Made by a program: the position numbers and the translations under genes. A DNA stretch of 64,000 bases from Roseovarius sp. THAF9 (lineage in GTDB: Bacteria; Pseudomonadota; Alphaproteobacteria; Rhodobacterales; Rhodobacteraceae): the NCBI RefSeq assembly GCF_009363715.1, contig NZ_CP045404.1, positions 526,001-590,000 of the forward strand, given 5' to 3'. Shown here piece after piece: positions 1 to 64,000 of this stretch; within the stretch, counting starts at the first letter, position 1, and each line of letters starts with the position of its first letter. The notes under the pieces were generated by a model, which was not told the origin of the DNA, ran no database searches, and saw only the letters and a program-made list of their open reading frames with translations.

Positions 1-2
1 TC

Positions 3-101
3 CAGGCGCTGGTGATCCTGTTCACCGGGGCGTTGGACAATATGGTGCGGATGCCGATGGAACGCGCCTATGGCGCGCTGCGGCGGAGGCGTAAGGCATG
101 A
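3..101 (+). CDS. ABC transporter permease, C-terminal end only (partial)
   Basis: The reading frame enters from outside the window and encodes the last 32 residues of a protein ending in an Arg-rich tail (RRRRKA). The start is not visible. A hydrophobic stretch followed by a basic cytoplasmic tail fits the end of an inner-membrane permease. A second permease of the BPD_transp_2 family lies just downstream, and nucleoside/simple-sugar ABC importers of the BMP type usually encode two such permeases side by side. The identity is therefore inferred mostly from context. The TGA stop overlaps an ATG (ATGA) that opens a 34-codon frame leading to the next gene. Confidence 0.6.
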   Translation, partial: QALVILFTGALDNMVRMPMERAYGALRRRRKA

Positions 102-198
102 GCGTGCATGGTTCGGTCCGGGGCGAAGTGTTTTGTGTCGTGATGCGCCGCGGTGTGTGGCACGCTGCGAGGGTCACAACTTTTCGGAGCCTCAGACC

Positions 199-834
199 AT
201 GAACGAGTTCGCGCCTTACCTTCCCGGCTTTATCGCTGCCTATGCCATCCTGCTGGTGGGGGCGTCCTCGCCCGGGCCCGCAGTCGCGATGCTGTTGGGT
301 ATCTCGACTAACCAAGGGCGGGGGCCGGCATTGGTGACCTGCGCGGGGATCGCCACGGGCAGCATGACGATCAACATCCTGACCATGCTGGGTGTGGGGC
401 TGATCCTGTCGCAGGCGGCGTGGGCGATGAGTCTTTTGAAGCTGGTGGGCGCGGCCTACCTGGTGTGGCTGGCCTACGGCGCGTTCAAGAAGGCGCTGAA
501 CCCGCCGAAACTGGCGGTGATGCAAACACCCAAGCAGGCGCATGCGAAGCTGTTCGCGCAAGGCTACGCGTTGCAGGTGACGAACCCCAAGGCGATCGTC
601 TTCTGGCTGGCCATCGCGGCGGTCGGTGCGGTCGAAGGCGCGCCGGCGCCGGTGATTGCTGCCTTCGTCGCCGGAGCCTTCGTGATCAGTTTCACCATGC
701 ACGCGGCCTGGGCGGTGTTCCTGTCCTCAAGCCCCATCCGGGCGGTTTATGCCGGGGGGCGGCGGTGGATCGAGGCGGCGTTGGGCAGCTTTTTCACCTT
801 TGCCGCGTACAAGATGGCGACATCGGAGAGTTGA
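199..834 (+). CDS. LysE/RhtB family amino-acid exporter
   Basis: This 211-residue integral membrane protein has the length and about six hydrophobic segments typical of the LysE/RhtB family of inner-membrane exporters of amino acids and derivatives. Near the N-terminus it carries the family-like SSPGPA motif, and in the middle NPKAIVFW, the conserved loop before a late helix. The ATG at 199 is chosen because CGGAG lies about 11 bases upstream and the family begins directly with the first helix; an upstream in-frame start would add an unrelated Cys/Arg-rich extension. It stops 4 bases before the next permease start, so it is probably co-transcribed with the ABC importer genes. The substrate cannot be told from the sequence. 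Confidence 0.88.
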   Translation: MNEFAPYLPGFIAAYAILLVGASSPGPAVAMLLGISTNQGRGPALVTCAGIATGSMTINILTMLGVGLILSQAAWAMSLLKLVGAAYLVWLAYGAFKKALNPPKLAVMQTPKQAHAKLFAQGYALQVTNPKAIVFWLAIAAVGAVEGAPAPVIAAFVAGAFVISFTMHAAWAVFLSSSPIRAVYAGGRRWIEAALGSFFTFAAYKMATSES

Positions 835-838
835 CCGC

Positions 839-1786
839 ATGGAATTCCTGACCCTTCTGCAGGTTCTCGACAGCACGGTGCGGTTGGCCATACCGCTGCT
901 GCTGGCCTGTCTTGCGGGGCTCTTCAGCGAAAGGGCGGGAATTTTCGACATCGGGCTGGAAGGCAAAATGCTGATGGCGGCGTTCTTTTCGGCCGCCTTC
1001 GCCTATGTGTCGGGGTCGGCCTGGGTGGGGCTGCTGGCGGGGATCGGGTCGTCGATGCTGCTCTCGGGTCTGCACGGGCTGGCCAGCATCACATTTCGGG
1101 GCAATCAGTTGATTTCGGGCGTGGCGATTAATTTTCTGGCGGCGGGGCTTACGGTGCTGATCGCGGCGGACTGGTTTCAGGAAGCGGGGCGGACGCCGTC
1201 GCTGGGCACGGGCGCGCGGTTCGAGCCGATCGACCTGCCCTTTGCGAGCAGTCTCGGGCCGGTCTATGGCGAGCTTGTGTCCGGGCATACGATACTGGTT
1301 TACTTGGCATTTCTCTGCGTGCCGGCGAGTTGGTGGGTGCTGTACCGCACCCGGTTCGGGCTGCGGCTGCGCGCTGTGGGGGAGAACCCCGAGGCGGTCG
1401 ACACGGCGGGCATCAGCGTTCCGGGCATGCGGTTCGCGGCACTGGCCATTTGCGGTGTGCTTTGCGGGGTCGCGGGGGCCTACCTGTCGACCGCGCTGCA
1501 GGCCGGGTTCGTCAAGGACATGACGGCGGGGCGCGGATATATTGCGCTGGCGGCGCTGATCTTTGCCAAGTGGCGACCCTGGTACGCGCTGTGGGCGACG
1601 CTGCTGTTCGGGTTGTTGCAGGCGGTGGCGCTGCGGTATCAGAACCTCGAAGTGGGCGGCATCACGATCCCGACGCAGTTGATGGATGCGGCGCCGTATA
1701 TTCTGACCGTGGTGATCCTGGCGGGGTTCGTCGGCAAGGCGATTCCCCCGAAATCGGGCGGCGTGCCTTATGTGAAAGAGCGCTAA
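839..1786 (+). CDS. ABC transporter permease, nucleoside/simple-sugar (BPD_transp_2) type
   Basis: This 315-residue, very hydrophobic protein belongs to the branched-chain/simple-sugar permease superfamily. FSERAGIFDIGLEGKMLM near residues 26-43 is the typical N-terminal signature of the second permease of BMP-type nucleoside importers (NupQ-like). FGLRLRAVGENPEAVDTAGI in the middle is the cytoplasmic EAA-like loop that contacts the ATPase. It forms part of an inner-membrane importer whose ATPase, binding protein and other permease lie upstream, mostly outside the window. The start follows the lysE-like stop by 4 bases. The transported purine nucleoside or sugar cannot be assigned with certainty. 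Confidence 0.88.
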   Translation: MEFLTLLQVLDSTVRLAIPLLLACLAGLFSERAGIFDIGLEGKMLMAAFFSAAFAYVSGSAWVGLLAGIGSSMLLSGLHGLASITFRGNQLISGVAINFLAAGLTVLIAADWFQEAGRTPSLGTGARFEPIDLPFASSLGPVYGELVSGHTILVYLAFLCVPASWWVLYRTRFGLRLRAVGENPEAVDTAGISVPGMRFAALAICGVLCGVAGAYLSTALQAGFVKDMTAGRGYIALAALIFAKWRPWYALWATLLFGLLQAVALRYQNLEVGGITIPTQLMDAAPYILTVVILAGFVGKAIPPKSGGVPYVKER

Positions 1787-1939
1787 CTGCCCGAAGTGTC
1801 TCAAAAGTTTCGGAAACGGAAGCACATGGACCGATGCGTTCACGCTTCGTAAGGCCAGTTCACATAAATTGATCAGACCTGAGGCGGCAAAACATATGCC
1901 GCACTTGCAAAAAGCCCTGTGGCGGGGCTAACACGGGTT

Positions 1940-2854
1940 ATGCAGATCTACCTTCCCATCGCCGAGGTTTCGGTCAACGCCTTCCTGCTTTTGGGGCTGG
2001 GCGGATTGGTGGGCGTTCTGTCGGGCATGTTCGGCGTGGGTGGCGGGTTCCTGATGACGCCGCTTTTGTTCTTCATCGGTATTCCGCCGGCGGTGGCCGT
2101 GGCGACCGAGGCGAACCAGATCGTCGCGTCGTCCTTTTCGGGCGTGCTGGCGCATCTGAGGCGAAAGACCGTCGATCTCCGAATGGGCACGGTGCTGCTG
2201 ATCGGCGGGCTTATAGGCGCCGCGCTGGGTGTTGTGGTGTTCAACTATTTGCGCTCCTTGGGGCAGGTCGATCTGCTGGTGCGGCTTTGCTACGTCGTGT
2301 TCCTCGGTATTATCGGCGGGATGATGTTCTTTGAGAGCCTGCGGGCGATCCGGCGCAGTAAGTCGGGCAAGCCTGCGGCGCGGAAGAAACACACCTGGAT
2401 CCAGAAGCTGCCGTTCAAGATGCGGTTCCGCACGAGCGGGCTTTATATCAGCGTCATTCCTCCGGTCCTGGTGGGCATCGCGGTGGGCGTGCTGGCCGCG
2501 ATCATGGGCGTGGGCGGCGGGTTCATCATGGTGCCTGCGATGATCTACCTGCTGGGCATGCCCACAAAGGTCGTTGTCGGCACGTCGCTGTTCCAGATCA
2601 TTTTCGTGACCGCCTTCACCACGCTCTTGCACGCAACGACGAACTTTACCGTGGATGTGGCGCTGGCCGTGCTGCTGTTGATCGGGGGCGTGATCGGGGC
2701 GCAGATCGGGACGACAATTGGCACGCGGATGAAGGCAGAACAGCTGCGCATCCTGCTGGCGCTGATGGTGCTGGCGGTCTGTTTCAAGCTGGCGCTGGAC
2801 CTGCTGATCATGCCGTCGGAGCTGTATTCGATCGGCGCGGCGGAGGGGCATTGA
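1940..2854 (+). CDS. TauE/SafE (TSUP) family membrane transporter
   Basis: This 304-residue membrane protein has the internal duplication of the TSUP family: the glycine-rich motif GMFGVGGGFLMTPLL near residue 30 is mirrored by AIMGVGGGFIMVPAM in the second half. Members export sulfite, sulfoacetate or other organosulfur anions or import related compounds; the direction and substrate here are unknown. The ATG at 1940 is preferred to a GTG seven codons upstream because family members begin close to this point, although neither has a strong ribosome site. It overlaps the next gene by one base (TGATG), indicating translational coupling. Confidence 0.88.
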   Translation: MQIYLPIAEVSVNAFLLLGLGGLVGVLSGMFGVGGGFLMTPLLFFIGIPPAVAVATEANQIVASSFSGVLAHLRRKTVDLRMGTVLLIGGLIGAALGVVVFNYLRSLGQVDLLVRLCYVVFLGIIGGMMFFESLRAIRRSKSGKPAARKKHTWIQKLPFKMRFRTSGLYISVIPPVLVGIAVGVLAAIMGVGGGFIMVPAMIYLLGMPTKVVVGTSLFQIIFVTAFTTLLHATTNFTVDVALAVLLLIGGVIGAQIGTTIGTRMKAEQLRILLALMVLAVCFKLALDLLIMPSELYSIGAAEGH

Positions 2855-3606
2855 TGCGCTGGCTGATCGCCCTTCTGTTCATGGCCGGGCCGCTGATGGC
2901 GGAGGAGGTCGTGCTGGGTTTGAGCCGGGACAAGGTGGCGATCACGGCGACCTTCGACGGCTCGGAGATTTTGGTGTTCGGTGCGGTCAAGCGTGAGGCG
3001 CCGGTGCCCGAGGAGCCGTTGGATGTGATCGTGGCCATTGCGGGGCCGAGCAAGCCCGTGGTGGTGCGCCGCAAGGAGCGGCGGTTCGGCATCTGGGTCA
3101 ATGTCGACTCGGTCGAGGTGGACCGGGCGCCGTCTTTTTATGCTATTGCCACGACTGGGCCGCTGGACAAGGTGCTGTCGAATGTCGAGGATCTGCGCCA
3201 CAGCATCTCGATCCCGAGGGCGATCCGGTCGGTGGGCGCGGCAAGTGCGACGGTCGATCCGCAGGCGTTTACCGAGGCGGTGATCCGTATCCGCAAAGCC
3301 AATGGGGCCTACAGTTTGCAGGAGGGCGCGGTTTCGCTGGACGAGCAGACGCTGTTTCGCACCTCGATCGAGATGCCGGCGAACCTGACGGAAGGGGCCT
3401 ATGCGACGCGGATCTTTCTGACCCGGGGTGGCGAGGTCGTATCGACCTACGAGACGGCCATCGGGGTGCAGAAGGTCGGGCTGGAACGGTGGATCTTCAA
3501 CCTGTCGCGGGAACAGCCGCTGATCTATGGCCTGATGTCGCTGGCCATCGCCATCGCGGCGGGCTGGGGCGCGTCCGCGGCGTTCCGGGCGATACGGGAC
3601 CGCTGA
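2854..3606 (+). CDS. TIGR02186 family membrane-anchored protein
   Basis: This 250-residue protein begins with a signal-like segment (residues 1-17, ending PLMAEE), continues as a beta-rich, probably periplasmic domain, and ends with a single transmembrane helix (about residues 225-245, AIAIAAGWGASAAFRA) and a short basic tail. This architecture and the sequence fit the alphaproteobacterial TIGR02186 family, whose function is unknown. Members are commonly found directly behind a TauE/SafE gene, and here the start overlaps that gene's stop, so a role in the same transport process is a reasonable inference. Confidence 0.8.
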   Translation: MRWLIALLFMAGPLMAEEVVLGLSRDKVAITATFDGSEILVFGAVKREAPVPEEPLDVIVAIAGPSKPVVVRRKERRFGIWVNVDSVEVDRAPSFYAIATTGPLDKVLSNVEDLRHSISIPRAIRSVGAASATVDPQAFTEAVIRIRKANGAYSLQEGAVSLDEQTLFRTSIEMPANLTEGAYATRIFLTRGGEVVSTYETAIGVQKVGLERWIFNLSREQPLIYGLMSLAIAIAAGWGASAAFRAIRDR

Positions 3607-3645
3607 GCCCGATCCAGGGTAAATGCCCCCGGCTCATCCATTTTC

Positions 3646-3726
3646 GCACGTCGGTATAGCGTCGGTATCCGGGTGGTGCTGCAACGGTGCCATTTCAGCC
3701 GAACGGCGGATTAACGAACCGTGCGG
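3646..3726. repeat. Copy 1 of an ~80-bp dispersed intergenic repeat
   Basis: The segment contains two spaced TCGGTAT words (TCGGTAT-N-GCGTCGGTAT), then GGGTGGTG, ACGGTGCCATTT, a GCGG(A/G)TTAACG block and CGTGCG. The same series of blocks in the same order and spacing occurs at about 52234-52315, in another intergenic region. No coding frame is shared by the copies. It could be a regulatory or structural element or the remnant of a small mobile repeat. Confidence 0.7.
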
Positions 3727-3791
3727 ATTTTGCGGGCGCAGCATCAAAACTTAAGAAGTCGCAAAAACCGATAGGTCCAGCTCTTCCGAAT

Positions 3792-4433
3792 TCACCGGGC
3801 AAGGACGACATCGCTGCGGATGTCCAGACCGCCCTCAATCGCGTCGATCAGGTAGCAGGCGGTGTCGGCGCGCGAGATCAGGCCGTTTCGCCAAGACTTG
3901 GGCTCTCGCAACACCTTGCAAGTGCCGGTGCGGGCGCCGTTGGTCAGGATCACCGGGCGGGCGATGGTCCAGTCGAGCGGGCTGTCCATGATCAGCGCCT
4001 CCTGCCGGTCCTTGTCGGCGTAGGGTCGGCCCAGAATGGCCTTGTGGCCGAGGCTTTCGACGCTGCTCATGGCGGACCGGCTGCGCCCCGCGCCAAAGCC
4101 GGTGACGGCGACGAGGCGGGAAACGCCCGCCGTCTGCATGGCGTCCAGAAGGATGCGAGTGGTTTCCGAAAAGAGTGTGACCTCTTTCCAGAGCATCGAA
4201 ACGCTTTCCTTGATCCCTAGCACGTAGACCACCGCGTCGGTGTCCTTGAGCGCATCGGCAACGTTGGCGGGGTCGAGCGCGTCGCCGGGGAAAGGCTCCA
4301 GCCCCGGGCGGGCTGTCATGTCGCCGGCGGAGCGGGCGAAGGCGCGAACGGTGTGATCGCGGCGTAGCGCCTCGTCAACGGCGCATTGGCCGATGCCGGA
4401 GGTGGCGCCGAGGATGGTGATGTGCTGGCTCAA
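3792..4433 (-). CDS. NAD(P)-binding, NmrA/SDR-like oxidoreductase
   Basis: This 213-residue protein has an N-terminal Rossmann motif (ILGATSGIGQ, residues 7-16) and the atypical-SDR layout of NmrA-like proteins: nucleotide binding, a DALDP segment after the second strand, and YADKDRQE in the position where extended SDRs place the catalytic Tyr/Lys pair. It is probably a cytoplasmic NAD(P)H-dependent reductase or a redox-sensing protein; no substrate can be deduced. The start overlaps the stop of the upstream 60-residue gene by four bases (ATGA), so the two are translated together. Confidence 0.8.
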   Translation of the reverse strand: MSQHITILGATSGIGQCAVDEALRRDHTVRAFARSAGDMTARPGLEPFPGDALDPANVADALKDTDAVVYVLGIKESVSMLWKEVTLFSETTRILLDAMQTAGVSRLVAVTGFGAGRSRSAMSSVESLGHKAILGRPYADKDRQEALIMDSPLDWTIARPVILTNGARTGTCKVLREPKSWRNGLISRADTACYLIDAIEGGLDIRSDVVLAR

Positions 4434-4612
4434 TTCAACAGGTCTTCATAAAACGAGTGGAACTTGCGGTGTGCCGAGCCGTCCTTCTCGAGATTCAGCG
4501 CGCCGCGCGTGTCGCTGGTCTTCCACGGAGGATCGTCGCGCAGCGTGGTGACACGGAAACTTTCGCAAAGCCTGTCGAAACGCGGATCGGCCTTCGGGTC
4601 GGGTTTGGTCAT
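4430..4612 (-). CDS. Small conserved-looking hypothetical protein (60 aa)
   Basis: A 60-residue, highly charged, soluble protein with no signal peptide or membrane segment, beginning MTKPDPKADPRFDRL and ending FHSFYEDLLN. The ATG at 4612 is chosen because it gives a compact protein; upstream extension reads into low-quality Arg/Ser-rich sequence. The stop overlaps the start of the NmrA-like reductase by ATGA, which supports it being a real gene. I do not recognise the family and cannot offer a function. Confidence 0.65.
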   Translation of the reverse strand: MTKPDPKADPRFDRLCESFRVTTLRDDPPWKTSDTRGALNLEKDGSAHRKFHSFYEDLLN

Positions 4613-4698
4613 GTGTCTGACGTCCTGTGAGTTAATCCGAGTTGGAGGACCACTTAGAAGGATCGCGGCACAGGTAAACCGTCCTGCGGCAAAACCGA

Positions 4699-5511
4699 TC
4701 AGTCGGAGAAGATCAGGTTCCAGGCCGCGGCGACCCAATCGGTGCGAAAGCTGTGGCGACCGGGATGCAGGCATTTGAGTAGACGGGTGTCGTTGGCGGC
4801 GGTCCATGCTTCGCAGGTCAGGCCGTCGTGCAAGGCGGGGGCCTTGGAGTCCTCATACTCGCCGACCTGGCGGTACATGGCGAGCACGGTTTCGACATCG
4901 CCCTGCCGTGCCTCGCCGATGGCGCGGCCCGCGAGTGGGACGATCCGGTCGGCTGTGCCGTGGATATGGATGATATCGGCGGGCGGTGTCGTGCAGTTGC
5001 CGGGCGTGGGCGCCCAGAAGGTGCCGGCCACAGGAATGAACCCGGCGTAGTCGGCGGGCCGGTGGCAGGCCAGGGTCCAGGTCATCATGCCGCCGGCGGA
5101 AAAGCCGGCCATGACGATGCGGTCGGGGTCGACACCATGGTTGGCGACGATATCGCTGCGCAGGGCGTCGAAATAGGCCAGCTCGGTTTCGGGCGAGGTG
5201 ACGCCGCCCGAGGGCGTGCCGGGCAGGCGCCAGTCATCGCCCGCCGCATTGGCCGCAATCAGCGCGATGCCCAGACGGTCGGCCATGCCGCGCAGCGAGC
5301 CGTTGCGCATCGTGCCCACCGCCGAGCCCTTGTAGCCGTGCGCAAAGATCAGCGCACCCATGGGCGTGTCGCCGTCCTGCCCCTGTGGCAGGTAGATGCG
5401 GTAGCTGCGGTCGCCAATCCGGCAGTCGGTGTCGGGCCCGCAGGCGAAGGCTGGGAGACCGGGCAGGGACAGGGTCAGGGCAAGGACGAGGAGGGCAGCC
5501 GAGCGTTTCAT
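4699..5511 (-). CDS. Secreted PHB-depolymerase-like alpha/beta hydrolase (LpqC type)
   Basis: This 270-residue protein starts with a clear signal peptide (residues 1-22, ending PAFA|CG). The mature part has the alpha/beta-hydrolase layout: FAHGYKG oxyanion region near residue 57, nucleophile elbow GFSAGG with Ser138, an acidic HGTADRIVP segment near residue 197, and a late His in HPGRHSF near 255. These features fit the esterase PHB-depolymerase/LpqC family of periplasmic or secreted esterases acting on polyhydroxyalkanoates or feruloyl esters. The actual substrate is unknown. The start at 5511 is the Met at the head of the signal peptide. Confidence 0.85.
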   Translation of the reverse strand: MKRSAALLVLALTLSLPGLPAFACGPDTDCRIGDRSYRIYLPQGQDGDTPMGALIFAHGYKGSAVGTMRNGSLRGMADRLGIALIAANAAGDDWRLPGTPSGGVTSPETELAYFDALRSDIVANHGVDPDRIVMAGFSAGGMMTWTLACHRPADYAGFIPVAGTFWAPTPGNCTTPPADIIHIHGTADRIVPLAGRAIGEARQGDVETVLAMYRQVGEYEDSKAPALHDGLTCEAWTAANDTRLLKCLHPGRHSFRTDWVAAAWNLIFSD

Positions 5512-5596
5512 GCCGAAAGGCGTAGCACCGACGGCGCCGGGGAACAGCGTCAATACGTGCCTTCACGGCCATTTGACCCGGTGCGCAGACGCAAAA

Positions 5597-5621
5597 CGCC
5601 CCGCGGCAGGACCGCGGGGCG
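5597..5621 (-). terminator. Intrinsic terminator of the amt operon
   Basis: A perfect 10-bp GC stem (CGCCCCGCGG and its complement) with a 5-base loop is followed, reading on the minus strand, by TTTT. It lies just after the stop of the 56-residue membrane protein gene, where the minus-strand amt transcript should end. Confidence 0.8.
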
Positions 5622-5643
5622 CATGAAAGCAAGCGGGATATGC

Positions 5644-5814
5644 TTACTTGTGCTTTTTGTACTTGCTGGCTTCGACGCCGTTGCCAAAGAGCAGGGCGGC
5701 GATGCAGATGCCGATGGCGATCAGGCTGTAGACCAGCGTGTGGCCGCCAGCACCGCCGACGAAGATCACGCCGCTGACACCGTCCCAGGATGCGTTTTCA
5801 AAGGGAAATCCCAT
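5644..5814 (-). CDS. 56-aa membrane protein encoded behind amt
   Basis: The frame starts with ATG at 5814, 15 bases after the amt stop, preceded by GAAAGGAAGAAACC, a good ribosome site. The 56-residue product has one transmembrane segment (about residues 27-43, LVYSLIAIGICIAALLFG) and a basic C-terminus (SKYKKHK). It sits between amt and a strong terminator, so it is the second gene of a two-gene ammonium operon, in the place usually held by glnK. I do not know a named family; an accessory or modulatory subunit of the transporter is only an inference. Confidence 0.75.
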   Translation of the reverse strand: MGFPFENASWDGVSGVIFVGGAGGHTLVYSLIAIGICIAALLFGNGVEASKYKKHK

Positions 5815-5829
5815 GGTTTCTTCCTTTCG

Positions 5830-7233
5830 TTACTGCGACGCCGGGGGCGACGCCATGATGCCTTCGGGATAGGCCTGTGCCGGCACCTTGACCGTGTCCA
5901 GACCTGCGATTTCGGCCGCTTCGGGAACGCGCAGCATGCCCACCATTTTCAGGATGAGGGAGCTGACGTAACCAGTGATGAGGCCGATCGCCACGAAGAC
6001 GACGATGCCGACAAGCTGGCCGATGAAGCTGACCGTCGGGACGTCGCTACCTTCGGGCACCGAAAAGTCGAGAACGGCCGGATAACCACTGGCGAAGATG
6101 CCCAGCATCAACATGCCGTAGATGCCCATCGTGCCGTGCACGGTCACGGCGCCCACTGCGTCGTCGATCCCCATATTCTCGAGGATCGTGGCGGCGGGTT
6201 TCAGCATGATGCCCGCGACGATGGCGATGATGAAGGTCAGCGACGGGAAGTAGATGTCGAGACCCGAGGCCACCGAGATGAGGCCCGCCAGCGCGCCGGA
6301 CATCATCCAGAACGGATCGCGGGTGAAGAGCCACGCGCCGATGATGCCGCCCGCGACACCCATCAGGATGTTGAAGCTAAGCGCGCCGAGGTTGGTGGGC
6401 GTGCCGTAGATGGTGGTGAAGTTCGACCCCCATGACCACGCTTCGCCACCGACGACGAGGCAGGCCATCAGGAAGCCCCAGAAACCCACGACGATGAGCA
6501 TCAGCCCGGTCGCCGTGAAGGGCATGTTGTGACCTGCAAGGTGATTGGCGGTGCCGTCGGCGTTGAACTTGCCGATGCGCGGGCCGAGGTTGATCAGCAC
6601 GCCGAGCGCGAAGAACGCCGCGACCGCGTGGACAAGGCCAGCGGCGCCGAAGTCATGCACGCCCCAGTCCTGTACCAGCCAGCCATCCGCGTGCCAGCCC
6701 CAGGCCGCGGCGAGCGTCCAACTGAAGCCGCCGAGGATCATGGCGAGGATGACGAAGCCGACCGTCTGGATGCGTTCGATCACGGCACCCGACATGATCG
6801 AGGCGGTGGTGGCGGCAAAGAGCGTGAACGCGCCCCAGAAGACGCCGTCGATCTGGTCTTCGGTGTTGGGGCCCATGTAGGCGGCCGATTCCCCCCACGG
6901 GAAGGCGATGGCATTGGCGTAACCCGCGCCAGAAATCCCGTTCGGCCCCTCGGAGAGCGAGAAGCCCGTGGGGAAGCCCCAGTAGACCCACCAGCCGAAG
7001 AAGTAGAAGGCGGGGATGACGAAGGCGATGGCGAGGATGTTCTTGACCCCCGACGACAACGCGTTCTTGGCGCGCGAGGCGCCCATTTCATAGGCCAGGA
7101 AGCCTGCGTGGATGATGATCATGAGCGGGATGGAGAGGTAATAATACGTCTCCGCGAACATGGTGTTGGTCATGTTCCCCTTCGCCTCAATCGCGGCCAC
7201 CTGGGCCGCAAGTTCCGCGAGTTGTTCTTCCAT
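5830..7233 (-). CDS. amt: Ammonium transporter (Amt family)
   Basis: This 467-residue membrane protein imports ammonium at the inner membrane. The twin pore histidines are visible in LVHAVAAF and VHGTMGIYG, and the Amt segment DFGAAGLVHAVAA is intact. The start at 7233 is set by a GGAGG box eight bases upstream; an earlier in-frame start would add 32 residues without a ribosome site. Unusually, about 20 residues of heptad-like sequence (EEQLAELAAQVAAIEA) precede the first membrane helix, where many Amt proteins have a cleaved signal or a short loop. Expression is probably nitrogen-controlled, but I could not identify a convincing sigma-54 site upstream. Confidence 0.93.
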   Translation of the reverse strand: MEEQLAELAAQVAAIEAKGNMTNTMFAETYYYLSIPLMIIIHAGFLAYEMGASRAKNALSSGVKNILAIAFVIPAFYFFGWWVYWGFPTGFSLSEGPNGISGAGYANAIAFPWGESAAYMGPNTEDQIDGVFWGAFTLFAATTASIMSGAVIERIQTVGFVILAMILGGFSWTLAAAWGWHADGWLVQDWGVHDFGAAGLVHAVAAFFALGVLINLGPRIGKFNADGTANHLAGHNMPFTATGLMLIVVGFWGFLMACLVVGGEAWSWGSNFTTIYGTPTNLGALSFNILMGVAGGIIGAWLFTRDPFWMMSGALAGLISVASGLDIYFPSLTFIIAIVAGIMLKPAATILENMGIDDAVGAVTVHGTMGIYGMLMLGIFASGYPAVLDFSVPEGSDVPTVSFIGQLVGIVVFVAIGLITGYVSSLILKMVGMLRVPEAAEIAGLDTVKVPAQAYPEGIMASPPASQ

Positions 7234-7663
7234 TTTTCTTATAACCTCCGTGTTGGCCGGAGTGCGCAGTCCCGTACGCTTCGATTCCGGCGACGCCTTT
7301 ACTGAAACGGGTCCAGGGCGTTCCGCCAAACGTTTTTTTGGCGCGTTCTCGAGGTGGAAAGGCCCGATTTCGAGGGCGTCGTGAGGAAGTCTGCAACAGC
7401 ATGGAGACGGCGTCGGCGGGCGTGATACTGCTTAAGGCTATGAAATTTTTACGTAATCACGGGAATCTTGGAAAACTGTCAGCACGCGCCATTGGAAAGC
7501 ACCTGCATTTGTATCGCTGAAAGGTTGTACGGGAAAATCTTCAACCTGATTTTGCAGTGAGCCAATTGCGTACCAAAACATGCACATAAAATAGGCATGG
7601 AGCAGCAAAGGTGCGAGAGGCAAGACCGGAAGTGTACCGGTTCATACCGCATGTTCCAATCGC
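7234..7663. other. 430-bp intergenic region between amt and the FAD oxidase gene
   Basis: No convincing gene is present. It must hold the amt promoter. A short inverted repeat (CGCCAAA ... TTTGGCG) lies near 7325-7345 and the part around 7430-7600 is noticeably AT-richer than its surroundings. No clear sigma-70 or sigma-54 core could be assigned. Confidence 0.5.
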
Positions 7664-9097
7664 TCAGCCGTGCGGCGGGGGCAGAACCTTGCCGGGATTG
7701 AGGATGTTTTGCGGGTCCAGTGCGGCCTTGATGCTGCGCATGATATCGAGCGCCACGGCGTCTTTGTGCAGGGCCATGGCGGGTCGTTTCGAGAGGCCCA
7801 CGCCGTGCTCTGCCGAAAACGAGCCGCCAAGGGAAATCGCGACCTCCTCGACCGCGCGGTTGATGGCGCTGTGCACCTCTTCGTCGTTGGTCGAGGGCCA
7901 TGCGGAAAAGTGCAGGTTGCCGTCGCCAAGATGCGCCACATGCAAGAAGCGGATGCCGGGATCGATGGCACGGGTCTCGGCCTCGATCCCCTCGATCAGA
8001 TCGGCCATACGGTCGAGCGGGACGGCGATGTCGTTGTCGACGACCGGGGAGTGCAGGCGGGTCAGCTCGGCCGCGGCCTCCCGCCTTGTCCACATCTCGG
8101 ACCGCTGGGCGGCGTTCTGGGCGACGGTGGCGTCAAGGATGTCGCCGGCCTCGAGCATGTCCGAAAGGACGGTTTCGAGATGCGTCGCCATGGGCACGGC
8201 GCCCGTGGCGTCCGGCGTGGCGTCGCGGGCCGACAGGGCGCCGAGTTCGAGAAAGATGTTTACCTCGTGGCGGTCCTCAAAGGGCGCACGGGCGTCGGGA
8301 TAGCGCGTAAGATGCGCGTCGATATAGTTGCCGGGCATCAGCTCGAACGCCTCGACCGAGTTGGCGGTTTCGGCTTGGATCCGATGCAGGAGCTTGAGGG
8401 CGGCGTCGATCGAGGGGCAGGCGGCCATGGCGCTGACATAGGCACGGGGCCTGGGCGCGAGCTTCAGGACGGCGGCGGTGATGATGCCGAGCGTCCCCTC
8501 GGCGCCGATCAGAAGGTCGCGCAGGTCGTAGCCGGAATTGTCCTTGTGCACCGCGCTCATCAGGTCGAGCACGCGGCCATCGGCCATGACCGCCTCTATC
8601 CCGAGGCAGAGGCCGCGGGTGGAGCCATAGCGCACCACGTTGGAGCCCCCCGCGTTTGTCGAGAGCGCGCCGCCGATCATGGCCGAGCCACGCGCGCCGA
8701 AGGTCAGCGGAAAGATCAGGTCGTGGGCGTCGGCGGCCTCGTGCAGGTGGGCGAGGATGACGCCGGCCTCGACCACCGCGACGCGGGCGTCGGGCCGGAT
8801 CTCGCGTATGGTGTTGAGACGGTCGAGCGACAGGAGCAATGCGCCGTCGGCGTCGGTGCCGTGGGTAAGGCCGGTATTGCCCGAGATCGGTACAACGGGG
8901 GTGCCGTGACGCGAGGCGGCTTGCAGGATGGCGGAGACCTGGCCGGTGTCGGCGGGGCGCAGAACGGCCAGTGGCTCGGGACGTGTGTCGCCCATCCAGT
9001 CGATCCGGTAGGGCACGGTGGCGTCGCCGGTCAGCACATGGCGCGCGCCGAGGGCGTTGCGAAGGTCGGAAAGCAGGGCGTCTGCATCTGTTGTCAT
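7664..9097 (-). CDS. FAD-linked oxidase (D-2-hydroxyacid dehydrogenase / GlcD type)
   Basis: This 477-residue protein combines an N-terminal FAD-binding PCMH-type domain (VVPISGNTGLTHG near residues 60-75; GGALSTNAGGSNVVRYG near 140-160) with a C-terminal FAD-oxidase domain ending in the signature GGSFSAEHGVG. The family oxidises D-lactate, D-2-hydroxyglutarate, glycolate or related 2-hydroxyacids and passes the electrons to the respiratory chain. The exact substrate cannot be fixed. The ATG at 9097 starts the family-typical N-terminus (MTTDADALLSDLR); upstream extension is unrelated. It appears to be monocistronic. Confidence 0.88.
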   Translation of the reverse strand: MTTDADALLSDLRNALGARHVLTGDATVPYRIDWMGDTRPEPLAVLRPADTGQVSAILQAASRHGTPVVPISGNTGLTHGTDADGALLLSLDRLNTIREIRPDARVAVVEAGVILAHLHEAADAHDLIFPLTFGARGSAMIGGALSTNAGGSNVVRYGSTRGLCLGIEAVMADGRVLDLMSAVHKDNSGYDLRDLLIGAEGTLGIITAAVLKLAPRPRAYVSAMAACPSIDAALKLLHRIQAETANSVEAFELMPGNYIDAHLTRYPDARAPFEDRHEVNIFLELGALSARDATPDATGAVPMATHLETVLSDMLEAGDILDATVAQNAAQRSEMWTRREAAAELTRLHSPVVDNDIAVPLDRMADLIEGIEAETRAIDPGIRFLHVAHLGDGNLHFSAWPSTNDEEVHSAINRAVEEVAISLGGSFSAEHGVGLSKRPAMALHKDAVALDIMRSIKAALDPQNILNPGKVLPPPHG

Positions 9098-9198
9098 GGG
9101 GTTCAGAGTGAGCGCGGTGCGCGGGCGCCGCAAGGTGAAAAAGGGCGAATTCCGGACTTGACGGCTTGGTACGCCTGTCTTAACTAGCGCCACGGTTT

Positions 9199-9275
9199 GG
9201 CGGAGTAGCTCAGGTGGTTAGAGCAGCGGAATCATAATCCGCGTGTCGGGGGTTCAAGTCCCTCCTCCGCTACCA
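9199..9275 (+). tRNA. tRNA-Met (CAT anticodon, elongator type)
   Basis: The 77-nt cloverleaf is complete: acceptor stem GGCGGAG/CTCCGCT with a G-U first pair, D arm GCTC...GAGC, anticodon stem GCGGA/TCCGC around loop ATCATAA (anticodon CAT), T arm GGGGG-TTCAAGT-CCCTC, and an encoded ACCA end. The sequence is close to the usual alphaproteobacterial elongator tRNA-Met; a tRNA-Ile2 with the same anticodon (after lysidine modification) is less likely. The region after its 3' end loses normal gene density, as often seen at integration sites. Confidence 0.93.
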
Positions 9276-9446
9276 ATTTTCCCATTTGTAGCAGTCCGTT
9301 GCCGCTCAACTCCCATTGTTTTTATGGGAATTTAGTCCGCGCGAACACTGCATGTACCATTTCTCTACCGCCTTTCGTTAATGACATGTTCCAGTCTGCC
9401 GAGTGGAGGCGCGATTCTTAATTAGCAAGGTTTTAGCCTGAGCGTA

Positions 9447-10330
9447 TCAGTGAGCCATTGCTCCTGCTCGCTTTTCAATAGCCTCGATCTCCTGACCATC
9501 AATTTCTCTGACCTGGATCAGTCGCTCCGCCAATCGAATGCGAAACTCTTTGTTGGGACATACCGCTTCCAGAGCCCTCTGCTGCGCATCCTGTAAATGA
9601 CTTTCGACTCTTTCACGAACATCTGCCGGCGCGGGCCTCGCATCCGCAGTTGCAATGCCGTCCCAGAGCAGTCCGCTTTCGCCGAAGCCCCAGTGGCGTT
9701 CGATTGCCAATGCCAGGCTCGTGGCCTTGGTCAAGTCGCTTTGCTCTCCCGAGCCAGCGCCGAAACTCGCATCTCCGAAGGTGCAGATCTCCGCGGCACG
9801 ACCGGCGAGCAGGACTTGAAGCCGCATTTGGGTTGTCGTTGGTGTCAGGGAATTGACGGGCACGTGCTCTACCTGGTCCCCTTGAGAGGAGGGCGAAACG
9901 CGCTTCGGAAGCGGCAATTCAAGCTGCAACGTGACTACCACATGTCCGGCTTCATGCACCGCCGCACGCCGGAAGGTGTCGTCGTCGAGCTGTGGCGCAA
10001 CCTGATCCGCGGCAATCTCCAGATGCCGCTGGGTCACACGGACGGCATCGACCCGCGCGCGACCAAGCGCATCTCGCGCAACAGCCTTGACGTCTGCGCC
10101 GGACAGCCCAAACAGGCGGTCTGCGATTGGCGCGATATCAACATCTTCGGCGATTGCGGACCCGATTTTGGCTCTCAAGATCGCTTCGAGCCCGGATTTG
10201 TCGGGATACAGGATCGAGAAGGTCATCGAGTTCCTGCTGTCTCGCGAGGGCCAGCGGATGAGTGCGGATAAGACTCCGCTATTGGTATTCGGCCTGAGTG
10301 ACGTCGCTGAGACGCTGGCTGCGGTTCAGT
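9447..10330 (-). pseudogene. AAA+/peptidase M41 (FtsH-like) remnant, N-terminally truncated
   Basis: The reading frame encodes only the end of an AAA+ module (ILYPDKSGLEAILRAKIG and the lid segment LSGADVKAVARDALGRAR) and a peptidase M41 domain with the zinc site HEAGH. The first ATG is at 10226, but the open frame continues upstream to about 10330 with recognisable AAA+ residues, then meets a stop. The Walker A and B motifs, the pore loop and any membrane anchor are absent. An intact ATP-dependent metalloprotease of this type would be 500-700 residues. I read it as a decayed gene left beside the tRNA, although the protease part is intact enough that a short product cannot be excluded. Confidence 0.7.
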
Positions 10331-10366
10331 GCCCGACACCGCAACGTCTGTGCCGGCGGGTTCCGG

Positions 10367-11104
10367 TCAGATGCGGCGCAACAGGTAGCTGTCCATGATC
10401 CACCCGTTTTCGGCGCGAGCTTGGGCGCGAGTCTTTACGATTTCAGCCGCGACATCGGCCAGGGGCCCCTGGATCAGGATCTGTTTGTCGGACCCCAAGT
10501 ACGCGCCCCACCAGATGTGGAGCCCATCCGGTTCCAGCTGCTGAAATGAGCACAAACCATCCAGCATCACGACAGCGGTGGTTTCATATTGTGGAAGGCC
10601 GCAGTCGCGGAGTTGGCGGCCGGTCGTGATGCGCACGGGTCCGTCCACGGTGTTGAGCGGGATGGCATGGGCCGCGGTCAGGGCCTGAATGGCCGTGATG
10701 CCGGGCACGACGCGGATCGCCGGTTTCGGAGAAAGACGTTCGGCAATCCGGATGGTGCTGTCGTAGAGCGACGGATCGCCCCAGACGAGCAGGGCGACCG
10801 GGCCGTCGACGGATTGCCCGCTCAGGGCCGAGATCCAGCGTCGGGCGATCTCGTCGTGCCACGCGGCCACGCGTTCGATGTAGGGCAGGTCGGGGTCGCG
10901 CACCGGGTATTCGAACGGCACGATGCGAGCCATGCTGCCGGACGCCGCGATGATATCGTGTCTGAGGTGGGCGAGATCCTCTTTGTCGTCGCCTTTCGTT
11001 GGCAGCAGTATGACGGCGGCGTTCCGCAGCGCGTCTGCTCCTTCGAGGGTGACATGCGCGGGGTTGCCCGTTCCGATTCCGATGAGCCAGAGATTGTCGA
11101 TCAT
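10367..11104 (-). CDS. cobF: Precorrin-6A synthase (deacetylating)
   Basis: CobF methylates C1 of precorrin-5 with release of acetate, a step specific to the aerobic B12 pathway. The 245-residue protein shows the SAM-dependent tetrapyrrole methylase fold: LIGIGTGNPAHVT at the N-terminus, LLVWGDPSLYDSTI (the WGDP motif) near residue 112, and VVPGITAIQALTAAHAIPL near 140. It is the last gene of the minus-strand cob run. Its ATG at 11104 overlaps the stop of a 24-codon micro-ORF by ATGA, and cobA lies just upstream of that. Confidence 0.95.
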   Translation of the reverse strand: MIDNLWLIGIGTGNPAHVTLEGADALRNAAVILLPTKGDDKEDLAHLRHDIIAASGSMARIVPFEYPVRDPDLPYIERVAAWHDEIARRWISALSGQSVDGPVALLVWGDPSLYDSTIRIAERLSPKPAIRVVPGITAIQALTAAHAIPLNTVDGPVRITTGRQLRDCGLPQYETTAVVMLDGLCSFQQLEPDGLHIWWGAYLGSDKQILIQGPLADVAAEIVKTRAQARAENGWIMDSYLLRRI

Positions 11105-11175
11105 GGGCAGAGTCCGGTCTGGGCCCGTCGCGTCGCGCGAAGAGAGCGGGATTTTGGGGCGCGTCGCTGCATCAT
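11101..11175 (-). CDS. Putative 24-codon bridging micro-ORF between cobA and cobF
   Basis: Between cobA and cobF an ATG at 11175 overlaps the cobA stop as ATGA, and its own TGA at 11101-11103 overlaps the cobF ATG as ATGA. The 24-residue product is very basic (RRAPKSRSLRATRR in the middle). It may not function as a peptide; it could let ribosomes pass from cobA to cobF across a 67-base gap. No homolog is known to me, and the frame could be chance in GC-rich DNA. Confidence 0.35.
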   Translation of the reverse strand: MMQRRAPKSRSLRATRRAQTGLCP

Positions 11176-11891
11176 GTTTCCGCCAGAGATCCGTAAAGGA
11201 TGAGGGCGGGATGGTCGCTGCTCTCCTGCGCCAGCAGATCCGACAAGGTTGCGACGGTATGGCGGCTGATCTTCTGTTCGGGGCGGCTGACGGCTTCGGC
11301 CAAGATCGCGGGGGTCGCGGGCGGAAGGCCCGCATCGATCAGGCGCACGGCCAGTTGCGGAAAGGTGCGCTTTCCCATGAAAACCACGGTTGTCGCGGCG
11401 GGATCGGCCAGAGCGGCCATGTTGACGTCCTCGGGAAGGGCGCCGGTGACGTCGTGGCCGGTGATGTATTGCACGCGTCGGGCGGTCAGGCGACGCGTGA
11501 GGGGAATCCCGGCGGCGGCCGCAGCGGCATTGGCCGACGGAACGCCGGGGATGATTTCGTATGGGATGCCCTCTGCCTTGAGAGCGACGATTTCTTCTTC
11601 GAGCCGGCCGAACACGCCGCTGTCGCCAGATTTCAGGCGCACGACACGCTGATCCAGACGGGCGTAATCCACGAGCAGGCGGCTGACGTGGTCCTGCTTG
11701 GGCGAGTTGCGTCCGGCCCGCTTGCCCACGCCTACAAGGTCGGCCCCGCGCCTTGCGTGGGCCAGGATCGGACCCGAGGACAGGTCGTCGAAGAGCACGG
11801 CGTCGGCGCGCTTGAGCCGGTCGACGGCCTTCAGCGTCAGCAGGTCGGGGTCGCCCGGACCCGAGGACACGAAGGACACGAAGCCGGTCAT
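11172..11891 (-). CDS. cobA: Uroporphyrinogen-III C-methyltransferase
   Basis: CobA uses two SAM molecules to convert uroporphyrinogen III to precorrin-2, the branch point from haem to corrin or sirohaem synthesis. The 239-residue single-domain form has VSSGPGDPDLLTLKAV at residues 8-23, RLKSGDSGVFGR near 87 and IPYEIIPGVPSANAAAAAAGIPLT near 110 (quoted loosely), all diagnostic of SUMT. There is no CysG-type dehydrogenase domain. It overlaps cobB upstream by ATGA and its stop overlaps the start of the micro-ORF leading to cobF. Confidence 0.95.
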   Translation of the reverse strand: MTGFVSFVSSGPGDPDLLTLKAVDRLKRADAVLFDDLSSGPILAHARRGADLVGVGKRAGRNSPKQDHVSRLLVDYARLDQRVVRLKSGDSGVFGRLEEEIVALKAEGIPYEIIPGVPSANAAAAAAGIPLTRRLTARRVQYITGHDVTGALPEDVNMAALADPAATTVVFMGKRTFPQLAVRLIDAGLPPATPAILAEAVSRPEQKISRHTVATLSDLLAQESSDHPALILYGSLAET

Positions 11892-13198
11892 GGCGTTTCG
11901 TCCCCGGTGATGAGGTGAAAGAAGGTGCCGGACACGTGACCCCGGGTCGAGCCGGTTTCCGGCACCGGGTTGCCATCGGCGTCTGCCACCTGCGCCAGCG
12001 GCGCGTCGGGCTGGTCGAGGATGGTGGAATAGTGGAATTCATGCCCGCGCAGGGTTGCGCTTGCATCGAATCCCGGCATCGGGGCCGAAAGTGTCGCACG
12101 GCGGTATCCAAGGTGGAATTTGCGCTTTTCATAGGAGGTGACAAGACCGAGAAGCCCGGCCATGTCGTGGCGCGTACCGTCCTTGTCGATCAGCGCCTGG
12201 CCAAGCGCCATGTAGCCGCCGCATTCGCCGTGGACCGGTTTTGACTCGGCGTGTTTGCGCAGGGCGGTGCGGAACCGCGTGGCGGCGGCCAGTTTGCCCG
12301 CGTGCAGTTCGGGATAGCCGCCGGGCAGCCAGACGAGATCTGCATCGGTATCGGGCGCTTCGTCCGCCAAGGGGGAGAAGGGCAGGATCTGGGCGCCGGC
12401 GGCGTGCCAACCTTCCAGCAGGTGCGGGTAGGTAAAGCTGAAGGCGGCGTCGCGGGCGATGGCGATGCGTTGCGCCGGGGGGCGGGGCAACGCGGCAGGC
12501 GCGGGCAGGGGAGCGCCGCGGGCGGCGGATTTGATCGCGTCGAGATCGACATTCTCGCGCAGGAAGGCGGCATAGCCGGCGATGGCGGCGTCGAGATCGG
12601 GATGTTCGACCGCTTGGATCAGCCCCAGGTGCCGTTCCGGCAGGGTGAGGTCGCCGCGCCGGGGCAGGACGCCCAGCACGGGCAACCCCGCACGGTCCAT
12701 TCCCAGCCGGGTCAGCCGTTCGTGTCGTGGCGAGGCGCAGCGGTTCAGGATGACCCCGGCGAAGGGCAGGTCTGGCATGTATTGCCGGAACCCCAGTGCG
12801 GTGGCGGCGGCGGACTGCGCCTGGCCGCCAACGTCGAGCACCAGCACCACGGGCCAGCCCATGGCCAGCGCGGTTTCCGCACTTGATCCGAAGCCTTGCT
12901 GGCCGCGCGTGGCGACGCCATCATATAGCCCCATCGACCCTTCGGCCACGCAGATATCCGCGCCCTCCGCCTGCCCGGCGATGGCCTGCCAAAGCCCCTT
13001 GCCCATGGCCCAACCGTCAAGGTTGAAGCTGTCGCGCCCGCAGGCGGCTTTGTGAAAGGCGGGGTCGATGTAATCGGGGCCGGACTTGAACGGTTGCACG
13101 TTCAGCCCGTCATCGGCCAGCGCCCGCAGGAGGCCCAGCATCACGGTCGTCTTGCCGGTGCCCGACGACGGCGCGGAAATCAGCAGGCCGGCGCTCAT
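11888..13198 (-). CDS. cobB: Cobyrinic acid (hydrogenobyrinic acid) a,c-diamide synthase
   Basis: CobB amidates the a and c side chains of hydrogenobyrinic acid using ATP and glutamine. The 436-residue protein has an N-terminal P-loop ([13 protein letters not shown], residues 11-23) of the dethiobiotin-synthetase-like ATPase fold and a C-terminal class I glutamine-amidotransferase domain with the nucleophile in [11 protein letters not shown] near residue 324. In the aerobic pathway this occurs before cobalt insertion by CobNST. It overlaps both neighbours (cobM upstream, cobA downstream) by ATGA. Confidence 0.95.
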
Positions 13199-13998
13199 GA
13201 CGTGCCTTCGCTTTCCGGGGTCCAGTCAGACCATGGGCTGTCGGCGCTTTGGGGCCGGTAGCGGCGGTCGTAGTCCACGGCATAGAGGCAGGACTCTTCA
13301 AACCCTTCGCCTGACAGCGCGGGACCGACCAGGATCAGTGTTGTGCGCGTTATGTTCTCGCCAAGGCGGGAGGCGATATCGTCGAGCGTGCCGCGGATGA
13401 TCTGCTGATCCGGCCAGGAGGCGCGGTAGACCACGGCGACCGGACAGTCGGCGCCGTAGGCCGGTGTGAGGTCGGCGGTAACGGTGTCGAGGTTCTGGAT
13501 CGACAGGTGAATGGCGAGGGTCGCGCCGGTGGCTGCGAAGTTGGACAGCGTCTCGCCCGCGGGCATCGAGGAGGCGCGACCCGGCGTCCGGGTCAGCACC
13601 ACGGATTGCGCGATACCGGGCAGGGTCAGTTCCGCGCCCAGTGCCGCGGCGGCAGCGGAGAAGGCTGGCACGCCCGGTGTAACCGATACAGGAACGTCGA
13701 GCGCCCGAAGCCGGCGCATCTGTTCGCCCATGGCCGACCAGACAGAAAGATCGCCGGAATGCAGGCGGGCGACATCTTGGCCGGCCTGATGCGCGGTTTG
13801 GATCTCCGCGATGATCCGGTCGAGATCGAGCGGTGCGGTATTGATGATACGGGCGCCTTCAGGGCAATGCGACAGCACCGCTTCGGGCACCAGAGATCCT
13901 GCGTAAAGGCAGACCGGGCAGGACGCGATGATGTCGCGGCCGCGCAGGGTCAGAAGATCGGGCGCGCCGGGACCGGCGCCGATGAAGTGAACGGTCAT
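13195..13998 (-). CDS. cobM: Precorrin-4 C11-methyltransferase
   Basis: CobM methylates C11 of precorrin-4 to give precorrin-5. The 267-residue protein begins [20 protein letters not shown], the hallmark of the family, followed by [16 protein letters not shown] near residue 98 and [22 protein letters not shown] near 125 (tetrapyrrole methylase motifs). It overlaps cobE and cobB by four bases on each side, so these genes form a tightly coupled series. Confidence 0.95.
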
Positions 13999-14351
13999 GG
14001 GGTCTTTCCTTGGGCCAAGGCACAGGTGGCCATGCGGTCGTTAGAAATGGAGCGGGGGGCCAGCAGTGTCGCGCCGGGGCCTGCGGCGGCAAGCGCCGCG
14101 GCTTCGGCGACCGAGCCGGTACCGCGTGCGCGCAGGGACGCCGCGGAGGTGCTCTGCGTGGCTTGTAGCGTCAGTTCTTCGGGCGGTATTGCGTGCAGAG
14201 GCAGGCCAAGTTCCCGGGCAAAGGGTTCCAGCTGATCGGCTTTGTCCTGCGCCGTGGCCAGCGCATCCGGCGCGCCGCCGGTCCGGGCCAGCGCATCGCG
14301 GAACGACTCTGGCGTGGCCCGCGTGGTGAAGCCCATCCCAGCGACGATCAT
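13995..14351 (-). CDS. cobE: Cobalamin biosynthesis protein CobE (CbiG C-terminal homolog)
   Basis: The 118-residue protein matches CobE, the aerobic-pathway relative of the CbiG C-terminal domain. It begins [16 protein letters not shown], and has the Thr/Ser-rich [20 protein letters not shown] segment in the second half. Its precise role is uncertain; CobE is needed in vivo and may bind a pathway intermediate. The ATG at 14351 overlaps the cobL stop by ATGA; a Met four codons upstream is possible but would overlap cobL more. Confidence 0.88.
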
Positions 14352-15532
14352 GGAAAGCTCCATTGCGTGATCGGGTAAGCTTGCGCCCAGCCGCGTTTGC
14401 GTCCCACGGGTTGCGCTTGTGCCACCTCGATGCGGGTCAGTTCTCCACCGAGGCGGGCATGGGCATCGGCCAGCAGCGCCTCTGATTCCAGGGTGACCGC
14501 GTTGGCGACGATGCGCGCGCCGTCCAGGGCCTCGATCCAGGCCAGAAGCGGGGCCGACAGACCGCCGCCGATGAAGACGGCATCGGGTTTTGGCAGGTCG
14601 TTCAGCGCGGCGGGGGCTGTGCCCTCGACCACGTTCAGGCGGTCGACGCCAAGCGCGCGGGCATTGGCATTGATCAGCGCGATGCGGTCGGCGCGGGGTT
14701 CGATGACGCTGGCCGTGAGGGATGGATCGCAGAGCAGCCATTCGATCCCGATGCTGCCCGAGCCGCCGCCGATATCCCACAGATGCTCACCCGGACGGGG
14801 GGCGAGCGCAGATAGGGTCAGCGCCCGGACAGGCCGCTTGGTCATGACGCCGTCGGTTTCAAAGAGCGTGTCGGGCAGGCCGCTGGCGCGGGGCAGGACG
14901 GGGCCGTTGCCTGAAACCTCGATCGCGGCGCAGACCGGGTGGGCGAAGTCGCCGGACAAGGCGTCGGCGGTGGCGTGCGTAATCCTTTCCCGAGGTCCGC
15001 CCAGTGACTCCATTACCGTGACCTCCGAGGTGCCGAACCCGGTATCGCGCAGGTAGGTCGCAAGTTCTGTCACCGCGTTGCCGTCGCGCAGCAGGACGAC
15101 CAGGCGCACGCCCGGCGACAGGTGCGGGCGCAGGCGGGTCAATGGCGCCGCGTGCAGGCCGACGCAGATCGTGCGGTCGAGCGGCCAGCCGAGCCGGTTC
15201 GCGCACAGCGAAAACGTCGACCGTCCCGGAAAGGCGCGCCATTCGGACGGGTCCAGATTGGCGGTGATCGGCGTGCCCGCGCCGAACCAGAACGGGTCGC
15301 CGGACGCCAGAACGACGCAGGGCGTACCGCGCAGGGCCATCAGGTCTTTGACCCCCTTGGAAAATGGCACGGGCCAGAGGATCGTGCGGGCGGATGTTTC
15401 GATCAGCGACAGGTGCCGCTGGGGCCCCATGACAATTTCCGCCGTGTCCAGCGCGGATCGGCTTGCAGCGCAGAGGCCGTCCGGTCCATCTTCGCCCAGA
15501 CCGATGATAGTCAGCCACGGAGCCTCAGACAT
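14348..15532 (-). CDS. cobL: Precorrin-6Y C5,15-methyltransferase (decarboxylating), CbiE-CbiT fusion
   Basis: CobL methylates C5 and C15 and decarboxylates C12 of precorrin-6B to give precorrin-8X. The 394-residue protein is a fusion of two methyltransferases: an N-terminal CbiE-like half (LTIIGLGEDGPDGL; LASGDPFWFGAG) and a C-terminal CbiT-like class I half with the SAM loop LWDIGGGSGSIGIEW near residue 243. The ATG at 15532 begins the typical N-terminus MSEAPWLTIIG. Its start codon shares the tetranucleotide CATG with the start of cobK on the opposite strand. Confidence 0.95.
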   Translation of the reverse strand: MSEAPWLTIIGLGEDGPDGLCAASRSALDTAEIVMGPQRHLSLIETSARTILWPVPFSKGVKDLMALRGTPCVVLASGDPFWFGAGTPITANLDPSEWRAFPGRSTFSLCANRLGWPLDRTICVGLHAAPLTRLRPHLSPGVRLVVLLRDGNAVTELATYLRDTGFGTSEVTVMESLGGPRERITHATADALSGDFAHPVCAAIEVSGNGPVLPRASGLPDTLFETDGVMTKRPVRALTLSALAPRPGEHLWDIGGGSGSIGIEWLLCDPSLTASVIEPRADRIALINANARALGVDRLNVVEGTAPAALNDLPKPDAVFIGGGLSAPLLAWIEALDGARIVANAVTLESEALLADAHARLGGELTRIEVAQAQPVGRKRGWAQAYPITQWSFP

Positions 15533-16280
15533 GACACCGACTGTTCTGCTGCTTGGCGGCACGACCGAAGCCATGCAAATGGGGCAGGCGCTGGCCGCGC
15601 AGGGCGTGCGGGCCACGATCAGCCTTGCGGGCCGGGTCAAGACCCCCGCGGAGCAGCCGCTGCCGGTGCGCATCGGCGGCTTTGGCGGTGTGAATGGGCT
15701 GGTCGACCACCTCAAGGCGCAGGAGGTGAGCCATGTCATCGACGCGACCCACCCCTTTGCCGCTCAGATGAGCGCAAACGCGGTGGCTGCCTGTGACACG
15801 TTGGACATGCCCCTGCTGGCACTGACCCGGGCGCCTTGGGAGGCCGAGGCGGCGGATCGTTGGACCCATGTGCCGGATATTGCCGGCGCGGTGACTGCGC
15901 TGGCCGGTCCGACGCGGCGCGTCTTCCTTGCGCTGGGACGCATGAACCTGCCTGCCTTTGTCGCGCAGCCGCAGCATGACTACCTGTTGCGGCTGGTCGA
16001 TGCACCGGATCGGTTGCCGCTGCCAAAGGCGCAGGTCGTCGTTGACCGCGGGCCGTTTGACCTCGAGGGCGATCTCGCGTTGATGCGGGCGCATGGCACC
16101 GAACTGGTGGTGTCCAAGAACGCGGGCGGCACGGGGGCGCAGGCCAAGATCATCGCGGCGCGGCAGCTTGGCCTTCCGGTGGTCATGATCGACCGGCCCG
16201 CCATACCGTCCCGTGCCGAGGCGCACAGCGTCGAAGAGGCGCTGGACTGGCTTCATGGCGCCACCGCGCGCGGCGTATAG
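15531..16280 (+). CDS. cobK: Precorrin-6A reductase
   Basis: CobK uses NADPH to reduce precorrin-6A to precorrin-6B. The 249-residue protein begins TVLLLGGTTEAMQMGQAL (nucleotide-binding loop), and contains VIDATHPFAAQMSANAVAAC near residue 72 and ELVVSKNAGGTGAQAKI near 193, all typical of CobK/CbiJ. It is the only plus-strand gene inside the minus-strand ring-synthesis run: its start overlaps the cobL start (shared CATG) and its end overlaps the cobJ end by 28 bp. Its promoter would have to lie within cobL, and a weak CGGAG site precedes the ATG. Confidence 0.95.
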   Translation: MTPTVLLLGGTTEAMQMGQALAAQGVRATISLAGRVKTPAEQPLPVRIGGFGGVNGLVDHLKAQEVSHVIDATHPFAAQMSANAVAACDTLDMPLLALTRAPWEAEAADRWTHVPDIAGAVTALAGPTRRVFLALGRMNLPAFVAQPQHDYLLRLVDAPDRLPLPKAQVVVDRGPFDLEGDLALMRAHGTELVVSKNAGGTGAQAKIIAARQLGLPVVMIDRPAIPSRAEAHSVEEALDWLHGATARGV

Positions 16281-17005
16281 ACGATGGGTGCGCCGCGCCG
16301 TTCGATGAGCCGGGTGGTTGAGTTTCCGACGAGGACGACCGTGCGCATGTCAGCCATCTCGGGTGCGCATCGTGACAAGGGCACGACCTGCAGTGACTCT
16401 TCGGGCGTGCTGACGGCGCGTGCGAATATCACCGGGCGGTCGTCGCCACAGGCGTCGTTCAGGATGTTCAGTGCCCGGGCAAAGCCTTCGGGCCGGGATT
16501 TCGATCGCGGATTGTAGAAGGCCATGGCAAAATCCGCCTCTGCCGCGAGGCGCAGGCGTTTTTCGATCAAAGCCCAGGGCTTGAGATTGTCGCTGAGGTT
16601 GATGGCGCAGAAATCGTGTCCGAGGGGTGCCCCGGCGCGCGCGGCGGCGGCCAGCATGGCAGTGATGCCGGGAAGGACGCGGATGTCGAGCTCGCGCCAG
16701 TCGGGCGGCCCCGCCTCGACCGCCTCGAACACTGCCGAGGCCATTGCGAAGACGCCCGGATCGCCCGAGGACACCACCACCACGCGCTTGCCCGCGCCGG
16801 CCATGTCCAGCGCGTGGCGGGCGCGGTCCAGCTCGACACGGTTGTCGGATGGGTGCAGCGTCAGCCCCGGACGCTCGGCCACGCGGGCGACGTAGGGAAT
16901 GTAGCCGACCACATCGGTGGCCTGCGCAAGTGCTGCGGTGACCTCGGGCGTCACAAGGTCGTCCGCGCCGGGGCCGAGGCCTGCTATGACGACGCTGCCC
17001 GTCAT
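16253..17005 (-). CDS. cobJ: Precorrin-3B C17-methyltransferase
   Basis: CobJ methylates C17 and contracts the ring of precorrin-3B to yield precorrin-4. The 250-residue protein starts GSVVIAGLGPGADDLVTPEV and carries VVVVSSGDPGVFAMASAV near residue 75, VLPGITAMLAAAARAGAPLG near 105, and MAFYNPRSKSRP near 150 (the CobJ/CbiH-specific loop). The start at 17005 overlaps the cobI stop by ATGA. Its 3' end runs 28 bp into the antisense cobK gene. Confidence 0.95.
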   Translation of the reverse strand: MTGSVVIAGLGPGADDLVTPEVTAALAQATDVVGYIPYVARVAERPGLTLHPSDNRVELDRARHALDMAGAGKRVVVVSSGDPGVFAMASAVFEAVEAGPPDWRELDIRVLPGITAMLAAAARAGAPLGHDFCAINLSDNLKPWALIEKRLRLAAEADFAMAFYNPRSKSRPEGFARALNILNDACGDDRPVIFARAVSTPEESLQVVPLSRCAPEMADMRTVVLVGNSTTRLIERRGAPIVYTPRAVAP

Positions 17006-17733
17006 GGACGCCGACCCTGCCCGTGTACGATGATGATCGAGAAATAGGGCGTGATCTTGTCCTCGGCCTCGGACAGGCGTTGCACCGTCTGGTTGGGCAT
17101 TGAGGCGTATTCCACGAGCCAGGCCGCGTCGTACCGGCCCGCCTGGCGCAGCGCACGGCGGATTTTTTCGATGTTGCGGCCGATCTTCATGATCACCAGA
17201 GCGTCGGCCCGCTTCATGTGTTCGACCAGCGTGTCCTCGGGCAGGGTGCCCATCAGGGTCGAAAGCACGTCGTCGCCCCAGGTGATGGGGGCGTCCGTGG
17301 CTGTCCACGCGGCAGACATGCCGGTTATGGCGGGTACAACCTGCACCGGGCAGTCGTCGCTCAGGCGTGAATGCAGGTGCATGAAGGAGCCGTAGAAGAA
17401 GGGGTCGCCCTCGCAGACGATCACCACATCCTCGCCCGTGTCGGACAGGGCGCGCAGCCGGTCGGTGCAAGTCTGGTAGAATGCCGACAGCATTTCGTTG
17501 TATCGCGGATCGGTCAGCGGAATTTCGGTGGTGACCGGGTATTCCATCGCGATTTCGGCCACGTCGTCGCGCAACAACCCTTCGACGATGCGCCGGGCCT
17601 GGCCTTGCCGGCCCGCCTTGCGGAAAAACGCGACATGCCGCGCCCCGCGCAGCAGGCGATCGGCCTTGACCGACAGAAGCTCGGGGTCGCCGGGGCCGAG
17701 CCCCACGCCCCAGATCGTGCCCGGCGTACTCAT
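17002..17733 (-). CDS. cobI: Precorrin-2 C20-methyltransferase
   Basis: CobI methylates C20 of precorrin-2 to give precorrin-3A. The 243-residue protein starts TIWGVGLGPGDPELLSVKA, followed by VVIVCEGDPFFYGSFMHL near residue 100 and VVPAITGMSAAWTATDAPI near 126 (the CobI form of the PGITA motif). The start at 17733 overlaps the cobH stop by ATGA; upstream extension in frame belongs to a shadow of cobH. Confidence 0.95.
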   Translation of the reverse strand: MSTPGTIWGVGLGPGDPELLSVKADRLLRGARHVAFFRKAGRQGQARRIVEGLLRDDVAEIAMEYPVTTEIPLTDPRYNEMLSAFYQTCTDRLRALSDTGEDVVIVCEGDPFFYGSFMHLHSRLSDDCPVQVVPAITGMSAAWTATDAPITWGDDVLSTLMGTLPEDTLVEHMKRADALVIMKIGRNIEKIRRALRQAGRYDAAWLVEYASMPNQTVQRLSEAEDKITPYFSIIIVHGQGRRP

Positions 17734-18359
17734 TCCGCGCGGCTCGCGATGGCGTTGATGGCGGCCACGGTGATGGCGCTGCCGCCCAGACGGCCCTCGA
17801 CGATGCAGCAGGGCACAGGCTGATCGGCCCAGAGCGCATCCTTTGATTCGCGCGCGCCGACGAAGCCGACGGGGCAGCCGATGATCGCCGCCGGGCGCGG
17901 GCAGTCCGGATCTTCGAGCATGTTGAGAAGATGAAAGAGAGCGGTGGGCGCGTTGCCGATGGCGACCAGCGCCCCGGCCAGTTTCGGGCGCCACAGTTCC
18001 AGCGCGGCGGCGGAGCGCGTGTTGCCCATCTCGCGCGCACGCTCGACGATACCCTCGGAGTGCAGCGTGCAGAGCACCTCGTTGTCGGCGGGCAGGCGGC
18101 TGCGCGTGACCCCTTCGGACACCATGCGCGCATCGCAGAAGATCGGCGCGCCATTTTCAAGCGCGGCGCGGGCGGTGCGGGCAAATCCGGGGGAGAAGCG
18201 CACATGCTTTTCCAGCCCGACCATTCCGGCGGCGTGGATCATGCGGACGGCGATGGGCTCTTCATCCGGGTCGAACCGCGACAGCGCGGCTTCGGCCCGG
18301 ATGGTGGCGAAGCTTTCGCGGTAGATGGCCGCGCCGTCCTTTTCGTATTCATATGGCAT
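17730..18359 (-). CDS. cobH: Precorrin-8X methylmutase
   Basis: CobH moves the methyl group from C11 to C12 of precorrin-8X, producing hydrogenobyrinic acid. The 209-residue protein contains RMIHAAGMVGLEKHVRFSP with the catalytic His near residue 42, IFCDARMVSEGVTRSRLP near 74 and IGCPVGFVGARESKDAL near 165, all family-specific. The ATG at 18359 overlaps the cobG stop by a single base (TGATG). Confidence 0.95.
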   Translation of the reverse strand: MPYEYEKDGAAIYRESFATIRAEAALSRFDPDEEPIAVRMIHAAGMVGLEKHVRFSPGFARTARAALENGAPIFCDARMVSEGVTRSRLPADNEVLCTLHSEGIVERAREMGNTRSAAALELWRPKLAGALVAIGNAPTALFHLLNMLEDPDCPRPAAIIGCPVGFVGARESKDALWADQPVPCCIVEGRLGGSAITVAAINAIASRAE

Positions 18360-19489
18360 CAAAGGGTCTCGTTCAGGTCTTCAGGGCCGAGGCCCCGTGC
18401 GCAGGGTATGTCCCACGGTGTTCCGCTGCGGACAAGGTCGAAACGTCCGTCGCGTCCTATCAGGGTTGTGTCTGCGGCGCGGGGAAGGGCGCAGCCTTTG
18501 GCGCAACCGGAGACGTGCAAGGTGCCGGAAACCCGGGGGGCGAGATCGCGGGCGATATCCATCGTGGCCACACTCGCCTGTGGGCAGAAGGGCGCGCCCG
18601 GGCAGGCGTGGGCGGACATGAGCGGATTGCCGGGATCGGTGACGAATGACGTGTCACCGGGGATGCCGTCCACCAGCAGAAACAGGCGGTTCAGCATCAG
18701 GCGGATATGTGACGCACCGCTGGTTTTTAGAAGGGTCTGTAGGTCAGTGGCGGCCAACTTGCCGAACGGTGCGCCGAGGATGAACCCATCGGGCACGGGG
18801 CCGGGGACTCTTGGGGCGGATTGCGTGCGCGGTTCTGCGACAGTCCAATCTTGTGGAAGCGGGTGCTTGGCGAGGTGCCGCGCCATGCGGCCCGCCGCAT
18901 GGCCGCCGGTCTCGGCGAACCATTGAGCCAGGTCCAGAAGGGCGGATGTGGCCGATGCCTCTGTCACGGGGCGGGCCTTCGGGGCGCCGTCGGCGCGCAG
19001 GAGCAGCGCGCCGGAGGCGTCCAGTTCGAACCGGAAATCCGCGGAACCGTCGCCGAGGCAGGCGTCGGGACCGGTGTCGACGGCAAAGCCCATCTTCTCG
19101 GGCAGGTCGGGCAGGTCCGGAAGGGTGGCGAGAACCCGGTCGTAGAGCCGCTGGGTCAACCCGCCCGCGTCGCGCCGGCCCGGCACGAGGATATTGCGAT
19201 GTCCCTCGATGGCGGGGTCGGCATCTATCAGTCCAAGCGCGTCGAGCGCGGCAAGAAGGGCGGGGTGGTCGGTCTCGGCCACGCCGCGCAATTGCAGGTT
19301 GGCCCGCGAGGTCAGGTCGATCACGCCGTTGCCGTAACGCTGCGACAGATCGCACAAGGCCAGCGCTTGTATCGCGGTCAGTTCGGCCCGGAAGGGTCGC
19401 ACGCGGACCACGAGCCCGTCGCCCGACTTCATCGGGCGGTGCGCCCCGGGGCACCAGCCCTTGACGACAGGGGGCGCGGCGCTGTTCAT
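18359..19489 (-). CDS. cobG: Precorrin-3B synthase (oxygen-dependent, Fe-S)
   Basis: CobG uses O2 to hydroxylate precorrin-3A and form the gamma-lactone of precorrin-3B, so it marks the aerobic pathway. The 376-residue protein is related to sulfite/nitrite reductases: WCPGAHRPMKSGDGLVVRVR at the N-terminus, and a C-terminal cysteine set (ACPGAPFCPQA ... SGCAKGCALP) that binds a 4Fe-4S cluster. It overlaps cobN by ATGA and cobH by one base. Confidence 0.93.
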   Translation of the reverse strand: MNSAAPPVVKGWCPGAHRPMKSGDGLVVRVRPFRAELTAIQALALCDLSQRYGNGVIDLTSRANLQLRGVAETDHPALLAALDALGLIDADPAIEGHRNILVPGRRDAGGLTQRLYDRVLATLPDLPDLPEKMGFAVDTGPDACLGDGSADFRFELDASGALLLRADGAPKARPVTEASATSALLDLAQWFAETGGHAAGRMARHLAKHPLPQDWTVAEPRTQSAPRVPGPVPDGFILGAPFGKLAATDLQTLLKTSGASHIRLMLNRLFLLVDGIPGDTSFVTDPGNPLMSAHACPGAPFCPQASVATMDIARDLAPRVSGTLHVSGCAKGCALPRAADTTLIGRDGRFDLVRSGTPWDIPCARGLGPEDLNETL

Positions 19490-22400
19490 GCGCTGTCCTC
19501 CAGCCCGGCCAGGATCGCGTTGCGGCGGGTTCGCCAGAGGCCGGCATCGAGCAAGGCGCGGAACCGGTCCTGCATGGCGGCATACGCTTCGGGGTTGGCC
19601 TCTCGCAGAAAAGCGTCGGTGTCGGGGTCGCCCAGTGTCGCATCGTGGTACGCGTCAAATAGATGCGGGCCGACGACCTGCGCGAGATGGGCGAAGGCGG
19701 CCATGTGATCGAGCGTGGCGGCGATTTCGGCGGCGCCTCGGAAGCCGTGGCGTTTCATACCCGCGATCCAGCCGGGGTTGGTGGCGCGGGCATGGACGAC
19801 GCGGGCGATTTCCTCGGGCAGGGTGCGGGTGCGGGGACGCGCGGGATCGGTGGTGTCGAGATGATAGAGCGCGGCCCGCCCGCCGGTCACCGATTGCGCG
19901 GCGGCGAACCCGGCCTCGTGCGTGGCATAGTCGGCGGCGAGCAGAAGGTCGGTTTCGGGCAGGTCCTGAAGGTGGACGAAGCTGTCGGCATTCTCGACCC
20001 TGGCGCGGATGCCGGCGTCGTCGCGCGTGGCCTCGTCGCCGTCGAGCGCCCAGGCGGAGGCGGAGAGCCAAGCCTCGCCCGCCTGGGTTCGGGCCTCTGC
20101 GGTGTAGATTTCGGGGGCGGCGCCCATGCCGAGGCCGAAACTGCCGGGGGCGGGGCCGTAGACGCGCGCGCCCGAGGCGTGACCGGCATAGGGGTTCCAG
20201 TCGGGGGCTTCGTCGCGCTGTTCCAGCGCACGCACTGCTTGCGAGAAAAGGCCCGAGAGGGTCGGAAACACGTCTCGGAAAAGTCCCGAGACGCGCAGGG
20301 TGACGTCGATGCGGGGGCGGTCCAGTTCGGCGATGGGCAATACTTCCAGCCCCGACACCCGTTCCGAGCCCTTGTCCCAGACCGGCCTGACGCCCAGCAG
20401 ATGCAGGGCCATGACAAATTCTTCACCCGCCGTACGCATTGTGGCCGAGCCCCAAAGATCGACGATCAGGCCGCGGGGCCAGTCGCCTTCTTCCTGCAGA
20501 TGACGCCGGATCAGTTCCTCGGCCAGCTTGACGCCCTGGGCGTATGCGGCCCGCGTGGGAACAGAGCGGGGATCGGTGGTGAAGAGGTTGCGCCCGGTGG
20601 GCAGCACGTCATCGCGGCCGCGATAGGGCGAGCCGGAGGGGCCTGCCGCGATGCGCCGACCGTCGAGCGCGTCGAGGAGAGACTGCCGCTCGGCCGTCGC
20701 GCTGTGTTGCATCGGTTTGGCGTCGGTGTCCGGTCGGCCCCAAATGTGCAGGCCGTCGCCGAACATGCTTTCCTTGATGTCGCAGACAAAGCGGTCGATG
20801 CGGGTGATCGCTTCGGCCGTCGAGGTGGCGCGGTCGAGACCCAGGTCGTCTTCGACACCGAGGGCCTGCGCCTCGGCACGGATATCGGCCTGCAGGCGGT
20901 CGCGGCGCCGGGGGTCGAGCCCGTCGGCGGTTGAAAATTCGTCGAGCAGCGATTCCAGCGTCGACAGGCGGTCGGGGGCTGCGCTGGCCAGCATCGGCGG
21001 GGGCACGTGGCCCAGCGTCACGGCGCCGATGCGGCGCTTGGCCTGAGCGGCCTCGCCGGGGTCGTTGACGATGAAAGGATAGATGACGGGAAGCGCGCCG
21101 GTCAGCGCCTCGGGCCAGCAGGCGGGCGACAGTGCGACGGCCTTGCCCGGCAGCCATTCAAGCGTGCCATGCGCGCCGATGTGAAGGAGCGCGTCGGTTT
21201 GGGTCTGGAGCCAGAGGTAGAAGGCGACATAGGCGTGGCGGGGCACGCGGGAAAGGTCGTGGTAGTCGTCGTCGCGGGTCTTGAGCGTCCCACGTTCTGG
21301 TTGCAGCGCGACGGTGGCGTTGCCGAGGCGCAGGGCGGCAAACCGGAATTCCCCGTCCTCGGCATCGGCATCATCTTGGGGTCGTCCCCACGCCAGGTAG
21401 AGGTCCTCGCGCAGAGTGGAAGGGAGCCGCGCCAACAGCGTCTTGTAGTCCGCAAGCGACAGGCGCATGTCGCGCGCCAGCAGGCGGTCCTCAAGTTCTG
21501 CCGGTGTCGCGTCCAGCGTGTAGCCCGCGTCGCGCAGGTCCGACAGGATGGCACGGGCCGAGGCGGGGGCGTCGAGACCCACGGCGTGCCCCATCTGCCA
21601 GTCCTTGCCCGGATAGGTCGAGAGGATGATCGCCGGGCGACGCGACGCGACTGGCTTGGCGGCGAGGTCGAGCCAGCCTTGAACCCGTGCCGCCAGTGCT
21701 GCGGTCAGCTCCGGCTCTGCCCGATGCGCGAAGCGGGAAAACTCCAGATCGGGATCGCGCACGCCGGGCTCCTTGAAAGAGACCGTTCCGCCGGTCAGGC
21801 GACCGTCGACCTCGGGCAGAACGACATGCATTGCAAGGTCGGCGGGCGAAAGGCCGCGCTCGGAGCCGTCCCAGGCGTCGCGGGTGGAGGTGGCCAGCGC
21901 GGCCTGAAAGACCGGGACGTTGCCGGCGTCGAGTGGTGACGTGCCGTCGTCGCCCTTGCCGGAAAAGGCGGTGGCGTTGACGATGGCGTGGGGGCCGTAG
22001 GCCTGCACCTGCCGGCGCAACCAGCCCGCCGCCTCAGGGGCCTTGAGCGATGGGGTGAAGAGTGCGCGAACATGGTGGCCCCGCGCCTGAAAGGCGCGCA
22101 TCAGCGCCTCGATCGGGGCAAGGTCTGCGGCCACCACGTAGGAGCGGTAGAAGACGATCAGGATGCGTGTCTGCGTGACGGGCAGGTCGGAGAGCGGGCA
22201 GCAGGCACCGTGCTCGGGCGTCCAGGCGCCGACCATGGGCAGCACCTTGGCCCCGCGCACCGGCGCGGCATAGAGGCCGGCGGCGAGCGCCAGCTGCTGA
22301 AGCGCGGCCTGGGCCGCGATGCTGCCGCCGTTGTCGCAAAGCTCAGCAAGGCGCCGCAGGGTCGATACGGGCAGGGTGGAATAGGCGTCAAGCCGGGGGT

Positions 22401-22761
22401 CGGGCCGGCCGTCGGCGGGCAGGACAGCAAGCGCGATGCCTTTTTCCTGCGCCAACGCCAGGACCTGTTGAAGCCCGTATTCCCAGTAGGGCACCCCGCC
22501 GATCAGCCGGATCAGGATACCCTTGGCGCCGGTCAGCGTCTGTTCGACATAGGTGTCGACCGACAGCGGGTGGCGCAGGGCGGTGAGATTGGCCAAGCGC
22601 AGGCCGGGCAGGCCGTCGCGCCGCCGATGCCAGCCTTCCGCGAAGGCGCCAAGGTCACTGTCGGAAAAAGACAGCACCACCAGGTCCGCCGGGCTTTGGC
22701 CCAGGTCGGTCGGGGTGTCGGTTTCTTCCAGACCGTGGCTTTCGCGGAAGACGACGTGCAT
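19486..22761 (-). CDS. cobN: Cobaltochelatase subunit CobN
   Basis: CobN is the large, cobalt- and corrin-binding subunit of the ATP-dependent aerobic cobaltochelatase, related to magnesium chelatase subunit BchH. At 1091 residues it is shorter than the Pseudomonas denitrificans form but clearly full length in domain order. Recognisable segments include SFKEPGVRDPDLEF, LHIGAHGTLEWLPGKAVALS and DLWGSATMRTAGEEFVMALH. It needs CobS and CobT (AAA+ partners), which are not in this window. It starts 3 bp after the cobW stop and overlaps cobG at the other end. Confidence 0.95.
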   Translation of the reverse strand: MHVVFRESHGLEETDTPTDLGQSPADLVVLSFSDSDLGAFAEGWHRRRDGLPGLRLANLTALRHPLSVDTYVEQTLTGAKGILIRLIGGVPYWEYGLQQVLALAQEKGIALAVLPADGRPDPRLDAYSTLPVSTLRRLAELCDNGGSIAAQAALQQLALAAGLYAAPVRGAKVLPMVGAWTPEHGACCPLSDLPVTQTRILIVFYRSYVVAADLAPIEALMRAFQARGHHVRALFTPSLKAPEAAGWLRRQVQAYGPHAIVNATAFSGKGDDGTSPLDAGNVPVFQAALATSTRDAWDGSERGLSPADLAMHVVLPEVDGRLTGGTVSFKEPGVRDPDLEFSRFAHRAEPELTAALAARVQGWLDLAAKPVASRRPAIILSTYPGKDWQMGHAVGLDAPASARAILSDLRDAGYTLDATPAELEDRLLARDMRLSLADYKTLLARLPSTLREDLYLAWGRPQDDADAEDGEFRFAALRLGNATVALQPERGTLKTRDDDYHDLSRVPRHAYVAFYLWLQTQTDALLHIGAHGTLEWLPGKAVALSPACWPEALTGALPVIYPFIVNDPGEAAQAKRRIGAVTLGHVPPPMLASAAPDRLSTLESLLDEFSTADGLDPRRRDRLQADIRAEAQALGVEDDLGLDRATSTAEAITRIDRFVCDIKESMFGDGLHIWGRPDTDAKPMQHSATAERQSLLDALDGRRIAAGPSGSPYRGRDDVLPTGRNLFTTDPRSVPTRAAYAQGVKLAEELIRRHLQEEGDWPRGLIVDLWGSATMRTAGEEFVMALHLLGVRPVWDKGSERVSGLEVLPIAELDRPRIDVTLRVSGLFRDVFPTLSGLFSQAVRALEQRDEAPDWNPYAGHASGARVYGPAPGSFGLGMGAAPEIYTAEARTQAGEAWLSASAWALDGDEATRDDAGIRARVENADSFVHLQDLPETDLLLAADYATHEAGFAAAQSVTGGRAALYHLDTTDPARPRTRTLPEEIARVVHARATNPGWIAGMKRHGFRGAAEIAATLDHMAAFAHLAQVVGPHLFDAYHDATLGDPDTDAFLREANPEAYAAMQDRFRALLDAGLWRTRRNAILAGLEDSA

Positions 22762-22764
22762 CGG

Positions 22765-23817
22765 TTACTCGGCGGCCTCGGCCGGAGCCAGCACGGCGCG
22801 GATTGCGTCGACATTCACGTCGTCATGCTCGGCGATGACGACGAGACGCCCGCGGCGGGCCTCGTCCGGTTTCCACGGGCGGTCGTATTGATGGCGCACG
22901 CGCGCGCCCACGGCTTGCGCCAAAAGGCGCATCGGCTTGCCGGCGACGCTGGCATAGCCCTTGACGCGCAGGATGTTCTGGTTGTTGGCCATATCTTCGA
23001 TGCGGCTGACCAGATCGGAAGGATCAGCCAGTTCGGGGATTTCGACAACGATGGATTCGAAATCGTCATGCTCGTGGTCGTCGTGATCGTCGTGGTGGCT
23101 GGGGCGGGCGTCCATGTCATTCTCGGCGGCGGCTTCCAGCCCAAGGATCACGCGGGGATCGACGACGCCCTCGGCGACCTCGACCACGGGCAGGGGGCGG
23201 GGGGCTTCGGCGGCGATCACCTCTTTCGCCCGCGCCACGCCGTCGGGGCCGGCAAGATCGGGCTTGGTCAGCAGGATGATGTCGGCGCAGGAGATCTGGT
23301 CCTCGAACACTTCCGAGAGCGGGGTTTCATGGTCGATGCTGTCATCCGCCAGGCGCTGGGCGTCAACCCTGGCCACATCGGGGGCAAACCGGCCCGCCGC
23401 GACGGCCTCGGCATCGGCGAGCGCGATGACGCCGTCGACGGTGATCTTCGAGCGGATATCGGGCCAGTCGAACGCCTTGAGCAGAGGTTTGGGCAGGGCG
23501 AGGCCACTGGTTTCGATCAGGATGTGATCGGGGCGCGGGTCGAGCGCCATCAATGCCTCGATCGTCGGGATGAAATCGTCGGCCACGGTACAGCAGATGC
23601 AACCATTGGCCAGTTCCATGATGTTTTCCGCCGGGCAATCGGGGATGGCGCAGCTTTTCAGGATGTCGCCATCGACGCCGACATCGCCGAATTCGTTGAC
23701 CACCACAGCCAGACGGCGGCCGCCGGGGTTCTGCATCAGGTGGCGCACCAGCGTCGTCTTGCCGGAGCCCAGAAAGCCCGTGATGACAGTGACGGGAAGT
23801 TTTGCAAGATCGGTCAT
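22765..23817 (-). CDS. cobW: CobW, metal-binding GTPase (G3E family)
   Basis: CobW is a G3E-family P-loop GTPase thought to act as a metallochaperone delivering cobalt to the CobNST chelatase. The 350-residue protein has the Walker A ITGFLGSGKTTLVRHL (residues 12-27), the metal-binding CICC site in NGCICCTVADD near residue 72, and a His/Asp-rich run near 238-253 (HHDDHDDHEHDD), then the CobW C-terminal domain. It overlaps the upstream DUF1636 gene by ATGA and precedes cobN by 3 bp. Confidence 0.95.
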   Translation of the reverse strand: MTDLAKLPVTVITGFLGSGKTTLVRHLMQNPGGRRLAVVVNEFGDVGVDGDILKSCAIPDCPAENIMELANGCICCTVADDFIPTIEALMALDPRPDHILIETSGLALPKPLLKAFDWPDIRSKITVDGVIALADAEAVAAGRFAPDVARVDAQRLADDSIDHETPLSEVFEDQISCADIILLTKPDLAGPDGVARAKEVIAAEAPRPLPVVEVAEGVVDPRVILGLEAAAENDMDARPSHHDDHDDHEHDDFESIVVEIPELADPSDLVSRIEDMANNQNILRVKGYASVAGKPMRLLAQAVGARVRHQYDRPWKPDEARRGRLVVIAEHDDVNVDAIRAVLAPAEAAE

Positions 23818-24191
23818 TGGTCAGCCTTTGCAGTCAGGGGTGGGATGCGCGCAACGCAGTTGCGCTTGAAGTGTTCGGGGCGCTGGCGCCATGGGATCAG
23901 CCCGTCCTCGGTCTGTTGATAGAGGACCGCGCCTTCAAGCAGCATGTCGGGATGCGACGTTTCGTCGAGATTTCCGTACAAATAGGTCCAGCGTTCGCCG
24001 CCGCGCATGGCGGCGGTGCAGCCGGAGTCGCAATTTTGCAGGCATTCGACGGGAGTCACGGTGACGCCATCGGGCAGCGCACGCGCCGTGACCTCCTCAT
24101 AGAGGCGCTGGCCGGGACGGCGCTCGTCCTCGGGGATTTCCTGCCCCTTGCGGCACTTGATGCAGATCAGCAGCTCGATGGGCGTGCTCAT
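23814..24191 (-). CDS. DUF1636 family cysteine-rich protein, first gene of the cob operon
   Basis: This 125-residue soluble protein belongs to DUF1636, small thioredoxin-fold proteins resembling 2Fe-2S ferredoxins. The cysteines lie in CIKCRKGQE near residue 10 and CLQNCDSGCTAAM near 48. It is the first gene after the cobalamin riboswitch and overlaps cobW by ATGA, so it is almost certainly part of cobalt handling or corrin synthesis. The biochemical role is unknown; carrying a metal or a cluster for CobW/CobN is an inference. The ATG at 24191 begins the family-typical N-terminus. Confidence 0.85.
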   Translation of the reverse strand: MSTPIELLICIKCRKGQEIPEDERRPGQRLYEEVTARALPDGVTVTPVECLQNCDSGCTAAMRGGERWTYLYGNLDETSHPDMLLEGAVLYQQTEDGLIPWRQRPEHFKRNCVARIPPLTAKADQ

Positions 24192-24283
24192 GTGTCCTCC
24201 ACTATCGGGGGTGCGCACGGGGGTGGCGGGTGGCCACCCATCCGAGCCCGGCACACCCCGTCCGGTCCGTCTTTTCCTTCTTG

Positions 24284-24455
24284 TTGGCAGGTCTCCCGGC
24301 TTGCGGTTTCGGGCCCATCGGCCCACGGTTTCCGGCCTTCCCGGCATTGCGCCAGTGGCGGTGGAAACCTTCCCGGTTCACGGTCGCGGGGGCGGCTGTG
24401 CCTGGCGCGATGCGCTGCACATTCCCTTTTCACCTGTTTACACAGGCACCAACAC
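24284..24455 (-). promoter_or_regulatory. Cobalamin riboswitch upstream of DUF1636-cobW-cobN
   Basis: Reading on the minus strand, the conserved elements occur in order: GTTGGTGCCTGT, AAAGGGAA, GCCGCCCCCGCGACCGTGA, CCACTGGC, and the B12 box AAGCCGGGAGACCTGCC (plus-strand 24286-24302). The element ends about 95 bases before the DUF1636 start. By established function it lowers expression when adenosylcobalamin is abundant. It should control the whole DUF1636-to-cobJ series and perhaps the genes beyond cobK. Confidence 0.95.
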
Positions 24456-24501
24456 GGTGCGACATGCTGTGAAAACCCACCTTGTGTCAAGGAGACGTCC
24501 C

Positions 24502-25125
24502 ATGTCCGACCCGTCCGAAGCGGAAAAGACTGCCCGCCACAACGAGAAGATGAAGAAGATAAAGGCCGCGCGCGACCGCATGATGGAGGACAAGACCGAG
24601 GAGAAAGGCCTGATCATGGTCCATACCGGACCGGGCAAAGGCAAATCGTCCTCGGGGTTCGGGATGATTCTGCGCTGTATCGCGCACGGGATGCCCTGCG
24701 CAGTGGTGCAGTTTATCAAGGGCAACTGGGTGACCGGCGAGGCCGAGATGCTGCGCAACCGGTTCGCGGAAGAATGCCGGTTCTTCATTTCGGGTGAAGG
24801 GTTTACCTGGGAGACGCAGGACCGGGAGCGCGACATCGCCGCCGCGCAGAACGGCTGGAACATCGCGAAAGAGCAGATTCGCGACCCTGAGATGAAGTTC
24901 GTGCTGCTGGACGAGATCAACATCGCGCTGCGCTATGACTATATCGACATCGACGAGGTCGTGGATTTCCTGTTGCACGAAAAACCTGCGATGACGCATG
25001 TGTGCCTGACGGGGCGCAACGCGAAACCCGAACTGATCGAGGCCGCCGACCTTGTAACCGAGATGAGCCTGGTGAAGCATCCGTTCCGGGACGGGATCAA
25101 GGCCCAGAAGGGTGTCGAGTTCTGA
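24502..25125 (+). CDS. cobO: Cob(I)yrinic acid a,c-diamide adenosyltransferase (CobA/CobO type)
   Basis: CobO transfers the adenosyl group of ATP to cobalt, making the Co-C bond. The 207-residue protein has the P-loop HTGPGKGKSSSGFGM near residues 42-56, VVQFIKGNWVTGE near 70 and VLLDEINIALRYDYID near 134, typical of the CobO/BtuR family. AAGGAG lies 11 bases before the ATG at 24502. It is divergent from the riboswitch-led operon, and the 46 bases between the riboswitch and this ATG would contain much of its promoter. Confidence 0.95.
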   Translation: MSDPSEAEKTARHNEKMKKIKAARDRMMEDKTEEKGLIMVHTGPGKGKSSSGFGMILRCIAHGMPCAVVQFIKGNWVTGEAEMLRNRFAEECRFFISGEGFTWETQDRERDIAAAQNGWNIAKEQIRDPEMKFVLLDEINIALRYDYIDIDEVVDFLLHEKPAMTHVCLTGRNAKPELIEAADLVTEMSLVKHPFRDGIKAQKGVEF

Positions 25126-25189
25126 TGTGCCGTGTCCTTGTCGTCGGGACGAAGCGCCCGGCGATGATACCGGGTGAAAGGAGCCGTCC

Positions 25190-26635
25190 ATGCCCGCGAT
25201 AATGATCCAGGGCACGGGATCGAACGTTGGCAAGTCGATGCTGGTGGCGGGCCTGTGCCGGGCAGCGCGGCAGCGGGGCTTGAGCGTGGCCCCGTTCAAG
25301 CCGCAGAACATGTCGAACAATGCCGCGGTGACGGCGAACGGTGGCGAAATTGGCCGTGCGCAGGCGTTGCAGGCGATGGCCTGCGGGGTGGCGCTGCACA
25401 CCGATATGAACCCGGTTCTGCTGAAGCCGGAAACGGATGTTGGCGCCCAGGTGATCGTGCAGGGCAAGCGTCTGACCACGGCCAAGGCGTCGGAGTATTC
25501 CGGGCTGAAGCCGACGCTTCTGGCAGCGGTGCAGGACAGTTTTGCCCGTTTGCGGGCCCGGCATGACCTTGTGATCGTCGAGGGCGCAGGCTCGCCGGCC
25601 GAGATCAACCTGCGCAAGGGCGACATTGCGAACATGGGCTTTGCCGCGGCAGCGGATGTGCCAGTGGTTCTGTGTGGCGATATCGACCGCGGCGGCGTCA
25701 TCGCGCAGATCATAGGCACGCAGGCGGTCCTGCCAGAGGCGGATGCGGCGCGTATCGGTGGCTTTCTCATCAACAAGTTCCGCGGTGATCCGGCGCTGTT
25801 CGAAGATGGATACCGGGAGATCGAGGCGCGCACCGGCTGGCGCGGCTATGGCGTGGCGCCGTGGTTTCCCGAGGCGTGGCGGTTGCCGGCGGAGGACGCG
25901 CTGGACATCGCCGACAGCCCGGTTCAGGGCGCGTTTCACATCGTCTGCCTGCAATTGTCGCGGATCGCGAATTTCGATGATCTCGACCCGTTGACGCAGG
26001 AGTCGGGCGTGCGGGTCACGATGCTGCAACAGGGGCAGGTGCTGCCAGTGGATGCGGATCTGGTTATCATTCCCGGTTCGAAATCGACGCGCGGCGACCT
26101 CGACTTCCTGCGCCGGCAGGGATGGGACATCGACCTTTTGGCGCATCACCGTCGCGGCGGCAGGGTGCTGGGCATTTGCGGCGGCTACCAGATGCTGGGG
26201 CGAACTGTCTCGGACCCGGCGGGGATCGAGGGGCCGCCGGGGGATACGCCGGGGCTTGGACTGCTGGACATCGAAACGGTCATGGGGGGCGACAAGAGCC
26301 TGGCCCAGGTCGAAGCGCACCACGTGGGACTGGACCTGCCGTTTGCCGGGTACGAGATCCATATCGGTCGCAGCGACGGCCCGGACCGCGCGCGGCCCTT
26401 CGCCCGGGTGGCTGGCGTGGCCGAGGGGGCGGTGTCTGCCGATGGTCGCGTGGCGGGCAGCTATCTGCACGGGATGTTCGGGGATGACAGGTTCCGTGCG
26501 GCCTGGCTTGCATCGAACGGGGCCGACGCCTCGGATCTGGGATACCGGGCGACGGTGGAGCGCACGCTGGATGCCCTGGCTGCACATCTTGAGGCGCATC
26601 TGGATGTCGGGGGCCTTTTGGCGCTCGCCAGATGA
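25190..26635 (+). CDS. cobQ: Cobyric acid synthase
   Basis: CobQ amidates side chains b, d, e and g of adenosylcobyrinic acid a,c-diamide. The 481-residue protein begins [21 protein letters not shown] (P-loop), and has [13 protein letters not shown] near residue 37, and the glutaminase motif [14 protein letters not shown] near 324 with a C-terminal [13 protein letters not shown] containing the catalytic His. GAAAGGAG lies just upstream of the ATG. It follows cobO by 64 bases and is probably co-transcribed with it. Confidence 0.95.
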
Positions 26636-26637
26636 AA

Positions 26638-27612
26638 TCAGGCGGCGCCGATCGCTTCTTCCAGTTGCTGCCAGCGGGTCTGTGGTGGCAAGCCGAGGCG
26701 TAGCCAGCGGTCCGAATAGGGGAAGATGCGGGACCACACCCTGTTGATCGCAAGGGATTCTTGTGCCCTGTGGGCCTCGGCCACGTCGTAGGTGCGGAAG
26801 AGCGGGGTGCCCCCGACCAGTGTCCAGCCGGCGTCGGAAGCCAGGGAATCGAGCCGCGCGGCGTCTTGGGTCAGCCTTTCGACCGCGCGCGCCTGCCACT
26901 CGTTGTCTGCCAGCGCCGCGCATGCAATCTCGATGGCGGGGCCGGAGACGGGCCAGGGGCCCGCCAGATCGGCAAGATGGTCGGCGACGGCCCCCGAGGC
27001 GAGGGCGAAACCGAGTCGCAGGCCCGCCAGACCGTAGAACTTGCCGAAGGACCGCAGGACGACGCAATTGGCGGGACAGTCTCTGGAGCCGATGGACAGG
27101 TGGGGCTCGGGATCGACAAAGCTTTCGTCGACGATCAGCAGCCCAACACCGGCGGCGAGGTCGATTAATGCCTCGGGCGCGGCGCGGCGGCCGTCCGGGT
27201 TGTTGGGGTTGACTACCACCGCAAGGTCCGCACCCCACAGGCCGTCTGCCGATGCGACCTCTTCGACCTGCCAGCCGCAGGTTCGAAGGGCGGCGCCGTG
27301 TTCGTTGTAGGTGGGGGCCATGATGGCGGCGCGGCCCGGTTGGGCCAGCCTCGGCACCAGCTGGATCGCACCTTGTGCACCATTCATCGGGATGACGCGC
27401 AGGGACGTTGCGTAGGCGCTGGCCGCTGCATCGCGCAACCGCGCCAGGTCTGACTTGCGCGGCAGAACCGCCCAGGCGTCGCCAGAGATCGGCGGCACAG
27501 GGTAGGGTTCGGGATTGATGCCCGTCGACAGGTCGAGCCAGTCGGCGGGGTCGCCGCCCAGCCTGGCAATGGCGGCGTCCAAATTGCCGCCGTGATCTCG
27601 GACTTCCGTCAT
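26638..27612 (-). CDS. cobD: Threonine-phosphate decarboxylase (PLP-dependent)
   Basis: This enzyme makes (R)-1-amino-2-propanol O-2-phosphate from L-threonine O-3-phosphate for the cobamide linker (CobD in Salmonella naming, CobC in Pseudomonas denitrificans naming). The 324-residue protein is a fold-type I aminotransferase relative: GGNLDAAIARLGG and DLSTGINPEPYP at the N-terminus, VVNPNNPDGR near residue 156, and the PLP-lysine in LRSFGKFYGLAGLRLG near 210. It ends 2 bases from the convergent cobQ stop and follows cbiB by 7 bases. An L-threonine kinase in the same run supplies its substrate. Confidence 0.92.
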   Translation of the reverse strand: MTEVRDHGGNLDAAIARLGGDPADWLDLSTGINPEPYPVPPISGDAWAVLPRKSDLARLRDAAASAYATSLRVIPMNGAQGAIQLVPRLAQPGRAAIMAPTYNEHGAALRTCGWQVEEVASADGLWGADLAVVVNPNNPDGRRAAPEALIDLAAGVGLLIVDESFVDPEPHLSIGSRDCPANCVVLRSFGKFYGLAGLRLGFALASGAVADHLADLAGPWPVSGPAIEIACAALADNEWQARAVERLTQDAARLDSLASDAGWTLVGGTPLFRTYDVAEAHRAQESLAINRVWSRIFPYSDRWLRLGLPPQTRWQQLEEAIGAA

Positions 27613-27619
27613 GATGCCC

Positions 27620-28555
27620 TTAGAGCAGCGCAAGACCGGCCAGCGCAAGGGCGCATAGCGCCATCGCGCGACGGTAGAGCGACAAGGCGCGCACCAGATC
27701 TTCGGGGGCCGGATCGGGGGCGGCGCCATTCAACCAGGGCTCGTCGTTGGCACGACCGTCATAAATGCGAGGCCCGGAAAGTCGGACGTTCAGGGCACCG
27801 GCCATCGCGGCCTCGGGCCAGCCCGCATTCGGGGACCGGTGCCCGGGCGCGTCCTGCTGCATCACGTGAAGTGTGTGAAAGAACGCTTCCGAGGCCAGTG
27901 CGAAGAAGATGCCGGTCAGGCGGGCGGGAAGCCAGTTGACGAGATCGTCCAGCCGGGCGGCGGCTTTGCCGAACGCCTCGAACCGGTCGTTGCGGTGGCC
28001 GATCATGGAGTCCATCGTGTTGATGGCCTTGTAGGCGGCGATGCCGGGCAGGCCCAGAACCACACCCCAGAAGACCGGGGCGATGATGCCATCGGAGGTG
28101 TTCTCGGCAAGGCTTTCCGTAGCTGCCCTCGCGATGGCTGGCGGGTCGAGTTGGGACGGGTCGCGCCCGACGATCATGCTGACGGCGTGACGGGCAGCTG
28201 GTGTATCCCCCGCGGCCAGCGGCTGTGCGACGGCAGCCACATGCGCGTGCATGGAACGCATGGCGACCAGCGGCCAGGCCAGCACTGCACCGACCAGCGC
28301 GCCGGCCCACCCATCTGGCAGAAACGCCTGGACGAGCAGGGCGGGAAGGGCGGCGAGCAGGGTAAGCCCCACGACCAACACGGCACCGGCCATCAGGCGT
28401 CGGCGGCGGGAGCCGGTGTTCAGCCGGCGCTCGACCGCTGTAATCGCCCGGCCAAGCCACGTGACCGGGTGGTCGACACGGGCATAGAGCCGATCGGGCC
28501 AGCCGAAGGCGAGGTCGAGGGCGAGGGCACCCAGCATCATCAGGGCGAAGCTCAT
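27620..28555 (-). CDS. cbiB: Adenosylcobinamide-phosphate synthase (CbiB/CobD)
   Basis: This inner-membrane enzyme attaches aminopropanol phosphate to adenosylcobyric acid. The 311-residue protein has several hydrophobic helices, the N-terminal ALDLAFGWPDRLYARVDHPV with the conserved HPV near residue 29, and ESLAENTSDGIIAPVFW near 148, which is the best CbiB signature. The ATG at 28555 overlaps the stop of the upstream kinase gene by ATGA. Confidence 0.95.
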   Translation of the reverse strand: MSFALMMLGALALDLAFGWPDRLYARVDHPVTWLGRAITAVERRLNTGSRRRRLMAGAVLVVGLTLLAALPALLVQAFLPDGWAGALVGAVLAWPLVAMRSMHAHVAAVAQPLAAGDTPAARHAVSMIVGRDPSQLDPPAIARAATESLAENTSDGIIAPVFWGVVLGLPGIAAYKAINTMDSMIGHRNDRFEAFGKAAARLDDLVNWLPARLTGIFFALASEAFFHTLHVMQQDAPGHRSPNAGWPEAAMAGALNVRLSGPRIYDGRANDEPWLNGAAPDPAPEDLVRALSLYRRAMALCALALAGLALL

Positions 28556-29325
28556 GCGATGCCTGTCTCGAAGCTGAGGATGGTCTCGAGCCCTGCTTCC
28601 TGCAGGGCGGATGGTCCGTGCGGCGGGATGGTTCCCGGCGCAAAGATCAGCCCCCGGGCAGATCCGGTATGGGCGCGCACCGTGCCCAATGCACCGAGAT
28701 CGCGGGCGAGATCGGCCATCGGATCGCGCGGGCCGCGGCGCGCGGTGCAGCGCCGCGCGGACTCCGAGGCGAGGGCGGCGACGCGGGGCAGATCCCGTGC
28801 CTCGGTGGCGGCGGCCCATGCGCCGGTCAGGTCGGAGACGTCATCGAACGCGTTATCCCCTGCGTCCGTGCAGACGGGTGCGCCCCACAGACCGCCAAGA
28901 ATCGCGGCACGAGGCGGGACGGGCATCGTTCTAAGAACCTCGCCCGACCGCGATGCCCAGAGGTGCTGATCGGCGGTGTCGAACATCAGTGGGTCGGTGG
29001 CGCCCTCTATGGCGATGCAGGCCTTGGCAAGCCGTTCGGGTGTGCCGTCATACCCGGCTGCCCTGGCGGCGGCGACCAGCGTTGCGGTTGATCCGCCCGC
29101 CCCGATGCCAAGCGCGAAATTGCGGCGCGCGCCCGGAACGGCATCCATCCCCAGGTCACGGGCGAAGCGGACCAATTGATCAGCGGTGAAGGGCAAGGCC
29201 TCCTCGGACGGGGCCGTGACACGCATCGCGGAACAGGTCAGGGTCACCAGGGCGACCGGCCCCGACGGGCCCAGCCGTCCTTGGATCCATTCCCCGAAAT
29301 GGCCGCAGACCGTGACATGCGTCAT
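28552..29325 (-). CDS. bluE: L-threonine kinase (PduX/BluE type, GHMP family)
   Basis: The product phosphorylates L-threonine to supply threonine-3-phosphate for the aminopropanol linker. The 257-residue protein has the GHMP-kinase ATP loop FALGIGAGGSTATLVAA near residues 74-90 and starts with the PduX-like GHFGEWIQGRLGPSGPVALVT. The ATG at 29325 overlaps the stop of the phosphatase gene by ATGA. The related Rhodobacter capsulatus gene is named bluE. Its place directly before cbiB and the decarboxylase supports the assignment. Confidence 0.88.
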   Translation of the reverse strand: MTHVTVCGHFGEWIQGRLGPSGPVALVTLTCSAMRVTAPSEEALPFTADQLVRFARDLGMDAVPGARRNFALGIGAGGSTATLVAAARAAGYDGTPERLAKACIAIEGATDPLMFDTADQHLWASRSGEVLRTMPVPPRAAILGGLWGAPVCTDAGDNAFDDVSDLTGAWAAATEARDLPRVAALASESARRCTARRGPRDPMADLARDLGALGTVRAHTGSARGLIFAPGTIPPHGPSALQEAGLETILSFETGIA

Positions 29326-29900
29326 GTGCGGTTGACCTCGATCACCGAAAGCGGGCCGTCGGGGCCGCACCGCAGACGCGTTATCGACAGGTGCGCCACC
29401 TCGAATGCGAGTCCGCCTGGGCCATGCCCGGTCACGAAGCCGAGCGCGGCGCGGATCACGCCTGCATGGACGATCAGCGCCACCGGACCATGCGCCGCGG
29501 CATAGCGCCCATGCTCGATCAGGGCGGGAACCACGCGTGCGCAGAGGTCGTCGAAACTCTCGCCGCCCGGTGATCGATGCGCGGCCAAGGTGACGCTGTC
29601 CAGAACGCCGATGTCAGGCAACTGATCAAGGGGGATGCCGTCATGCGCGCCAAAATCCTGCTCCCAAAGGCGTGCGTCCTGCTCGCAGGGTCCGAAAAGC
29701 GCTTCGGCGGTCTGGCGGCAACGTCGTGCCGGACTGCTGATGACCCGCGAGAAGGAGGCAAGACGACTTTCAAGTTGGGTGACGGCCTTGGTGTCGAGAG
29801 CGGCCGCGACGTCGGTGCGGCCATAAAGACGCCCCGGAAAGGCCACGGGGGCGTGACGGATCAGGACAAGCTCTGGCCGGGTGGGCGCAACGGGTTTCAA
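29322..29900 (-). CDS. Histidine phosphatase family protein, probable alpha-ribazole phosphatase
   Basis: The protein belongs to the phosphoglycerate-mutase-like histidine phosphatases: VLIRHAP with the catalytic His near residue 15, ISSPARRCRQTAEAL, and the second His in VALIVHAGVIRAAL. Alpha-ribazole (or cobalamin-5'-) phosphatases of the CobC type have this layout, and the gene heads the late B12 run. The start is uncertain: there is no ATG; a TTG at 29900 preceded by AAAGGCGA is preferred, giving about 192 residues, and the frame stays open to a TTG at 29954 that would collide with the cobU start. Confidence 0.82.
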   Translation of the reverse strand: MKPVAPTRPELVLIRHAPVAFPGRLYGRTDVAAALDTKAVTQLESRLASFSRVISSPARRCRQTAEALFGPCEQDARLWEQDFGAHDGIPLDQLPDIGVLDSVTLAAHRSPGGESFDDLCARVVPALIEHGRYAAAHGPVALIVHAGVIRAALGFVTGHGPGGLAFEVAHLSITRLRCGPDGPLSVIEVNRT

Positions 29901-29953
29901 GACGTCGCCTTTCAGCTTTCTTTTTTTCTCGAAAAGTGCTTTCCCACGCTGCA

Positions 29954-30484
29954 ATGAAAAAGTCGATACTCATCACCGGAGGCGCGCGGTCCGGCAAGTC
30001 GGCACTGGCCGAACGGGTGGCTTTGAAGCCTGCCGGCCGGGCGATCTATATCGCGACGGCGCGTCTGCACGCTGGCGACGACGAGATGGCCGAGCGCGTG
30101 GCGAAACACAAGGCGCGGCGCGGTGCGGCGTGGCAGGATGTTCATGCGCCGACCGATCTGGCTGGCGCGCTTAGGGACACCGATGGCAGTGTGCCGCGGC
30201 TGGTTGATTGCCTGACACTTTGGCTGACGAATCTCATCCTCGATAACAGCGACTGGCAGAGCGAGACCGACAGGTTGGTCGAGACTCTGGCGCGCCAGGC
30301 CGCGCCGGTCGTCTTTGTCACTAACGAAGTGGGGCAGGGGATCGTGCCGGAAAACAAGCTGGCCCGGCTTTTCCGCGATGCCGCGGGGCACGTAAACCAA
30401 TCCGTGGCGCAGGCCTGTGACGAGGTGTGGCTGACCGTGGCGGGCTACCCGATTAAGGTAAAGCCGAATGACCATTCTTTCTGA
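29954..30484 (+). CDS. cobU: Adenosylcobinamide kinase / adenosylcobinamide-phosphate guanylyltransferase
   Basis: CobU (CobP in Pseudomonas denitrificans) phosphorylates adenosylcobinamide and adds GMP to make adenosylcobinamide-GDP. The 176-residue protein has the P-loop ILITGGARSGKSALAERV at residues 5-22, the CobU-typical YIATARLHAGDDEMAERVAKH near 36, and VVFVTNEVGQGIVPENKLARLFRD near 118. It starts the plus-strand late run cobU-cobT-cobS, overlapping cobT by 17 bp. Confidence 0.95.
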   Translation: MKKSILITGGARSGKSALAERVALKPAGRAIYIATARLHAGDDEMAERVAKHKARRGAAWQDVHAPTDLAGALRDTDGSVPRLVDCLTLWLTNLILDNSDWQSETDRLVETLARQAAPVVFVTNEVGQGIVPENKLARLFRDAAGHVNQSVAQACDEVWLTVAGYPIKVKPNDHSF

Positions 30485-31484
30485 CGTCTTGTCGCTGGAC
30501 CAAGTTGCGTGCCTCGCTGGTTCTTTGCCCATGGCCGATGTGAAGTCGGCCGAGGCGGCGCTGGCGCGCCAGAACAGCCTGACCAAGCCGCCGGGCGCCT
30601 TGGGGAGGCTGGAGGAACTGGCGATTTTCATGGCAGGCTGGCAAGGCACGGACCGGCCCGCCATTGCGGGTTCACAGGCCTTGGTCTTTGCGGGCAATCA
30701 CGGCGTCTGCGCGCAGGGGGTCAACCCGTTTCCGCAGGACGTGACGGCGCAGATGGTGGCGAATTTCGAGCACGGTGGCGCGGCGATCAACCAGTTGTGC
30801 CGCGCGAACGGGGCCGAATTGTCGGTGATTGCGCTGGAGTTGGACCGGCAGACCGCCGACATCACCGCAGGACCCGCCATGTCGGAGGCGGAGACGCTGG
30901 ACGCCTTGCGTTGCGGGGCGGCGGCTGTCGATCCCCGTGTCAGCGTGCTGATCCTCGGTGAGATGGGCATCGGCAATTCGACCATCGCCGCCGCGATGGC
31001 CAAGGGCGCCTTTGGCGGAGACGCCGCGCTTTGGGTCGGCAAGGGGACGGGGTCGGACGACGAGGGGATCACGCGCAAGATCGACGTGGTGACACGCGCC
31101 TGCGCTTGTCATTCGGATGCCGGCGGGCTGGACATCCTTGCCAGGCTCGGAGGGCGGGAGCAAGCGGCGATCTGCGGCGCCGTGCTGGAGGCGCGAGCGC
31201 GGGGCATTCCGGTCATCCTCGATGGATTCATCTGCACGGCGGCAACGGTGCCGCTCTTTGCCGCCGACCGGCGGTTCCTGGACCATTGCCTCGTCGGGCA
31301 TGTCAGTCGCGAGCCGGGCCATGCGCGGCTTCTGGCGGAACTGGGGATACGGCCGATCCTGTCGCTGGACATGGCGCTGGGCGAAGGTTCGGGCGCGGCG
31401 ATTGCGCTGAGCGTTTTGCGCGCAGCGCTGGCCTGCCACAACGGGATGGCGACCTTTGCGGAGGCCGGGGTGTCGGGTCCATGA
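30468..31484 (+). CDS. cobT: Nicotinate-nucleotide--dimethylbenzimidazole phosphoribosyltransferase
   Basis: This enzyme activates the lower ligand by making alpha-ribazole phosphate from nicotinate mononucleotide and DMB (CobT in Salmonella naming, CobU in Pseudomonas denitrificans). The 338-residue protein has TKPPGALGRLEELA near residue 39, VFAGNHGVCAQGVNPFPQDVT near 73 and LGEMGIGNSTIAAAM near 158, all typical. It should not be confused with the chelatase subunit CobT. It overlaps cobS by ATGA. Confidence 0.95.
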   Translation: MTILSDVLSLDQVACLAGSLPMADVKSAEAALARQNSLTKPPGALGRLEELAIFMAGWQGTDRPAIAGSQALVFAGNHGVCAQGVNPFPQDVTAQMVANFEHGGAAINQLCRANGAELSVIALELDRQTADITAGPAMSEAETLDALRCGAAAVDPRVSVLILGEMGIGNSTIAAAMAKGAFGGDAALWVGKGTGSDDEGITRKIDVVTRACACHSDAGGLDILARLGGREQAAICGAVLEARARGIPVILDGFICTAATVPLFAADRRFLDHCLVGHVSREPGHARLLAELGIRPILSLDMALGEGSGAAIALSVLRAALACHNGMATFAEAGVSGP

Positions 31485-32206
31485 GCTTGCGTGTGCGCAT
31501 TTCCGAGGTTCAACTGGCGGTGATGCTGCTGACCCGGATTCCGGCGGGTCGGATCGGTGACGACCCACCGACAATGCTGGCCGCGCGGTGGGCATTCGTC
31601 CCGGTGGGGACGCTTGTCGGCGCGCTGACGTGGTTGGTCTTCTGCCTCACGGATGCGGTCGGCGCGTCTGAGCAGATTTCGGCCCTCCTGGCGTTGGGCG
31701 CCATGGCGCTGGTTACCGGCGCGCTGCATTTTGACGGGCTGGCGGATTTCGCCGACGGGCATGGTGGCGGGCGCGACAAGGCCCACGCCCTGGAGATCAT
31801 GCGCGACAGCCGCATCGGCAGCTACGGCGTGGTTGCGGTGGGGTTGGTTTCGGCTTTGTGGGCGGTGTCGGTGGCCGAAGCCAACGCTGGCTTTTGCGCG
31901 TTCGTTGGCGCGGCCATGCTGAGCCGCGCAGCCATGGTGGCGGTGCAGGAGAGCCTGGCCCCGGCCCGCGCCGATGGCTTGGGGCATGAGGCGGCGGGCC
32001 GGAGCAAGGCCGCGCGCGGGGTTCTTGCGGTCGTGACGGTCGTGGCGCTGGCGGTTTCACCCTGGGCGCTGGTGGTTTGCGCGCTGGCGACCGGTGCCAT
32101 CTGGTGGCTGGCGTGGCGCAAGATCGGCGGGCAGACCGGCGACGTCCTGGGGGCTGTGCAACTGGTCGCGGAAACCGCCATCTGGGTCGCTTTTGCGTGT
32201 CTTTGA
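31481..32206 (+). CDS. cobS: Adenosylcobinamide-GDP ribazoletransferase (cobalamin synthase)
   Basis: This inner-membrane enzyme joins adenosylcobinamide-GDP to alpha-ribazole (phosphate), the final assembly step (CobS in Salmonella, CobV in Pseudomonas denitrificans). The 241-residue protein has several hydrophobic helices, the N-terminal QLAVMLLTRIP, and the signature HFDGLADFADGHGGGRDKAHALEIMRDSRIGSYG around residues 82-115 (acidic metal-binding residues plus the MRDSRIGSYG loop). It is the last gene of the run; bluB lies convergently 18 bp beyond. Confidence 0.95.
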   Translation: MSLRVRISEVQLAVMLLTRIPAGRIGDDPPTMLAARWAFVPVGTLVGALTWLVFCLTDAVGASEQISALLALGAMALVTGALHFDGLADFADGHGGGRDKAHALEIMRDSRIGSYGVVAVGLVSALWAVSVAEANAGFCAFVGAAMLSRAAMVAVQESLAPARADGLGHEAAGRSKAARGVLAVVTVVALAVSPWALVVCALATGAIWWLAWRKIGGQTGDVLGAVQLVAETAIWVAFACL

Positions 32207-32224
32207 GGCCCTTGGGCCGCACCG

Positions 32225-33167
<943 letters not shown>

Positions 33168-33176
33168 AACGGGGAT

Positions 33177-33356
33177 GATCGGTTCCATTTCCGCACGGGA
33201 TGGAGAACAGGGAACGCGGTGCGCCTGAAAACATTTGGCAATTCCGTGGCTGTCCCCGCAACTGTAGGCGGCGAATCAGGCTGAATACGTCACTGGAGCA
33301 ATCCGGGAAGGCCAGCCAGACGATGAAGACCCGCAAGCCAGGAGACCTGCTGATCG
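33177..33356 (+). promoter_or_regulatory. Cobalamin riboswitch upstream of cbtB-cbtA
   Basis: The aptamer elements are in order on the plus strand: GATCGGTTCC, ACAGGGAACGCGGTG, GGCTGTCCCCGCAACTGTA, CACTGG, GGGAAGGCCAGCC, and the B12 box GCAAGCCAGGAGACCTGC. A small hairpin (GCCTTC...GAAGGC, about 33373-33390) follows and sits just before the ribosome site of cbtB, so control may act on translation. It represses cobalt uptake when B12 is plentiful. Confidence 0.95.
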
Positions 33357-33404
33357 CGACTGAAACCACAGGGCCTTCGGGTGTGAAGGCAAAGAGGTAG
33401 TACT

Positions 33405-33581
33405 ATGACTGCAAAGACTGCAACCGCTGCACAGACAACATCGGCTTCTGGGCTGGTTTCGGTGATCGCCATCGCCGCTCTGGGTCTTGGTGTGATCTTC
33501 GTGGCAGGCCACGTTCAGGCCGCGGCGCTGCACGACGCGGCGCATGACGTGCGTCACGCCACCGGCTTCCCCTGCCACTGA
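33405..33581 (+). CDS. cbtB: CbtB, small cobalt-transporter subunit
   Basis: The 58-residue product has one transmembrane helix (about residues 18-38) and ends with the CbtB hallmark HDAAHDVRHATGFPCH, a His/Cys-rich tail thought to bind cobalt. It lies directly behind a B12 riboswitch and 3 bases before cbtA. CbtB and CbtA together form a predicted cobalt transporter found in B12-regulated operons. AAAGAGGT supplies a ribosome site. Confidence 0.92.
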   Translation: MTAKTATAAQTTSASGLVSVIAIAALGLGVIFVAGHVQAAALHDAAHDVRHATGFPCH

Positions 33582-33584
33582 CCG

Positions 33585-34286
33585 ATGTTCACGCGTCTGC
33601 TGACCAGCGCCTTGTTCGCTGGCGCTGCCGCAGGGTTGATTGTCGCCCTGTTGCAGCTCTTTTTCGTGCAGCCGGTCCTTCTTCATGCCGAGCTTTATGA
33701 AAGCGGGGAGCTGGTGCATTTCGGGACCGACTCGACGGTTTCGGCGACGCCGGAGCTGCCTGGCTTCGATGCCGTGCGCGACGGTCTGAGTATCATCTTC
33801 ACGATGCTGATCTATTCCGGCTACGCCATGATTCTGGTGGCGCTGATGTCGCTGGCCGAGACCCGTGGTGCGGCAATCAACGCGCGCACGGGCTTGATCT
33901 GGGGTGTTGCGGGGTTTGTCGCGGTGCACCTCGCGCCCGGCTTGACCCTCGCGCCGGAAGTTCCGGGCGTGGCTGCGGCCGATGTCTACGAGCGCCAGGT
34001 GTGGTGGTTCGCAACCGTACTGGCGGCCGCGATTGCCATGTGGCTGATCGCCTTCGCCCGGAACTGGGCCGGCTGGGGGGCCGCCGTAGTGCTCTTGCTT
34101 GCGCCGCATGTTATCGGTGCACCGGAACCCGAGGTCTTTACCGGACCTGTGCCGACCGAGATCGGTGCCTTGTTCGCGTCGCGCGCGCTTGGGATAGGAT
34201 TGGCGGCATGGGTCATGCTGGGGTCCTTCGCGGGCTTTTTCTGGTCGCGCGAGAGCGAAACGACTGGGCAGCCTCAGACCGCCTGA
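33585..34286 (+). CDS. cbtA: CbtA, cobalt-transporter subunit
   Basis: This 233-residue inner-membrane protein has about six hydrophobic segments and the CbtA-typical N-terminus LTSALFAGAAAGLIVALLQ followed by PVLLHAELYE. A conserved HLAPGLTLAPEVPG segment lies near residue 111. By established family knowledge it is the main membrane part of the predicted CbtAB cobalt importer. It is translated right after cbtB under the same riboswitch. Confidence 0.92.
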   Translation: MFTRLLTSALFAGAAAGLIVALLQLFFVQPVLLHAELYESGELVHFGTDSTVSATPELPGFDAVRDGLSIIFTMLIYSGYAMILVALMSLAETRGAAINARTGLIWGVAGFVAVHLAPGLTLAPEVPGVAAADVYERQVWWFATVLAAAIAMWLIAFARNWAGWGAAVVLLLAPHVIGAPEPEVFTGPVPTEIGALFASRALGIGLAAWVMLGSFAGFFWSRESETTGQPQTA

Positions 34287-34358
34287 GACTGCTACACCCT
34301 TGTCGGGCGCGTGTGGTGCGCGCCCGCCTTCTTTTCAAACCTGACGCCGGGCCCGCCC

Positions 34359-34856
34359 ATGGACCGTTCCATTCCTATGCTTTTGATCGGCCTCGTTTTC
34401 GGCGGGGGCATCGGGTTTGCCGTCGCAGCGGCCAACGGTGTCTCCCTCGACGGGCATGAGCATAGCGACCCGGCTCATCATGGCGGTCACGAGCAGCATG
34501 CCGGGGACGGTATGCACGATCATGGTGACATGTTGTCGGTTCCGGCAGGCACCGATGCGCCAGAGCTGGAGATAGAGGTGACGCCCGATCCTTCAGCCGG
34601 CTGGAACCTGCACATCATGACCAAGAACTTCCGGTTCTCGCCGGAAAACGCGAGCCGCGACCATGTTCCGGGCGAAGGACATGCCCATGTCTACGTTAAC
34701 GGCGTCAAGTTGGCCCGTGTGTATGGTCCCTGGGTGCACCTGGACACCCTGCCCGAAGGCGAGGTGGAGCTAAAGGTGGCATTGAACAGCAACGATCACC
34801 GTCCATTGGCCGTGGGCGACGCTCCGGTCGCGCAGACCGTCACGTTTGGCAACTGA
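34359..34856 (+). CDS. Histidine-rich exported or anchored protein, probable metal binder
   Basis: The 165-residue protein starts with a hydrophobic signal or anchor (residues 5-24, IPMLLIGLVFGGGIGFAVAA), followed by a His-rich run at about 31-53 (HEHSDPAHHGGHEQHAGDG and HDHGD). A globular, beta-rich domain follows, with GHAHVYVNGVKLARVYG and a final HRPLAVGDAPVAQTVT. It stands 72 bp after cbtA, so it probably belongs to the riboswitch operon and captures cobalt in the periplasm; this is inference. The last 17 bp overlap the convergent DUF1636 gene. Confidence 0.75.
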   Translation: MDRSIPMLLIGLVFGGGIGFAVAAANGVSLDGHEHSDPAHHGGHEQHAGDGMHDHGDMLSVPAGTDAPELEIEVTPDPSAGWNLHIMTKNFRFSPENASRDHVPGEGHAHVYVNGVKLARVYGPWVHLDTLPEGEVELKVALNSNDHRPLAVGDAPVAQTVTFGN

Positions 34857-35184
34857 GCGCTGGAACACGCCCCACCAGACAGAACCGAAGCCGACCGCAG
34901 GGTTGCGCATCCTCGATCCAGCCGTTTCGCGAGGCGAGGTAGGCGCGCAAGGTTGCAACGATATCTTCTGCATCCGCGATTGGGTCCACTCCGTTGAAGA
35001 AGTAAGTGGCCCGACCTGGGCCCTGGATGGCCATCGAAACCGGGCGGGCGCATCCGTTCATGCACCCGCGTTCGACGATATGCACCGTGTCTTCCAGTTC
35101 TGCTGTGTCCAAAGCCTGGTAAAGTGTCCCAAGGTTCAAAGGGCCGCAGTTCTGACAGAAATGAATTGTGGCGGAAGGGTTCAT
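34840..35184 (-). CDS. DUF1636 family cysteine-rich protein, second copy
   Basis: This 114-residue protein is a second, diverged member of DUF1636, with HFCQNCGPLNLG near residue 8 and ERGCMNGCARPVSM near 38, in the same positions as the cysteines of the copy ahead of cobW. It ends in a Cys-containing tail (LSCQT). Gene context again is cobalt uptake. The start at 35184 begins the family-typical N-terminus. It overlaps the His-rich gene tail-to-tail by 17 bp; no riboswitch is visible on its upstream side. Confidence 0.8.
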   Translation of the reverse strand: MNPSATIHFCQNCGPLNLGTLYQALDTAELEDTVHIVERGCMNGCARPVSMAIQGPGRATYFFNGVDPIADAEDIVATLRAYLASRNGWIEDAQPCGRLRFCLVGRVPALSCQT

Positions 35185-35558
35185 GCGGTGTCTCGCGATG
35201 CGTCGGCAGTGTGAGTGCATACAGATCAAGGCGGTCGCGTCAATTCAGGCGAAAATCGGAAATTCGCCCATCAACACCTCAAGAACTTGTTCATATGAGA
35301 ATAAACGAGACATCGAAGGACACAAGCGCGCGACCTATCACTGGCTAAAGTGCCAAAACTCGTATGTTTCTGTCACCGGCAATAATCACCGGCTTCGCCA
35401 AAGGTTGTCACTGTGTCATTGCGACGTCGCGGCTCAGAACATTGCGACAAAGTCGTTCGTAAGGTGCAAACAACTCGTGCCAATGCCCGAAGTTGTCCGA
35501 ATCGATGACGCGTGCAATACTTATAGTTGTATAAAAGTTCATTTTAGGAGATTTCGCG
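35185..35558. other. 374-bp intergenic region at the border of the accessory region
   Basis: No gene is convincing here. GC content falls clearly compared with the B12 locus. TTGTCC (35492-35497), 17 bases, AATACT (35515-35520) could be a sigma-70 promoter for the small gene at 35559. Confidence 0.4.
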
Positions 35559-35780
35559 ATGGCTGATTCACTTAAAGGCCTGTCTGCCAAAGACATTGTA
35601 AAAGTAAGCAAGTTGGCCGCAGCGCCGACTTCGTCTGACGAGTTCTCTGAGGTTTTCGCCGAAGACCCGACCTTGGCATTGGCGACGAAAGGCATCGAAC
35701 TTAGCCCTGGCGAAGCTGACAAGATCAAAGCAAGCCTTGGAAAGCTTGGTGGAAGCCCCGGAACAGTCGCATCCACCTAG
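35559..35780 (+). CDS. Putative RiPP precursor peptide (73 aa)
   Basis: The ATG at 35559 is preceded by TAGGAG. The 73-residue product is acidic in the leader part (SSDEFSEVFAEDPTLALATKG) and ends in a short Gly/Ser/Lys-rich segment (KASLGKLGGSPGTVAST). It has no signal peptide and no membrane helix. It directly precedes, by 31 bp, a gene whose product begins like radical-SAM RiPP maturation protein 1. A small leader-core-like peptide in that position is the usual layout of such loci, so I call it a candidate precursor. The core residues and the modification are unknown. Confidence 0.55.
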   Translation: MADSLKGLSAKDIVKVSKLAAAPTSSDEFSEVFAEDPTLALATKGIELSPGEADKIKASLGKLGGSPGTVAST

Positions 35781-35811
35781 ATTGGCGTAACGGTGAAGAA
35801 AAAGTTCTAGC

Positions 35812-36264
35812 GTGCTAGATCAGACTGCGCCCGGCTCGACACGGCACTATACACCGAGTGAATGCGCCAAGCTGGCAGTGTCCGAAAGTGGGTGCGAGAA
35901 CAAAGACATTGTTTTGGTAGTACCGCCTTTTGCCAGCCCTGACTGGCCTTCTTTGGGCGTGCATCTCTTGGCGGCAATAGCGGAGCAGAAAGGCTTCACT
36001 ACGAGCATTCTCTATGGCAACCTCTCCTTCGCACGTCTAGTGGGGCCCCAACTTTATCGATCGCTTTGTGTCACCAAGACTGGCGATCTGGTTGGAGAAC
36101 GTATCTTCCGCCGTGCATATTCTCGCACCCGAGACATCCCAGGCGAACTCCCCTTTACATGGGAGGACTTGAATGACGGTAACCCACCAGCGTTTGATTC
36201 CGTTCAACTGTTGGCATCAGAATGGGCTGTGGAATTAGCGGCAGCGCTAGCAAGAACTAAACCC
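35812..36264 (+). pseudogene. RiPP maturation radical SAM protein (B12-binding), truncated by IS insertion
   Basis: From a GTG start, about 151 codons encode the N-terminal B12-binding-like domain of a protein resembling RiPP maturation radical SAM protein 1: VLVVPPFASPDWPSLGVHLL, then ILYGNLSFARLVGPQLYRSL and a GERIFRRAYS segment. The intact protein would be about 600 residues with a CxxxCxxC cluster motif, none of which remains. The frame runs straight into an IS end at 36265. The rest is not found right of the IS region, so it is lost or lies elsewhere. Confidence 0.6.
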
Positions 36265-36464
36265 TGTCCGTCTTCAGAGTTTTTCGGACAAGTCGTTTGT
36301 TTTGGTAACGGAGGCTCTGGTTCGGTTTCTGTTTGAGTTTAGGCGACCGCGGCTTTGTGCTGCAACCGGCGCTTTCGGATTGTCTGTTTCTTGATCTCCT
36401 CTCTCATTTTCAGGATCGTCCGACCCCGACCGTGGTAGACGTCAGCCGGCGTCAGGTTATCCAG
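36265..36464 (-). mobile_element. 200-bp right-end fragment of the 1511-bp IS3-family element
   Basis: The 200 bp are identical to the first 200 bp of the adjacent full copy (36465 onward), including the terminal repeat TGTCCGTCTTCAG...CGGACA and the last 42 codons of its transposase orfB (stop at 36339). The full element starts directly after it, in the same orientation. It may be the leftover of an older copy into which the new one jumped, or an assembly artefact. Confidence 0.9.
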
Positions 36465-36538
36465 TGTCCGTCTTCAGAGTTTTTCGGACAAGTCGTTTGT
36501 TTTGGTAACGGAGGCTCTGGTTCGGTTTCTGTTTGAGT

Positions 36539-37519
36539 TTAGGCGACCGCGGCTTTGTGCTGCAACCGGCGCTTTCGGATTGTCTGTTTCTTGATCTCCT
36601 CTCTCATTTTCAGGATCGTCCGACCCCGACCGTGGTAGACGTCAGCCGGCGTCAGGTTATCCAGGCTCTCGTGGTATCGCCGAGTGTTGTAGTATCCGAC
36701 GAAGTCGCCGATCTGGCGTTCAAGATCCCCCGGCAGATAGTAGTTCTCCAGCAGAACCCGGTTCTTCATGGTCTGGTGCCAGCGTTCGATCTTGCCCTGG
36801 GTCTGTGGGTGGTGCGGCGCTCCGCGGACGTGATCCATACCTTTGGTATCGAGGTAGTCGGCCAGGTCGGCCGCAACGTAGGACGAGCCGTTGTCGCTGA
36901 GCAGCCGGGGCTTGTGAACGACTGTCGCATGAGCACAGCCCGAGGCCTCCAGCGCCAGATCCAGCGTGTCCGTCACATCCACGGCCTTCATTGTCGTGCA
37001 GAGCTTCCACGCGATGATGTAGCGGCTGTAATCGTCGAGGATCGTGCTGAGATAGAACCAGCCCCAACCGATGACCTTGAGATAGGTGAAGTCGGTTTGC
37101 CAGAGTTCGTTGGGCCGAGTTGTCTTGTCCCGGAACTCATCGGCGGCACGGATCACCACATGGGCCGGAGCCGTGATCAGGTCCTGGGCCTTGAGAATGC
37201 GGTATGCCGAGGACTCAGATACAAAATACCGTTTCTCATCGGTGTATTTGACCGCCAATTCCCGTGGCGTCAGATCCTCATGATCCAGCGCGAACTCAAC
37301 GAAGGCGTCGCGGATCTCGTCCGGGATGCGGTTCCACACCGCCCGAGGCCGCGGGGACGTGTCACGCAAAGCGTCAACGCCGCCATCGGCCCACCGCGCA
37401 TACCACTGGTAATAGGTGCTGCTGGGAATGCCGAGCATGGTCAGGGTCCGCCTGACCGGCAAATGCGAGGCTTCGACTGTCCGAATGATCTCGAGCTTCT
37501 CCGAGGCTGGGTATCTCAT
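36539..37519 (-). CDS. IS3-family transposase orfB (DDE integrase domain), copy A
   Basis: The 326-residue catalytic part has an N-terminal helical HTH_21-like region and an rve-type core with the DDE residues in WQTDFTYLK, LSDNGSSYVA and QGKIERWHQ. It starts by ATGA overlap with orfA; it may also be made as an OrfAB fusion by -1 frameshifting at AAAAAAG, because the -1 frame is open through the junction. The sequence is identical to the other copy, which indicates recent activity or gene conversion. Confidence 0.95.
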   Translation of the reverse strand: MRYPASEKLEIIRTVEASHLPVRRTLTMLGIPSSTYYQWYARWADGGVDALRDTSPRPRAVWNRIPDEIRDAFVEFALDHEDLTPRELAVKYTDEKRYFVSESSAYRILKAQDLITAPAHVVIRAADEFRDKTTRPNELWQTDFTYLKVIGWGWFYLSTILDDYSRYIIAWKLCTTMKAVDVTDTLDLALEASGCAHATVVHKPRLLSDNGSSYVAADLADYLDTKGMDHVRGAPHHPQTQGKIERWHQTMKNRVLLENYYLPGDLERQIGDFVGYYNTRRYHESLDNLTPADVYHGRGRTILKMREEIKKQTIRKRRLQHKAAVA

Positions 37520-37890
37520 GCGTCGTCCTCCCCATCCCCGAACGTGCTTTTTTTGAGCAGCCTGTTCTCCAGTGTCAGCTCCGCGACCACTTCTTTCAGC
37601 GCGGCTGCCTCAGAGCGCAGTTCCTTGACCTCGGGAGCTGTCGCCTGACGGGCTGTGTCACCCGCCAGCCGGTTCTTCCCAGCCTCAAGAAACTCCTTCG
37701 ACCAGCTGTAATAAAGGCTCTCAGCGATCCCTTCACGACGGCACAGGGCCGCTATGCTTTCTTCGCCCCGCATCCCGGCAAGCACGATGCGGATCTTCTC
37801 CTCCGCCGAGTAGTGCTTGCGGGTCTTACGCTTGATACCCCTAACAAGCTTGTCAGCAGCATCCTTGGATGTTCCGGATCTCTTGTTCAT
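37516..37890 (-). CDS. IS3-family transposase orfA (helix-turn-helix), copy A
   Basis: The 124-residue basic protein has the HTH_Tnp_1 domain (KHYSAEEKIRIVLAGMRGEES, then AALCRREGIAESLYYSWSKEF) and a C-terminal leucine-rich coiled coil. It binds the element ends. The Met at 37890 is preferred over the longer frame starting at 37938. Its last codons overlap orfB in the -1 frame. Confidence 0.92.
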   Translation of the reverse strand: MNKRSGTSKDAADKLVRGIKRKTRKHYSAEEKIRIVLAGMRGEESIAALCRREGIAESLYYSWSKEFLEAGKNRLAGDTARQATAPEVKELRSEAAALKEVVAELTLENRLLKKSTFGDGEDDA

Positions 37891-37981
37891 CTTCGCTCCA
37901 TTATGGCTTCGATGAACCAGAAATCCTCCGTTCCTCAAACACCTAAATCTGTCCGGTAGGTGCTGACGTTAGACAGGCCCT

Positions 37982-38260
37982 ATGACGATACTTCGTTTCG
38001 AAATGGCGAAATGGCCACGAGCAACGCTTCTAAAAAATTTATCTAATTTTAACTGTTATCAAGTTATTAGACTAAAGGTTCTGCTATCGGAGGATGTAAA
38101 GTTGAAGAACGTTTGGATCGTAGAAGTGCTCAAAGACGTGCAAATGTTTGCAGATATGAATAACCTCCAGATAACTTCGTCATCCGTTCGTGACATCCTT
38201 CCGAAAATCCTGAACGAGTTGGCGCAACCCAAGGCTACCGGTAAAGACTTGATCCGATAG
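37982..38260 (+). CDS. Hypothetical small protein (92 aa) inside the IS-bounded segment
   Basis: An AT-rich frame begins 7 bases after IS copy A. The 92-residue product has mixed charged and hydrophobic residues, with no signal or membrane helix. There is no clear ribosome site and no recognisable motif. It may be the tail of a gene cut by the IS or a chance frame. Confidence 0.3.
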   Translation: MTILRFEMAKWPRATLLKNLSNFNCYQVIRLKVLLSEDVKLKNVWIVEVLKDVQMFADMNNLQITSSSVRDILPKILNELAQPKATGKDLIR

Positions 38261-38302
38261 TGGTAAAATTCCGCAATTGAACAAATCATTACCATTGCAA
38301 AT

Positions 38303-38572
38303 TCATAGCAGGTTGAGGTCTGCGGCCTTGGACCTGGGCCCCCGGATCACGCTAACCTGTGTAGATCCGGTCAGGGTTTGTTCATCTTTTGCCCGCTGGT
38401 GATCCGTCCACGCGTCGAGGCTGGTAGGCGGGCTGTGGTCATCGTATTCGTTGTGCCATGCCTCAATTATGCCACACGCGAGGGCAGCAGAGGAGAATAG
38501 ATGATGTAGATGTACTCCTTGCGTATCTACCCATTCAAGCTTTCGAGCAGGCTTTTTTTCAACGGCTTGCAT
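38303..38572 (-). pseudogene. Decayed IS3-family transposase C-terminus
   Basis: The frame contains a recognisable but altered end of an IS3 orfB: IIEAWHNEYDDHSPPTSLDAW corresponds to the usual IEAWRxDYNxxRPHSSL segment. The catalytic residues and N-terminus are missing. It belongs to a different element from the intact 1511-bp one and shows that this segment has collected several insertions. Confidence 0.5.
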
Positions 38573-38851
38573 GCAGCGATTTACTGGTGATTGGCATTAC
38601 TACCTTTCTGCTATTCGAGCATAGCGTTTGAAGTTAGTTGGCTGTCAATGTTTGAAACCATCAGACAAGGTTACTCACCAGACTCGGAGATCCGATCGAG
38701 ATCGCGGGTGACACCCGCACTGCAGATGTGAGTACCAATTACTTTGGCTTAGATCTGTCCGCAGCATCAGGTCAATACGAATTGAGCATCCCAAGAGCCA
38801 AACAATTACGAGTATGGTGTTAGTTATGCATCGAGAGATATTTGCTTTCGG
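38573..38851. other. Non-coding or unrecognised stretch
   Basis: No start-to-stop gene is convincing. A short open frame ending near 38822 (GDTRTADVSTNYFGLDLSAA) has a beta-rich look but no start or known family; it may be a leftover gene piece. Confidence 0.3.
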
Positions 38852-40600
38852 CTAGCAAGCTACGTCTCGTGTGTAGGGAAGATGTTCTAATATCTCCTCC
38901 GGTGGAAATGGTCTGTTAAAAAAGTAGCCTTGCAAGGCGCTTGCTCCCAGTTTTCTTAGCAGATTTGCTTGTTCGTGTGTTTCGACGCCTTCCGCCGTTG
39001 TTTCGACGCCAAGACCGTTAGCCATTTCGATAATTGCACGAAGTACCAGCTGCTGGTCTGGATCCTTTATGGTGGGGGCCACGAGTTCTCGATCTATTTT
39101 TATAGCGTCCGGGCGAAGACGTGTTAACGCAACAAGCGAAGCACGACCTGTTCCGAAGTCGTCTATCTCAATTCTGATGTTGCGCCCCCGCAACCAGTCA
39201 ATCATCCACTGATCGTGGTCGGTTAATTTGTCGATTAGAATGGTCTCAACAAACTCAAGCGCGAGTTGGGCTCGCATCTCTGGCAGCTGCAAGATCGTAT
39301 CTGCAAGCTTTGGATCGCGAAGCCGCGAACAGCTTACATTGACGGCGAGTTTTGAGGCGTGAATCCCCGCATTTTCCCACTCGACGACATGTTGAACTGC
39401 CTTTTGCAATATCACCGCGTCAATGTCTGCTACCTTAGATATCTCCGTTGCTATTTCGATAAAACACTCGGGCCCGATAAGCCCACGTGTGGGGTGATTC
39501 CAACGCGCAAGGGCTTCAAGTCCTATCACCGTTCCTTGAAGTGGATCGTGTTGAGTTTGAAAAAATGGAATGAACTCATCGCGTTCGAGGCCGCGCACAA
39601 TCTCGTCAGCGATAGTCTTACGCTGACGGGCTTGCTCCCGAAGTTCTTCGCTGAACACTTGAGCTTTATTGCTCCCAGGTTTTTTCGCTCGATACAGTGC
39701 CATGTCTGCCTCTGCGAACAACTGATCGGGGCTTCGTACCCTAAGAGCCGAACTTGCAATCCCGATCGAGAGGCCAAATCGCAGTTCACGACCATCATAA
39801 AGAAAAGGCAGGCGCGACCATTCGAGCACTGAATCGACGAAGCTATCGATCTCGTGCCATTGCGCGTCACGCAGTATTACGACAAATTCGTCGCCGCCGG
39901 AGCGGCCGATAGCAGCATTCTGTGGCGCAAGCCGGGACAACTCTTTAGCGGTTTGGCGCAGAACTGTATCACCGGCCGCATGGCCGGCAGTGTCATTGAT
40001 GGATTTGAATTCGTCGAGGTCCATAACTAGGACGTGTAGGACGGCGTTTTCGTCCAGCAAAGCTTGGCGGAGTGCGACATGTATACCTCTCCGATTTAAT
40101 AAGCTTGTTAATTCATCACGGCTGGCTTGGTGTTCCATGTGCTCGAGATGGCGCGAAATTACTGCGGCAATTGTGACGCCGAGTGCGCAATTCAGGCTTC
40201 CAAGGCCAGCGTGGTTCCAAAAATGAATCCAAGAGTATGTCTCAGCTGGCCATACCAGAGACGGCACGGTAAAGCTCAGTAATCCGTGGTGAACAAGAGC
40301 AATTACTAAGGTGGTGACGACCGAGCGCCAGCACGCGTAGGCAACTACCAAACCACTATTTATGAAATAGAACATATGCACCTCAAGCATGTATTGCCCT
40401 TGGTGCAGATCGGCGATCACGTAGAGTGCCATCATCCAAGTTGTGTTTATCGCGACAGTGAGCGTGATCCTGGTTTTTAACGCGTGACGATTGGTACGCC
40501 ATTGCAAAATCGCCCAAAGTCCGATTGCTAGCATCGGGACGGAAACACTCAAGACGGAGACATCAAGCAGTGCAGCGAGAGTTATGACGCTCAATGTCAT
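38852..40600 (-). CDS. Membrane-anchored GGDEF-EAL protein (c-di-GMP turnover), N-terminus at IS edge
   Basis: The 582-residue product has about five hydrophobic segments in residues 1-150, a GGDEF domain with intact SGGDEF in the middle, and a C-terminal EAL domain with the motif in VIGLEALARW and later DDFGTG and ETTAEGVE. It could both make and break c-di-GMP; I cannot say which activity dominates. The first ATG at 40600 uses a base of the abutting IS end, so the original gene may have been longer; a GTG at 40615 lies inside the IS. Base composition is lower in GC than the chromosome around it. Confidence 0.85.
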   Translation of the reverse strand: MTLSVITLAALLDVSVLSVSVPMLAIGLWAILQWRTNRHALKTRITLTVAINTTWMMALYVIADLHQGQYMLEVHMFYFINSGLVVAYACWRSVVTTLVIALVHHGLLSFTVPSLVWPAETYSWIHFWNHAGLGSLNCALGVTIAAVISRHLEHMEHQASRDELTSLLNRRGIHVALRQALLDENAVLHVLVMDLDEFKSINDTAGHAAGDTVLRQTAKELSRLAPQNAAIGRSGGDEFVVILRDAQWHEIDSFVDSVLEWSRLPFLYDGRELRFGLSIGIASSALRVRSPDQLFAEADMALYRAKKPGSNKAQVFSEELREQARQRKTIADEIVRGLERDEFIPFFQTQHDPLQGTVIGLEALARWNHPTRGLIGPECFIEIATEISKVADIDAVILQKAVQHVVEWENAGIHASKLAVNVSCSRLRDPKLADTILQLPEMRAQLALEFVETILIDKLTDHDQWMIDWLRGRNIRIEIDDFGTGRASLVALTRLRPDAIKIDRELVAPTIKDPDQQLVLRAIIEMANGLGVETTAEGVETHEQANLLRKLGASALQGYFFNRPFPPEEILEHLPYTRDVAC

Positions 40601-40864
40601 GTCTAACGTCAGCACCTACCGGACAGATTTAGGTGTTTGAGGAACGGAGGATTTCTGGTTCATCGAAGCCATAATGGAGCGAAGATGAACAAGAGATCCG
40701 GAACATCCAAGGATGCTGCTGACAAGCTTGTTAGGGGTATCAAGCGTAAGACCCGCAAGCACTACTCGGCGGAGGAGAAGATCCGCATCGTGCTTGCCGG
40801 GATGCGGGGCGAAGAAAGCATAGCGGCCCTGTGCCGTCGTGAAGGGATCGCTGAGAGCCTTTAT
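40600..40864 (+). mobile_element. 265-bp left-end fragment of the 1511-bp IS3-family element
   Basis: The 265 bp repeat the left end of the following full copy, from TGTCTAACGTCAGCACCTAC to the codons for IAESLY of orfA, where the new IS copy begins. It encodes only the N-terminal 60 residues of OrfA (from 40685). It mirrors the situation at 36265-36464, where a right-end fragment borders copy A. Confidence 0.9.
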
Positions 40865-40949
40865 TGTCTAACGTCAGCACCTACCGGACAGATTTAGGTG
40901 TTTGAGGAACGGAGGATTTCTGGTTCATCGAAGCCATAATGGAGCGAAG

Positions 40950-41324
40950 ATGAACAAGAGATCCGGAACATCCAAGGATGCTGCTGACAAGCTTGTTAGG
41001 GGTATCAAGCGTAAGACCCGCAAGCACTACTCGGCGGAGGAGAAGATCCGCATCGTGCTTGCCGGGATGCGGGGCGAAGAAAGCATAGCGGCCCTGTGCC
41101 GTCGTGAAGGGATCGCTGAGAGCCTTTATTACAGCTGGTCGAAGGAGTTTCTTGAGGCTGGGAAGAACCGGCTGGCGGGTGACACAGCCCGTCAGGCGAC
41201 AGCTCCCGAGGTCAAGGAACTGCGCTCTGAGGCAGCCGCGCTGAAAGAAGTGGTCGCGGAGCTGACACTGGAGAACAGGCTGCTCAAAAAAAGCACGTTC
41301 GGGGATGGGGAGGACGACGCATGA
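40950..41324 (+). CDS. IS3-family transposase orfA, copy B
   Basis: Identical to the copy A product: 124 residues with HTH_Tnp_1 and a leucine-rich coiled coil. The A7 slippery run is at 41286-41292, and the TGA overlaps the orfB start by ATGA. Confidence 0.92.
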   Translation: MNKRSGTSKDAADKLVRGIKRKTRKHYSAEEKIRIVLAGMRGEESIAALCRREGIAESLYYSWSKEFLEAGKNRLAGDTARQATAPEVKELRSEAAALKEVVAELTLENRLLKKSTFGDGEDDA

Positions 41325-42301
41325 GATACCCAGCCTCGGAGAAGCTCGAGATCATTCGGACAGTCGAAGCCTCGCATTTGCCGGTCAGGCGGACCCTGAC
41401 CATGCTCGGCATTCCCAGCAGCACCTATTACCAGTGGTATGCGCGGTGGGCCGATGGCGGCGTTGACGCTTTGCGTGACACGTCCCCGCGGCCTCGGGCG
41501 GTGTGGAACCGCATCCCGGACGAGATCCGCGACGCCTTCGTTGAGTTCGCGCTGGATCATGAGGATCTGACGCCACGGGAATTGGCGGTCAAATACACCG
41601 ATGAGAAACGGTATTTTGTATCTGAGTCCTCGGCATACCGCATTCTCAAGGCCCAGGACCTGATCACGGCTCCGGCCCATGTGGTGATCCGTGCCGCCGA
41701 TGAGTTCCGGGACAAGACAACTCGGCCCAACGAACTCTGGCAAACCGACTTCACCTATCTCAAGGTCATCGGTTGGGGCTGGTTCTATCTCAGCACGATC
41801 CTCGACGATTACAGCCGCTACATCATCGCGTGGAAGCTCTGCACGACAATGAAGGCCGTGGATGTGACGGACACGCTGGATCTGGCGCTGGAGGCCTCGG
41901 GCTGTGCTCATGCGACAGTCGTTCACAAGCCCCGGCTGCTCAGCGACAACGGCTCGTCCTACGTTGCGGCCGACCTGGCCGACTACCTCGATACCAAAGG
42001 TATGGATCACGTCCGCGGAGCGCCGCACCACCCACAGACCCAGGGCAAGATCGAACGCTGGCACCAGACCATGAAGAACCGGGTTCTGCTGGAGAACTAC
42101 TATCTGCCGGGGGATCTTGAACGCCAGATCGGCGACTTCGTCGGATACTACAACACTCGGCGATACCACGAGAGCCTGGATAACCTGACGCCGGCTGACG
42201 TCTACCACGGTCGGGGTCGGACGATCCTGAAAATGAGAGAGGAGATCAAGAAACAGACAATCCGAAAGCGCCGGTTGCAGCACAAAGCCGCGGTCGCCTA
42301 A
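41321..42301 (+). CDS. IS3-family transposase orfB, copy B
   Basis: Identical 326-residue DDE transposase (WQTDF, SDNGSSY, GKIERWH). All catalytic residues are intact, so the element appears able to transpose. Confidence 0.95.
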   Translation: MRYPASEKLEIIRTVEASHLPVRRTLTMLGIPSSTYYQWYARWADGGVDALRDTSPRPRAVWNRIPDEIRDAFVEFALDHEDLTPRELAVKYTDEKRYFVSESSAYRILKAQDLITAPAHVVIRAADEFRDKTTRPNELWQTDFTYLKVIGWGWFYLSTILDDYSRYIIAWKLCTTMKAVDVTDTLDLALEASGCAHATVVHKPRLLSDNGSSYVAADLADYLDTKGMDHVRGAPHHPQTQGKIERWHQTMKNRVLLENYYLPGDLERQIGDFVGYYNTRRYHESLDNLTPADVYHGRGRTILKMREEIKKQTIRKRRLQHKAAVA

Positions 42302-42375
42302 ACTCAAACAGAAACCGAACCAGAGCCTCCGTTACCAAAACAAACGACTTGTCCGAAAAACTCTGAAGACGGACA

Positions 42376-43083
42376 GGGCACAGGCTATGCAAGTCTAGTG
42401 TAGCGTGTGGTCCGAAAGTGCAAACTCGGTACTACTGTTGTCGTATGAGGCAAAGCAAGGTTGCCGCGTTATCTCACACGCTCAACGAAGCCGTCAAAGC
42501 TACATGCTGCACCATAGTGTTGCGTGCATTCTCGATCTTGGCGCAGCGTCATGCTGAACTTGTTCCCATTAGAAATAGCGATCGTACATTGCGATGTTTC
42601 GTAACCGGAGGTGACCAGAAACAGGTCACCTGCATTGTGCTTGGCCAACCTACCTTCTACGAGGCCAATGCAACCCTGTGCCAGTATTCATACGAAAGCG
42701 TCCCGACCATTCACGATCAGACGTATTTTTCCGATATCGCTTGCGCCGCCTTCGTAAACGACGTCCATGAGATAGTCCGTCTCGGTTGGCAACGGCGACG
42801 CATAATTGGCGAAGATCATCGCGGCTATGATCGCTGTCCAAATGTCTTCCTATCGGCAATCGTCCTCGCAGCGACCGTCATCTATTGGTTATGAACCCTA
42901 GCCCTAGGGTAGCGCCAAGTATCCGGCGTGCTCGGGCAAATGAGACGCCGCCAATGCGCCTGCGGCCGTCGCCGGCCTTTCTGCGCGGGAATGACGGAGT
43001 TGAAAAACATTCATGTTTATGGCTAGACTTCTGATATTGATTGATACGACGTTCTTTTATGCGACGACAAAGCGATTTTTGGT
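42376..43083. other. 708-bp stretch with no confident gene
   Basis: A 158-codon plus-strand frame at 42418-42894 (starting GTG) is open but has an irregular composition, no ribosome site and no known motif. On the minus strand a short frame ending near 42703 reads AIIAAMIFANYASPLP then VVYEGGASDIGKIRLIVNG, which looks more protein-like (one membrane helix and a small domain) but lacks a clear start. A palindrome (ACCCTAGCCCTAGGGT) lies at about 42895-42910. The stretch may contain degraded genes. Confidence 0.4.
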
Positions 43084-44199
43084 ATGGCTCAACCGAACGG
43101 TGTCTATATAACGCGTCCCGCTCTGCCCCCTTTGGACGAGGTCATTGTTCATCTCGAGCGCATTTGGGAAACGCACAAGCTAACGAACAATGGTCCAATG
43201 GCGCAAGCCCTCGAGGAGCAGCTGTGCGACAGTCTCGGGCTGACACATCTCACCCTGACCTCGAATTGCACACTTGGTCTGATCGCCGCACTGAGGGCGC
43301 TCGACGTCCGCGGCGAGGTCATTACGACGCCGTTTTCCTTTGTCGCGACCGCAAACGCCATCGTCATGGCTGGTGCAACGCCGGTCTTCGCGGATATCGA
43401 CCCGGACTCTCTCAACCTTTCGCCGCGCACCGTGGCGGAGAGCATCACCGAGCGTACCTCGGCAATCGTGGCTGTGCACAGCTACGGACATCCCTGCGAC
43501 ATCGAAGGCCTGCAAGCGATTGCGGATGAGCATGGAATTCCGCTGATCTTCGACGCCGCGCATTGCTTCGGGGCGCGCCTGCACGACCGCAGCCTGCTGG
43601 ATTTCGGCACCTGCTCGGTGGTGAGTTTCCACGCCACGAAGGTCTTCAACACCTTCGAGGGCGGCGCGGTGATCACCCGTGACCCTGCGATCAAGAAAAA
43701 GGTCGACCGGCTCATCAACCATGGCATTGACGATGAAATCAACGCCCCCGAGATTGGGCTCAATGCGAAAATGAGCGAGTTCCATGCGGCGATCGGCCTC
43801 GCGCAGCTGCCCTATGTCTCTAACGATATCGCCCGGCGTGGTGCCCTGGTCGCGCGGTATCTCGACGCGCTGAAGGAGATTGAAGGGCTTTGCCCGGTGC
43901 GACCGATCCCCGAGCATCTGGTACCCAATAACTATATGTTTCCAATCTTGGTCGACGCCGCGTATCCGCTTTCGCGCGATGAACTCTTCGAGCGATTGAA
44001 GCGCGACGGTATTTTCGCCCGCATGTATTTCTTTCCGCTTATCTCGGATCTGCCTTCGTTTCGGGACATGGCATCGGCCGCTCGGGACACGCTTCCGGTG
44101 GCAGGCGACACGGCAGACCGCATCCTTTGCCTGCCGCTGTTTCCGGATCTCGAGCTCAAAGCGCAGGATCGGATCATCGATCTTCTCCGCGCGCCATGA
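43084..44199 (+). CDS. DegT/DnrJ/EryC1/StrS family PLP aminotransferase
   Basis: The 371-residue protein is a sugar-aminotransferase-type enzyme: substrate and PLP sites at NGPMAQALEEQL and TTPFSFVATANAI, Asp157 in PLIFDAAHCFG, and the PLP-binding Lys186 in SFHATKVFNTFEGG. Such enzymes aminate nucleotide-linked keto-sugars for polysaccharide or glycoconjugate synthesis. It leads a four-gene run with two glycosyltransferases and a YdcF-like protein. The region upstream to the IS has no obvious promoter match. Confidence 0.88.
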   Translation: MAQPNGVYITRPALPPLDEVIVHLERIWETHKLTNNGPMAQALEEQLCDSLGLTHLTLTSNCTLGLIAALRALDVRGEVITTPFSFVATANAIVMAGATPVFADIDPDSLNLSPRTVAESITERTSAIVAVHSYGHPCDIEGLQAIADEHGIPLIFDAAHCFGARLHDRSLLDFGTCSVVSFHATKVFNTFEGGAVITRDPAIKKKVDRLINHGIDDEINAPEIGLNAKMSEFHAAIGLAQLPYVSNDIARRGALVARYLDALKEIEGLCPVRPIPEHLVPNNYMFPILVDAAYPLSRDELFERLKRDGIFARMYFFPLISDLPSFRDMASAARDTLPVAGDTADRILCLPLFPDLELKAQDRIIDLLRAP

Positions 44200-45254
44200 G
44201 GCTCAACACTGATTTGCTCGTGTGGGGCATGCACCGGACGCGAACCGGACGCCGACTTTCTGTGGAAGAGGTCGCCAGCGACAGCTGGGAGATATCACCC
44301 GAGCACAAAGCCGCGTCTCCTCCCGCGATCTTTCTCGAGGGCGCGCTGGACAAAATCACCGCCTTTTCTCCCTGGACGTCGTGGGAGTACGAGAAGCCTC
44401 GCGTGCATGGCGAGACGATCCTTCATTCCGCGACGGTCGCCTATCTGCTACGTGACGCGCGGCTCAACGGTGCCTGGCTTTACTGCGGCGCACACAAGGG
44501 CGAGCGCGGGTTCGGCGAAGAACGGCTGATCAACACGCGCCGATCCAAACGCAGGCGGCTCAACCGGGCGCATCTGGTCTCGAACAGCCCCGGCAGCAAT
44601 TTCTTCGGTAATTTTGTGCTCGACGATTTCCCACTGGCCTTGCTGCCGGGTCGCGAAGAAACGCCGATTGTCCTTGAAACGAAAGTCTACGAGCACGAAG
44701 CTGGCTATCGGCAGTTGCTCGACCTGCCGCGACCGCAGTTGGTGCACCGGGCGCGCGTGGACGAACTCGTCGTTTATACCGATTTCGCTCAGAATGCCTC
44801 CAAACGCAGCCGCTATGATACGCTTCGAAAGCGTATGCGCGCCGCGCTGGACACCGCCGATGAAAAGCGAACTGGTCTCGTTTATCTCAAACGCGGGGCG
44901 ACCGGAGAGTCTCGGCTTGTAACAAACGAACCGGCGCTTGAGGCGCATCTGGAAAAGCGCGGTTTCGAGATCGTCGAGCCGGCCAGGCTCAGCGCGGAAG
45001 AGACCTCACGACGCCTGCTTGACGCGCGTCTGATCGTCAGTGTCGAGGGTAGCCACTTGTCACATGCGATCTACAGCATGGCTGGCGACGGCACGTTCCT
45101 CGTGCTTGAGCCTCCAGACCGTTTCGCCACCCCCTACAAGGAATTCGCAGACTGCATGGACATGCGCTTCGCCTTTCTTGTCGGAGATCCGGCCGAGCGC
45201 GGCTTCAGCGTCGATCTCGATGATCTCGACCGGCTTCTGGACAAGCTCGCATGA
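44196..45254 (+). CDS. Glycosyltransferase family 61-like protein (DUF563)
   Basis: The 352-residue soluble protein resembles DUF563/GT61 glycosyltransferases: SNFFGNFVLDDFPLALLPG in the middle, VYLKRGATGESRLVTNE (the 'R-x-x-x-R' region before the C-terminal half) and ARLIVSVEGSHLSHAIYSM near the end, a typical GT61 segment. It overlaps the aminotransferase by ATGA and the next glycosyltransferase by ATGA. It probably adds a sugar during synthesis of a surface glycan; the acceptor is unknown. Confidence 0.75.
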   Translation: MRLNTDLLVWGMHRTRTGRRLSVEEVASDSWEISPEHKAASPPAIFLEGALDKITAFSPWTSWEYEKPRVHGETILHSATVAYLLRDARLNGAWLYCGAHKGERGFGEERLINTRRSKRRRLNRAHLVSNSPGSNFFGNFVLDDFPLALLPGREETPIVLETKVYEHEAGYRQLLDLPRPQLVHRARVDELVVYTDFAQNASKRSRYDTLRKRMRAALDTADEKRTGLVYLKRGATGESRLVTNEPALEAHLEKRGFEIVEPARLSAEETSRRLLDARLIVSVEGSHLSHAIYSMAGDGTFLVLEPPDRFATPYKEFADCMDMRFAFLVGDPAERGFSVDLDDLDRLLDKLA

Positions 45255-46450
45255 CAACCGGATCAAAACCCACCGACCTCGTCCTGATGCCGATCCTCAA
45301 GGCGCACCGGACAGCGCAGGGGCGTTTGGTGGTGACACAGAAATACCTAGACGGGGCGACCGAGTACGCGAAATCCTGGCCGGGATCGGTTGTCAGCCTT
45401 TTCAAGCTTTCGGACAAGCCTTCGTCGGACATGGACCATGTCGAGGTTGACGGGCCGGACGGCTCACACCGGATCGAGCTTTTGCCGCGATCGCCAGCAG
45501 AGCTTGCGGAACGACTTAAATCCGCTGCTCTGGCTGTCGGTTCGCTTGCGCCAGAAGAAAAGTCGACCACGGTCTTGTGCAACCGGATCGGCGTGCCGAT
45601 TGTCCAGGTGTCGGAATACACGCTCAAGACCGAATGGCAGATCATCGACGCCCAAGGCGCCAACCCGATCGTGACCATGAGACGCAAGCAGTGGGCGTGG
45701 AAAACGGAACGCGTTAGGCGACGCCTCATCAGGCTTTCCGCCGGTCTTCAGTGCAATGGAACGCCCACATTCGACGCCTACCGCCCAATCTGTCCGGATG
45801 CGTTCCTTTATTTCGATAACCGTGTACGCGAGGCGGATGTGATTACGCCTCAGGAGCTGCGGCGCAAAGCCGATCGACTGCGCCAGGGCGCTCCGTTGCG
45901 GCTTGTTTTCGGGGGGCGGTTCGTGCCGATGAAGGGCGCGCTGCACCTGCCCGAGGTCGCCCGAGAGCTGCGCGACCGCGGCGTGCCCTTCCAGCTTGAG
46001 ATCTATGGAACGGGTCCGGACGAGCCCGCCCTCCGAAGTGCAATCGCGCGTTATGCGCTACAGGATCTCGTGACCATCCATGCACCGATCGATTTTCGCA
46101 GCGGCTGGGTGCCTTTCCTCAAGGAGGACCCGGATCTTTTCGTGTGCTGCCATCCTCAGGGAGACCCGTCGAGCACATATTCAGAGGTCAGTTCGTGCGG
46201 CGTGCCCATAGCCGGGTTTGACAACGAGGCATTCAGCGGTTTTCAGCGATTGTCTGGGGCCGGGTTTCTCGCGCCGATGAAAGATGCGGGCAAGCTGGCG
46301 CAGGTCATCGCAGAGCTGCACGCCGACCGTGAGCGCCTAGTCATCGCGGCTCAGAAGGCACGCGCTTTCGCGATCCAGCACAGCTTTGAGGCGACGTTCA
46401 AGCGGCGCACCGAGAATTACATATGCAAGAGTCTATTGACCAAAACCTGA
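45251..46450 (+). CDS. Glycosyltransferase (GT4-like)
   Basis: The 399-residue protein has the C-terminal half of a GT-B glycosyltransferase: RLVFGGRFVPMKGALHLPEVA near residue 217, LEIYGTGPDEPALR near 250, and the DPSSTYSEVSSCGVPIAGFDNE segment near 304-325, which corresponds to the donor-binding E-x7-E region. The N-terminal half is less conserved. It is translated together with the two genes before it and probably works in the same glycan pathway. Confidence 0.8.
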   Translation: MTTGSKPTDLVLMPILKAHRTAQGRLVVTQKYLDGATEYAKSWPGSVVSLFKLSDKPSSDMDHVEVDGPDGSHRIELLPRSPAELAERLKSAALAVGSLAPEEKSTTVLCNRIGVPIVQVSEYTLKTEWQIIDAQGANPIVTMRRKQWAWKTERVRRRLIRLSAGLQCNGTPTFDAYRPICPDAFLYFDNRVREADVITPQELRRKADRLRQGAPLRLVFGGRFVPMKGALHLPEVARELRDRGVPFQLEIYGTGPDEPALRSAIARYALQDLVTIHAPIDFRSGWVPFLKEDPDLFVCCHPQGDPSSTYSEVSSCGVPIAGFDNEAFSGFQRLSGAGFLAPMKDAGKLAQVIAELHADRERLVIAAQKARAFAIQHSFEATFKRRTENYICKSLLTKT

Positions 46451-46469
46451 TCCAGTCGGGAGAGGCACG

Positions 46470-47264
46470 ATGAGCCTCTTCGATCTGTTGCGATTTGTCC
46501 TCGTGCCCTCGAATCTCTTTTTTCTTCTCGGGATCTTGGGGCTTGCGCTGTTGGTGCTTCGCAAGCTCGCATCCGGGCGTTTCTGCATCGCGCTTTCGAT
46601 GGCTGGGTTCCTGATTTTCGGCTACACGTCGGCCGGCGAAGGTCTTGTCGCCCCGCTGGAACAGCGGTTCGTCGCAGCCGATCCGGACGCCGCCGCGCCG
46701 CCCGTCGGGATTGTGGTGATCGGCAGCGGCGTGTCCGAAGTCTATGCCGCAACGACCGGATCGCCGGTGGAGTTCCGCGACGGGGCGGAAACGGTGTTTG
46801 CAGCAACCCTGCTGGCACGCCGATTTCCCGAGGCACGTGTCATCGTCAGCGCGGGTCATGGCGGAAACTTTCCGTTCGAACCCTTGCGCGAGGCGGATGG
46901 CATGAAGCGGCTGATGGTTCTCTTCGGCGTCTCCGAAGACCGCATCGAGGTGGACGGCATCTCAGCCTCGACCCAAGATCGCGTACAGAACTCGATCGCG
47001 CTCATGCAGCAGGACAAAGACAAAACTTGGTGGGTCGTGACCTCCGCGGCGCGCATGCCGCGCACGATAGGCGTATTTCGGGCCGGCGGAGTCGAGCCGG
47101 TGCCCTACCCTGTCGATTACCGCTGGATCCCGCCCTTTGACCCACTTTATTTCTATGAGTTTACCGACGGGCTCGCCATGACAGACCGAGCGGCCAAGGA
47201 ATGGCTGGGGCTCGCTTTTTACAAACTTTCGGGAAAAACAGAGGAGTTCTTCCCAGGACCTTGA
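46470..47264 (+). CDS. YdcF/ElyC/SanA-like DUF218 membrane protein
   Basis: The 264-residue protein has two N-terminal membrane helices (about residues 7-30 and 36-53) and a DUF218 domain: GIVVIGSGV, EARVIVSAGHGG, VDGISASTQDRVQNS and WWVVTSAARMPRTIGVFR. Members affect cell-envelope polysaccharide or undecaprenyl-phosphate related functions in enterobacteria. It starts 19 bp after the glycosyltransferase, so it belongs to the same envelope-related run. Confidence 0.85.
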   Translation: MSLFDLLRFVLVPSNLFFLLGILGLALLVLRKLASGRFCIALSMAGFLIFGYTSAGEGLVAPLEQRFVAADPDAAAPPVGIVVIGSGVSEVYAATTGSPVEFRDGAETVFAATLLARRFPEARVIVSAGHGGNFPFEPLREADGMKRLMVLFGVSEDRIEVDGISASTQDRVQNSIALMQQDKDKTWWVVTSAARMPRTIGVFRAGGVEPVPYPVDYRWIPPFDPLYFYEFTDGLAMTDRAAKEWLGLAFYKLSGKTEEFFPGP

Positions 47265-47309
47265 TGCAGATCTTGTGCGAGAAACCGGGAATAAGCTCCG
47301 GGTCAGACC

Positions 47310-47494
47310 TCAAGCTCGATTGCCGGTGAAATCCCTTGGAATCAGAAGGATATCTCGGTCGACCCTGGTGACGTTCTGATGACCGCAGAGCGCCATGGAG
47401 ACGTCGAGCTCTTTGTGGACAATCTCGAGTGTCCTGGTCACACTTTCTTGCCCCATCGCGTCGAGCCCGTAGGTGAAGGCGCGACCGATATAGC
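47310..47494 (-). pseudogene. C-terminal fragment of an FMN-dependent alpha-hydroxy-acid dehydrogenase (LldD-like)
   Basis: On the minus strand a frame encodes IGRAFTYGLDAMGQ, then TLEIVHKELDVSMALCG and VDRDILLIPRDF, matching the last about 60 residues of L-lactate dehydrogenase/glycolate-oxidase-type proteins, and ends in TGA at 47310. The rest of the gene is missing; upstream sequence switches to an IS3 orfA fragment. Confidence 0.7.
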
Positions 47495-47680
47495 ACGATA
47501 CTGATCTTCTCTTCCGCTGAATATTGTCTGCGGGTCGCGCGACGGATGTCTTTGGCTACCGTCTCGCCGTGGCTCTGCTTGGTTACGGGTTTCTGGTTCA
47601 TCTCCACTGCTTGGTGGTTACGCTGTGTCAGAAATCCTCTCTTATCAAATCGCCCTAAACCGACCCGTTGGTGCTGAAGC
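47495..47680 (-). mobile_element. End of a second IS3-family element with orfA start
   Basis: From an ATG at 47601 the frame encodes the start of an IS3 orfA (TRRQYSAEEKISIVL) and then breaks at about 47494, where the dehydrogenase fragment begins. The DNA upstream contains TTTCTGGTTCAT and a TGTCAG-type end, similar in layout to the intact element but clearly a different, older one. Confidence 0.65.
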
Positions 47681-47864
47681 AAGACACTGGCATCTGTCTT
47701 CCACGCTGAGGATACGGGGTCGATTCCCGCCGCTCGATCCAGTTTTGCGCCCTCGCCGCCCCATGGACCGACGTGCCCCGATGGCCGAGCGGATGTTACG
47801 CCCTTGACCCCGGCGACGCGCCCGGCCATGACAAGGGCCGGATGAAAAACACGTACGGGGATCC

Positions 47865-49661
47865 ATGGTAAGACGGGCCGAGAACGGCGCAGACATGATC
47901 GAGCGGGAGGGATCGAAGCGCATGGGCGCGCTGTCGGAACTCTGGCCGTTTCTGCAACCTTACCGACGCTTGCTGGCGTTGGCGGTTCTGGCACTTGTGC
48001 TGACGGCCTGTGTTTCGCTGGTGCTGCCGTTGGCGGTGCGGCGCGTGGTCGATAATTTCTCGGTCGAGGACGGGACCATCCTGGACAAGTATTTCCTGGC
48101 CGCGGTCGGTATCGCGGGGCTGCTCGCGATCGGGACGGGGCTGCGCTATGCGTTGGTGACGCGGCTGGGCGAACGGGTCGTGGCGGACATGCGCAAGGCG
48201 GTGTTCGATAAGGTGATCGGGCTGAGTCCTGCCTTTTACGAGCGCACCATGACGGGTGAGATCCTGAGCCGCGTGACCACGGATACGACGCTTATCCTTT
48301 CGGTGATCGGGTCGTCGATTTCGATCGCGCTTCGCAACTTGCTGATCTTCGCGGGCGGGCTGGTGTTGATGCTGTTCACCTCGGCCAAGCTGACCGGGAT
48401 GGTGCTGCTCTTGGTGCCGTTGATCATCGTGCCGATCCTGACGCTGGGGCGGAGGTTGCGCAAATTGAGCCGTGAGAACCAGGACTGGATCGCGGCCAGC
48501 TCCGGCAACGCCTCCGAGGCGCTCTTGAACGTGCAGACGGTGCAGGCCTTCACCCATGAAGGGGCCAGCCGGGTGGCATTCTCGGACGTGACCGAGCGGA
48601 GCTTTGACGTGGCCCGGCGGCGTATCTGGGTGCGGGCGCTGATGACGGTTATCGTTATTTTCCTTGTGTTTACGGGCATCGTCTGCGTGCTCTGGATCGG
48701 GGCGCGGGACGTGCGCGCCGGCGAGATGACGGCGGGCACCCTGGTGCAGTTCGTCATCTACTCGGTCATGGTGGCCGGTGGCGTTGCGGCCCTGTCGGAG
48801 ATCTGGGGCGAGCTGCAGCGGGCCGCCGGAGCGACGGAACGGCTGGTCGAGCTGTTGCAGGCCGAGGACGAGGTACAAGACCCGGTCCGGCCCGGAACGC
48901 TGCCGCGTCCGGTAAAGGGGCGCGTCGCCTTCGAAAATGTCAGCTTCACCTATCCCACGCGGCCGGATGCCCCGGCGCTGCATGAATTGAACCTGGTGAT
49001 CGAGCCCGGGGAGACGGTGGCGCTTGTGGGGCCGTCCGGGGCGGGCAAGACCACGATCATCCAGATGATCCAGCGTTTTTATGACCCGCAATCGGGGCAG
49101 GTGACGCTGGATGGTGTTCCGCTCGATCAGATGGCGCGGCCGGACTTCCGGGCGGAACTGTCGCTGGTGCCGCAGGAGCCGGTGATCTTTGCCGCCTCGG
49201 CGCGGGACAATATCCGGTTCGGTCGGATCGACGCAGAGGATTCCGAAGTCGAAGCGGCGGCGCGGGCGGCGGCGGCACATGAGTTCATCATGGCGCTGCC
49301 GGATGGGTATGACACGTACCTGGGCGAGCGCGGTGTGATGCTGTCGGGCGGGCAGAAGCAAAGGGTGGCGATCGCCCGCGCGATCCTGCGGGATGCACCC
49401 GTACTGCTGTTGGACGAGGCGACCTCGGCGCTGGATGCCGAAAGCGAACGGGCTGTGCAGCGGGCGGTTGATGGGCTGGCCAAGGATCGCACGACGGTGA
49501 TCGTGGCGCACCGGCTGGCCACGGTGAAGAAGGCCGACCGGATCATCGTGATGGAGCAGGGGCGCATCGTGGCGGAAGGCACGCATGACAGCCTGGTGGC
49601 CGAGGACGGGCTGTATGCGCGGCTGGCGCGGCTGCAGTTCACGGACGGGGCGGCGGCGTAA
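47865..49661 (+). CDS. ABC transporter, fused permease and ATPase (MsbA/lipid or drug exporter type)
   Basis: The 598-residue half-transporter has six membrane helices in residues 25-320 and a C-terminal ATPase domain: Walker A GPSGAGKTT near residue 390, Q-loop VPQEP, signature [17 protein letters not shown] near 490, Walker B VLLLDEATSALD near 515. It probably works as a homodimer at the inner membrane exporting lipids, peptides or drugs; the substrate cannot be told. It stands alone, 600 bp after the IS scar, followed by two hairpins. Confidence 0.88.
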   Translation: MVRRAENGADMIEREGSKRMGALSELWPFLQPYRRLLALAVLALVLTACVSLVLPLAVRRVVDNFSVEDGTILDKYFLAAVGIAGLLAIGTGLRYALVTRLGERVVADMRKAVFDKVIGLSPAFYERTMTGEILSRVTTDTTLILSVIGSSISIALRNLLIFAGGLVLMLFTSAKLTGMVLLLVPLIIVPILTLGRRLRKLSRENQDWIAASSGNASEALLNVQTVQAFTHEGASRVAFSDVTERSFDVARRRIWVRALMTVIVIFLVFTGIVCVLWIGARDVRAGEMTAGTLVQFVIYSVMVAGGVAALSEIWGELQRAAGATERLVELLQAEDEVQDPVRPGTLPRPVKGRVAFENVSFTYPTRPDAPALHELNLVIEPGETVALVGPSGAGKTTIIQMIQRFYDPQSGQVTLDGVPLDQMARPDFRAELSLVPQEPVIFAASARDNIRFGRIDAEDSEVEAAARAAAAHEFIMALPDGYDTYLGERGVMLSGGQKQRVAIARAILRDAPVLLLDEATSALDAESERAVQRAVDGLAKDRTTVIVAHRLATVKKADRIIVMEQGRIVAEGTHDSLVAEDGLYARLARLQFTDGAAA

Positions 49662-49668
49662 GGCGGGA

Positions 49669-49715
49669 CCAAAAGCTTTTTGAAAGCTTTTGGAAAATCC
49701 TTTTTGAAAGGATTT
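49669..49715 (+). terminator. Tandem hairpins behind the ABC exporter gene
   Basis: Two consecutive inverted repeats with a shared TTG loop: CCAAAAGCTTT-TTG-AAAGCTTTTGG (49669-49693) and AAATCCTTT-TTG-AAAGGATTT (49695-49715). They lie 8 bp after the stop. They could end transcription or stabilise the 3' end; AT-rich stems without a long T tract make termination less certain. Confidence 0.55.
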
Positions 49716-49802
49716 GCAGCGATGCGCCGACCTTGCGTGCTCTGAGTTGGTTTGCAACCGTGGCTTGGTGTAGTCTTGACAAGCCATGACCGGGTTTTGT
49801 TG

Positions 49803-50789
49803 ATGCAAGACGATCCAGCCTATCTGTCGCAGCCCGCCGGCGCGTCGATGCGTGTTGTGCTTTTGGGCGCGAGCGGCACGATCGGGCGGGCGGTTCTTGA
49901 GGCGTTGCTGGCGGATGGGCATGATGTGATCTGCCCGCTGCGCCGCGCGGACCCGGCAGTGTCCGAACGCCTTCGGTGTGTCGTCGGGGACGTGTCAGCG
50001 CCGGATCTTCTGGCCGAGGCGATGCACGGGACCGATGCGGTGATCAGTTGCCTGGCGTCGCGGTCGGGCACGCCCGGCGATGCGTGGGCTGTGGATCACC
50101 GGCTGAACGCGGCGGCCTTGCGGGCGGCGGAGGCGCAGGAGGTGCGCCGTTTCGTGCTGTTGTCGGCGATCTGCGTGCAGAAGCCGGTGCTGGCGTTCCA
50201 GAAAGCCAAGCTGGCCTTCGAGGCGGAATTGCGGGCCTCGGAGCTGTGCCACGTGATCGTGCGTCCGACGGCGTTTTTCAAATCGCTGTCCGGGCAGATG
50301 GACAGGATGCGCGCCTGCAAGCCGTACCTTGCATTCGGTGACGGTCGGTTGACCGCCTGTAAGCCGATCAGCGACGCCGATCTGGCGCGGTTCATCGCGA
50401 ACACGCTGACAAATCCGGCCTGTGACAACCGTATCCTGCCGTTGGGCGGGCCCGGTCCGGCACTGACGCCCGAGGAGCAGGGTCGCTTGCTGGCCGAATC
50501 GCTGGGCGTGCCGTTTCGGATGAAGCGGGTTCCCGTGGCTTTGCTTGACGCCATCATTGCCACATTGAGTGTTACCGGGAGGTTAAGCAGGCGCGCCCGG
50601 GCCAAGGCGGAGCTGGCGCGGATCGGGCGCTATTACGCGACCGAGTCGATGCTGGTGTGGGATGGCACCCGGCAATGCTATGATGCCGACGCAACGCCGG
50701 AATTCGGGCAAGACCGCCTGGAAGAGTTCTATGCAAGGCTTGCAGCGGGGGAGGTCGTGCTGGAGCGGGGCGACCATGCGGTGTTCTGA
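49803..50789 (+). CDS. bciA: NAD(P)H-binding protein, probable divinyl chlorophyllide 8-vinyl reductase (BciA type)
   Basis: The 328-residue protein has a Rossmann loop (VVLLGASGTIGRAVLEALL, residues 17-35) after a short extension, and is NmrA-like overall. Segments VLAFQKAKLAFEAELRASEL, HVIVRPTAFFKSLSGQMDRMRACKPYLAFGDG (residues about 150-190) and LPLGGPGPALTPEEQG match the BciA family that reduces the 8-vinyl group of divinyl (proto)chlorophyllide in bacteriochlorophyll synthesis. No other photosynthesis gene is in the window, so this rests on sequence recall. The Met at 49803 or at 49848 could be the start. Confidence 0.7.
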   Translation: MQDDPAYLSQPAGASMRVVLLGASGTIGRAVLEALLADGHDVICPLRRADPAVSERLRCVVGDVSAPDLLAEAMHGTDAVISCLASRSGTPGDAWAVDHRLNAAALRAAEAQEVRRFVLLSAICVQKPVLAFQKAKLAFEAELRASELCHVIVRPTAFFKSLSGQMDRMRACKPYLAFGDGRLTACKPISDADLARFIANTLTNPACDNRILPLGGPGPALTPEEQGRLLAESLGVPFRMKRVPVALLDAIIATLSVTGRLSRRARAKAELARIGRYYATESMLVWDGTRQCYDADATPEFGQDRLEEFYARLAAGEVVLERGDHAVF

Positions 50790-50848
50790 ACTGGTCAAGT
50801 GCGCAGGGATCGGGTAGGGGACGCCCTTATGACAAAAGGCTTTGCATC

Positions 50849-51757
50849 ATGACCCAACGCGCCGGTTTCATCGCCCTGATCGGGGAGCCCAACGCGGGCA
50901 AGTCCACGCTGCTCAACCGCATGGTGGGCGCGAAGGTCAGTATCGTGACCCACAAGGTGCAGACCACGCGTGCGCGCATCCGCGGCGTCGCCATTGAGGG
51001 CGACGTGCAGCTTGTCTTCGTGGACACGCCGGGGCTGTTCGCGCCGCGCCGCAGGCTGGACCGGGCGATGGTGGCCGCGGCCTGGAGCGGGGCGGCGGAT
51101 GCGGACGTGGTGGTGCTGCTGGTCGAGGCCCATCGCGGCGTCACGGAAGGCGTCGAGAAGATCCTGGACGGGCTGGACGAATTGCCCAAGGGGCGGCGCG
51201 TGGCGCTGGCGATCAACAAGATCGACCGGGTGCAGTCCGAGGTTTTGCTGGGGCTGACCAAGGAGCTTAACGAACGGCATGAATTCATTGAGACTTTCAT
51301 GATTTCCGCCGAGAAGGGGCATGGGGTCGAGGACCTGCGCAAATGGCTGGCGGACGAGATGCCCGAGGGGCCGTGGCTGTATCCCGAGGACCAGATTGCG
51401 GACCTGCCGATGCGGATGATCGCCGCCGAAATGACGCGGGAAAAGCTGACCCTGCGGCTGCACCAGGAACTGCCCTATCAGCTGACGGTCGAGACCGAGA
51501 ACTGGGAAGAGCGCGAGGACGGATCGGCGCGGATCGACCAGGTGATCTATGTCATGCGGGACGGTCACAAGGGGATCGTTCTGGGCAAAAAAGGCGAAAC
51601 GATCAAGGCGGTCAGCCAGGCAGCCCGGACAGAATTGGAAGAGTTCCTGGGGCGGCGGGTGCACCTGTTCACGCAAGTCAAAGTGCGGCCCAACTGGCTG
51701 GACGAGGCCGAGCGGTATTCCGAGATGGGCCTTGATTTCAAGGACGGGAACGGGTGA
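50849..51757 (+). CDS. era: GTPase Era
   Basis: Era is an essential GTPase that helps 16S rRNA maturation and 30S assembly. The 302-residue protein has G1 ALIGEPNAGKSTLLN, G3 FVDTPGLF, G4 INKIDRV and the C-terminal KH domain with VLGKKGETIKAVSQAART near residue 245. It is followed 73 bp later by the DUF1491 gene and, after the inserted VWA gene, by recO, which is a common neighbour in these bacteria. Confidence 0.96.
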   Translation: MTQRAGFIALIGEPNAGKSTLLNRMVGAKVSIVTHKVQTTRARIRGVAIEGDVQLVFVDTPGLFAPRRRLDRAMVAAAWSGAADADVVVLLVEAHRGVTEGVEKILDGLDELPKGRRVALAINKIDRVQSEVLLGLTKELNERHEFIETFMISAEKGHGVEDLRKWLADEMPEGPWLYPEDQIADLPMRMIAAEMTREKLTLRLHQELPYQLTVETENWEEREDGSARIDQVIYVMRDGHKGIVLGKKGETIKAVSQAARTELEEFLGRRVHLFTQVKVRPNWLDEAERYSEMGLDFKDGNG

Positions 51758-51774
51758 TCGGCCTTGGCGCAGAG

Positions 51775-51826
51775 GCCCCGGATCGGGGTCCGGGGCAGGC
51801 CCTGGATCGAAGTCCGGGGCGGGATG
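51775..51826 (+). repeat. Short imperfect tandem repeat between era and the DUF1491 gene
   Basis: Two similar units of about 24 bp (CCGGATCGGGGTCCGGGGCA and CTGGATCGAAGTCCGGGGCG) stand next to each other right before the DUF1491 start. Such GC-rich units also allow base pairing. Function unknown. Confidence 0.5.
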
Positions 51827-51830
51827 TGCC

Positions 51831-52163
51831 ATGAGCCGACTGACGGCGGAGTTCTGGGTGCATGCCTACCTGGCGCGGCTGAGGGTGATGGACATTCCGG
51901 CCTTCGTCGTGGCGCATGGCGATGACACGGGCGGTGCGGTGCTGGTAAAGCTGAACACGCTGGATGGACAAGCGGCTGTTTTTCAACGCTCTTTCGACCT
52001 GATGAGCGGCGCGCGGACTTGGGTCACGCTGGCCGAGGGGGACGAGCGGGACGTCGATCAGACAGTGGCGAAACAGCGGTCGTTCGATCCTGATTTGTGG
52101 GTGATCGAGGTGGAGGACCGGCAGGGGCGGCACTTGCTTGATGAGCCGGGGTTGAAGGATTAG
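51831..52163 (+). CDS. DUF1491 family protein
   Basis: The 110-residue soluble protein begins MSRLTAEFWVHAYLARLR and continues with KLNTLDGQAAVFQRS and the acidic ending DLWVIEVEDRQGRHLLDEPG, the pattern of DUF1491, a small alphaproteobacterial family of unknown function often encoded between era and recO. The ATG at 51831 is the family-typical start. Confidence 0.85.
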   Translation: MSRLTAEFWVHAYLARLRVMDIPAFVVAHGDDTGGAVLVKLNTLDGQAAVFQRSFDLMSGARTWVTLAEGDERDVDQTVAKQRSFDPDLWVIEVEDRQGRHLLDEPGLKD

Positions 52164-52233
52164 CGCCGGGTTCGGGGCGCGTGGGTTTCCACCCACCCTA
52201 CGCGGATTAATCGAGCCGATTTGAACAGAAACG

Positions 52234-52315
52234 GGACGTCGGTATCGCGTCGGTATTTGGGTGGTGTCGCGACGGTGCCATTTTCACGGTTTTGGCGGGT
52301 TAACGGGGCGTGCGC
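52234..52315. repeat. Copy 2 of the ~80-bp dispersed intergenic repeat
   Basis: The series ACGTCGGTAT-N-GCGTCGGTAT, GGGTGGTG, ACGGTGCCATTT, GCGGGTTAACG and CGTGCG repeats that at 3646-3726 with conserved spacing. It lies between the DUF1491 gene and the end of the VWA gene, outside coding sequence. Confidence 0.7.
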
Positions 52316-52413
52316 AGTGAATGCGCGGTTAATGCGACGTGCGCCGACGATCCGCCATCCGGCAATGAGGTCCCGGGTCAAGCCCGGGACGGGTGGCGGT
52401 ATTGGCAAGGGAC

Positions 52414-52439
52414 CGCCAGACCGTTCGGACGGTCTGGCG
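52414..52439 (-). terminator. Hairpin terminator behind the VWA gene
   Basis: A perfect 11-bp stem (CGCCAGACCGT and its complement) with loop TCGG lies 14 bp downstream of the VWA stop on the minus strand. A CCCGGG-rich palindrome at about 52368-52390 is close by. No long T tract follows. Confidence 0.6.
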
Positions 52440-52453
52440 ATCGCGCGGCGTGA

Positions 52454-55400
52454 TTACTCTACGGTGATGACCTTGCGCGCCAGTACCTCTTGCCCCGAGA
52501 CGTCGAGGAAACGTAGTTCGTAGACGCCGGCCTCGGATGGCAGGGTGATCTGCGCAGTGGTGGCGCCGTCGGTGATCTTGACCGCCTGGAGCCACGTAAA
52601 GATCGCCTGGTTGCCGCGCGCCAGCGTGATGCGCTGGTCGGCGCTGGTGCTGTCCACCTGCCAGCCGACGTCGATGGTGCTGCCGGGGGCCGCCGTATCG
52701 GGGGCGGTGAGGGCGGCGCCGGTGTTGAGGGCGGCGTCCTCGGCCAGCACCTCGACCGTGTGGCGGGCCAGTACACGGGTGCCTTCGCGCAGGACGTAAC
52801 GCACTTCGTAGAGGCCGGTTTCCGCAGGAGCCTTGAGTGTGCCTGAGGTGGACTCGCGCACCGGGATGTACGTGCCGAATGTGTCATCCGCCGCGCCCAT
52901 CGGGACGAGGTTGATGTAGTCGTTGGTGGCGACCGTGCCGGTCCAGTCCACGGCGATCTCATCGCCTGCGCGGATCTGTTCGGGGCCGGTGACCGTGACC
53001 TCGGGCGGGGTCAGTTCGATCATCGCGGTGGCCAGCACCTTGGGGCCTTCGCGCATCAGGTAGCGCAGTTCGTACATGCCCGGATCGGCGGGCATGGTGA
53101 GCGCCACCTGGGACGCGTCGCGCACCACCTGGTAGTTGCCGAACTCGTTTTCCGGCGCACCGGCGGGGACGACGACGACGTAATCCTGCGGGTTCACGGT
53201 GCCGGTCCATTCGACTGTCACGGACGCGCCCGTCGCGGCGCTGTCGGGGCCGGACACTGTGACCTGAGGCTCGGTGACCTCGATCATCGCGGTGGCCATG
53301 ACCTTTGTGCCTTCGCGCAACAGGTAACGCAGTTCGTACATGCCGGGATCGGCAGGGGCGGTGAGCGTCGTTTCCGAGTTGTCGCGGACGGGCTGGTAGC
53401 TGCCGAACGTGTCGGGTTCGGCCCCGGCGGGGACGATCGTGACATAGTCCTTTGCGTTGACCGTGCCTGTCCAGCCGACGGTGAACTGCGCGCCCGTGCT
53501 GACGGATTCGGGGCCGGAGACGGTGACCTGCGGCTCGGTGACTTCGATCATGGCGGTGGCCATGACCTTGGGGCCTTCGCGCAGAAGGTAGCGCAACTCG
53601 TACATGCCGGGATCCGACGGCGCGATCAGGCGCGTCTCGGTGTCGTCGCGCACGGGCTGATAGCTGCCGTAGGTATTGGGCTCGGCCCCGACGGGCACGA
53701 TGGTGACGTAGTCCTTGGGGTTGACCGTACCGGTCCAGGAGACGGTGAATTGTGCGCCGGTGGCGACGGTGTCCGGGCCGGAGACGGTGACCTCGGGGGC
53801 GGCGACCTCGATGGGGGCGGTCGCCAGCACGCGCGGGCCTTCGCGCAGGACGTAGCGCAGTTCGTACATGCCGGTATCGGAGGGCATGGTGAGCGTTACG
53901 GTGTCGTCGTCGCGCACCGGCTGGTAGCTGCCATAGGTTCCGGCATCGGCGCCCACGGGCGCGATGGTGATGTAATCCTTGGCGTTCACGGTGCCGGTCC
54001 AGCTGACGGGGACCTGCGCGCCGGTGACGGCGGTGGCCGGGCCGCTGATCGTGACCTCGGGCGTCAGCAGTTCGATCGTGGCGCGGGCCAGCGTCTTGTT
54101 GCCCTCGCGCTGGATGTAGCGGATTTCATGCATCCCCGGGTCGGCAGTGGCCAGAAGACGGCCGGAGCTGTCGTCGCGGACAGGGAAATAGTTGGTGTAG
54201 GTGCCTTCCTCGGCGCCCATGGGGACGATGGTGATGTAGTCCTTGGCGTTGACCGTGCCGGACCAGCTGACCGGGATTTCGGCGCCGGTGAGGGCTGTTT
54301 CAGGGGTCTGGAGCGTGACCTGCGGGTCGGCCACCTCGAGCGGGCGGCTGGCGACGGTGCGGCTGTCGACGTTGAGGATATAGCGGATTTCGTACAGACC
54401 TGGATCGGCGGGGGCGGTGAGGTCGAAGTTCTCGTGCTTGTTGATCGCGCGGTAGTTGGTAAGCGTGCCGGGCTCGGCACCGACGGGGACGATGGCGATA
54501 TAGTCGCGTGGGTTGATCGTGGGCGACCAGCTGATTGTCACGGGCGCGCCGGTCTGGACGGTGTCGGCGGCTTGCAGGGTGACCTGGGCTGGCGTGATCT
54601 CGATAGGGTCGGTGCCCAGCACGGTCTTGGTCTCGGTGCTGTAGTAGCGGGCCTCGTAGGCGCCGGGTTCGCCGGGCATGGCAAAGGTCACATCGGTGTT
54701 CTTGCCGATGCGGGTGTATTGGCCCAGTTCGGATTCGGGCGCGCCTGCGGGGGTGACGGCGATGTAGTCGGCCTCGGATTGGGTCGGGTCCCAGGTGATG
54801 GTGGTCGGGCTGCCGGCGACGGCGGTGTCCGGCGCGTCGACGGTGACCCGGGGCACCTGCGGTTCGGGCTCTGGCTCCGGTTCGGCGACGGCGGTGGCGA
54901 CGGCGGAGAGGGCCGCGCCAAGCTCGTCGGCGTTGGAGGCCTGGATGTATTGCCCGCCGGTTTCCTCGGCGATGCAGGACAGGGACGCGGTGTCCTCATC
55001 CGCGCCGAGGCCGAAGCCCACCACGTGGGCGGTAAAGCCGACGCCGCCTTTTTCCAGCGCGCGGGCCAGCTCGCACGGGTCCCGCTCGCAGCTTTCCAGA
55101 CCGTCGGAGATGAGGACCACGGTGGCGGGGCGGTCGGTGTACGAAAGCTGCGTCGCGGCCTGTTCCACGGCGTCGGTCAGGGGGGTCTTGCCGGTGGGGG
55201 TAATGGATTTGATCCGGTCGAGGATTTCGGAGCGTTGAGCCGCGCCGGGCTCGACGATCACCTCGATATCGGTGCAGTCGCCCCGGGCGCGGTGGCCGTA
55301 GGCCATGAGGCCGACGCTGCGGTCGTCGGTCCAGTCGCCCAGCAGGTTGTCGATGACGTCGCGGGCGATCTCGATCTTGGCGGTGCCGTCGATCTGGCCC

Positions 55401-55513
55401 CACATGGAGTTGGAGCCGTCGAAGACGACCATCACATTGTCATTGGCCAGCGCCGCCGGGGCGGCAAGGAGCGTGGTGGTGAGCGCAAGGGCGCGGGTGG
55501 TGGAAAATGGCAT
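52454..55513 (-). CDS. Large periplasmic VWA protein with nine Ig-like repeats
   Basis: The 1019-residue protein has a signal peptide (residues 1-23, ending ALA|ND), a von Willebrand A domain with metal site DGSNS (Asp32, Ser34, Ser36) and [15 protein letters not shown] near 133, an acidic-proline hinge (EPEPEPEP, near 212), and then nine modules of roughly 88 residues. Each module begins like VTVSGPxxxxTGAxxxVxW, continues with DYITIVPxGA and ends with [12 protein letters not shown]...ATAxIEV. The middle modules are nearly identical. It is probably a periplasmic or surface adhesion/scaffold protein; ligand unknown. A nearly identical repeat series suggests recent internal duplication. Confidence 0.88.
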
Positions 55514-55664
55514 CGAGTCCCCCTATGCAAAAAACAATTCGGGGGCAGGTAAACACATCCTCGGCCCCCGGTCATGTCCGGATTTCCAGACCGTGGGTCG
55601 GGGCGGGCCTTGGCAGGGTTCATCTTTTGATGTCCTATGGCCGTTCGGAAGGCGGAGCAGTGTC

Positions 55665-56399
55665 ATGGAATGGCGTGACCAAGGTATTGTATTGGCGAGC
55701 CGCCCGCATGGCGAGGCTGCGGCGATCCTGGAGGTGTTCACGCCCCTGAAGGGTCGGCATGCGGGTGTGGTGCGCGGCGGGGCGTCGCGCAAGATGGCGC
55801 CGGTGTTGCAGCCGGGCGGTCAGGTGGAGGTGACGTGGAAAGCGCGGCTGGAGGATCATCTTGGCGCGTTCACGGTGGAGCCTGTGCGCTCGCGCGCCGC
55901 CGCGTCGCTGGGGGACCGCGTGGCGCTGGCTGGGCTGAACGCGGTGACGGCCTTGTTGATCTTTTGCCTGCCGGAGCGTGAGGCGCATGGGCGGCTCTAC
56001 GGGCAGACCGAGGCGCTGCTGGACCTGCTGGGGCAGGGCGATGTTTGGCCGCTGGCCTACTTGAAATGGGAGATGGCGCTGCTGGACGAGATGGGGTTCG
56101 GGCTGGACCTGTCGGAATGCGCGGTATTGGGGCGGCAGGCAAATGACCTGAGTTTCATCTCGCCGCGCACGGGCCGGGCGGTGTCGCGGGCTGGCGCGGG
56201 CGAGTGGGCCGACAAGCTGTTGCCGCTGCCTGCGCCGCTGTTGGGCGAGGGGGTGTGCGGCGACGGCGAGATATTGGAGGGGCTGGGGGTGACGGGGTAT
56301 TTCCTGATGAACCATCTTGCGCCGGAGATGGGGCACAAGCCGCTGCCCGAGGCGCGGGCGCGGCTGATCCGGCGGCTGGAGCAGGTGGCGGAGAGTTGA
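55665..56399 (+). CDS. recO: DNA repair protein RecO
   Basis: RecO binds single-stranded DNA and helps load RecA with RecR. The 244-residue protein begins [26 protein letters not shown] (OB-fold start, residues 1-26), with [14 protein letters not shown] near 31 and a helical C-terminal domain ([17 protein letters not shown] near 125). The zinc-cysteine set of some RecO proteins is reduced to a single Cys here. GGCGGAG precedes the ATG. It is divergent from the VWA gene. Confidence 0.93.
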
Positions 56400-56856
56400 G
56401 GGAGGGGTTCGATTGTTCCGAGAGGTGGCTGATCGCGACCGGGTCGCTTGTGAACGACAGGAGCGCGTTGGTCCGTTTTGAGCCCTTTGCGGAGAAAGAT
56501 GATCAATATCCCCGAGCGCCATCGACGGGCCGCGGCGCGGCGATCCGACGGTGGTTCGGCAGCGCTTTATCCAAGCCAAATCCGAAACAGAATTGAGCGA
56601 TGCACCTAACTTCACCCAATCGCCGGGCCGTGGGGGCGGCCCGTCGATGGCGCGGGGCCTGCGGCCTGATTCCGCGCTGGGGCTGTAGCTCAAACGTCTT
56701 TCACGTCCCGCAAAGCCGACATTCGTGCCGCCCGCAACGAATGTCGGGATCGAGCCCTTGTGAGACACTGGTGCCTGCCATGCCATACGTGGCAAGCACC
56801 GGCACGATCTTCGCAGATCAGCACTGAAAGTCATAAGACAAGCCGCGCAGCGGCCC
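56400..56856. other. 457-bp intergenic region after recO
   Basis: I see no gene. The frame tracks through it are short and lack starts with ribosome sites. It contains scattered inverted repeats such as CGACATTCGT...ACGAATGTCG (about 56720-56750), of unknown role. Confidence 0.5.
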
Positions 56857-56893
56857 GGCCATCGTCAGCCCTTCCCTTGGGCTGACGATGGCC
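56857..56893 (-). terminator. Strong hairpin terminator behind the LLM oxidoreductase gene
   Basis: A perfect 15-bp stem (GGCCATCGTCAGCCC and its complement) with a 7-base loop TTCCCTT lies 23 bp beyond the minus-strand stop at 56917. It is symmetric, so it could also serve plus-strand transcripts from recO. Confidence 0.7.
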
Positions 56894-56916
56894 TCCGTTG
56901 TGACTGGCAGTTGGGA

Positions 56917-57915
56917 TCAGGCGGCGTCTACCCTGGTCATGTCCTGCAGGATATCGGCGGCGATGCGGAAGGAGTTGACCCGTGCGGCGTGGTCGTGGAT
57001 CTGGCCCGTGAGGATGATCTCGTCGGGCTGATAGCGGTCCTTTAGGGCGCCAAGCTGGGCGCGGACCGTCGCAGGCGACCCGGTGGCGGAGACGCTCAAG
57101 GCGTGGTTCACGTTGTCGGTCATCTGGGGGCCGATCGCGGCCTCGATATCCTGAACCGGAGCGGGCAGCTTGCCGGGCTGGCCGGTGCGCAGGCGGGCGA
57201 AGGCCTGTTGCATGGAGGTGCGCAGGTACGCGCCCTCGGCGTCGCTGTCGGCAGCGAAGACGTTGGCGGCGAGCATGAAGTAGGGCCGGTCGAGTTGGGC
57301 CGAGGGCTGGAACCGGGTGCGATAGATCTCGAGCGCCTGGTCGAGCGCGTCGGGCGCGAAATGCGAGGCGAAGGCGTACGGCAGGCCCAGATGCGCGGCC
57401 AGTTGCGCGCCGTAGAGGCTGGAGCCGAGGATCCAGACTGGCACATGCGTGCCCTGGCCGGGATGGGCGGAGACGGGCGCGGCGGGATCGGCATCGGCGA
57501 AGTAGCCTATGAGTTCGATCACGTCATCGGGGAAGCGGTCGGCCTCGAGCCCGCGGCGCAGGGCGCGGGCCACGGCCATGTCGCCGCCGGGCGCGCGCCC
57601 GAGGCCAAGGTCGATTCGGCCGGGATGGATGGTGGCGAGCGTGCCGAACTGCTCGGCGATGGTGAGCGGCGCGTGGTTGGGCAGCATGACACCGCCCGCG
57701 CCGACGCGCATGGTGGTCGTTGCTTCGGCGATATGGCCGATCAGGACAGACGTTGCGGCGCTGGCGATGCCGGGCATGTTGTGATGCTCGGCCAGCCAGT
57801 AGCGGTGATAGCCCATCTTTTCGGCCGCGATGGCCAGATCGCGGCTGTTGGAAATCGCGGTCGCGGTGTCGTGGCCTTCGGGCACGGGGGCGAGATCGAG
57901 GACGGAATAGCGCAT
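56917..57915 (-). CDS. LLM class flavin-dependent oxidoreductase (luciferase-like)
   Basis: The 332-residue protein has the bacterial luciferase-like monooxygenase TIM-barrel: [18 protein letters not shown] at the start, [25 protein letters not shown] near residues 37-58 (the diagnostic AEHH region), [36 protein letters not shown] near 75 and [15 protein letters not shown] near 163. It uses FMNH2 and O2 on an unknown substrate. The ATG at 57915 is preferred over 57930 because AAAGG stands 7 bases before it. Confidence 0.9.
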
Positions 57916-58111
57916 GGCGGGGCCTTTCATCTGTTAGCTGTCATTTGGGATCTCGCAGGCAGCAGAACAACCGTGCTGTCCTGAGGTGCAGGTCGGGGAC
58001 GCGTTCAATGTCACCTTTCCGGCATGAACGCGATTTTTCTTGACGCATAAGTTGTCTTCGTTCGAGCATCGTACACTCAAAACTAGAAAATAGACGACTG
58101 GGAGGACTATC

Positions 58112-59425
58112 ATGGAACAACGGCTTTTATCAGCCGTCGCGGCACTTGGTGTGATGACCGCGGCACCCGCTGCATTTGCGCAGGAAAACGACGGAGCGAT
58201 GGACGTACCGAAAATTACGCCCTCGGCTGTGCTGGAGGATCTGGACGCCCCTTGGGACATGGCTTTTCTGCCGGACGGCACGATGTTCTTTACCGAAAAA
58301 TGCGATGGTCTTTCGGTCAGAACGCCGGATGGAACCGTGAATGCGCTCTACGGCATGAAGGATACCGAAGGCTACGCGGATACCGGCAATGACCTTTTCT
58401 GCGAGGGGCAGGCGGGTATGCTTGGCGTAGCGCCGGATAGCGACTTCGAGGAAAATCGCACGCTCTACCTTTATTCGAGCTCGGACAAGTATCACGGCGA
58501 TGGGTGCAAGACCAACTTCGAGCGGTGCGACGGCAACATCGTGATGAAGTTCACGGTCAGCGATGACCTGACAAGCGTGTCCGACAGGACCGACATTGTG
58601 ACGGACATTCAGTACAAGCCGTTCGATTCCGACCAGCCCTTTGGCGGGCCGGGCGCGCATAACGGCGGCAGGCTTCGCATTGGGCCGGATGGCTTTCTTT
58701 GGGTCACGGGTGGGGATCGTCACAGGGGGATCTGTCCGCAGGATGGCGAACTGCTTTGCGGTAAGGTCCTGAGGATCGACGGGGACGGGAATGCCCATCC
58801 AGACAACAATCCTCCCGAAGGATTTGACCCGCGCATCTACACCTATGGGCACAGGAACGTGCAAGGCATCGATTTCCGCCCAAGCGACGGCAGGGCCTTC
58901 ACCGCAGAGCACGGGCCCTGGCATAACGACGAGATCACGGCGCTTGTGAACGGTGGCAATGCCGGATGGGATCCTGCCCAGAACACGGGTGGCCGGGGCG
59001 AGTGCCCGGATGAATACTGTGGCTACGAGCCGAACCAGACGGAAGGCATGGACCCGGCGATCCGCGCGGCCTACACCCCGATGAGCGACACGCGGTTTGA
59101 TGACCTGATGCCGCCGTCGTGGAACAACAACGGGTTTTCCCAGGGCACCGGGTCAGCCGCGTTTCTTACGGGCGAAAACTGGGGCATCTACGAAGGTCGC
59201 CTGGCCGTCGGCATCATGGGGATCGGGTTCGGTGACACGCCGATCGGGTCGCGGATCGACATGATCAGCCTTACGGATGATGGCATGGGCATCAACACCA
59301 TCACGCGGATGCCGCTGGGCTTTTCGGAGAGATTCCGTGGTCTTGCCATGGGGCCCGATAACGCGCTCTATGTCGCCACGGATGAGGGCACGATCTATAA
59401 GGTGACCGCAGAAAGCATGCAGTAA
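58112..59425 (+). CDS. PQQ-dependent sugar dehydrogenase (soluble aldose type)
   Basis: The 437-residue protein has a signal peptide (residues 1-23, ending AFAQEN) and a six-bladed propeller of the glucose/sorbosone dehydrogenase family: LDAPWDMAFLPDGTMFFTEK near residue 44, AHNGGRLRIGPDGFLWVTGGD near 186, YGHRNVQGIDF near 246 and TAEHGPWHNDEITALVNGGNAGW near 264. It oxidises sugars in the periplasm with PQQ and Ca2+; the substrate is unknown. Several Cys pairs may form disulfides. GGGAGG lies 7 bases before the ATG. Confidence 0.88.
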   Translation: MEQRLLSAVAALGVMTAAPAAFAQENDGAMDVPKITPSAVLEDLDAPWDMAFLPDGTMFFTEKCDGLSVRTPDGTVNALYGMKDTEGYADTGNDLFCEGQAGMLGVAPDSDFEENRTLYLYSSSDKYHGDGCKTNFERCDGNIVMKFTVSDDLTSVSDRTDIVTDIQYKPFDSDQPFGGPGAHNGGRLRIGPDGFLWVTGGDRHRGICPQDGELLCGKVLRIDGDGNAHPDNNPPEGFDPRIYTYGHRNVQGIDFRPSDGRAFTAEHGPWHNDEITALVNGGNAGWDPAQNTGGRGECPDEYCGYEPNQTEGMDPAIRAAYTPMSDTRFDDLMPPSWNNNGFSQGTGSAAFLTGENWGIYEGRLAVGIMGIGFGDTPIGSRIDMISLTDDGMGINTITRMPLGFSERFRGLAMGPDNALYVATDEGTIYKVTAESMQ

Positions 59426-59439
59426 TCGTTCAGAATATG

Positions 59440-59475
59440 CGCCCGCGCTCCTTTGTGGGCGCGGGCGATTTGTTT
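59440..59475 (+). terminator. Terminator of the sugar dehydrogenase gene
   Basis: Stem CGCCCGCGC (59440-59448) pairs with GCGCGGGCG (59459-59467), loop of 10 bases, followed by a T-rich run (ATTTGTTTGCTGTTTT). It starts 15 bp after the stop codon. Confidence 0.8.
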
Positions 59476-59514
59476 GCTGTTTTGACGACCTGACGCTGTG
59501 AAGATCAGCTGAGC

Positions 59515-59904
59515 TCAATCGCGCGGTATCAAGATGTCGGGCACTTCATAGCGTTGACCATCGACCTCGATCATGTGCTTGCCGTCCTCGAGGCGCCATT
59601 CCGTATCCGTGCCGACGCCCGACATTGTCACGCTTGCCTTCACGAACTGACCGTTCTCGAAGATGAGCCCCCGCCCGAAGCCATTTGCGAAGATGACCGT
59701 GACCGTGGTCTTGCCCGTCTCGTCCCGTTTGACGCGATAGCTGCATTGACGTAGTGCCTCGCCACGTTCCTGAGCGCAGGCAATGGTTTCCGGCAGGTTT
59801 CGATCCACCATTTCGCCCGGCGATGCGCTGTGTTGCTCGGCGCTTGCCTTGGCCGCGCCAAGCACAAGGGCAGCCCATATTCCAATCAGGATCGGCGTTT
59901 TCAT
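59515..59904 (-). CDS. Exported hypothetical protein (129 aa)
   Basis: From the ATG at 59904 the 129-residue product has a signal peptide (residues 1-22, KTPILIGIWAALVLGAAKASAEQ region) and a small periplasmic domain with two Cys (ACAQ, QCSY) probably forming a disulfide, then a beta-rich part (TVTVIFANGFGRGLIFENGQ). The upstream in-frame extension is Arg-rich and unlikely to be translated. I do not recognise the family. Confidence 0.7.
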   Translation of the reverse strand: MKTPILIGIWAALVLGAAKASAEQHSASPGEMVDRNLPETIACAQERGEALRQCSYRVKRDETGKTTVTVIFANGFGRGLIFENGQFVKASVTMSGVGTDTEWRLEDGKHMIEVDGQRYEVPDILIPRD

Positions 59905-60026
59905 TTCAACCCGCTTCCCATTGCACACGTCTGAATTTCGGCGTGATGACAGACTAGGTGCAAGGTCCCGTCGGGTCAAAGGTCGGCGTGCCTTCGTTGC
60001 ACGGCGGCGAACGCTTTTGGCAAGCG

Positions 60027-60419
60027 TCATTCGCCGGCGCGGAAGATCATCTCTCGGCCCTCGGGAGTGCTGAGGATCAGGGTGGTCTGCGTGACCTCGG
60101 CCAGGGACATCGCACCAAGCGCGTCCAGAAACGCGGTCTCGTGGTCAAGTTCGGGGCAGGCGCGGCGGGTGGTGCCGATTTCGGCGGCCTCGAACCACGG
60201 GTAGGGTTGCAGTTGCGCGGCGAAGTAGCGGTTGCAGGGCGCTTGCCCGACGATCTTGCCTTCCTCGGGGAAGGTGATGGTGGCGGTCGCGTCGAAGGCG
60301 GTGCCGTCGATTTCCGTGAGCTGCCACGTCTTGTCCGCCGCGCCGTGGCCCGAGAGGGTCTCATCGCCGCTGCAACTCAGCAGGGACACCACCAGCGGCA
60401 CCGTCAGCAAGCCGCGCAT
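60027..60419 (-). CDS. META (HslJ-like) domain lipoprotein
   Basis: The 130-residue protein has a lipoprotein signal (residues 1-17, LLTVPLVVSLLSCSGDE; Cys16 or nearby as the lipidation site) and a META domain: TWQLTEIDGTAF, then GQAPCNRYFAAQL and GTTRRACPELDHETAFLDAL. META proteins of the HslJ kind occur in the envelope, and function is mostly unknown. The ATG overlaps the stop of the TetR gene by one base (TGATG). Confidence 0.82.
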   Translation of the reverse strand: MRGLLTVPLVVSLLSCSGDETLSGHGAADKTWQLTEIDGTAFDATATITFPEEGKIVGQAPCNRYFAAQLQPYPWFEAAEIGTTRRACPELDHETAFLDALGAMSLAEVTQTTLILSTPEGREMIFRAGE

Positions 60420-60955
60420 CACCGCAAGGCCAGCACCAGGTCGACGAGCGAGCCTATGGCGCTGATATGGTCGGCAGGGCTGGCATTGCCGAGCGACGTC
60501 ATGCCGATGGCCGAGGCATAGAGGATGCGGGCCATTTCGGGGTTGTCGATGCCGATCTCGGACAGAAGAGATTGCAGCGCCGCGAGGCGGGCGTCGTCGA
60601 CGTCGTTGACGGCCGCGCGGGCGAGATCGTCGGAATTGGCCCAGGCCCGTAGGGCGGGTTCGGTGGCGTCGGGGGCCGCAAACGCCTGGGCGAGATTGCG
60701 CAGGCGGGCCACCTCGGTGCTGCCGTCATTCATCAGGTCGGGCAGGCGGGCGATGCTGTCGTCGCGCCATGCGGCCAGCAGGGCGTCGTGATAGGCCGGA
60801 ACGTCGCGAAAATGCCAGTAGAACGAGCCCTTTGAGACGCCTAGCCGTACCGCCAGCGGTTCGGCCTTGAGCGCGGTTGGCCCCAGTTCGGACAGCGCAT
60901 CGAGCCCGGCGGTGAGCCAGTCGCTGGATTTCAGACGTGTGGATGCGCGTGCCAT
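60419..60955 (-). CDS. TetR family transcriptional regulator
   Basis: The 178-residue protein has an N-terminal TetR helix-turn-helix (WLTAGLDALSELGPTALKAEPLAVRLGVSKGSFYWHF, residues 12-48; the key part is LGVSKGSFYWHFRD) and a helical ligand-binding C-terminus. It controls its own transcript and the META lipoprotein gene coupled behind it, and possibly the divergent phn operon, but the latter has a better candidate regulator in the Pho box. The start at 60955 gives the family-typical N-terminus. Confidence 0.9.
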   Translation of the reverse strand: MARASTRLKSSDWLTAGLDALSELGPTALKAEPLAVRLGVSKGSFYWHFRDVPAYHDALLAAWRDDSIARLPDLMNDGSTEVARLRNLAQAFAAPDATEPALRAWANSDDLARAAVNDVDDARLAALQSLLSEIGIDNPEMARILYASAIGMTSLGNASPADHISAIGSLVDLVLALR

Positions 60956-61040
60956 GCGTTGGGGATACGCCCGCGCAGGGCGCAATGCAAGCGTTCCGCC
61001 GCGATGCAGCATGGGCGCGCGAAGTGTCGCGGACCGGCCT

Positions 61041-61073
61041 GCGTTACAAAAGTTTTACCGCAGCGTCACAGAA
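61041..61073 (+). promoter_or_regulatory. Likely Pho box upstream of phnC
   Basis: Three consecutive 11-bp units GCGTTACAAAA, GTTTTACCGCA and GCGTCACAGAA show the G-T-(T/C)-A-C pattern at 11-bp steps, as PhoB-binding sites do. The site ends 44 bp before the phnC start. Binding by PhoB under phosphate starvation is inferred from family knowledge. Confidence 0.6.
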
Positions 61074-61117
61074 GCTTCTGAAACCCTGCGTAGGTGTGCG
61101 CCGAACGACCGGGGGAC

Positions 61118-61918
61118 ATGAGCGTGCTTGAGATTACCAAGCTGACGAAGGTTTTCGGCCAGCACAAGGCCGTGGACAACATCACGTTCAGCGTGGAGAG
61201 ACCCGCCATGATCGGCATTATCGGCCGGTCGGGGGCAGGCAAGTCGACCTTGCTGCGGATGCTGAACCGGCTGACCGATGCCAGCAATGGCAGCATCGTG
61301 TTCGAAGGGCGCGACGTGACCGCTCTGCGCGGGGCCGACAAGCGCGCGTGGCAGTCGGATTGCGCGATGATCTTTCAGCAGTTCAACCTGGTGCCGCGCA
61401 TGGATGTGGTTTCGAACGTGCTGCACGGCACGCTCAATCGCCGGTCCACCTTTGCGACGATGTTCAACCTTTATCCGCAGGCCGACATTTATCGCGCCAT
61501 CGCCATTCTCGACCGGCTGGGCATCGCCGAGCACGCGCCGAAGCGGGCGGAGGCCCTTTCCGGCGGGCAACAGCAGCGCGTGGCCATCGCGCGGGCGCTG
61601 ATGCAGGAGCCCAAGATCGTGCTGGCCGACGAGCCCATTGCCAGCCTCGACCCGATGAACGCGCAGCTGGTCATGGACGACCTGCGCCGCATCCACGAGG
61701 AAGACGGCCGCACCGTGGTGGCCAACCTGCACACGCTGGATACGGCCCGCAAATACTGTGACCGGGTTATCGGCATGCGGGACGGGCGGATGGTGTTCGA
61801 CGGCACGCCCGAACAGCTGACCACCGGCGTGGCGCGCGACATTTATGGCGCCGACGCAGGCTTTTCCGAGGCGTCGACCTCGACCGCGATCGACACGCCG
61901 GAGCGCGAGATTGCCTGA
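61118..61918 (+). CDS. phnC: Phosphonate ABC transporter ATP-binding protein PhnC
   Basis: The 266-residue ATPase powers uptake of phosphonates (and sometimes phosphite or phosphate). Walker [18 protein letters not shown] near residue 30, Q-loop [21 protein letters not shown] near 85 (PhnC-like), signature [17 protein letters not shown] near 150 and Walker [14 protein letters not shown] near 170 are intact. GGGGGA precedes the ATG at 61118. It begins the operon phnC-phnD-phnE-phnE' behind a Pho box. Confidence 0.95.
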
Positions 61919-61989
61919 CCCTACGACCTGAAATTCATCTGCACGCCGGTCACGGGGGCCGGTGGCAACAACCCGACTGGAGGATCAAG

Positions 61990-62895
61990 ATGAAGAAACT
62001 GATTGCTGCCCTTGCGGCCACCACCGCGATGACCGCGCCTGTCATGGCCCAGGAAATCGAAGAGTTCCGCATCGGTATTCTTGGCGGCGAAAACGCCCAG
62101 GACCGTCTGAGCTCTCACGAGTGCCTGAAGAACTACACCGAGGAAGCGCTGGGCGTGGAAACGAAGCTCTTTGCCCCCGCCGACTATGCCGGTGTGATCC
62201 AGGGCCTGGTGGGTGGCACGCTGGACATGGCGTGGCTGGGCGCGTCGGGCTATGCCGCGACCTATCTGCAGGACCCCGAGGCGGTCGAGCCGGTGCTGGT
62301 GAAGATCAACCTCGACGGCTCTTACGGCTATCACTCGATCGGGTTCGCCCGCAAGGACAGCGGCATCGAGAGCCTGGAAGACATGGAAGGCAAGGTTTTC
62401 GGCTTTGGCGACCCGAACTCGACGAGCGGTTACCTGATCCCGTCGATCGAAATTCCGCAAAGCTCGGACGATATCACCATGGAATCCGGTGATTATTTCG
62501 GTGAGGTGAAGTTCACCGGCGGTCACGAGCAGACCATCGTTGCGGTCAACAACGGTGATATCGACGCCGGCGTGACCTGGGCCGACGGGCAGGGCAACTG
62601 GGAAGACGGCTATAACTCGGGCGCGCTGCGCAAGGCCGTGGATGCGGGCCTTGTCGACATGAACGACCTGGTGGAAATCTGGAAGTCCAACCCGATCCCG
62701 GAAGGCCCGATCGTGCTGCGCAAGTCGCTGCCCGCGGATGTGAAAGAGACGATGGTGGCCCTGGTCGACGGCATGTACGACAAGGACAAGGACTGCACCT
62801 ACTCGATCTCGGCCGGGGAAAGCCTGGGTTTCGATCCGATCACGCATGACGCGTATCTGTCGATCATCGAGGCGCGCAAGTCCAAGTCGCAATAA
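61990..62895 (+). CDS. phnD: Phosphonate ABC transporter substrate-binding protein PhnD
   Basis: The 301-residue periplasmic protein has a signal peptide (residues 1-20, ending VMAQE) and the PhnD/PtxB fold: RIGILGGENAQDRLSSHE near residue 27, GTLDMAWLGASGYAATY near 76, FGFGDPNSTSGYLIPS near 138 and GHEQTIVAVNNGDIDAGVTW near 178. Ser/Thr in the STSGY and GASGY loops bind the phosphonate. GGAGGATCAAG precedes the ATG. Confidence 0.95.
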   Translation: MKKLIAALAATTAMTAPVMAQEIEEFRIGILGGENAQDRLSSHECLKNYTEEALGVETKLFAPADYAGVIQGLVGGTLDMAWLGASGYAATYLQDPEAVEPVLVKINLDGSYGYHSIGFARKDSGIESLEDMEGKVFGFGDPNSTSGYLIPSIEIPQSSDDITMESGDYFGEVKFTGGHEQTIVAVNNGDIDAGVTWADGQGNWEDGYNSGALRKAVDAGLVDMNDLVEIWKSNPIPEGPIVLRKSLPADVKETMVALVDGMYDKDKDCTYSISAGESLGFDPITHDAYLSIIEARKSKSQ

Positions 62896-62911
62896 GCGCG
62901 AAATCTCATAG

Positions 62912-62940
62912 ATGGCGGGCCCCGCAAACGGGCCCGCCAT
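62912..62940 (+). terminator. Hairpin between phnD and phnE
   Basis: A perfect 11-bp stem (ATGGCGGGCCC and complement) with a 7-base loop (CGCAAAC) lies 16 bp after the phnD stop and 24 bp before phnE. It has no T tract. Such a hairpin typically protects the binding-protein part of the mRNA and lowers, but does not abolish, downstream expression. Confidence 0.6.
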
Positions 62941-62963
62941 TTGCATATTTCCCGAGAGGCTTC

Positions 62964-63851
62964 ATGGCAGATGTGACCCAATCCGGCGGCGCGCGCCCGC
63001 TGAGCGACATGCAGGCGACCTATATGGCGCAGGTGTCGAAGCGGCGGCTTTATTCGGGGATCACCTTGCTGGTCTTCATCCTGCTGATGGTGTCGGGGTT
63101 CCGGCTGGCCGAGGAACGCAATGGCGGGTCCTTCATTGGCGGGCTGGACAATTTCTTTGACTATCCCGGCGAGGTGGTCGCCGAGGCCGTTGAGAAGGCG
63201 GGCCAGTTGCCCGGGCATTTCGTGACATTCTTCCCGGCGCTGCTGGAGACGGTGAACATCGCGGCCGTCAGCACGCTGATCGGGGCGTTGGCGGCGGTTG
63301 TCCTGTCGCTGTTGTCGACGCGGGGGATGGCGCGGTTTCCAAGGCTGGTGCCGGTGTTCCGGCGGATCATGGACATCACGCGGGCTGTGCCCGAGATCGT
63401 GATTGCCCTCATTCTGATCTTCGTGCTGGGCGGCGGGCCGGTGCCGGCGATGATCGCCATCGCGTTCCACACGTCGGGGGCGCTGGGCAAGCTGTTTTCC
63501 GAGGTGAACGAGAACGCGTCGCTGAAGCCGCTGGACGGGCTGGAATCGGTGGGGGCTACATGGAGCCAGCGGATGATGCTGGGGGTCGTGCCGCAGGTCG
63601 CGCCGAACTGGCTGAGCTATGCGCTGATGCGGTTCGAGATCAATATCCGTGCCTCGGCGATCCTTGGCTTTGTCGGCGCGGGTGGCCTTGGCTACGAGTT
63701 GAAGAACGCGATCAGCTGGGGGCAGGGGCGCTATGACGAGGCGGCGGCGATGTTCCTGATGCTGTTCGCCACGATCATCCTCTTTGACCAGCTGTCCAGC
63801 CATTTCCGGGACCGGCTGGTGCACGGACGCAAGGTGGAGATGCACCGATGA
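62964..63851 (+). CDS. phnE: Phosphonate ABC transporter permease PhnE (first)
   Basis: The 295-residue inner-membrane permease has about six helices, an N-terminal basic segment (QVSKRRLYSG), and the PhnE features LLETVNIAAVSTLIGALAAVVLSLLSTR near residue 94 and the EAA-like loop near 190-205 (LESVGATWSQRMMLGVVPQVAP). FVGAGGLGYELKNAI is close to the end. It overlaps the second permease by ATGA. Confidence 0.94.
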   Translation: MADVTQSGGARPLSDMQATYMAQVSKRRLYSGITLLVFILLMVSGFRLAEERNGGSFIGGLDNFFDYPGEVVAEAVEKAGQLPGHFVTFFPALLETVNIAAVSTLIGALAAVVLSLLSTRGMARFPRLVPVFRRIMDITRAVPEIVIALILIFVLGGGPVPAMIAIAFHTSGALGKLFSEVNENASLKPLDGLESVGATWSQRMMLGVVPQVAPNWLSYALMRFEINIRASAILGFVGAGGLGYELKNAISWGQGRYDEAAAMFLMLFATIILFDQLSSHFRDRLVHGRKVEMHR

Positions 63852-64000
63852 GCGCGACGTCGACGAACACCAACATGGCCGATACCGATGCGTTGATGGC
63901 GCAGACCGGAAAGCTGTTTCAGCGCAAGCGGATGGTGGCTTTTGGCGTGCCGGCGCTGATCCTGGCGTATTTCGTCTACGTCTTCTTTGCCTTCGACGTG
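63848..64000 (+). CDS. phnE: Phosphonate ABC transporter permease PhnE (second), 5' part only
   Basis: The frame starts with ATGA overlap and stays open to the window's end (51 codons). It has a soluble N-terminus (residues 1-31) followed by the start of a membrane helix (FGVPALILAYFVYVFFAFDV). Position and pattern fit the second PhnE often encoded in phnCDEE operons, but the permease motifs lie beyond the window. Confidence 0.8.
   Translation, partial: MSATSTNTNMADTDALMAQTGKLFQRKRMVAFGVPALILAYFVYVFFAFDV

Follow-up and report, generated by a model that had tools for sequence, protein, structure and literature searches.

The polytheonamide precursor is of the NHLP type. As described in the published papers, the polytheonamide enzymes PoyB and PoyC and the bottromycin methyltransferases carry a Cx7Cx2C motif and a B12 domain and have Val/Ile among their targets. 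NCBIfam gives the name 'RiPP maturation radical SAM C-methyltransferase' to the family TIGR03975 (rSAM_ocin_1). TIGR03975-like enzymes are widespread; the peptides that they modify, and the sites of modification, are seemingly little known, and one survey, in the part of its text available to us, set aside antiSMASH hits under the TIGR03975 rule as likely false positives (PMC9426513). The locus described here, which lies in a 64,000-nucleotide stretch of Roseovarius sp. THAF9 (the window, to which coordinates refer unless another locus is named), belongs in decayed form to a family near the known B12 radical-SAM methylating RiPP systems. We consider it very probably what is left of a RiPP cassette of two genes, broken twice; its intact relatives are predicted to C-methylate a core of alternating Val/Ile.

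A truncated precursor gene with a core relic

An open reading frame (ORF) encoding 73 aa (35559..35780, plus strand) starts at an ATG 8 nt behind the ribosome-binding site AGGAG (35546..35550, plus strand, read from the sequence) and is closed by an in-frame TAG at 35778-35780. Used alone as a query, its product matched itself and an 83-aa metagenome protein, P0002, which is 88% identical and ten residues longer. A search with a profile of five sequences (E<=2.1e-6) recovered 31 proteins among 1566 candidates, the window's own included, with 24 distinct sequences over the last 11 residues. Thirty of the 31 end in Phe or Trp and have Val or Ile at positions -5, -7 and -9 (for example, TEVEVSVKVKF); at the shifted positions -4, -6, -8 and -6, -8, -10 the pattern occurs in none. 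The core consensus is [V/I]x[V/I]x[V/I]K[V/I]KF, the residue at -3 being mostly Val or Ile. This tail motif is partly circular, because three precursors discussed below (L014, L015 and L018) served as seeds and the profile that found the homologues includes the tail, whereas a fourth (L072) is independent of it.

The sole exception among the 31 is the window protein, which as translated lacks the Val/Ile residues at -5, -7 and -9 and the final Phe/Trp because of the in-frame TAG. Behind that codon, in the same frame, stands an untranslated relic of the core (35781..35810, plus strand, delimited by profile alignment), which reads IGVTVKKKF followed by a stop, has the family's C-terminal pattern and ends where the family ends. 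In the class-wide profile search the window sequence aligned through the single TAG up to the last position of the model, homologous sequence extending past the precursor stop to 35810. The 73-aa product could in principle be a native precursor, with an original stop at 35778 and with the longer tails of its relatives as extensions, a reading in keeping with the good ribosome site and with the absence of any further visible lesion in the ORF; we regard it as extremely improbable, given that 30 of the 31 homologues carry the tail and that the DNA 3' of the TAG supplies a fitting one in frame, with its stop in the family's place. The 73-aa gene is the precursor gene of the adjoining maturase, itself truncated, and its core was lost through a nonsense codon, independently of the insertion sequence (IS) described below. 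The earlier note had pointed out the 73-codon gene and its good ribosome site, both as we find them, and had proposed a candidate precursor; that proposal gains from the homologues upstream of maturases, but the note had missed the nonsense codon and with it the truncation.

The leader appears to be NHLP-clan-like, although the similarity is weak and the scores fall below the curated NCBIfam cut-offs: the window product scores 21.8 bits against NF038399 (E=1.4e-4), for which the cut-off is 40, and 17.6 bits against TIGR04509 (E=0.003), for which it is 34. At E<=0.1, NF038399 is matched by 30 of the 31 homologues, TIGR04509 by 29 and TIGR03793 by eight, the best NHLP-model score among the relatives scored, 26.5 bits, being likewise below its cut-off. 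PF14407 (Frankia_peptide) is matched by nine of the 31, at best with 9.4e-6. The window precursor has no Nif11 match in NCBIfam, and a Pfam search at E<=1 returned nothing for the 73-aa product or for the 151-aa fragment that follows it.

The maturase fragment

One base past the core relic, a GTG opens the N-terminal 151 codons of a B12/radical-SAM maturase (35812..36264, plus strand; relatives P0003-P0011). The fragment matches TIGR03975 with E=4.9e-14 over profile positions 1-72 of 606, and not another family, which upholds the earlier reading of the start of a radical-SAM RiPP maturase. Its 51.7 bits lie below the curated cut-off of 281.85 because it is a quarter-length piece; the relatives P0004 (537.8 bits) and P0003 (491.4 bits) score above it. 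The fragment is 81% identical to a 523-aa metagenome protein, and this figure and the 88% identity of the precursor to P0002 put the resemblance beyond chance. Because the clusters P0002 and P0003 both have a longest contig of 12,469 bases, the metagenome precursor and the 523-aa maturase relative are probably on the same contig. The window precursor combines leader homology with a site directly upstream of a TIGR03975 gene.

The radical-SAM cysteine motif is missing from the fragment because its site lies beyond the cut. All eight aligned relatives carry Cx7Cx2C, where the earlier note had expected CxxxCxxC, as do all 13 inspected loci, the scan patterns that selected these having included CWWG[AE]KH. 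P0003 and P0004 match PF02310 and PF04055 in Pfam, so that the B12-binding plus radical-SAM architecture is seen in relatives, not in the fragment itself. The B12-binding match of P0004 covers residues 133-218 (28.6 bits, below the Pfam cut-off of 32.1), and the IS cut in the window falls near its start. The earlier note had given the window piece an N-terminal B12-binding-like domain; Pfam does not recognise that piece at E<=1. A structure model of a relative resembles TokK/TsrM/OxsB, and a PDB sequence search gave a single marginal match (9ccb, E 7.4e-4). For the C-terminal domain, considered as a possible RiPP recognition element of the PqqD-like kind, Foldseek found no match below E 0.001; among seven C-terminal pieces compared with Pfam, six had no match and one had three, all with E >0.03.

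The insertion sequence and the second break

IS sequence begins at 36265 and ends the maturase frame, as had been noted, although the part lost is the C-terminal three quarters, so that 'decapitated' was the wrong word. A 200-bp partial copy of an IS end (36265..36464, minus strand) abuts a complete 1511-bp IS (36465..37975, minus strand), the two transposase ORFs of which (37516-37938 and 36539-37519) carry an HTH domain (HTH_Tnp_1, PF01527) and an integrase core (rve, PF00665), a layout that we take to be that of the IS3 family. A second complete copy, inverted and 100% identical (40865..42375, plus strand), stands 2.9 kb beyond the first and is preceded by 265 bp of the opposite IS end (40600..40864, plus strand), again as a partial copy. 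A GGDEF-EAL gene (38852-40615) has its 5' end at this IS junction; its first codons are IS sequence, and its true start may have been lost. Genome-wide we counted 12 full-length copies that are 100% identical, which points to recent movement, one of 94%, six partial copies and two weak matches.

The maturase does not resume past the IS: tblastn of the C-terminal part of P0004 against the 64-kb window gave a best E of 0.61. The earlier note had suggested looking for this part in the rest of the genome, where it did not turn up. A TIGR03975 search of the genome returned only the fragment, a BchE-like gene and a 12.2-bit match (12 of 14 control genomes also give matches below the cut-off), and a search with P0004 found nothing beyond the fragment and that BchE-like gene. 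The latter (L013 6659-8317) sits, by reading of the ORFs, in a photosynthesis gene cluster. Because the gene is not resumed in the window or in the genome, the DNA beyond the cut was lost or exchanged.

Partial IS copies of 200 to 1037 bp, in either orientation, abut or nearly abut six of the 12 full-length copies; such a pattern would arise from insertion of the IS next to its own ends or from misjoined contigs. The maturase break could therefore have arisen in assembly, where an IS is repeated, with the real chromosome keeping the rest of the gene, and the RiPP locus indeed shows no clear IS target-site repeat. We consider this improbable, since the C-terminal part was not found in the six contigs of an assembly that is 99.96% complete, since one partial-plus-full unit (L097) is flanked by the 4-bp repeat ATCC, as expected of a real insertion, and since the nonsense codon in the precursor is independent of the IS break. 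In this assembly the locus is broken twice, by a nonsense codon and by an IS, and is itself a case of ordinary decay.

Pairing of precursor and maturase in other genomes

Precursor and maturase genes are adjacent in a Hoeflea metagenome-assembled genome (MAG; L014), in Algimonas arctica (L015) and in a Bryobacterales MAG (L018), the precursor standing directly upstream each time, which bears out the placement of the small gene that the earlier note had suggested checking. In 80 maturase loci (1,448,708 bp, both strands) we counted the ORFs of 45-140 aa that end in [VI]x[VI]x[VI]xxx[FW]. Four lie within 700 bp upstream of a maturase, namely in these three loci and in a Chloroflexi MAG (L072), and none elsewhere; a looser pattern returned the same four and three elsewhere. 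The tail pattern is absent upstream of the maturase in the other 76 loci. The L072 precursor has a Nif11 leader (TIGR03798, 46.4 bits, above the cut-off of 32.3), followed after a double glycine by the core ARSNLKISITVTIKF. Of 16 further loci, one alone matched the loose pattern: L009, distantly related but of the same family, where a 53-aa peptide ends GG-VGVGVVW; the row at L009 7153-10859 consists of this peptide, a 71-aa ORF, a subtilisin-like protease (by reading) and a TIGR03975-like enzyme. We regard the tail family as a candidate new RiPP subclass; in the literature covered, most subscription papers lying outside it, we found nothing on precursors defined by such a tail.

Some of the 76 tail-less loci carry other small-protein families upstream. 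Five of the 38 loci displayed (L030, L031, L021, L026 and L047) have another precursor type there: its leader resembles ELEDKLSQMHVTEEEM, its middle part contains Cys and its tail (for example, GGGFGGLGG) is rich in Gly. In three others of the 38 (L073, L079 and L090) the upstream precursor ends SSDGVIRPRC[AM], which gives the TIGR03975 enzyme family one more type of core.

Damage is seen in more than the window copy. The Algimonas arctica maturase (L015 10013-11703) has a frame change near residue 185 and a C-terminus unlike its relatives, and P0003 is short of about 90 C-terminal residues. Counting the window copy, damage affects three members of this small clade, which perhaps reflects frequent loss, or may be sequencing error.

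Distribution and neighbourhood

The fragment has no match in 35 other genomes of the genus and has matches of 29-35% identity in four of 393 other genomes of the family. In the class sample the precursor profile matched one of 384 other genomes, partially (model 22-70), which we take as chance, and the maturase profile, at E<=0.001, matched 63 of 385 genomes, the window's own among them, most of these being weak radical-SAM cross-matches. Seven matches in other class genomes are strong (E<=1.4e-59), and the 1.5-kb flanks of all seven lack the tail pattern. Plasmids and viral contigs gave no match as carriers. A scan of genome contigs with the fragment yielded 115 pattern matches and no relatives; relatives of the maturase at this level came from an alignment-based scan, in which at least 546 of at least 594 pattern-matched stretches encode a TIGR03975-like relative.

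The DUF1636 gene adjoining the small gene is found in 36 of 60 genomes of the genus, own included. When window positions 30,001-50,000 were compared by blastn with the flanks in its three nearest relatives (identities of 85, 79 and 76%), similarity stopped at 35251, 35227 and 35195, respectively; these alignments put the conserved edge on the cobalamin side and the RiPP remnant in variable sequence. We rejected the B12 neighbourhood as a functional link, because synteny in the three relatives ends before the small gene and because the genes around L014, L015, L018 and L072 looked, by ORF reading, unrelated to B12. The neighbourhood looks coincidental, as the earlier note had already allowed.

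Proposed chemistry

The cassette would consist of a precursor, in which a short C-terminal core follows an NHLP-clan-like leader, and of a maturase right behind it; in the window the core has been removed by a nonsense codon, and the radical-SAM part by an IS3-type insertion together with loss of the DNA downstream. Leader binding by an intact enzyme is most likely, with its C-terminal domain as the perhaps responsible part, and the enzyme would use cobalamin and a [4Fe-4S] cluster held by Cx7Cx2C to methylate beta carbons. The predicted targets are the alternating Val/Ile of the [V/I]x[V/I]x[V/I]K[V/I]KF core, possibly with the last Phe, and the product could be a membrane-active or a signalling peptide, both of which fit. 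The data establish the enzyme family, the pairing, the conservation of the core and, in this assembly, both breaks; that intact relatives methylate, and do so at these sites, we put at about an even chance.

The intact enzyme might instead cross-link or epimerise the core, or carry out some other radical reaction on it. OxsB has the same fold and is not known as a methyltransferase. In a biphenomycin-like pathway, according to the accessible part of its description, a B12 radical-SAM enzyme cross-links ortho-tyrosines (PMC12257519), so the chemistry cannot be read from the fold. We nevertheless hold a different reaction to be rather unlikely here. The Cx7Cx2C of the relatives is that reported for PoyC and for the bottromycin C-methyltransferases, which is our reason for predicting Cbeta-methylation of alternating Val/Ile, and the core conserves the residues that PoyC methylates and has a single aromatic residue, at its end.

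Beyond methylation as such, we tentatively suggest, at somewhat below even chances, a new RiPP subclass of two-gene cassettes, each with a single Cx7Cx2C enzyme that would methylate alternate residues along a short C-terminal strand. If so, Val/Ile at -9, -7, -5 and mostly -3 would be beta-methylated, all on the same side of a positively charged beta strand that ends in Phe, and the same core would be joined to an NHLP-like leader, a Nif11 leader and perhaps a third (L009); from the same core behind different leaders it would follow that the enzyme reads the core pattern, not one leader. A ten-residue, alternating, position-conserved core makes a small substrate with a sharp site prediction.

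Comparison with known systems

Two further systems were considered and set aside: the TvgB cyclopropylglycine RiPP, which as far as the available text goes has a SPASM-type enzyme and so differs (PMC9062424), and the Pfl/Pos NHLP pathways, for which none of the pfl genes listed in the accessible part of the article is a radical-SAM gene (PMC12636437). The nearest model is TIGR03975, most of which uninterrupted relatives match above the cut-off, whereas the window piece covers 72 of its 606 positions and the reaction of the subgroup is predicted only. Precursors of the NHLP clan (the Os1348 family NF038399, TIGR04509 and TIGR03793) and PF14407 share a weak leader similarity, but the precursors scored lie below the NCBIfam cut-offs of the NHLP-clan models and the matches do not cover the conserved C-terminal core. 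Among Nif11-leader precursors (TIGR03798), the Chloroflexi precursor is a member with the same core type, whereas the window precursor has no match to them. With PoyB/PoyC and the bottromycin enzymes, compared here by description and not by sequence, the family has the motif and the B12 domain in common and would share Val/Ile targets; it differs in being a bare two-gene cassette with an alternating core of roughly ten residues, to be set against residues 1 to 49 of polytheonamide.
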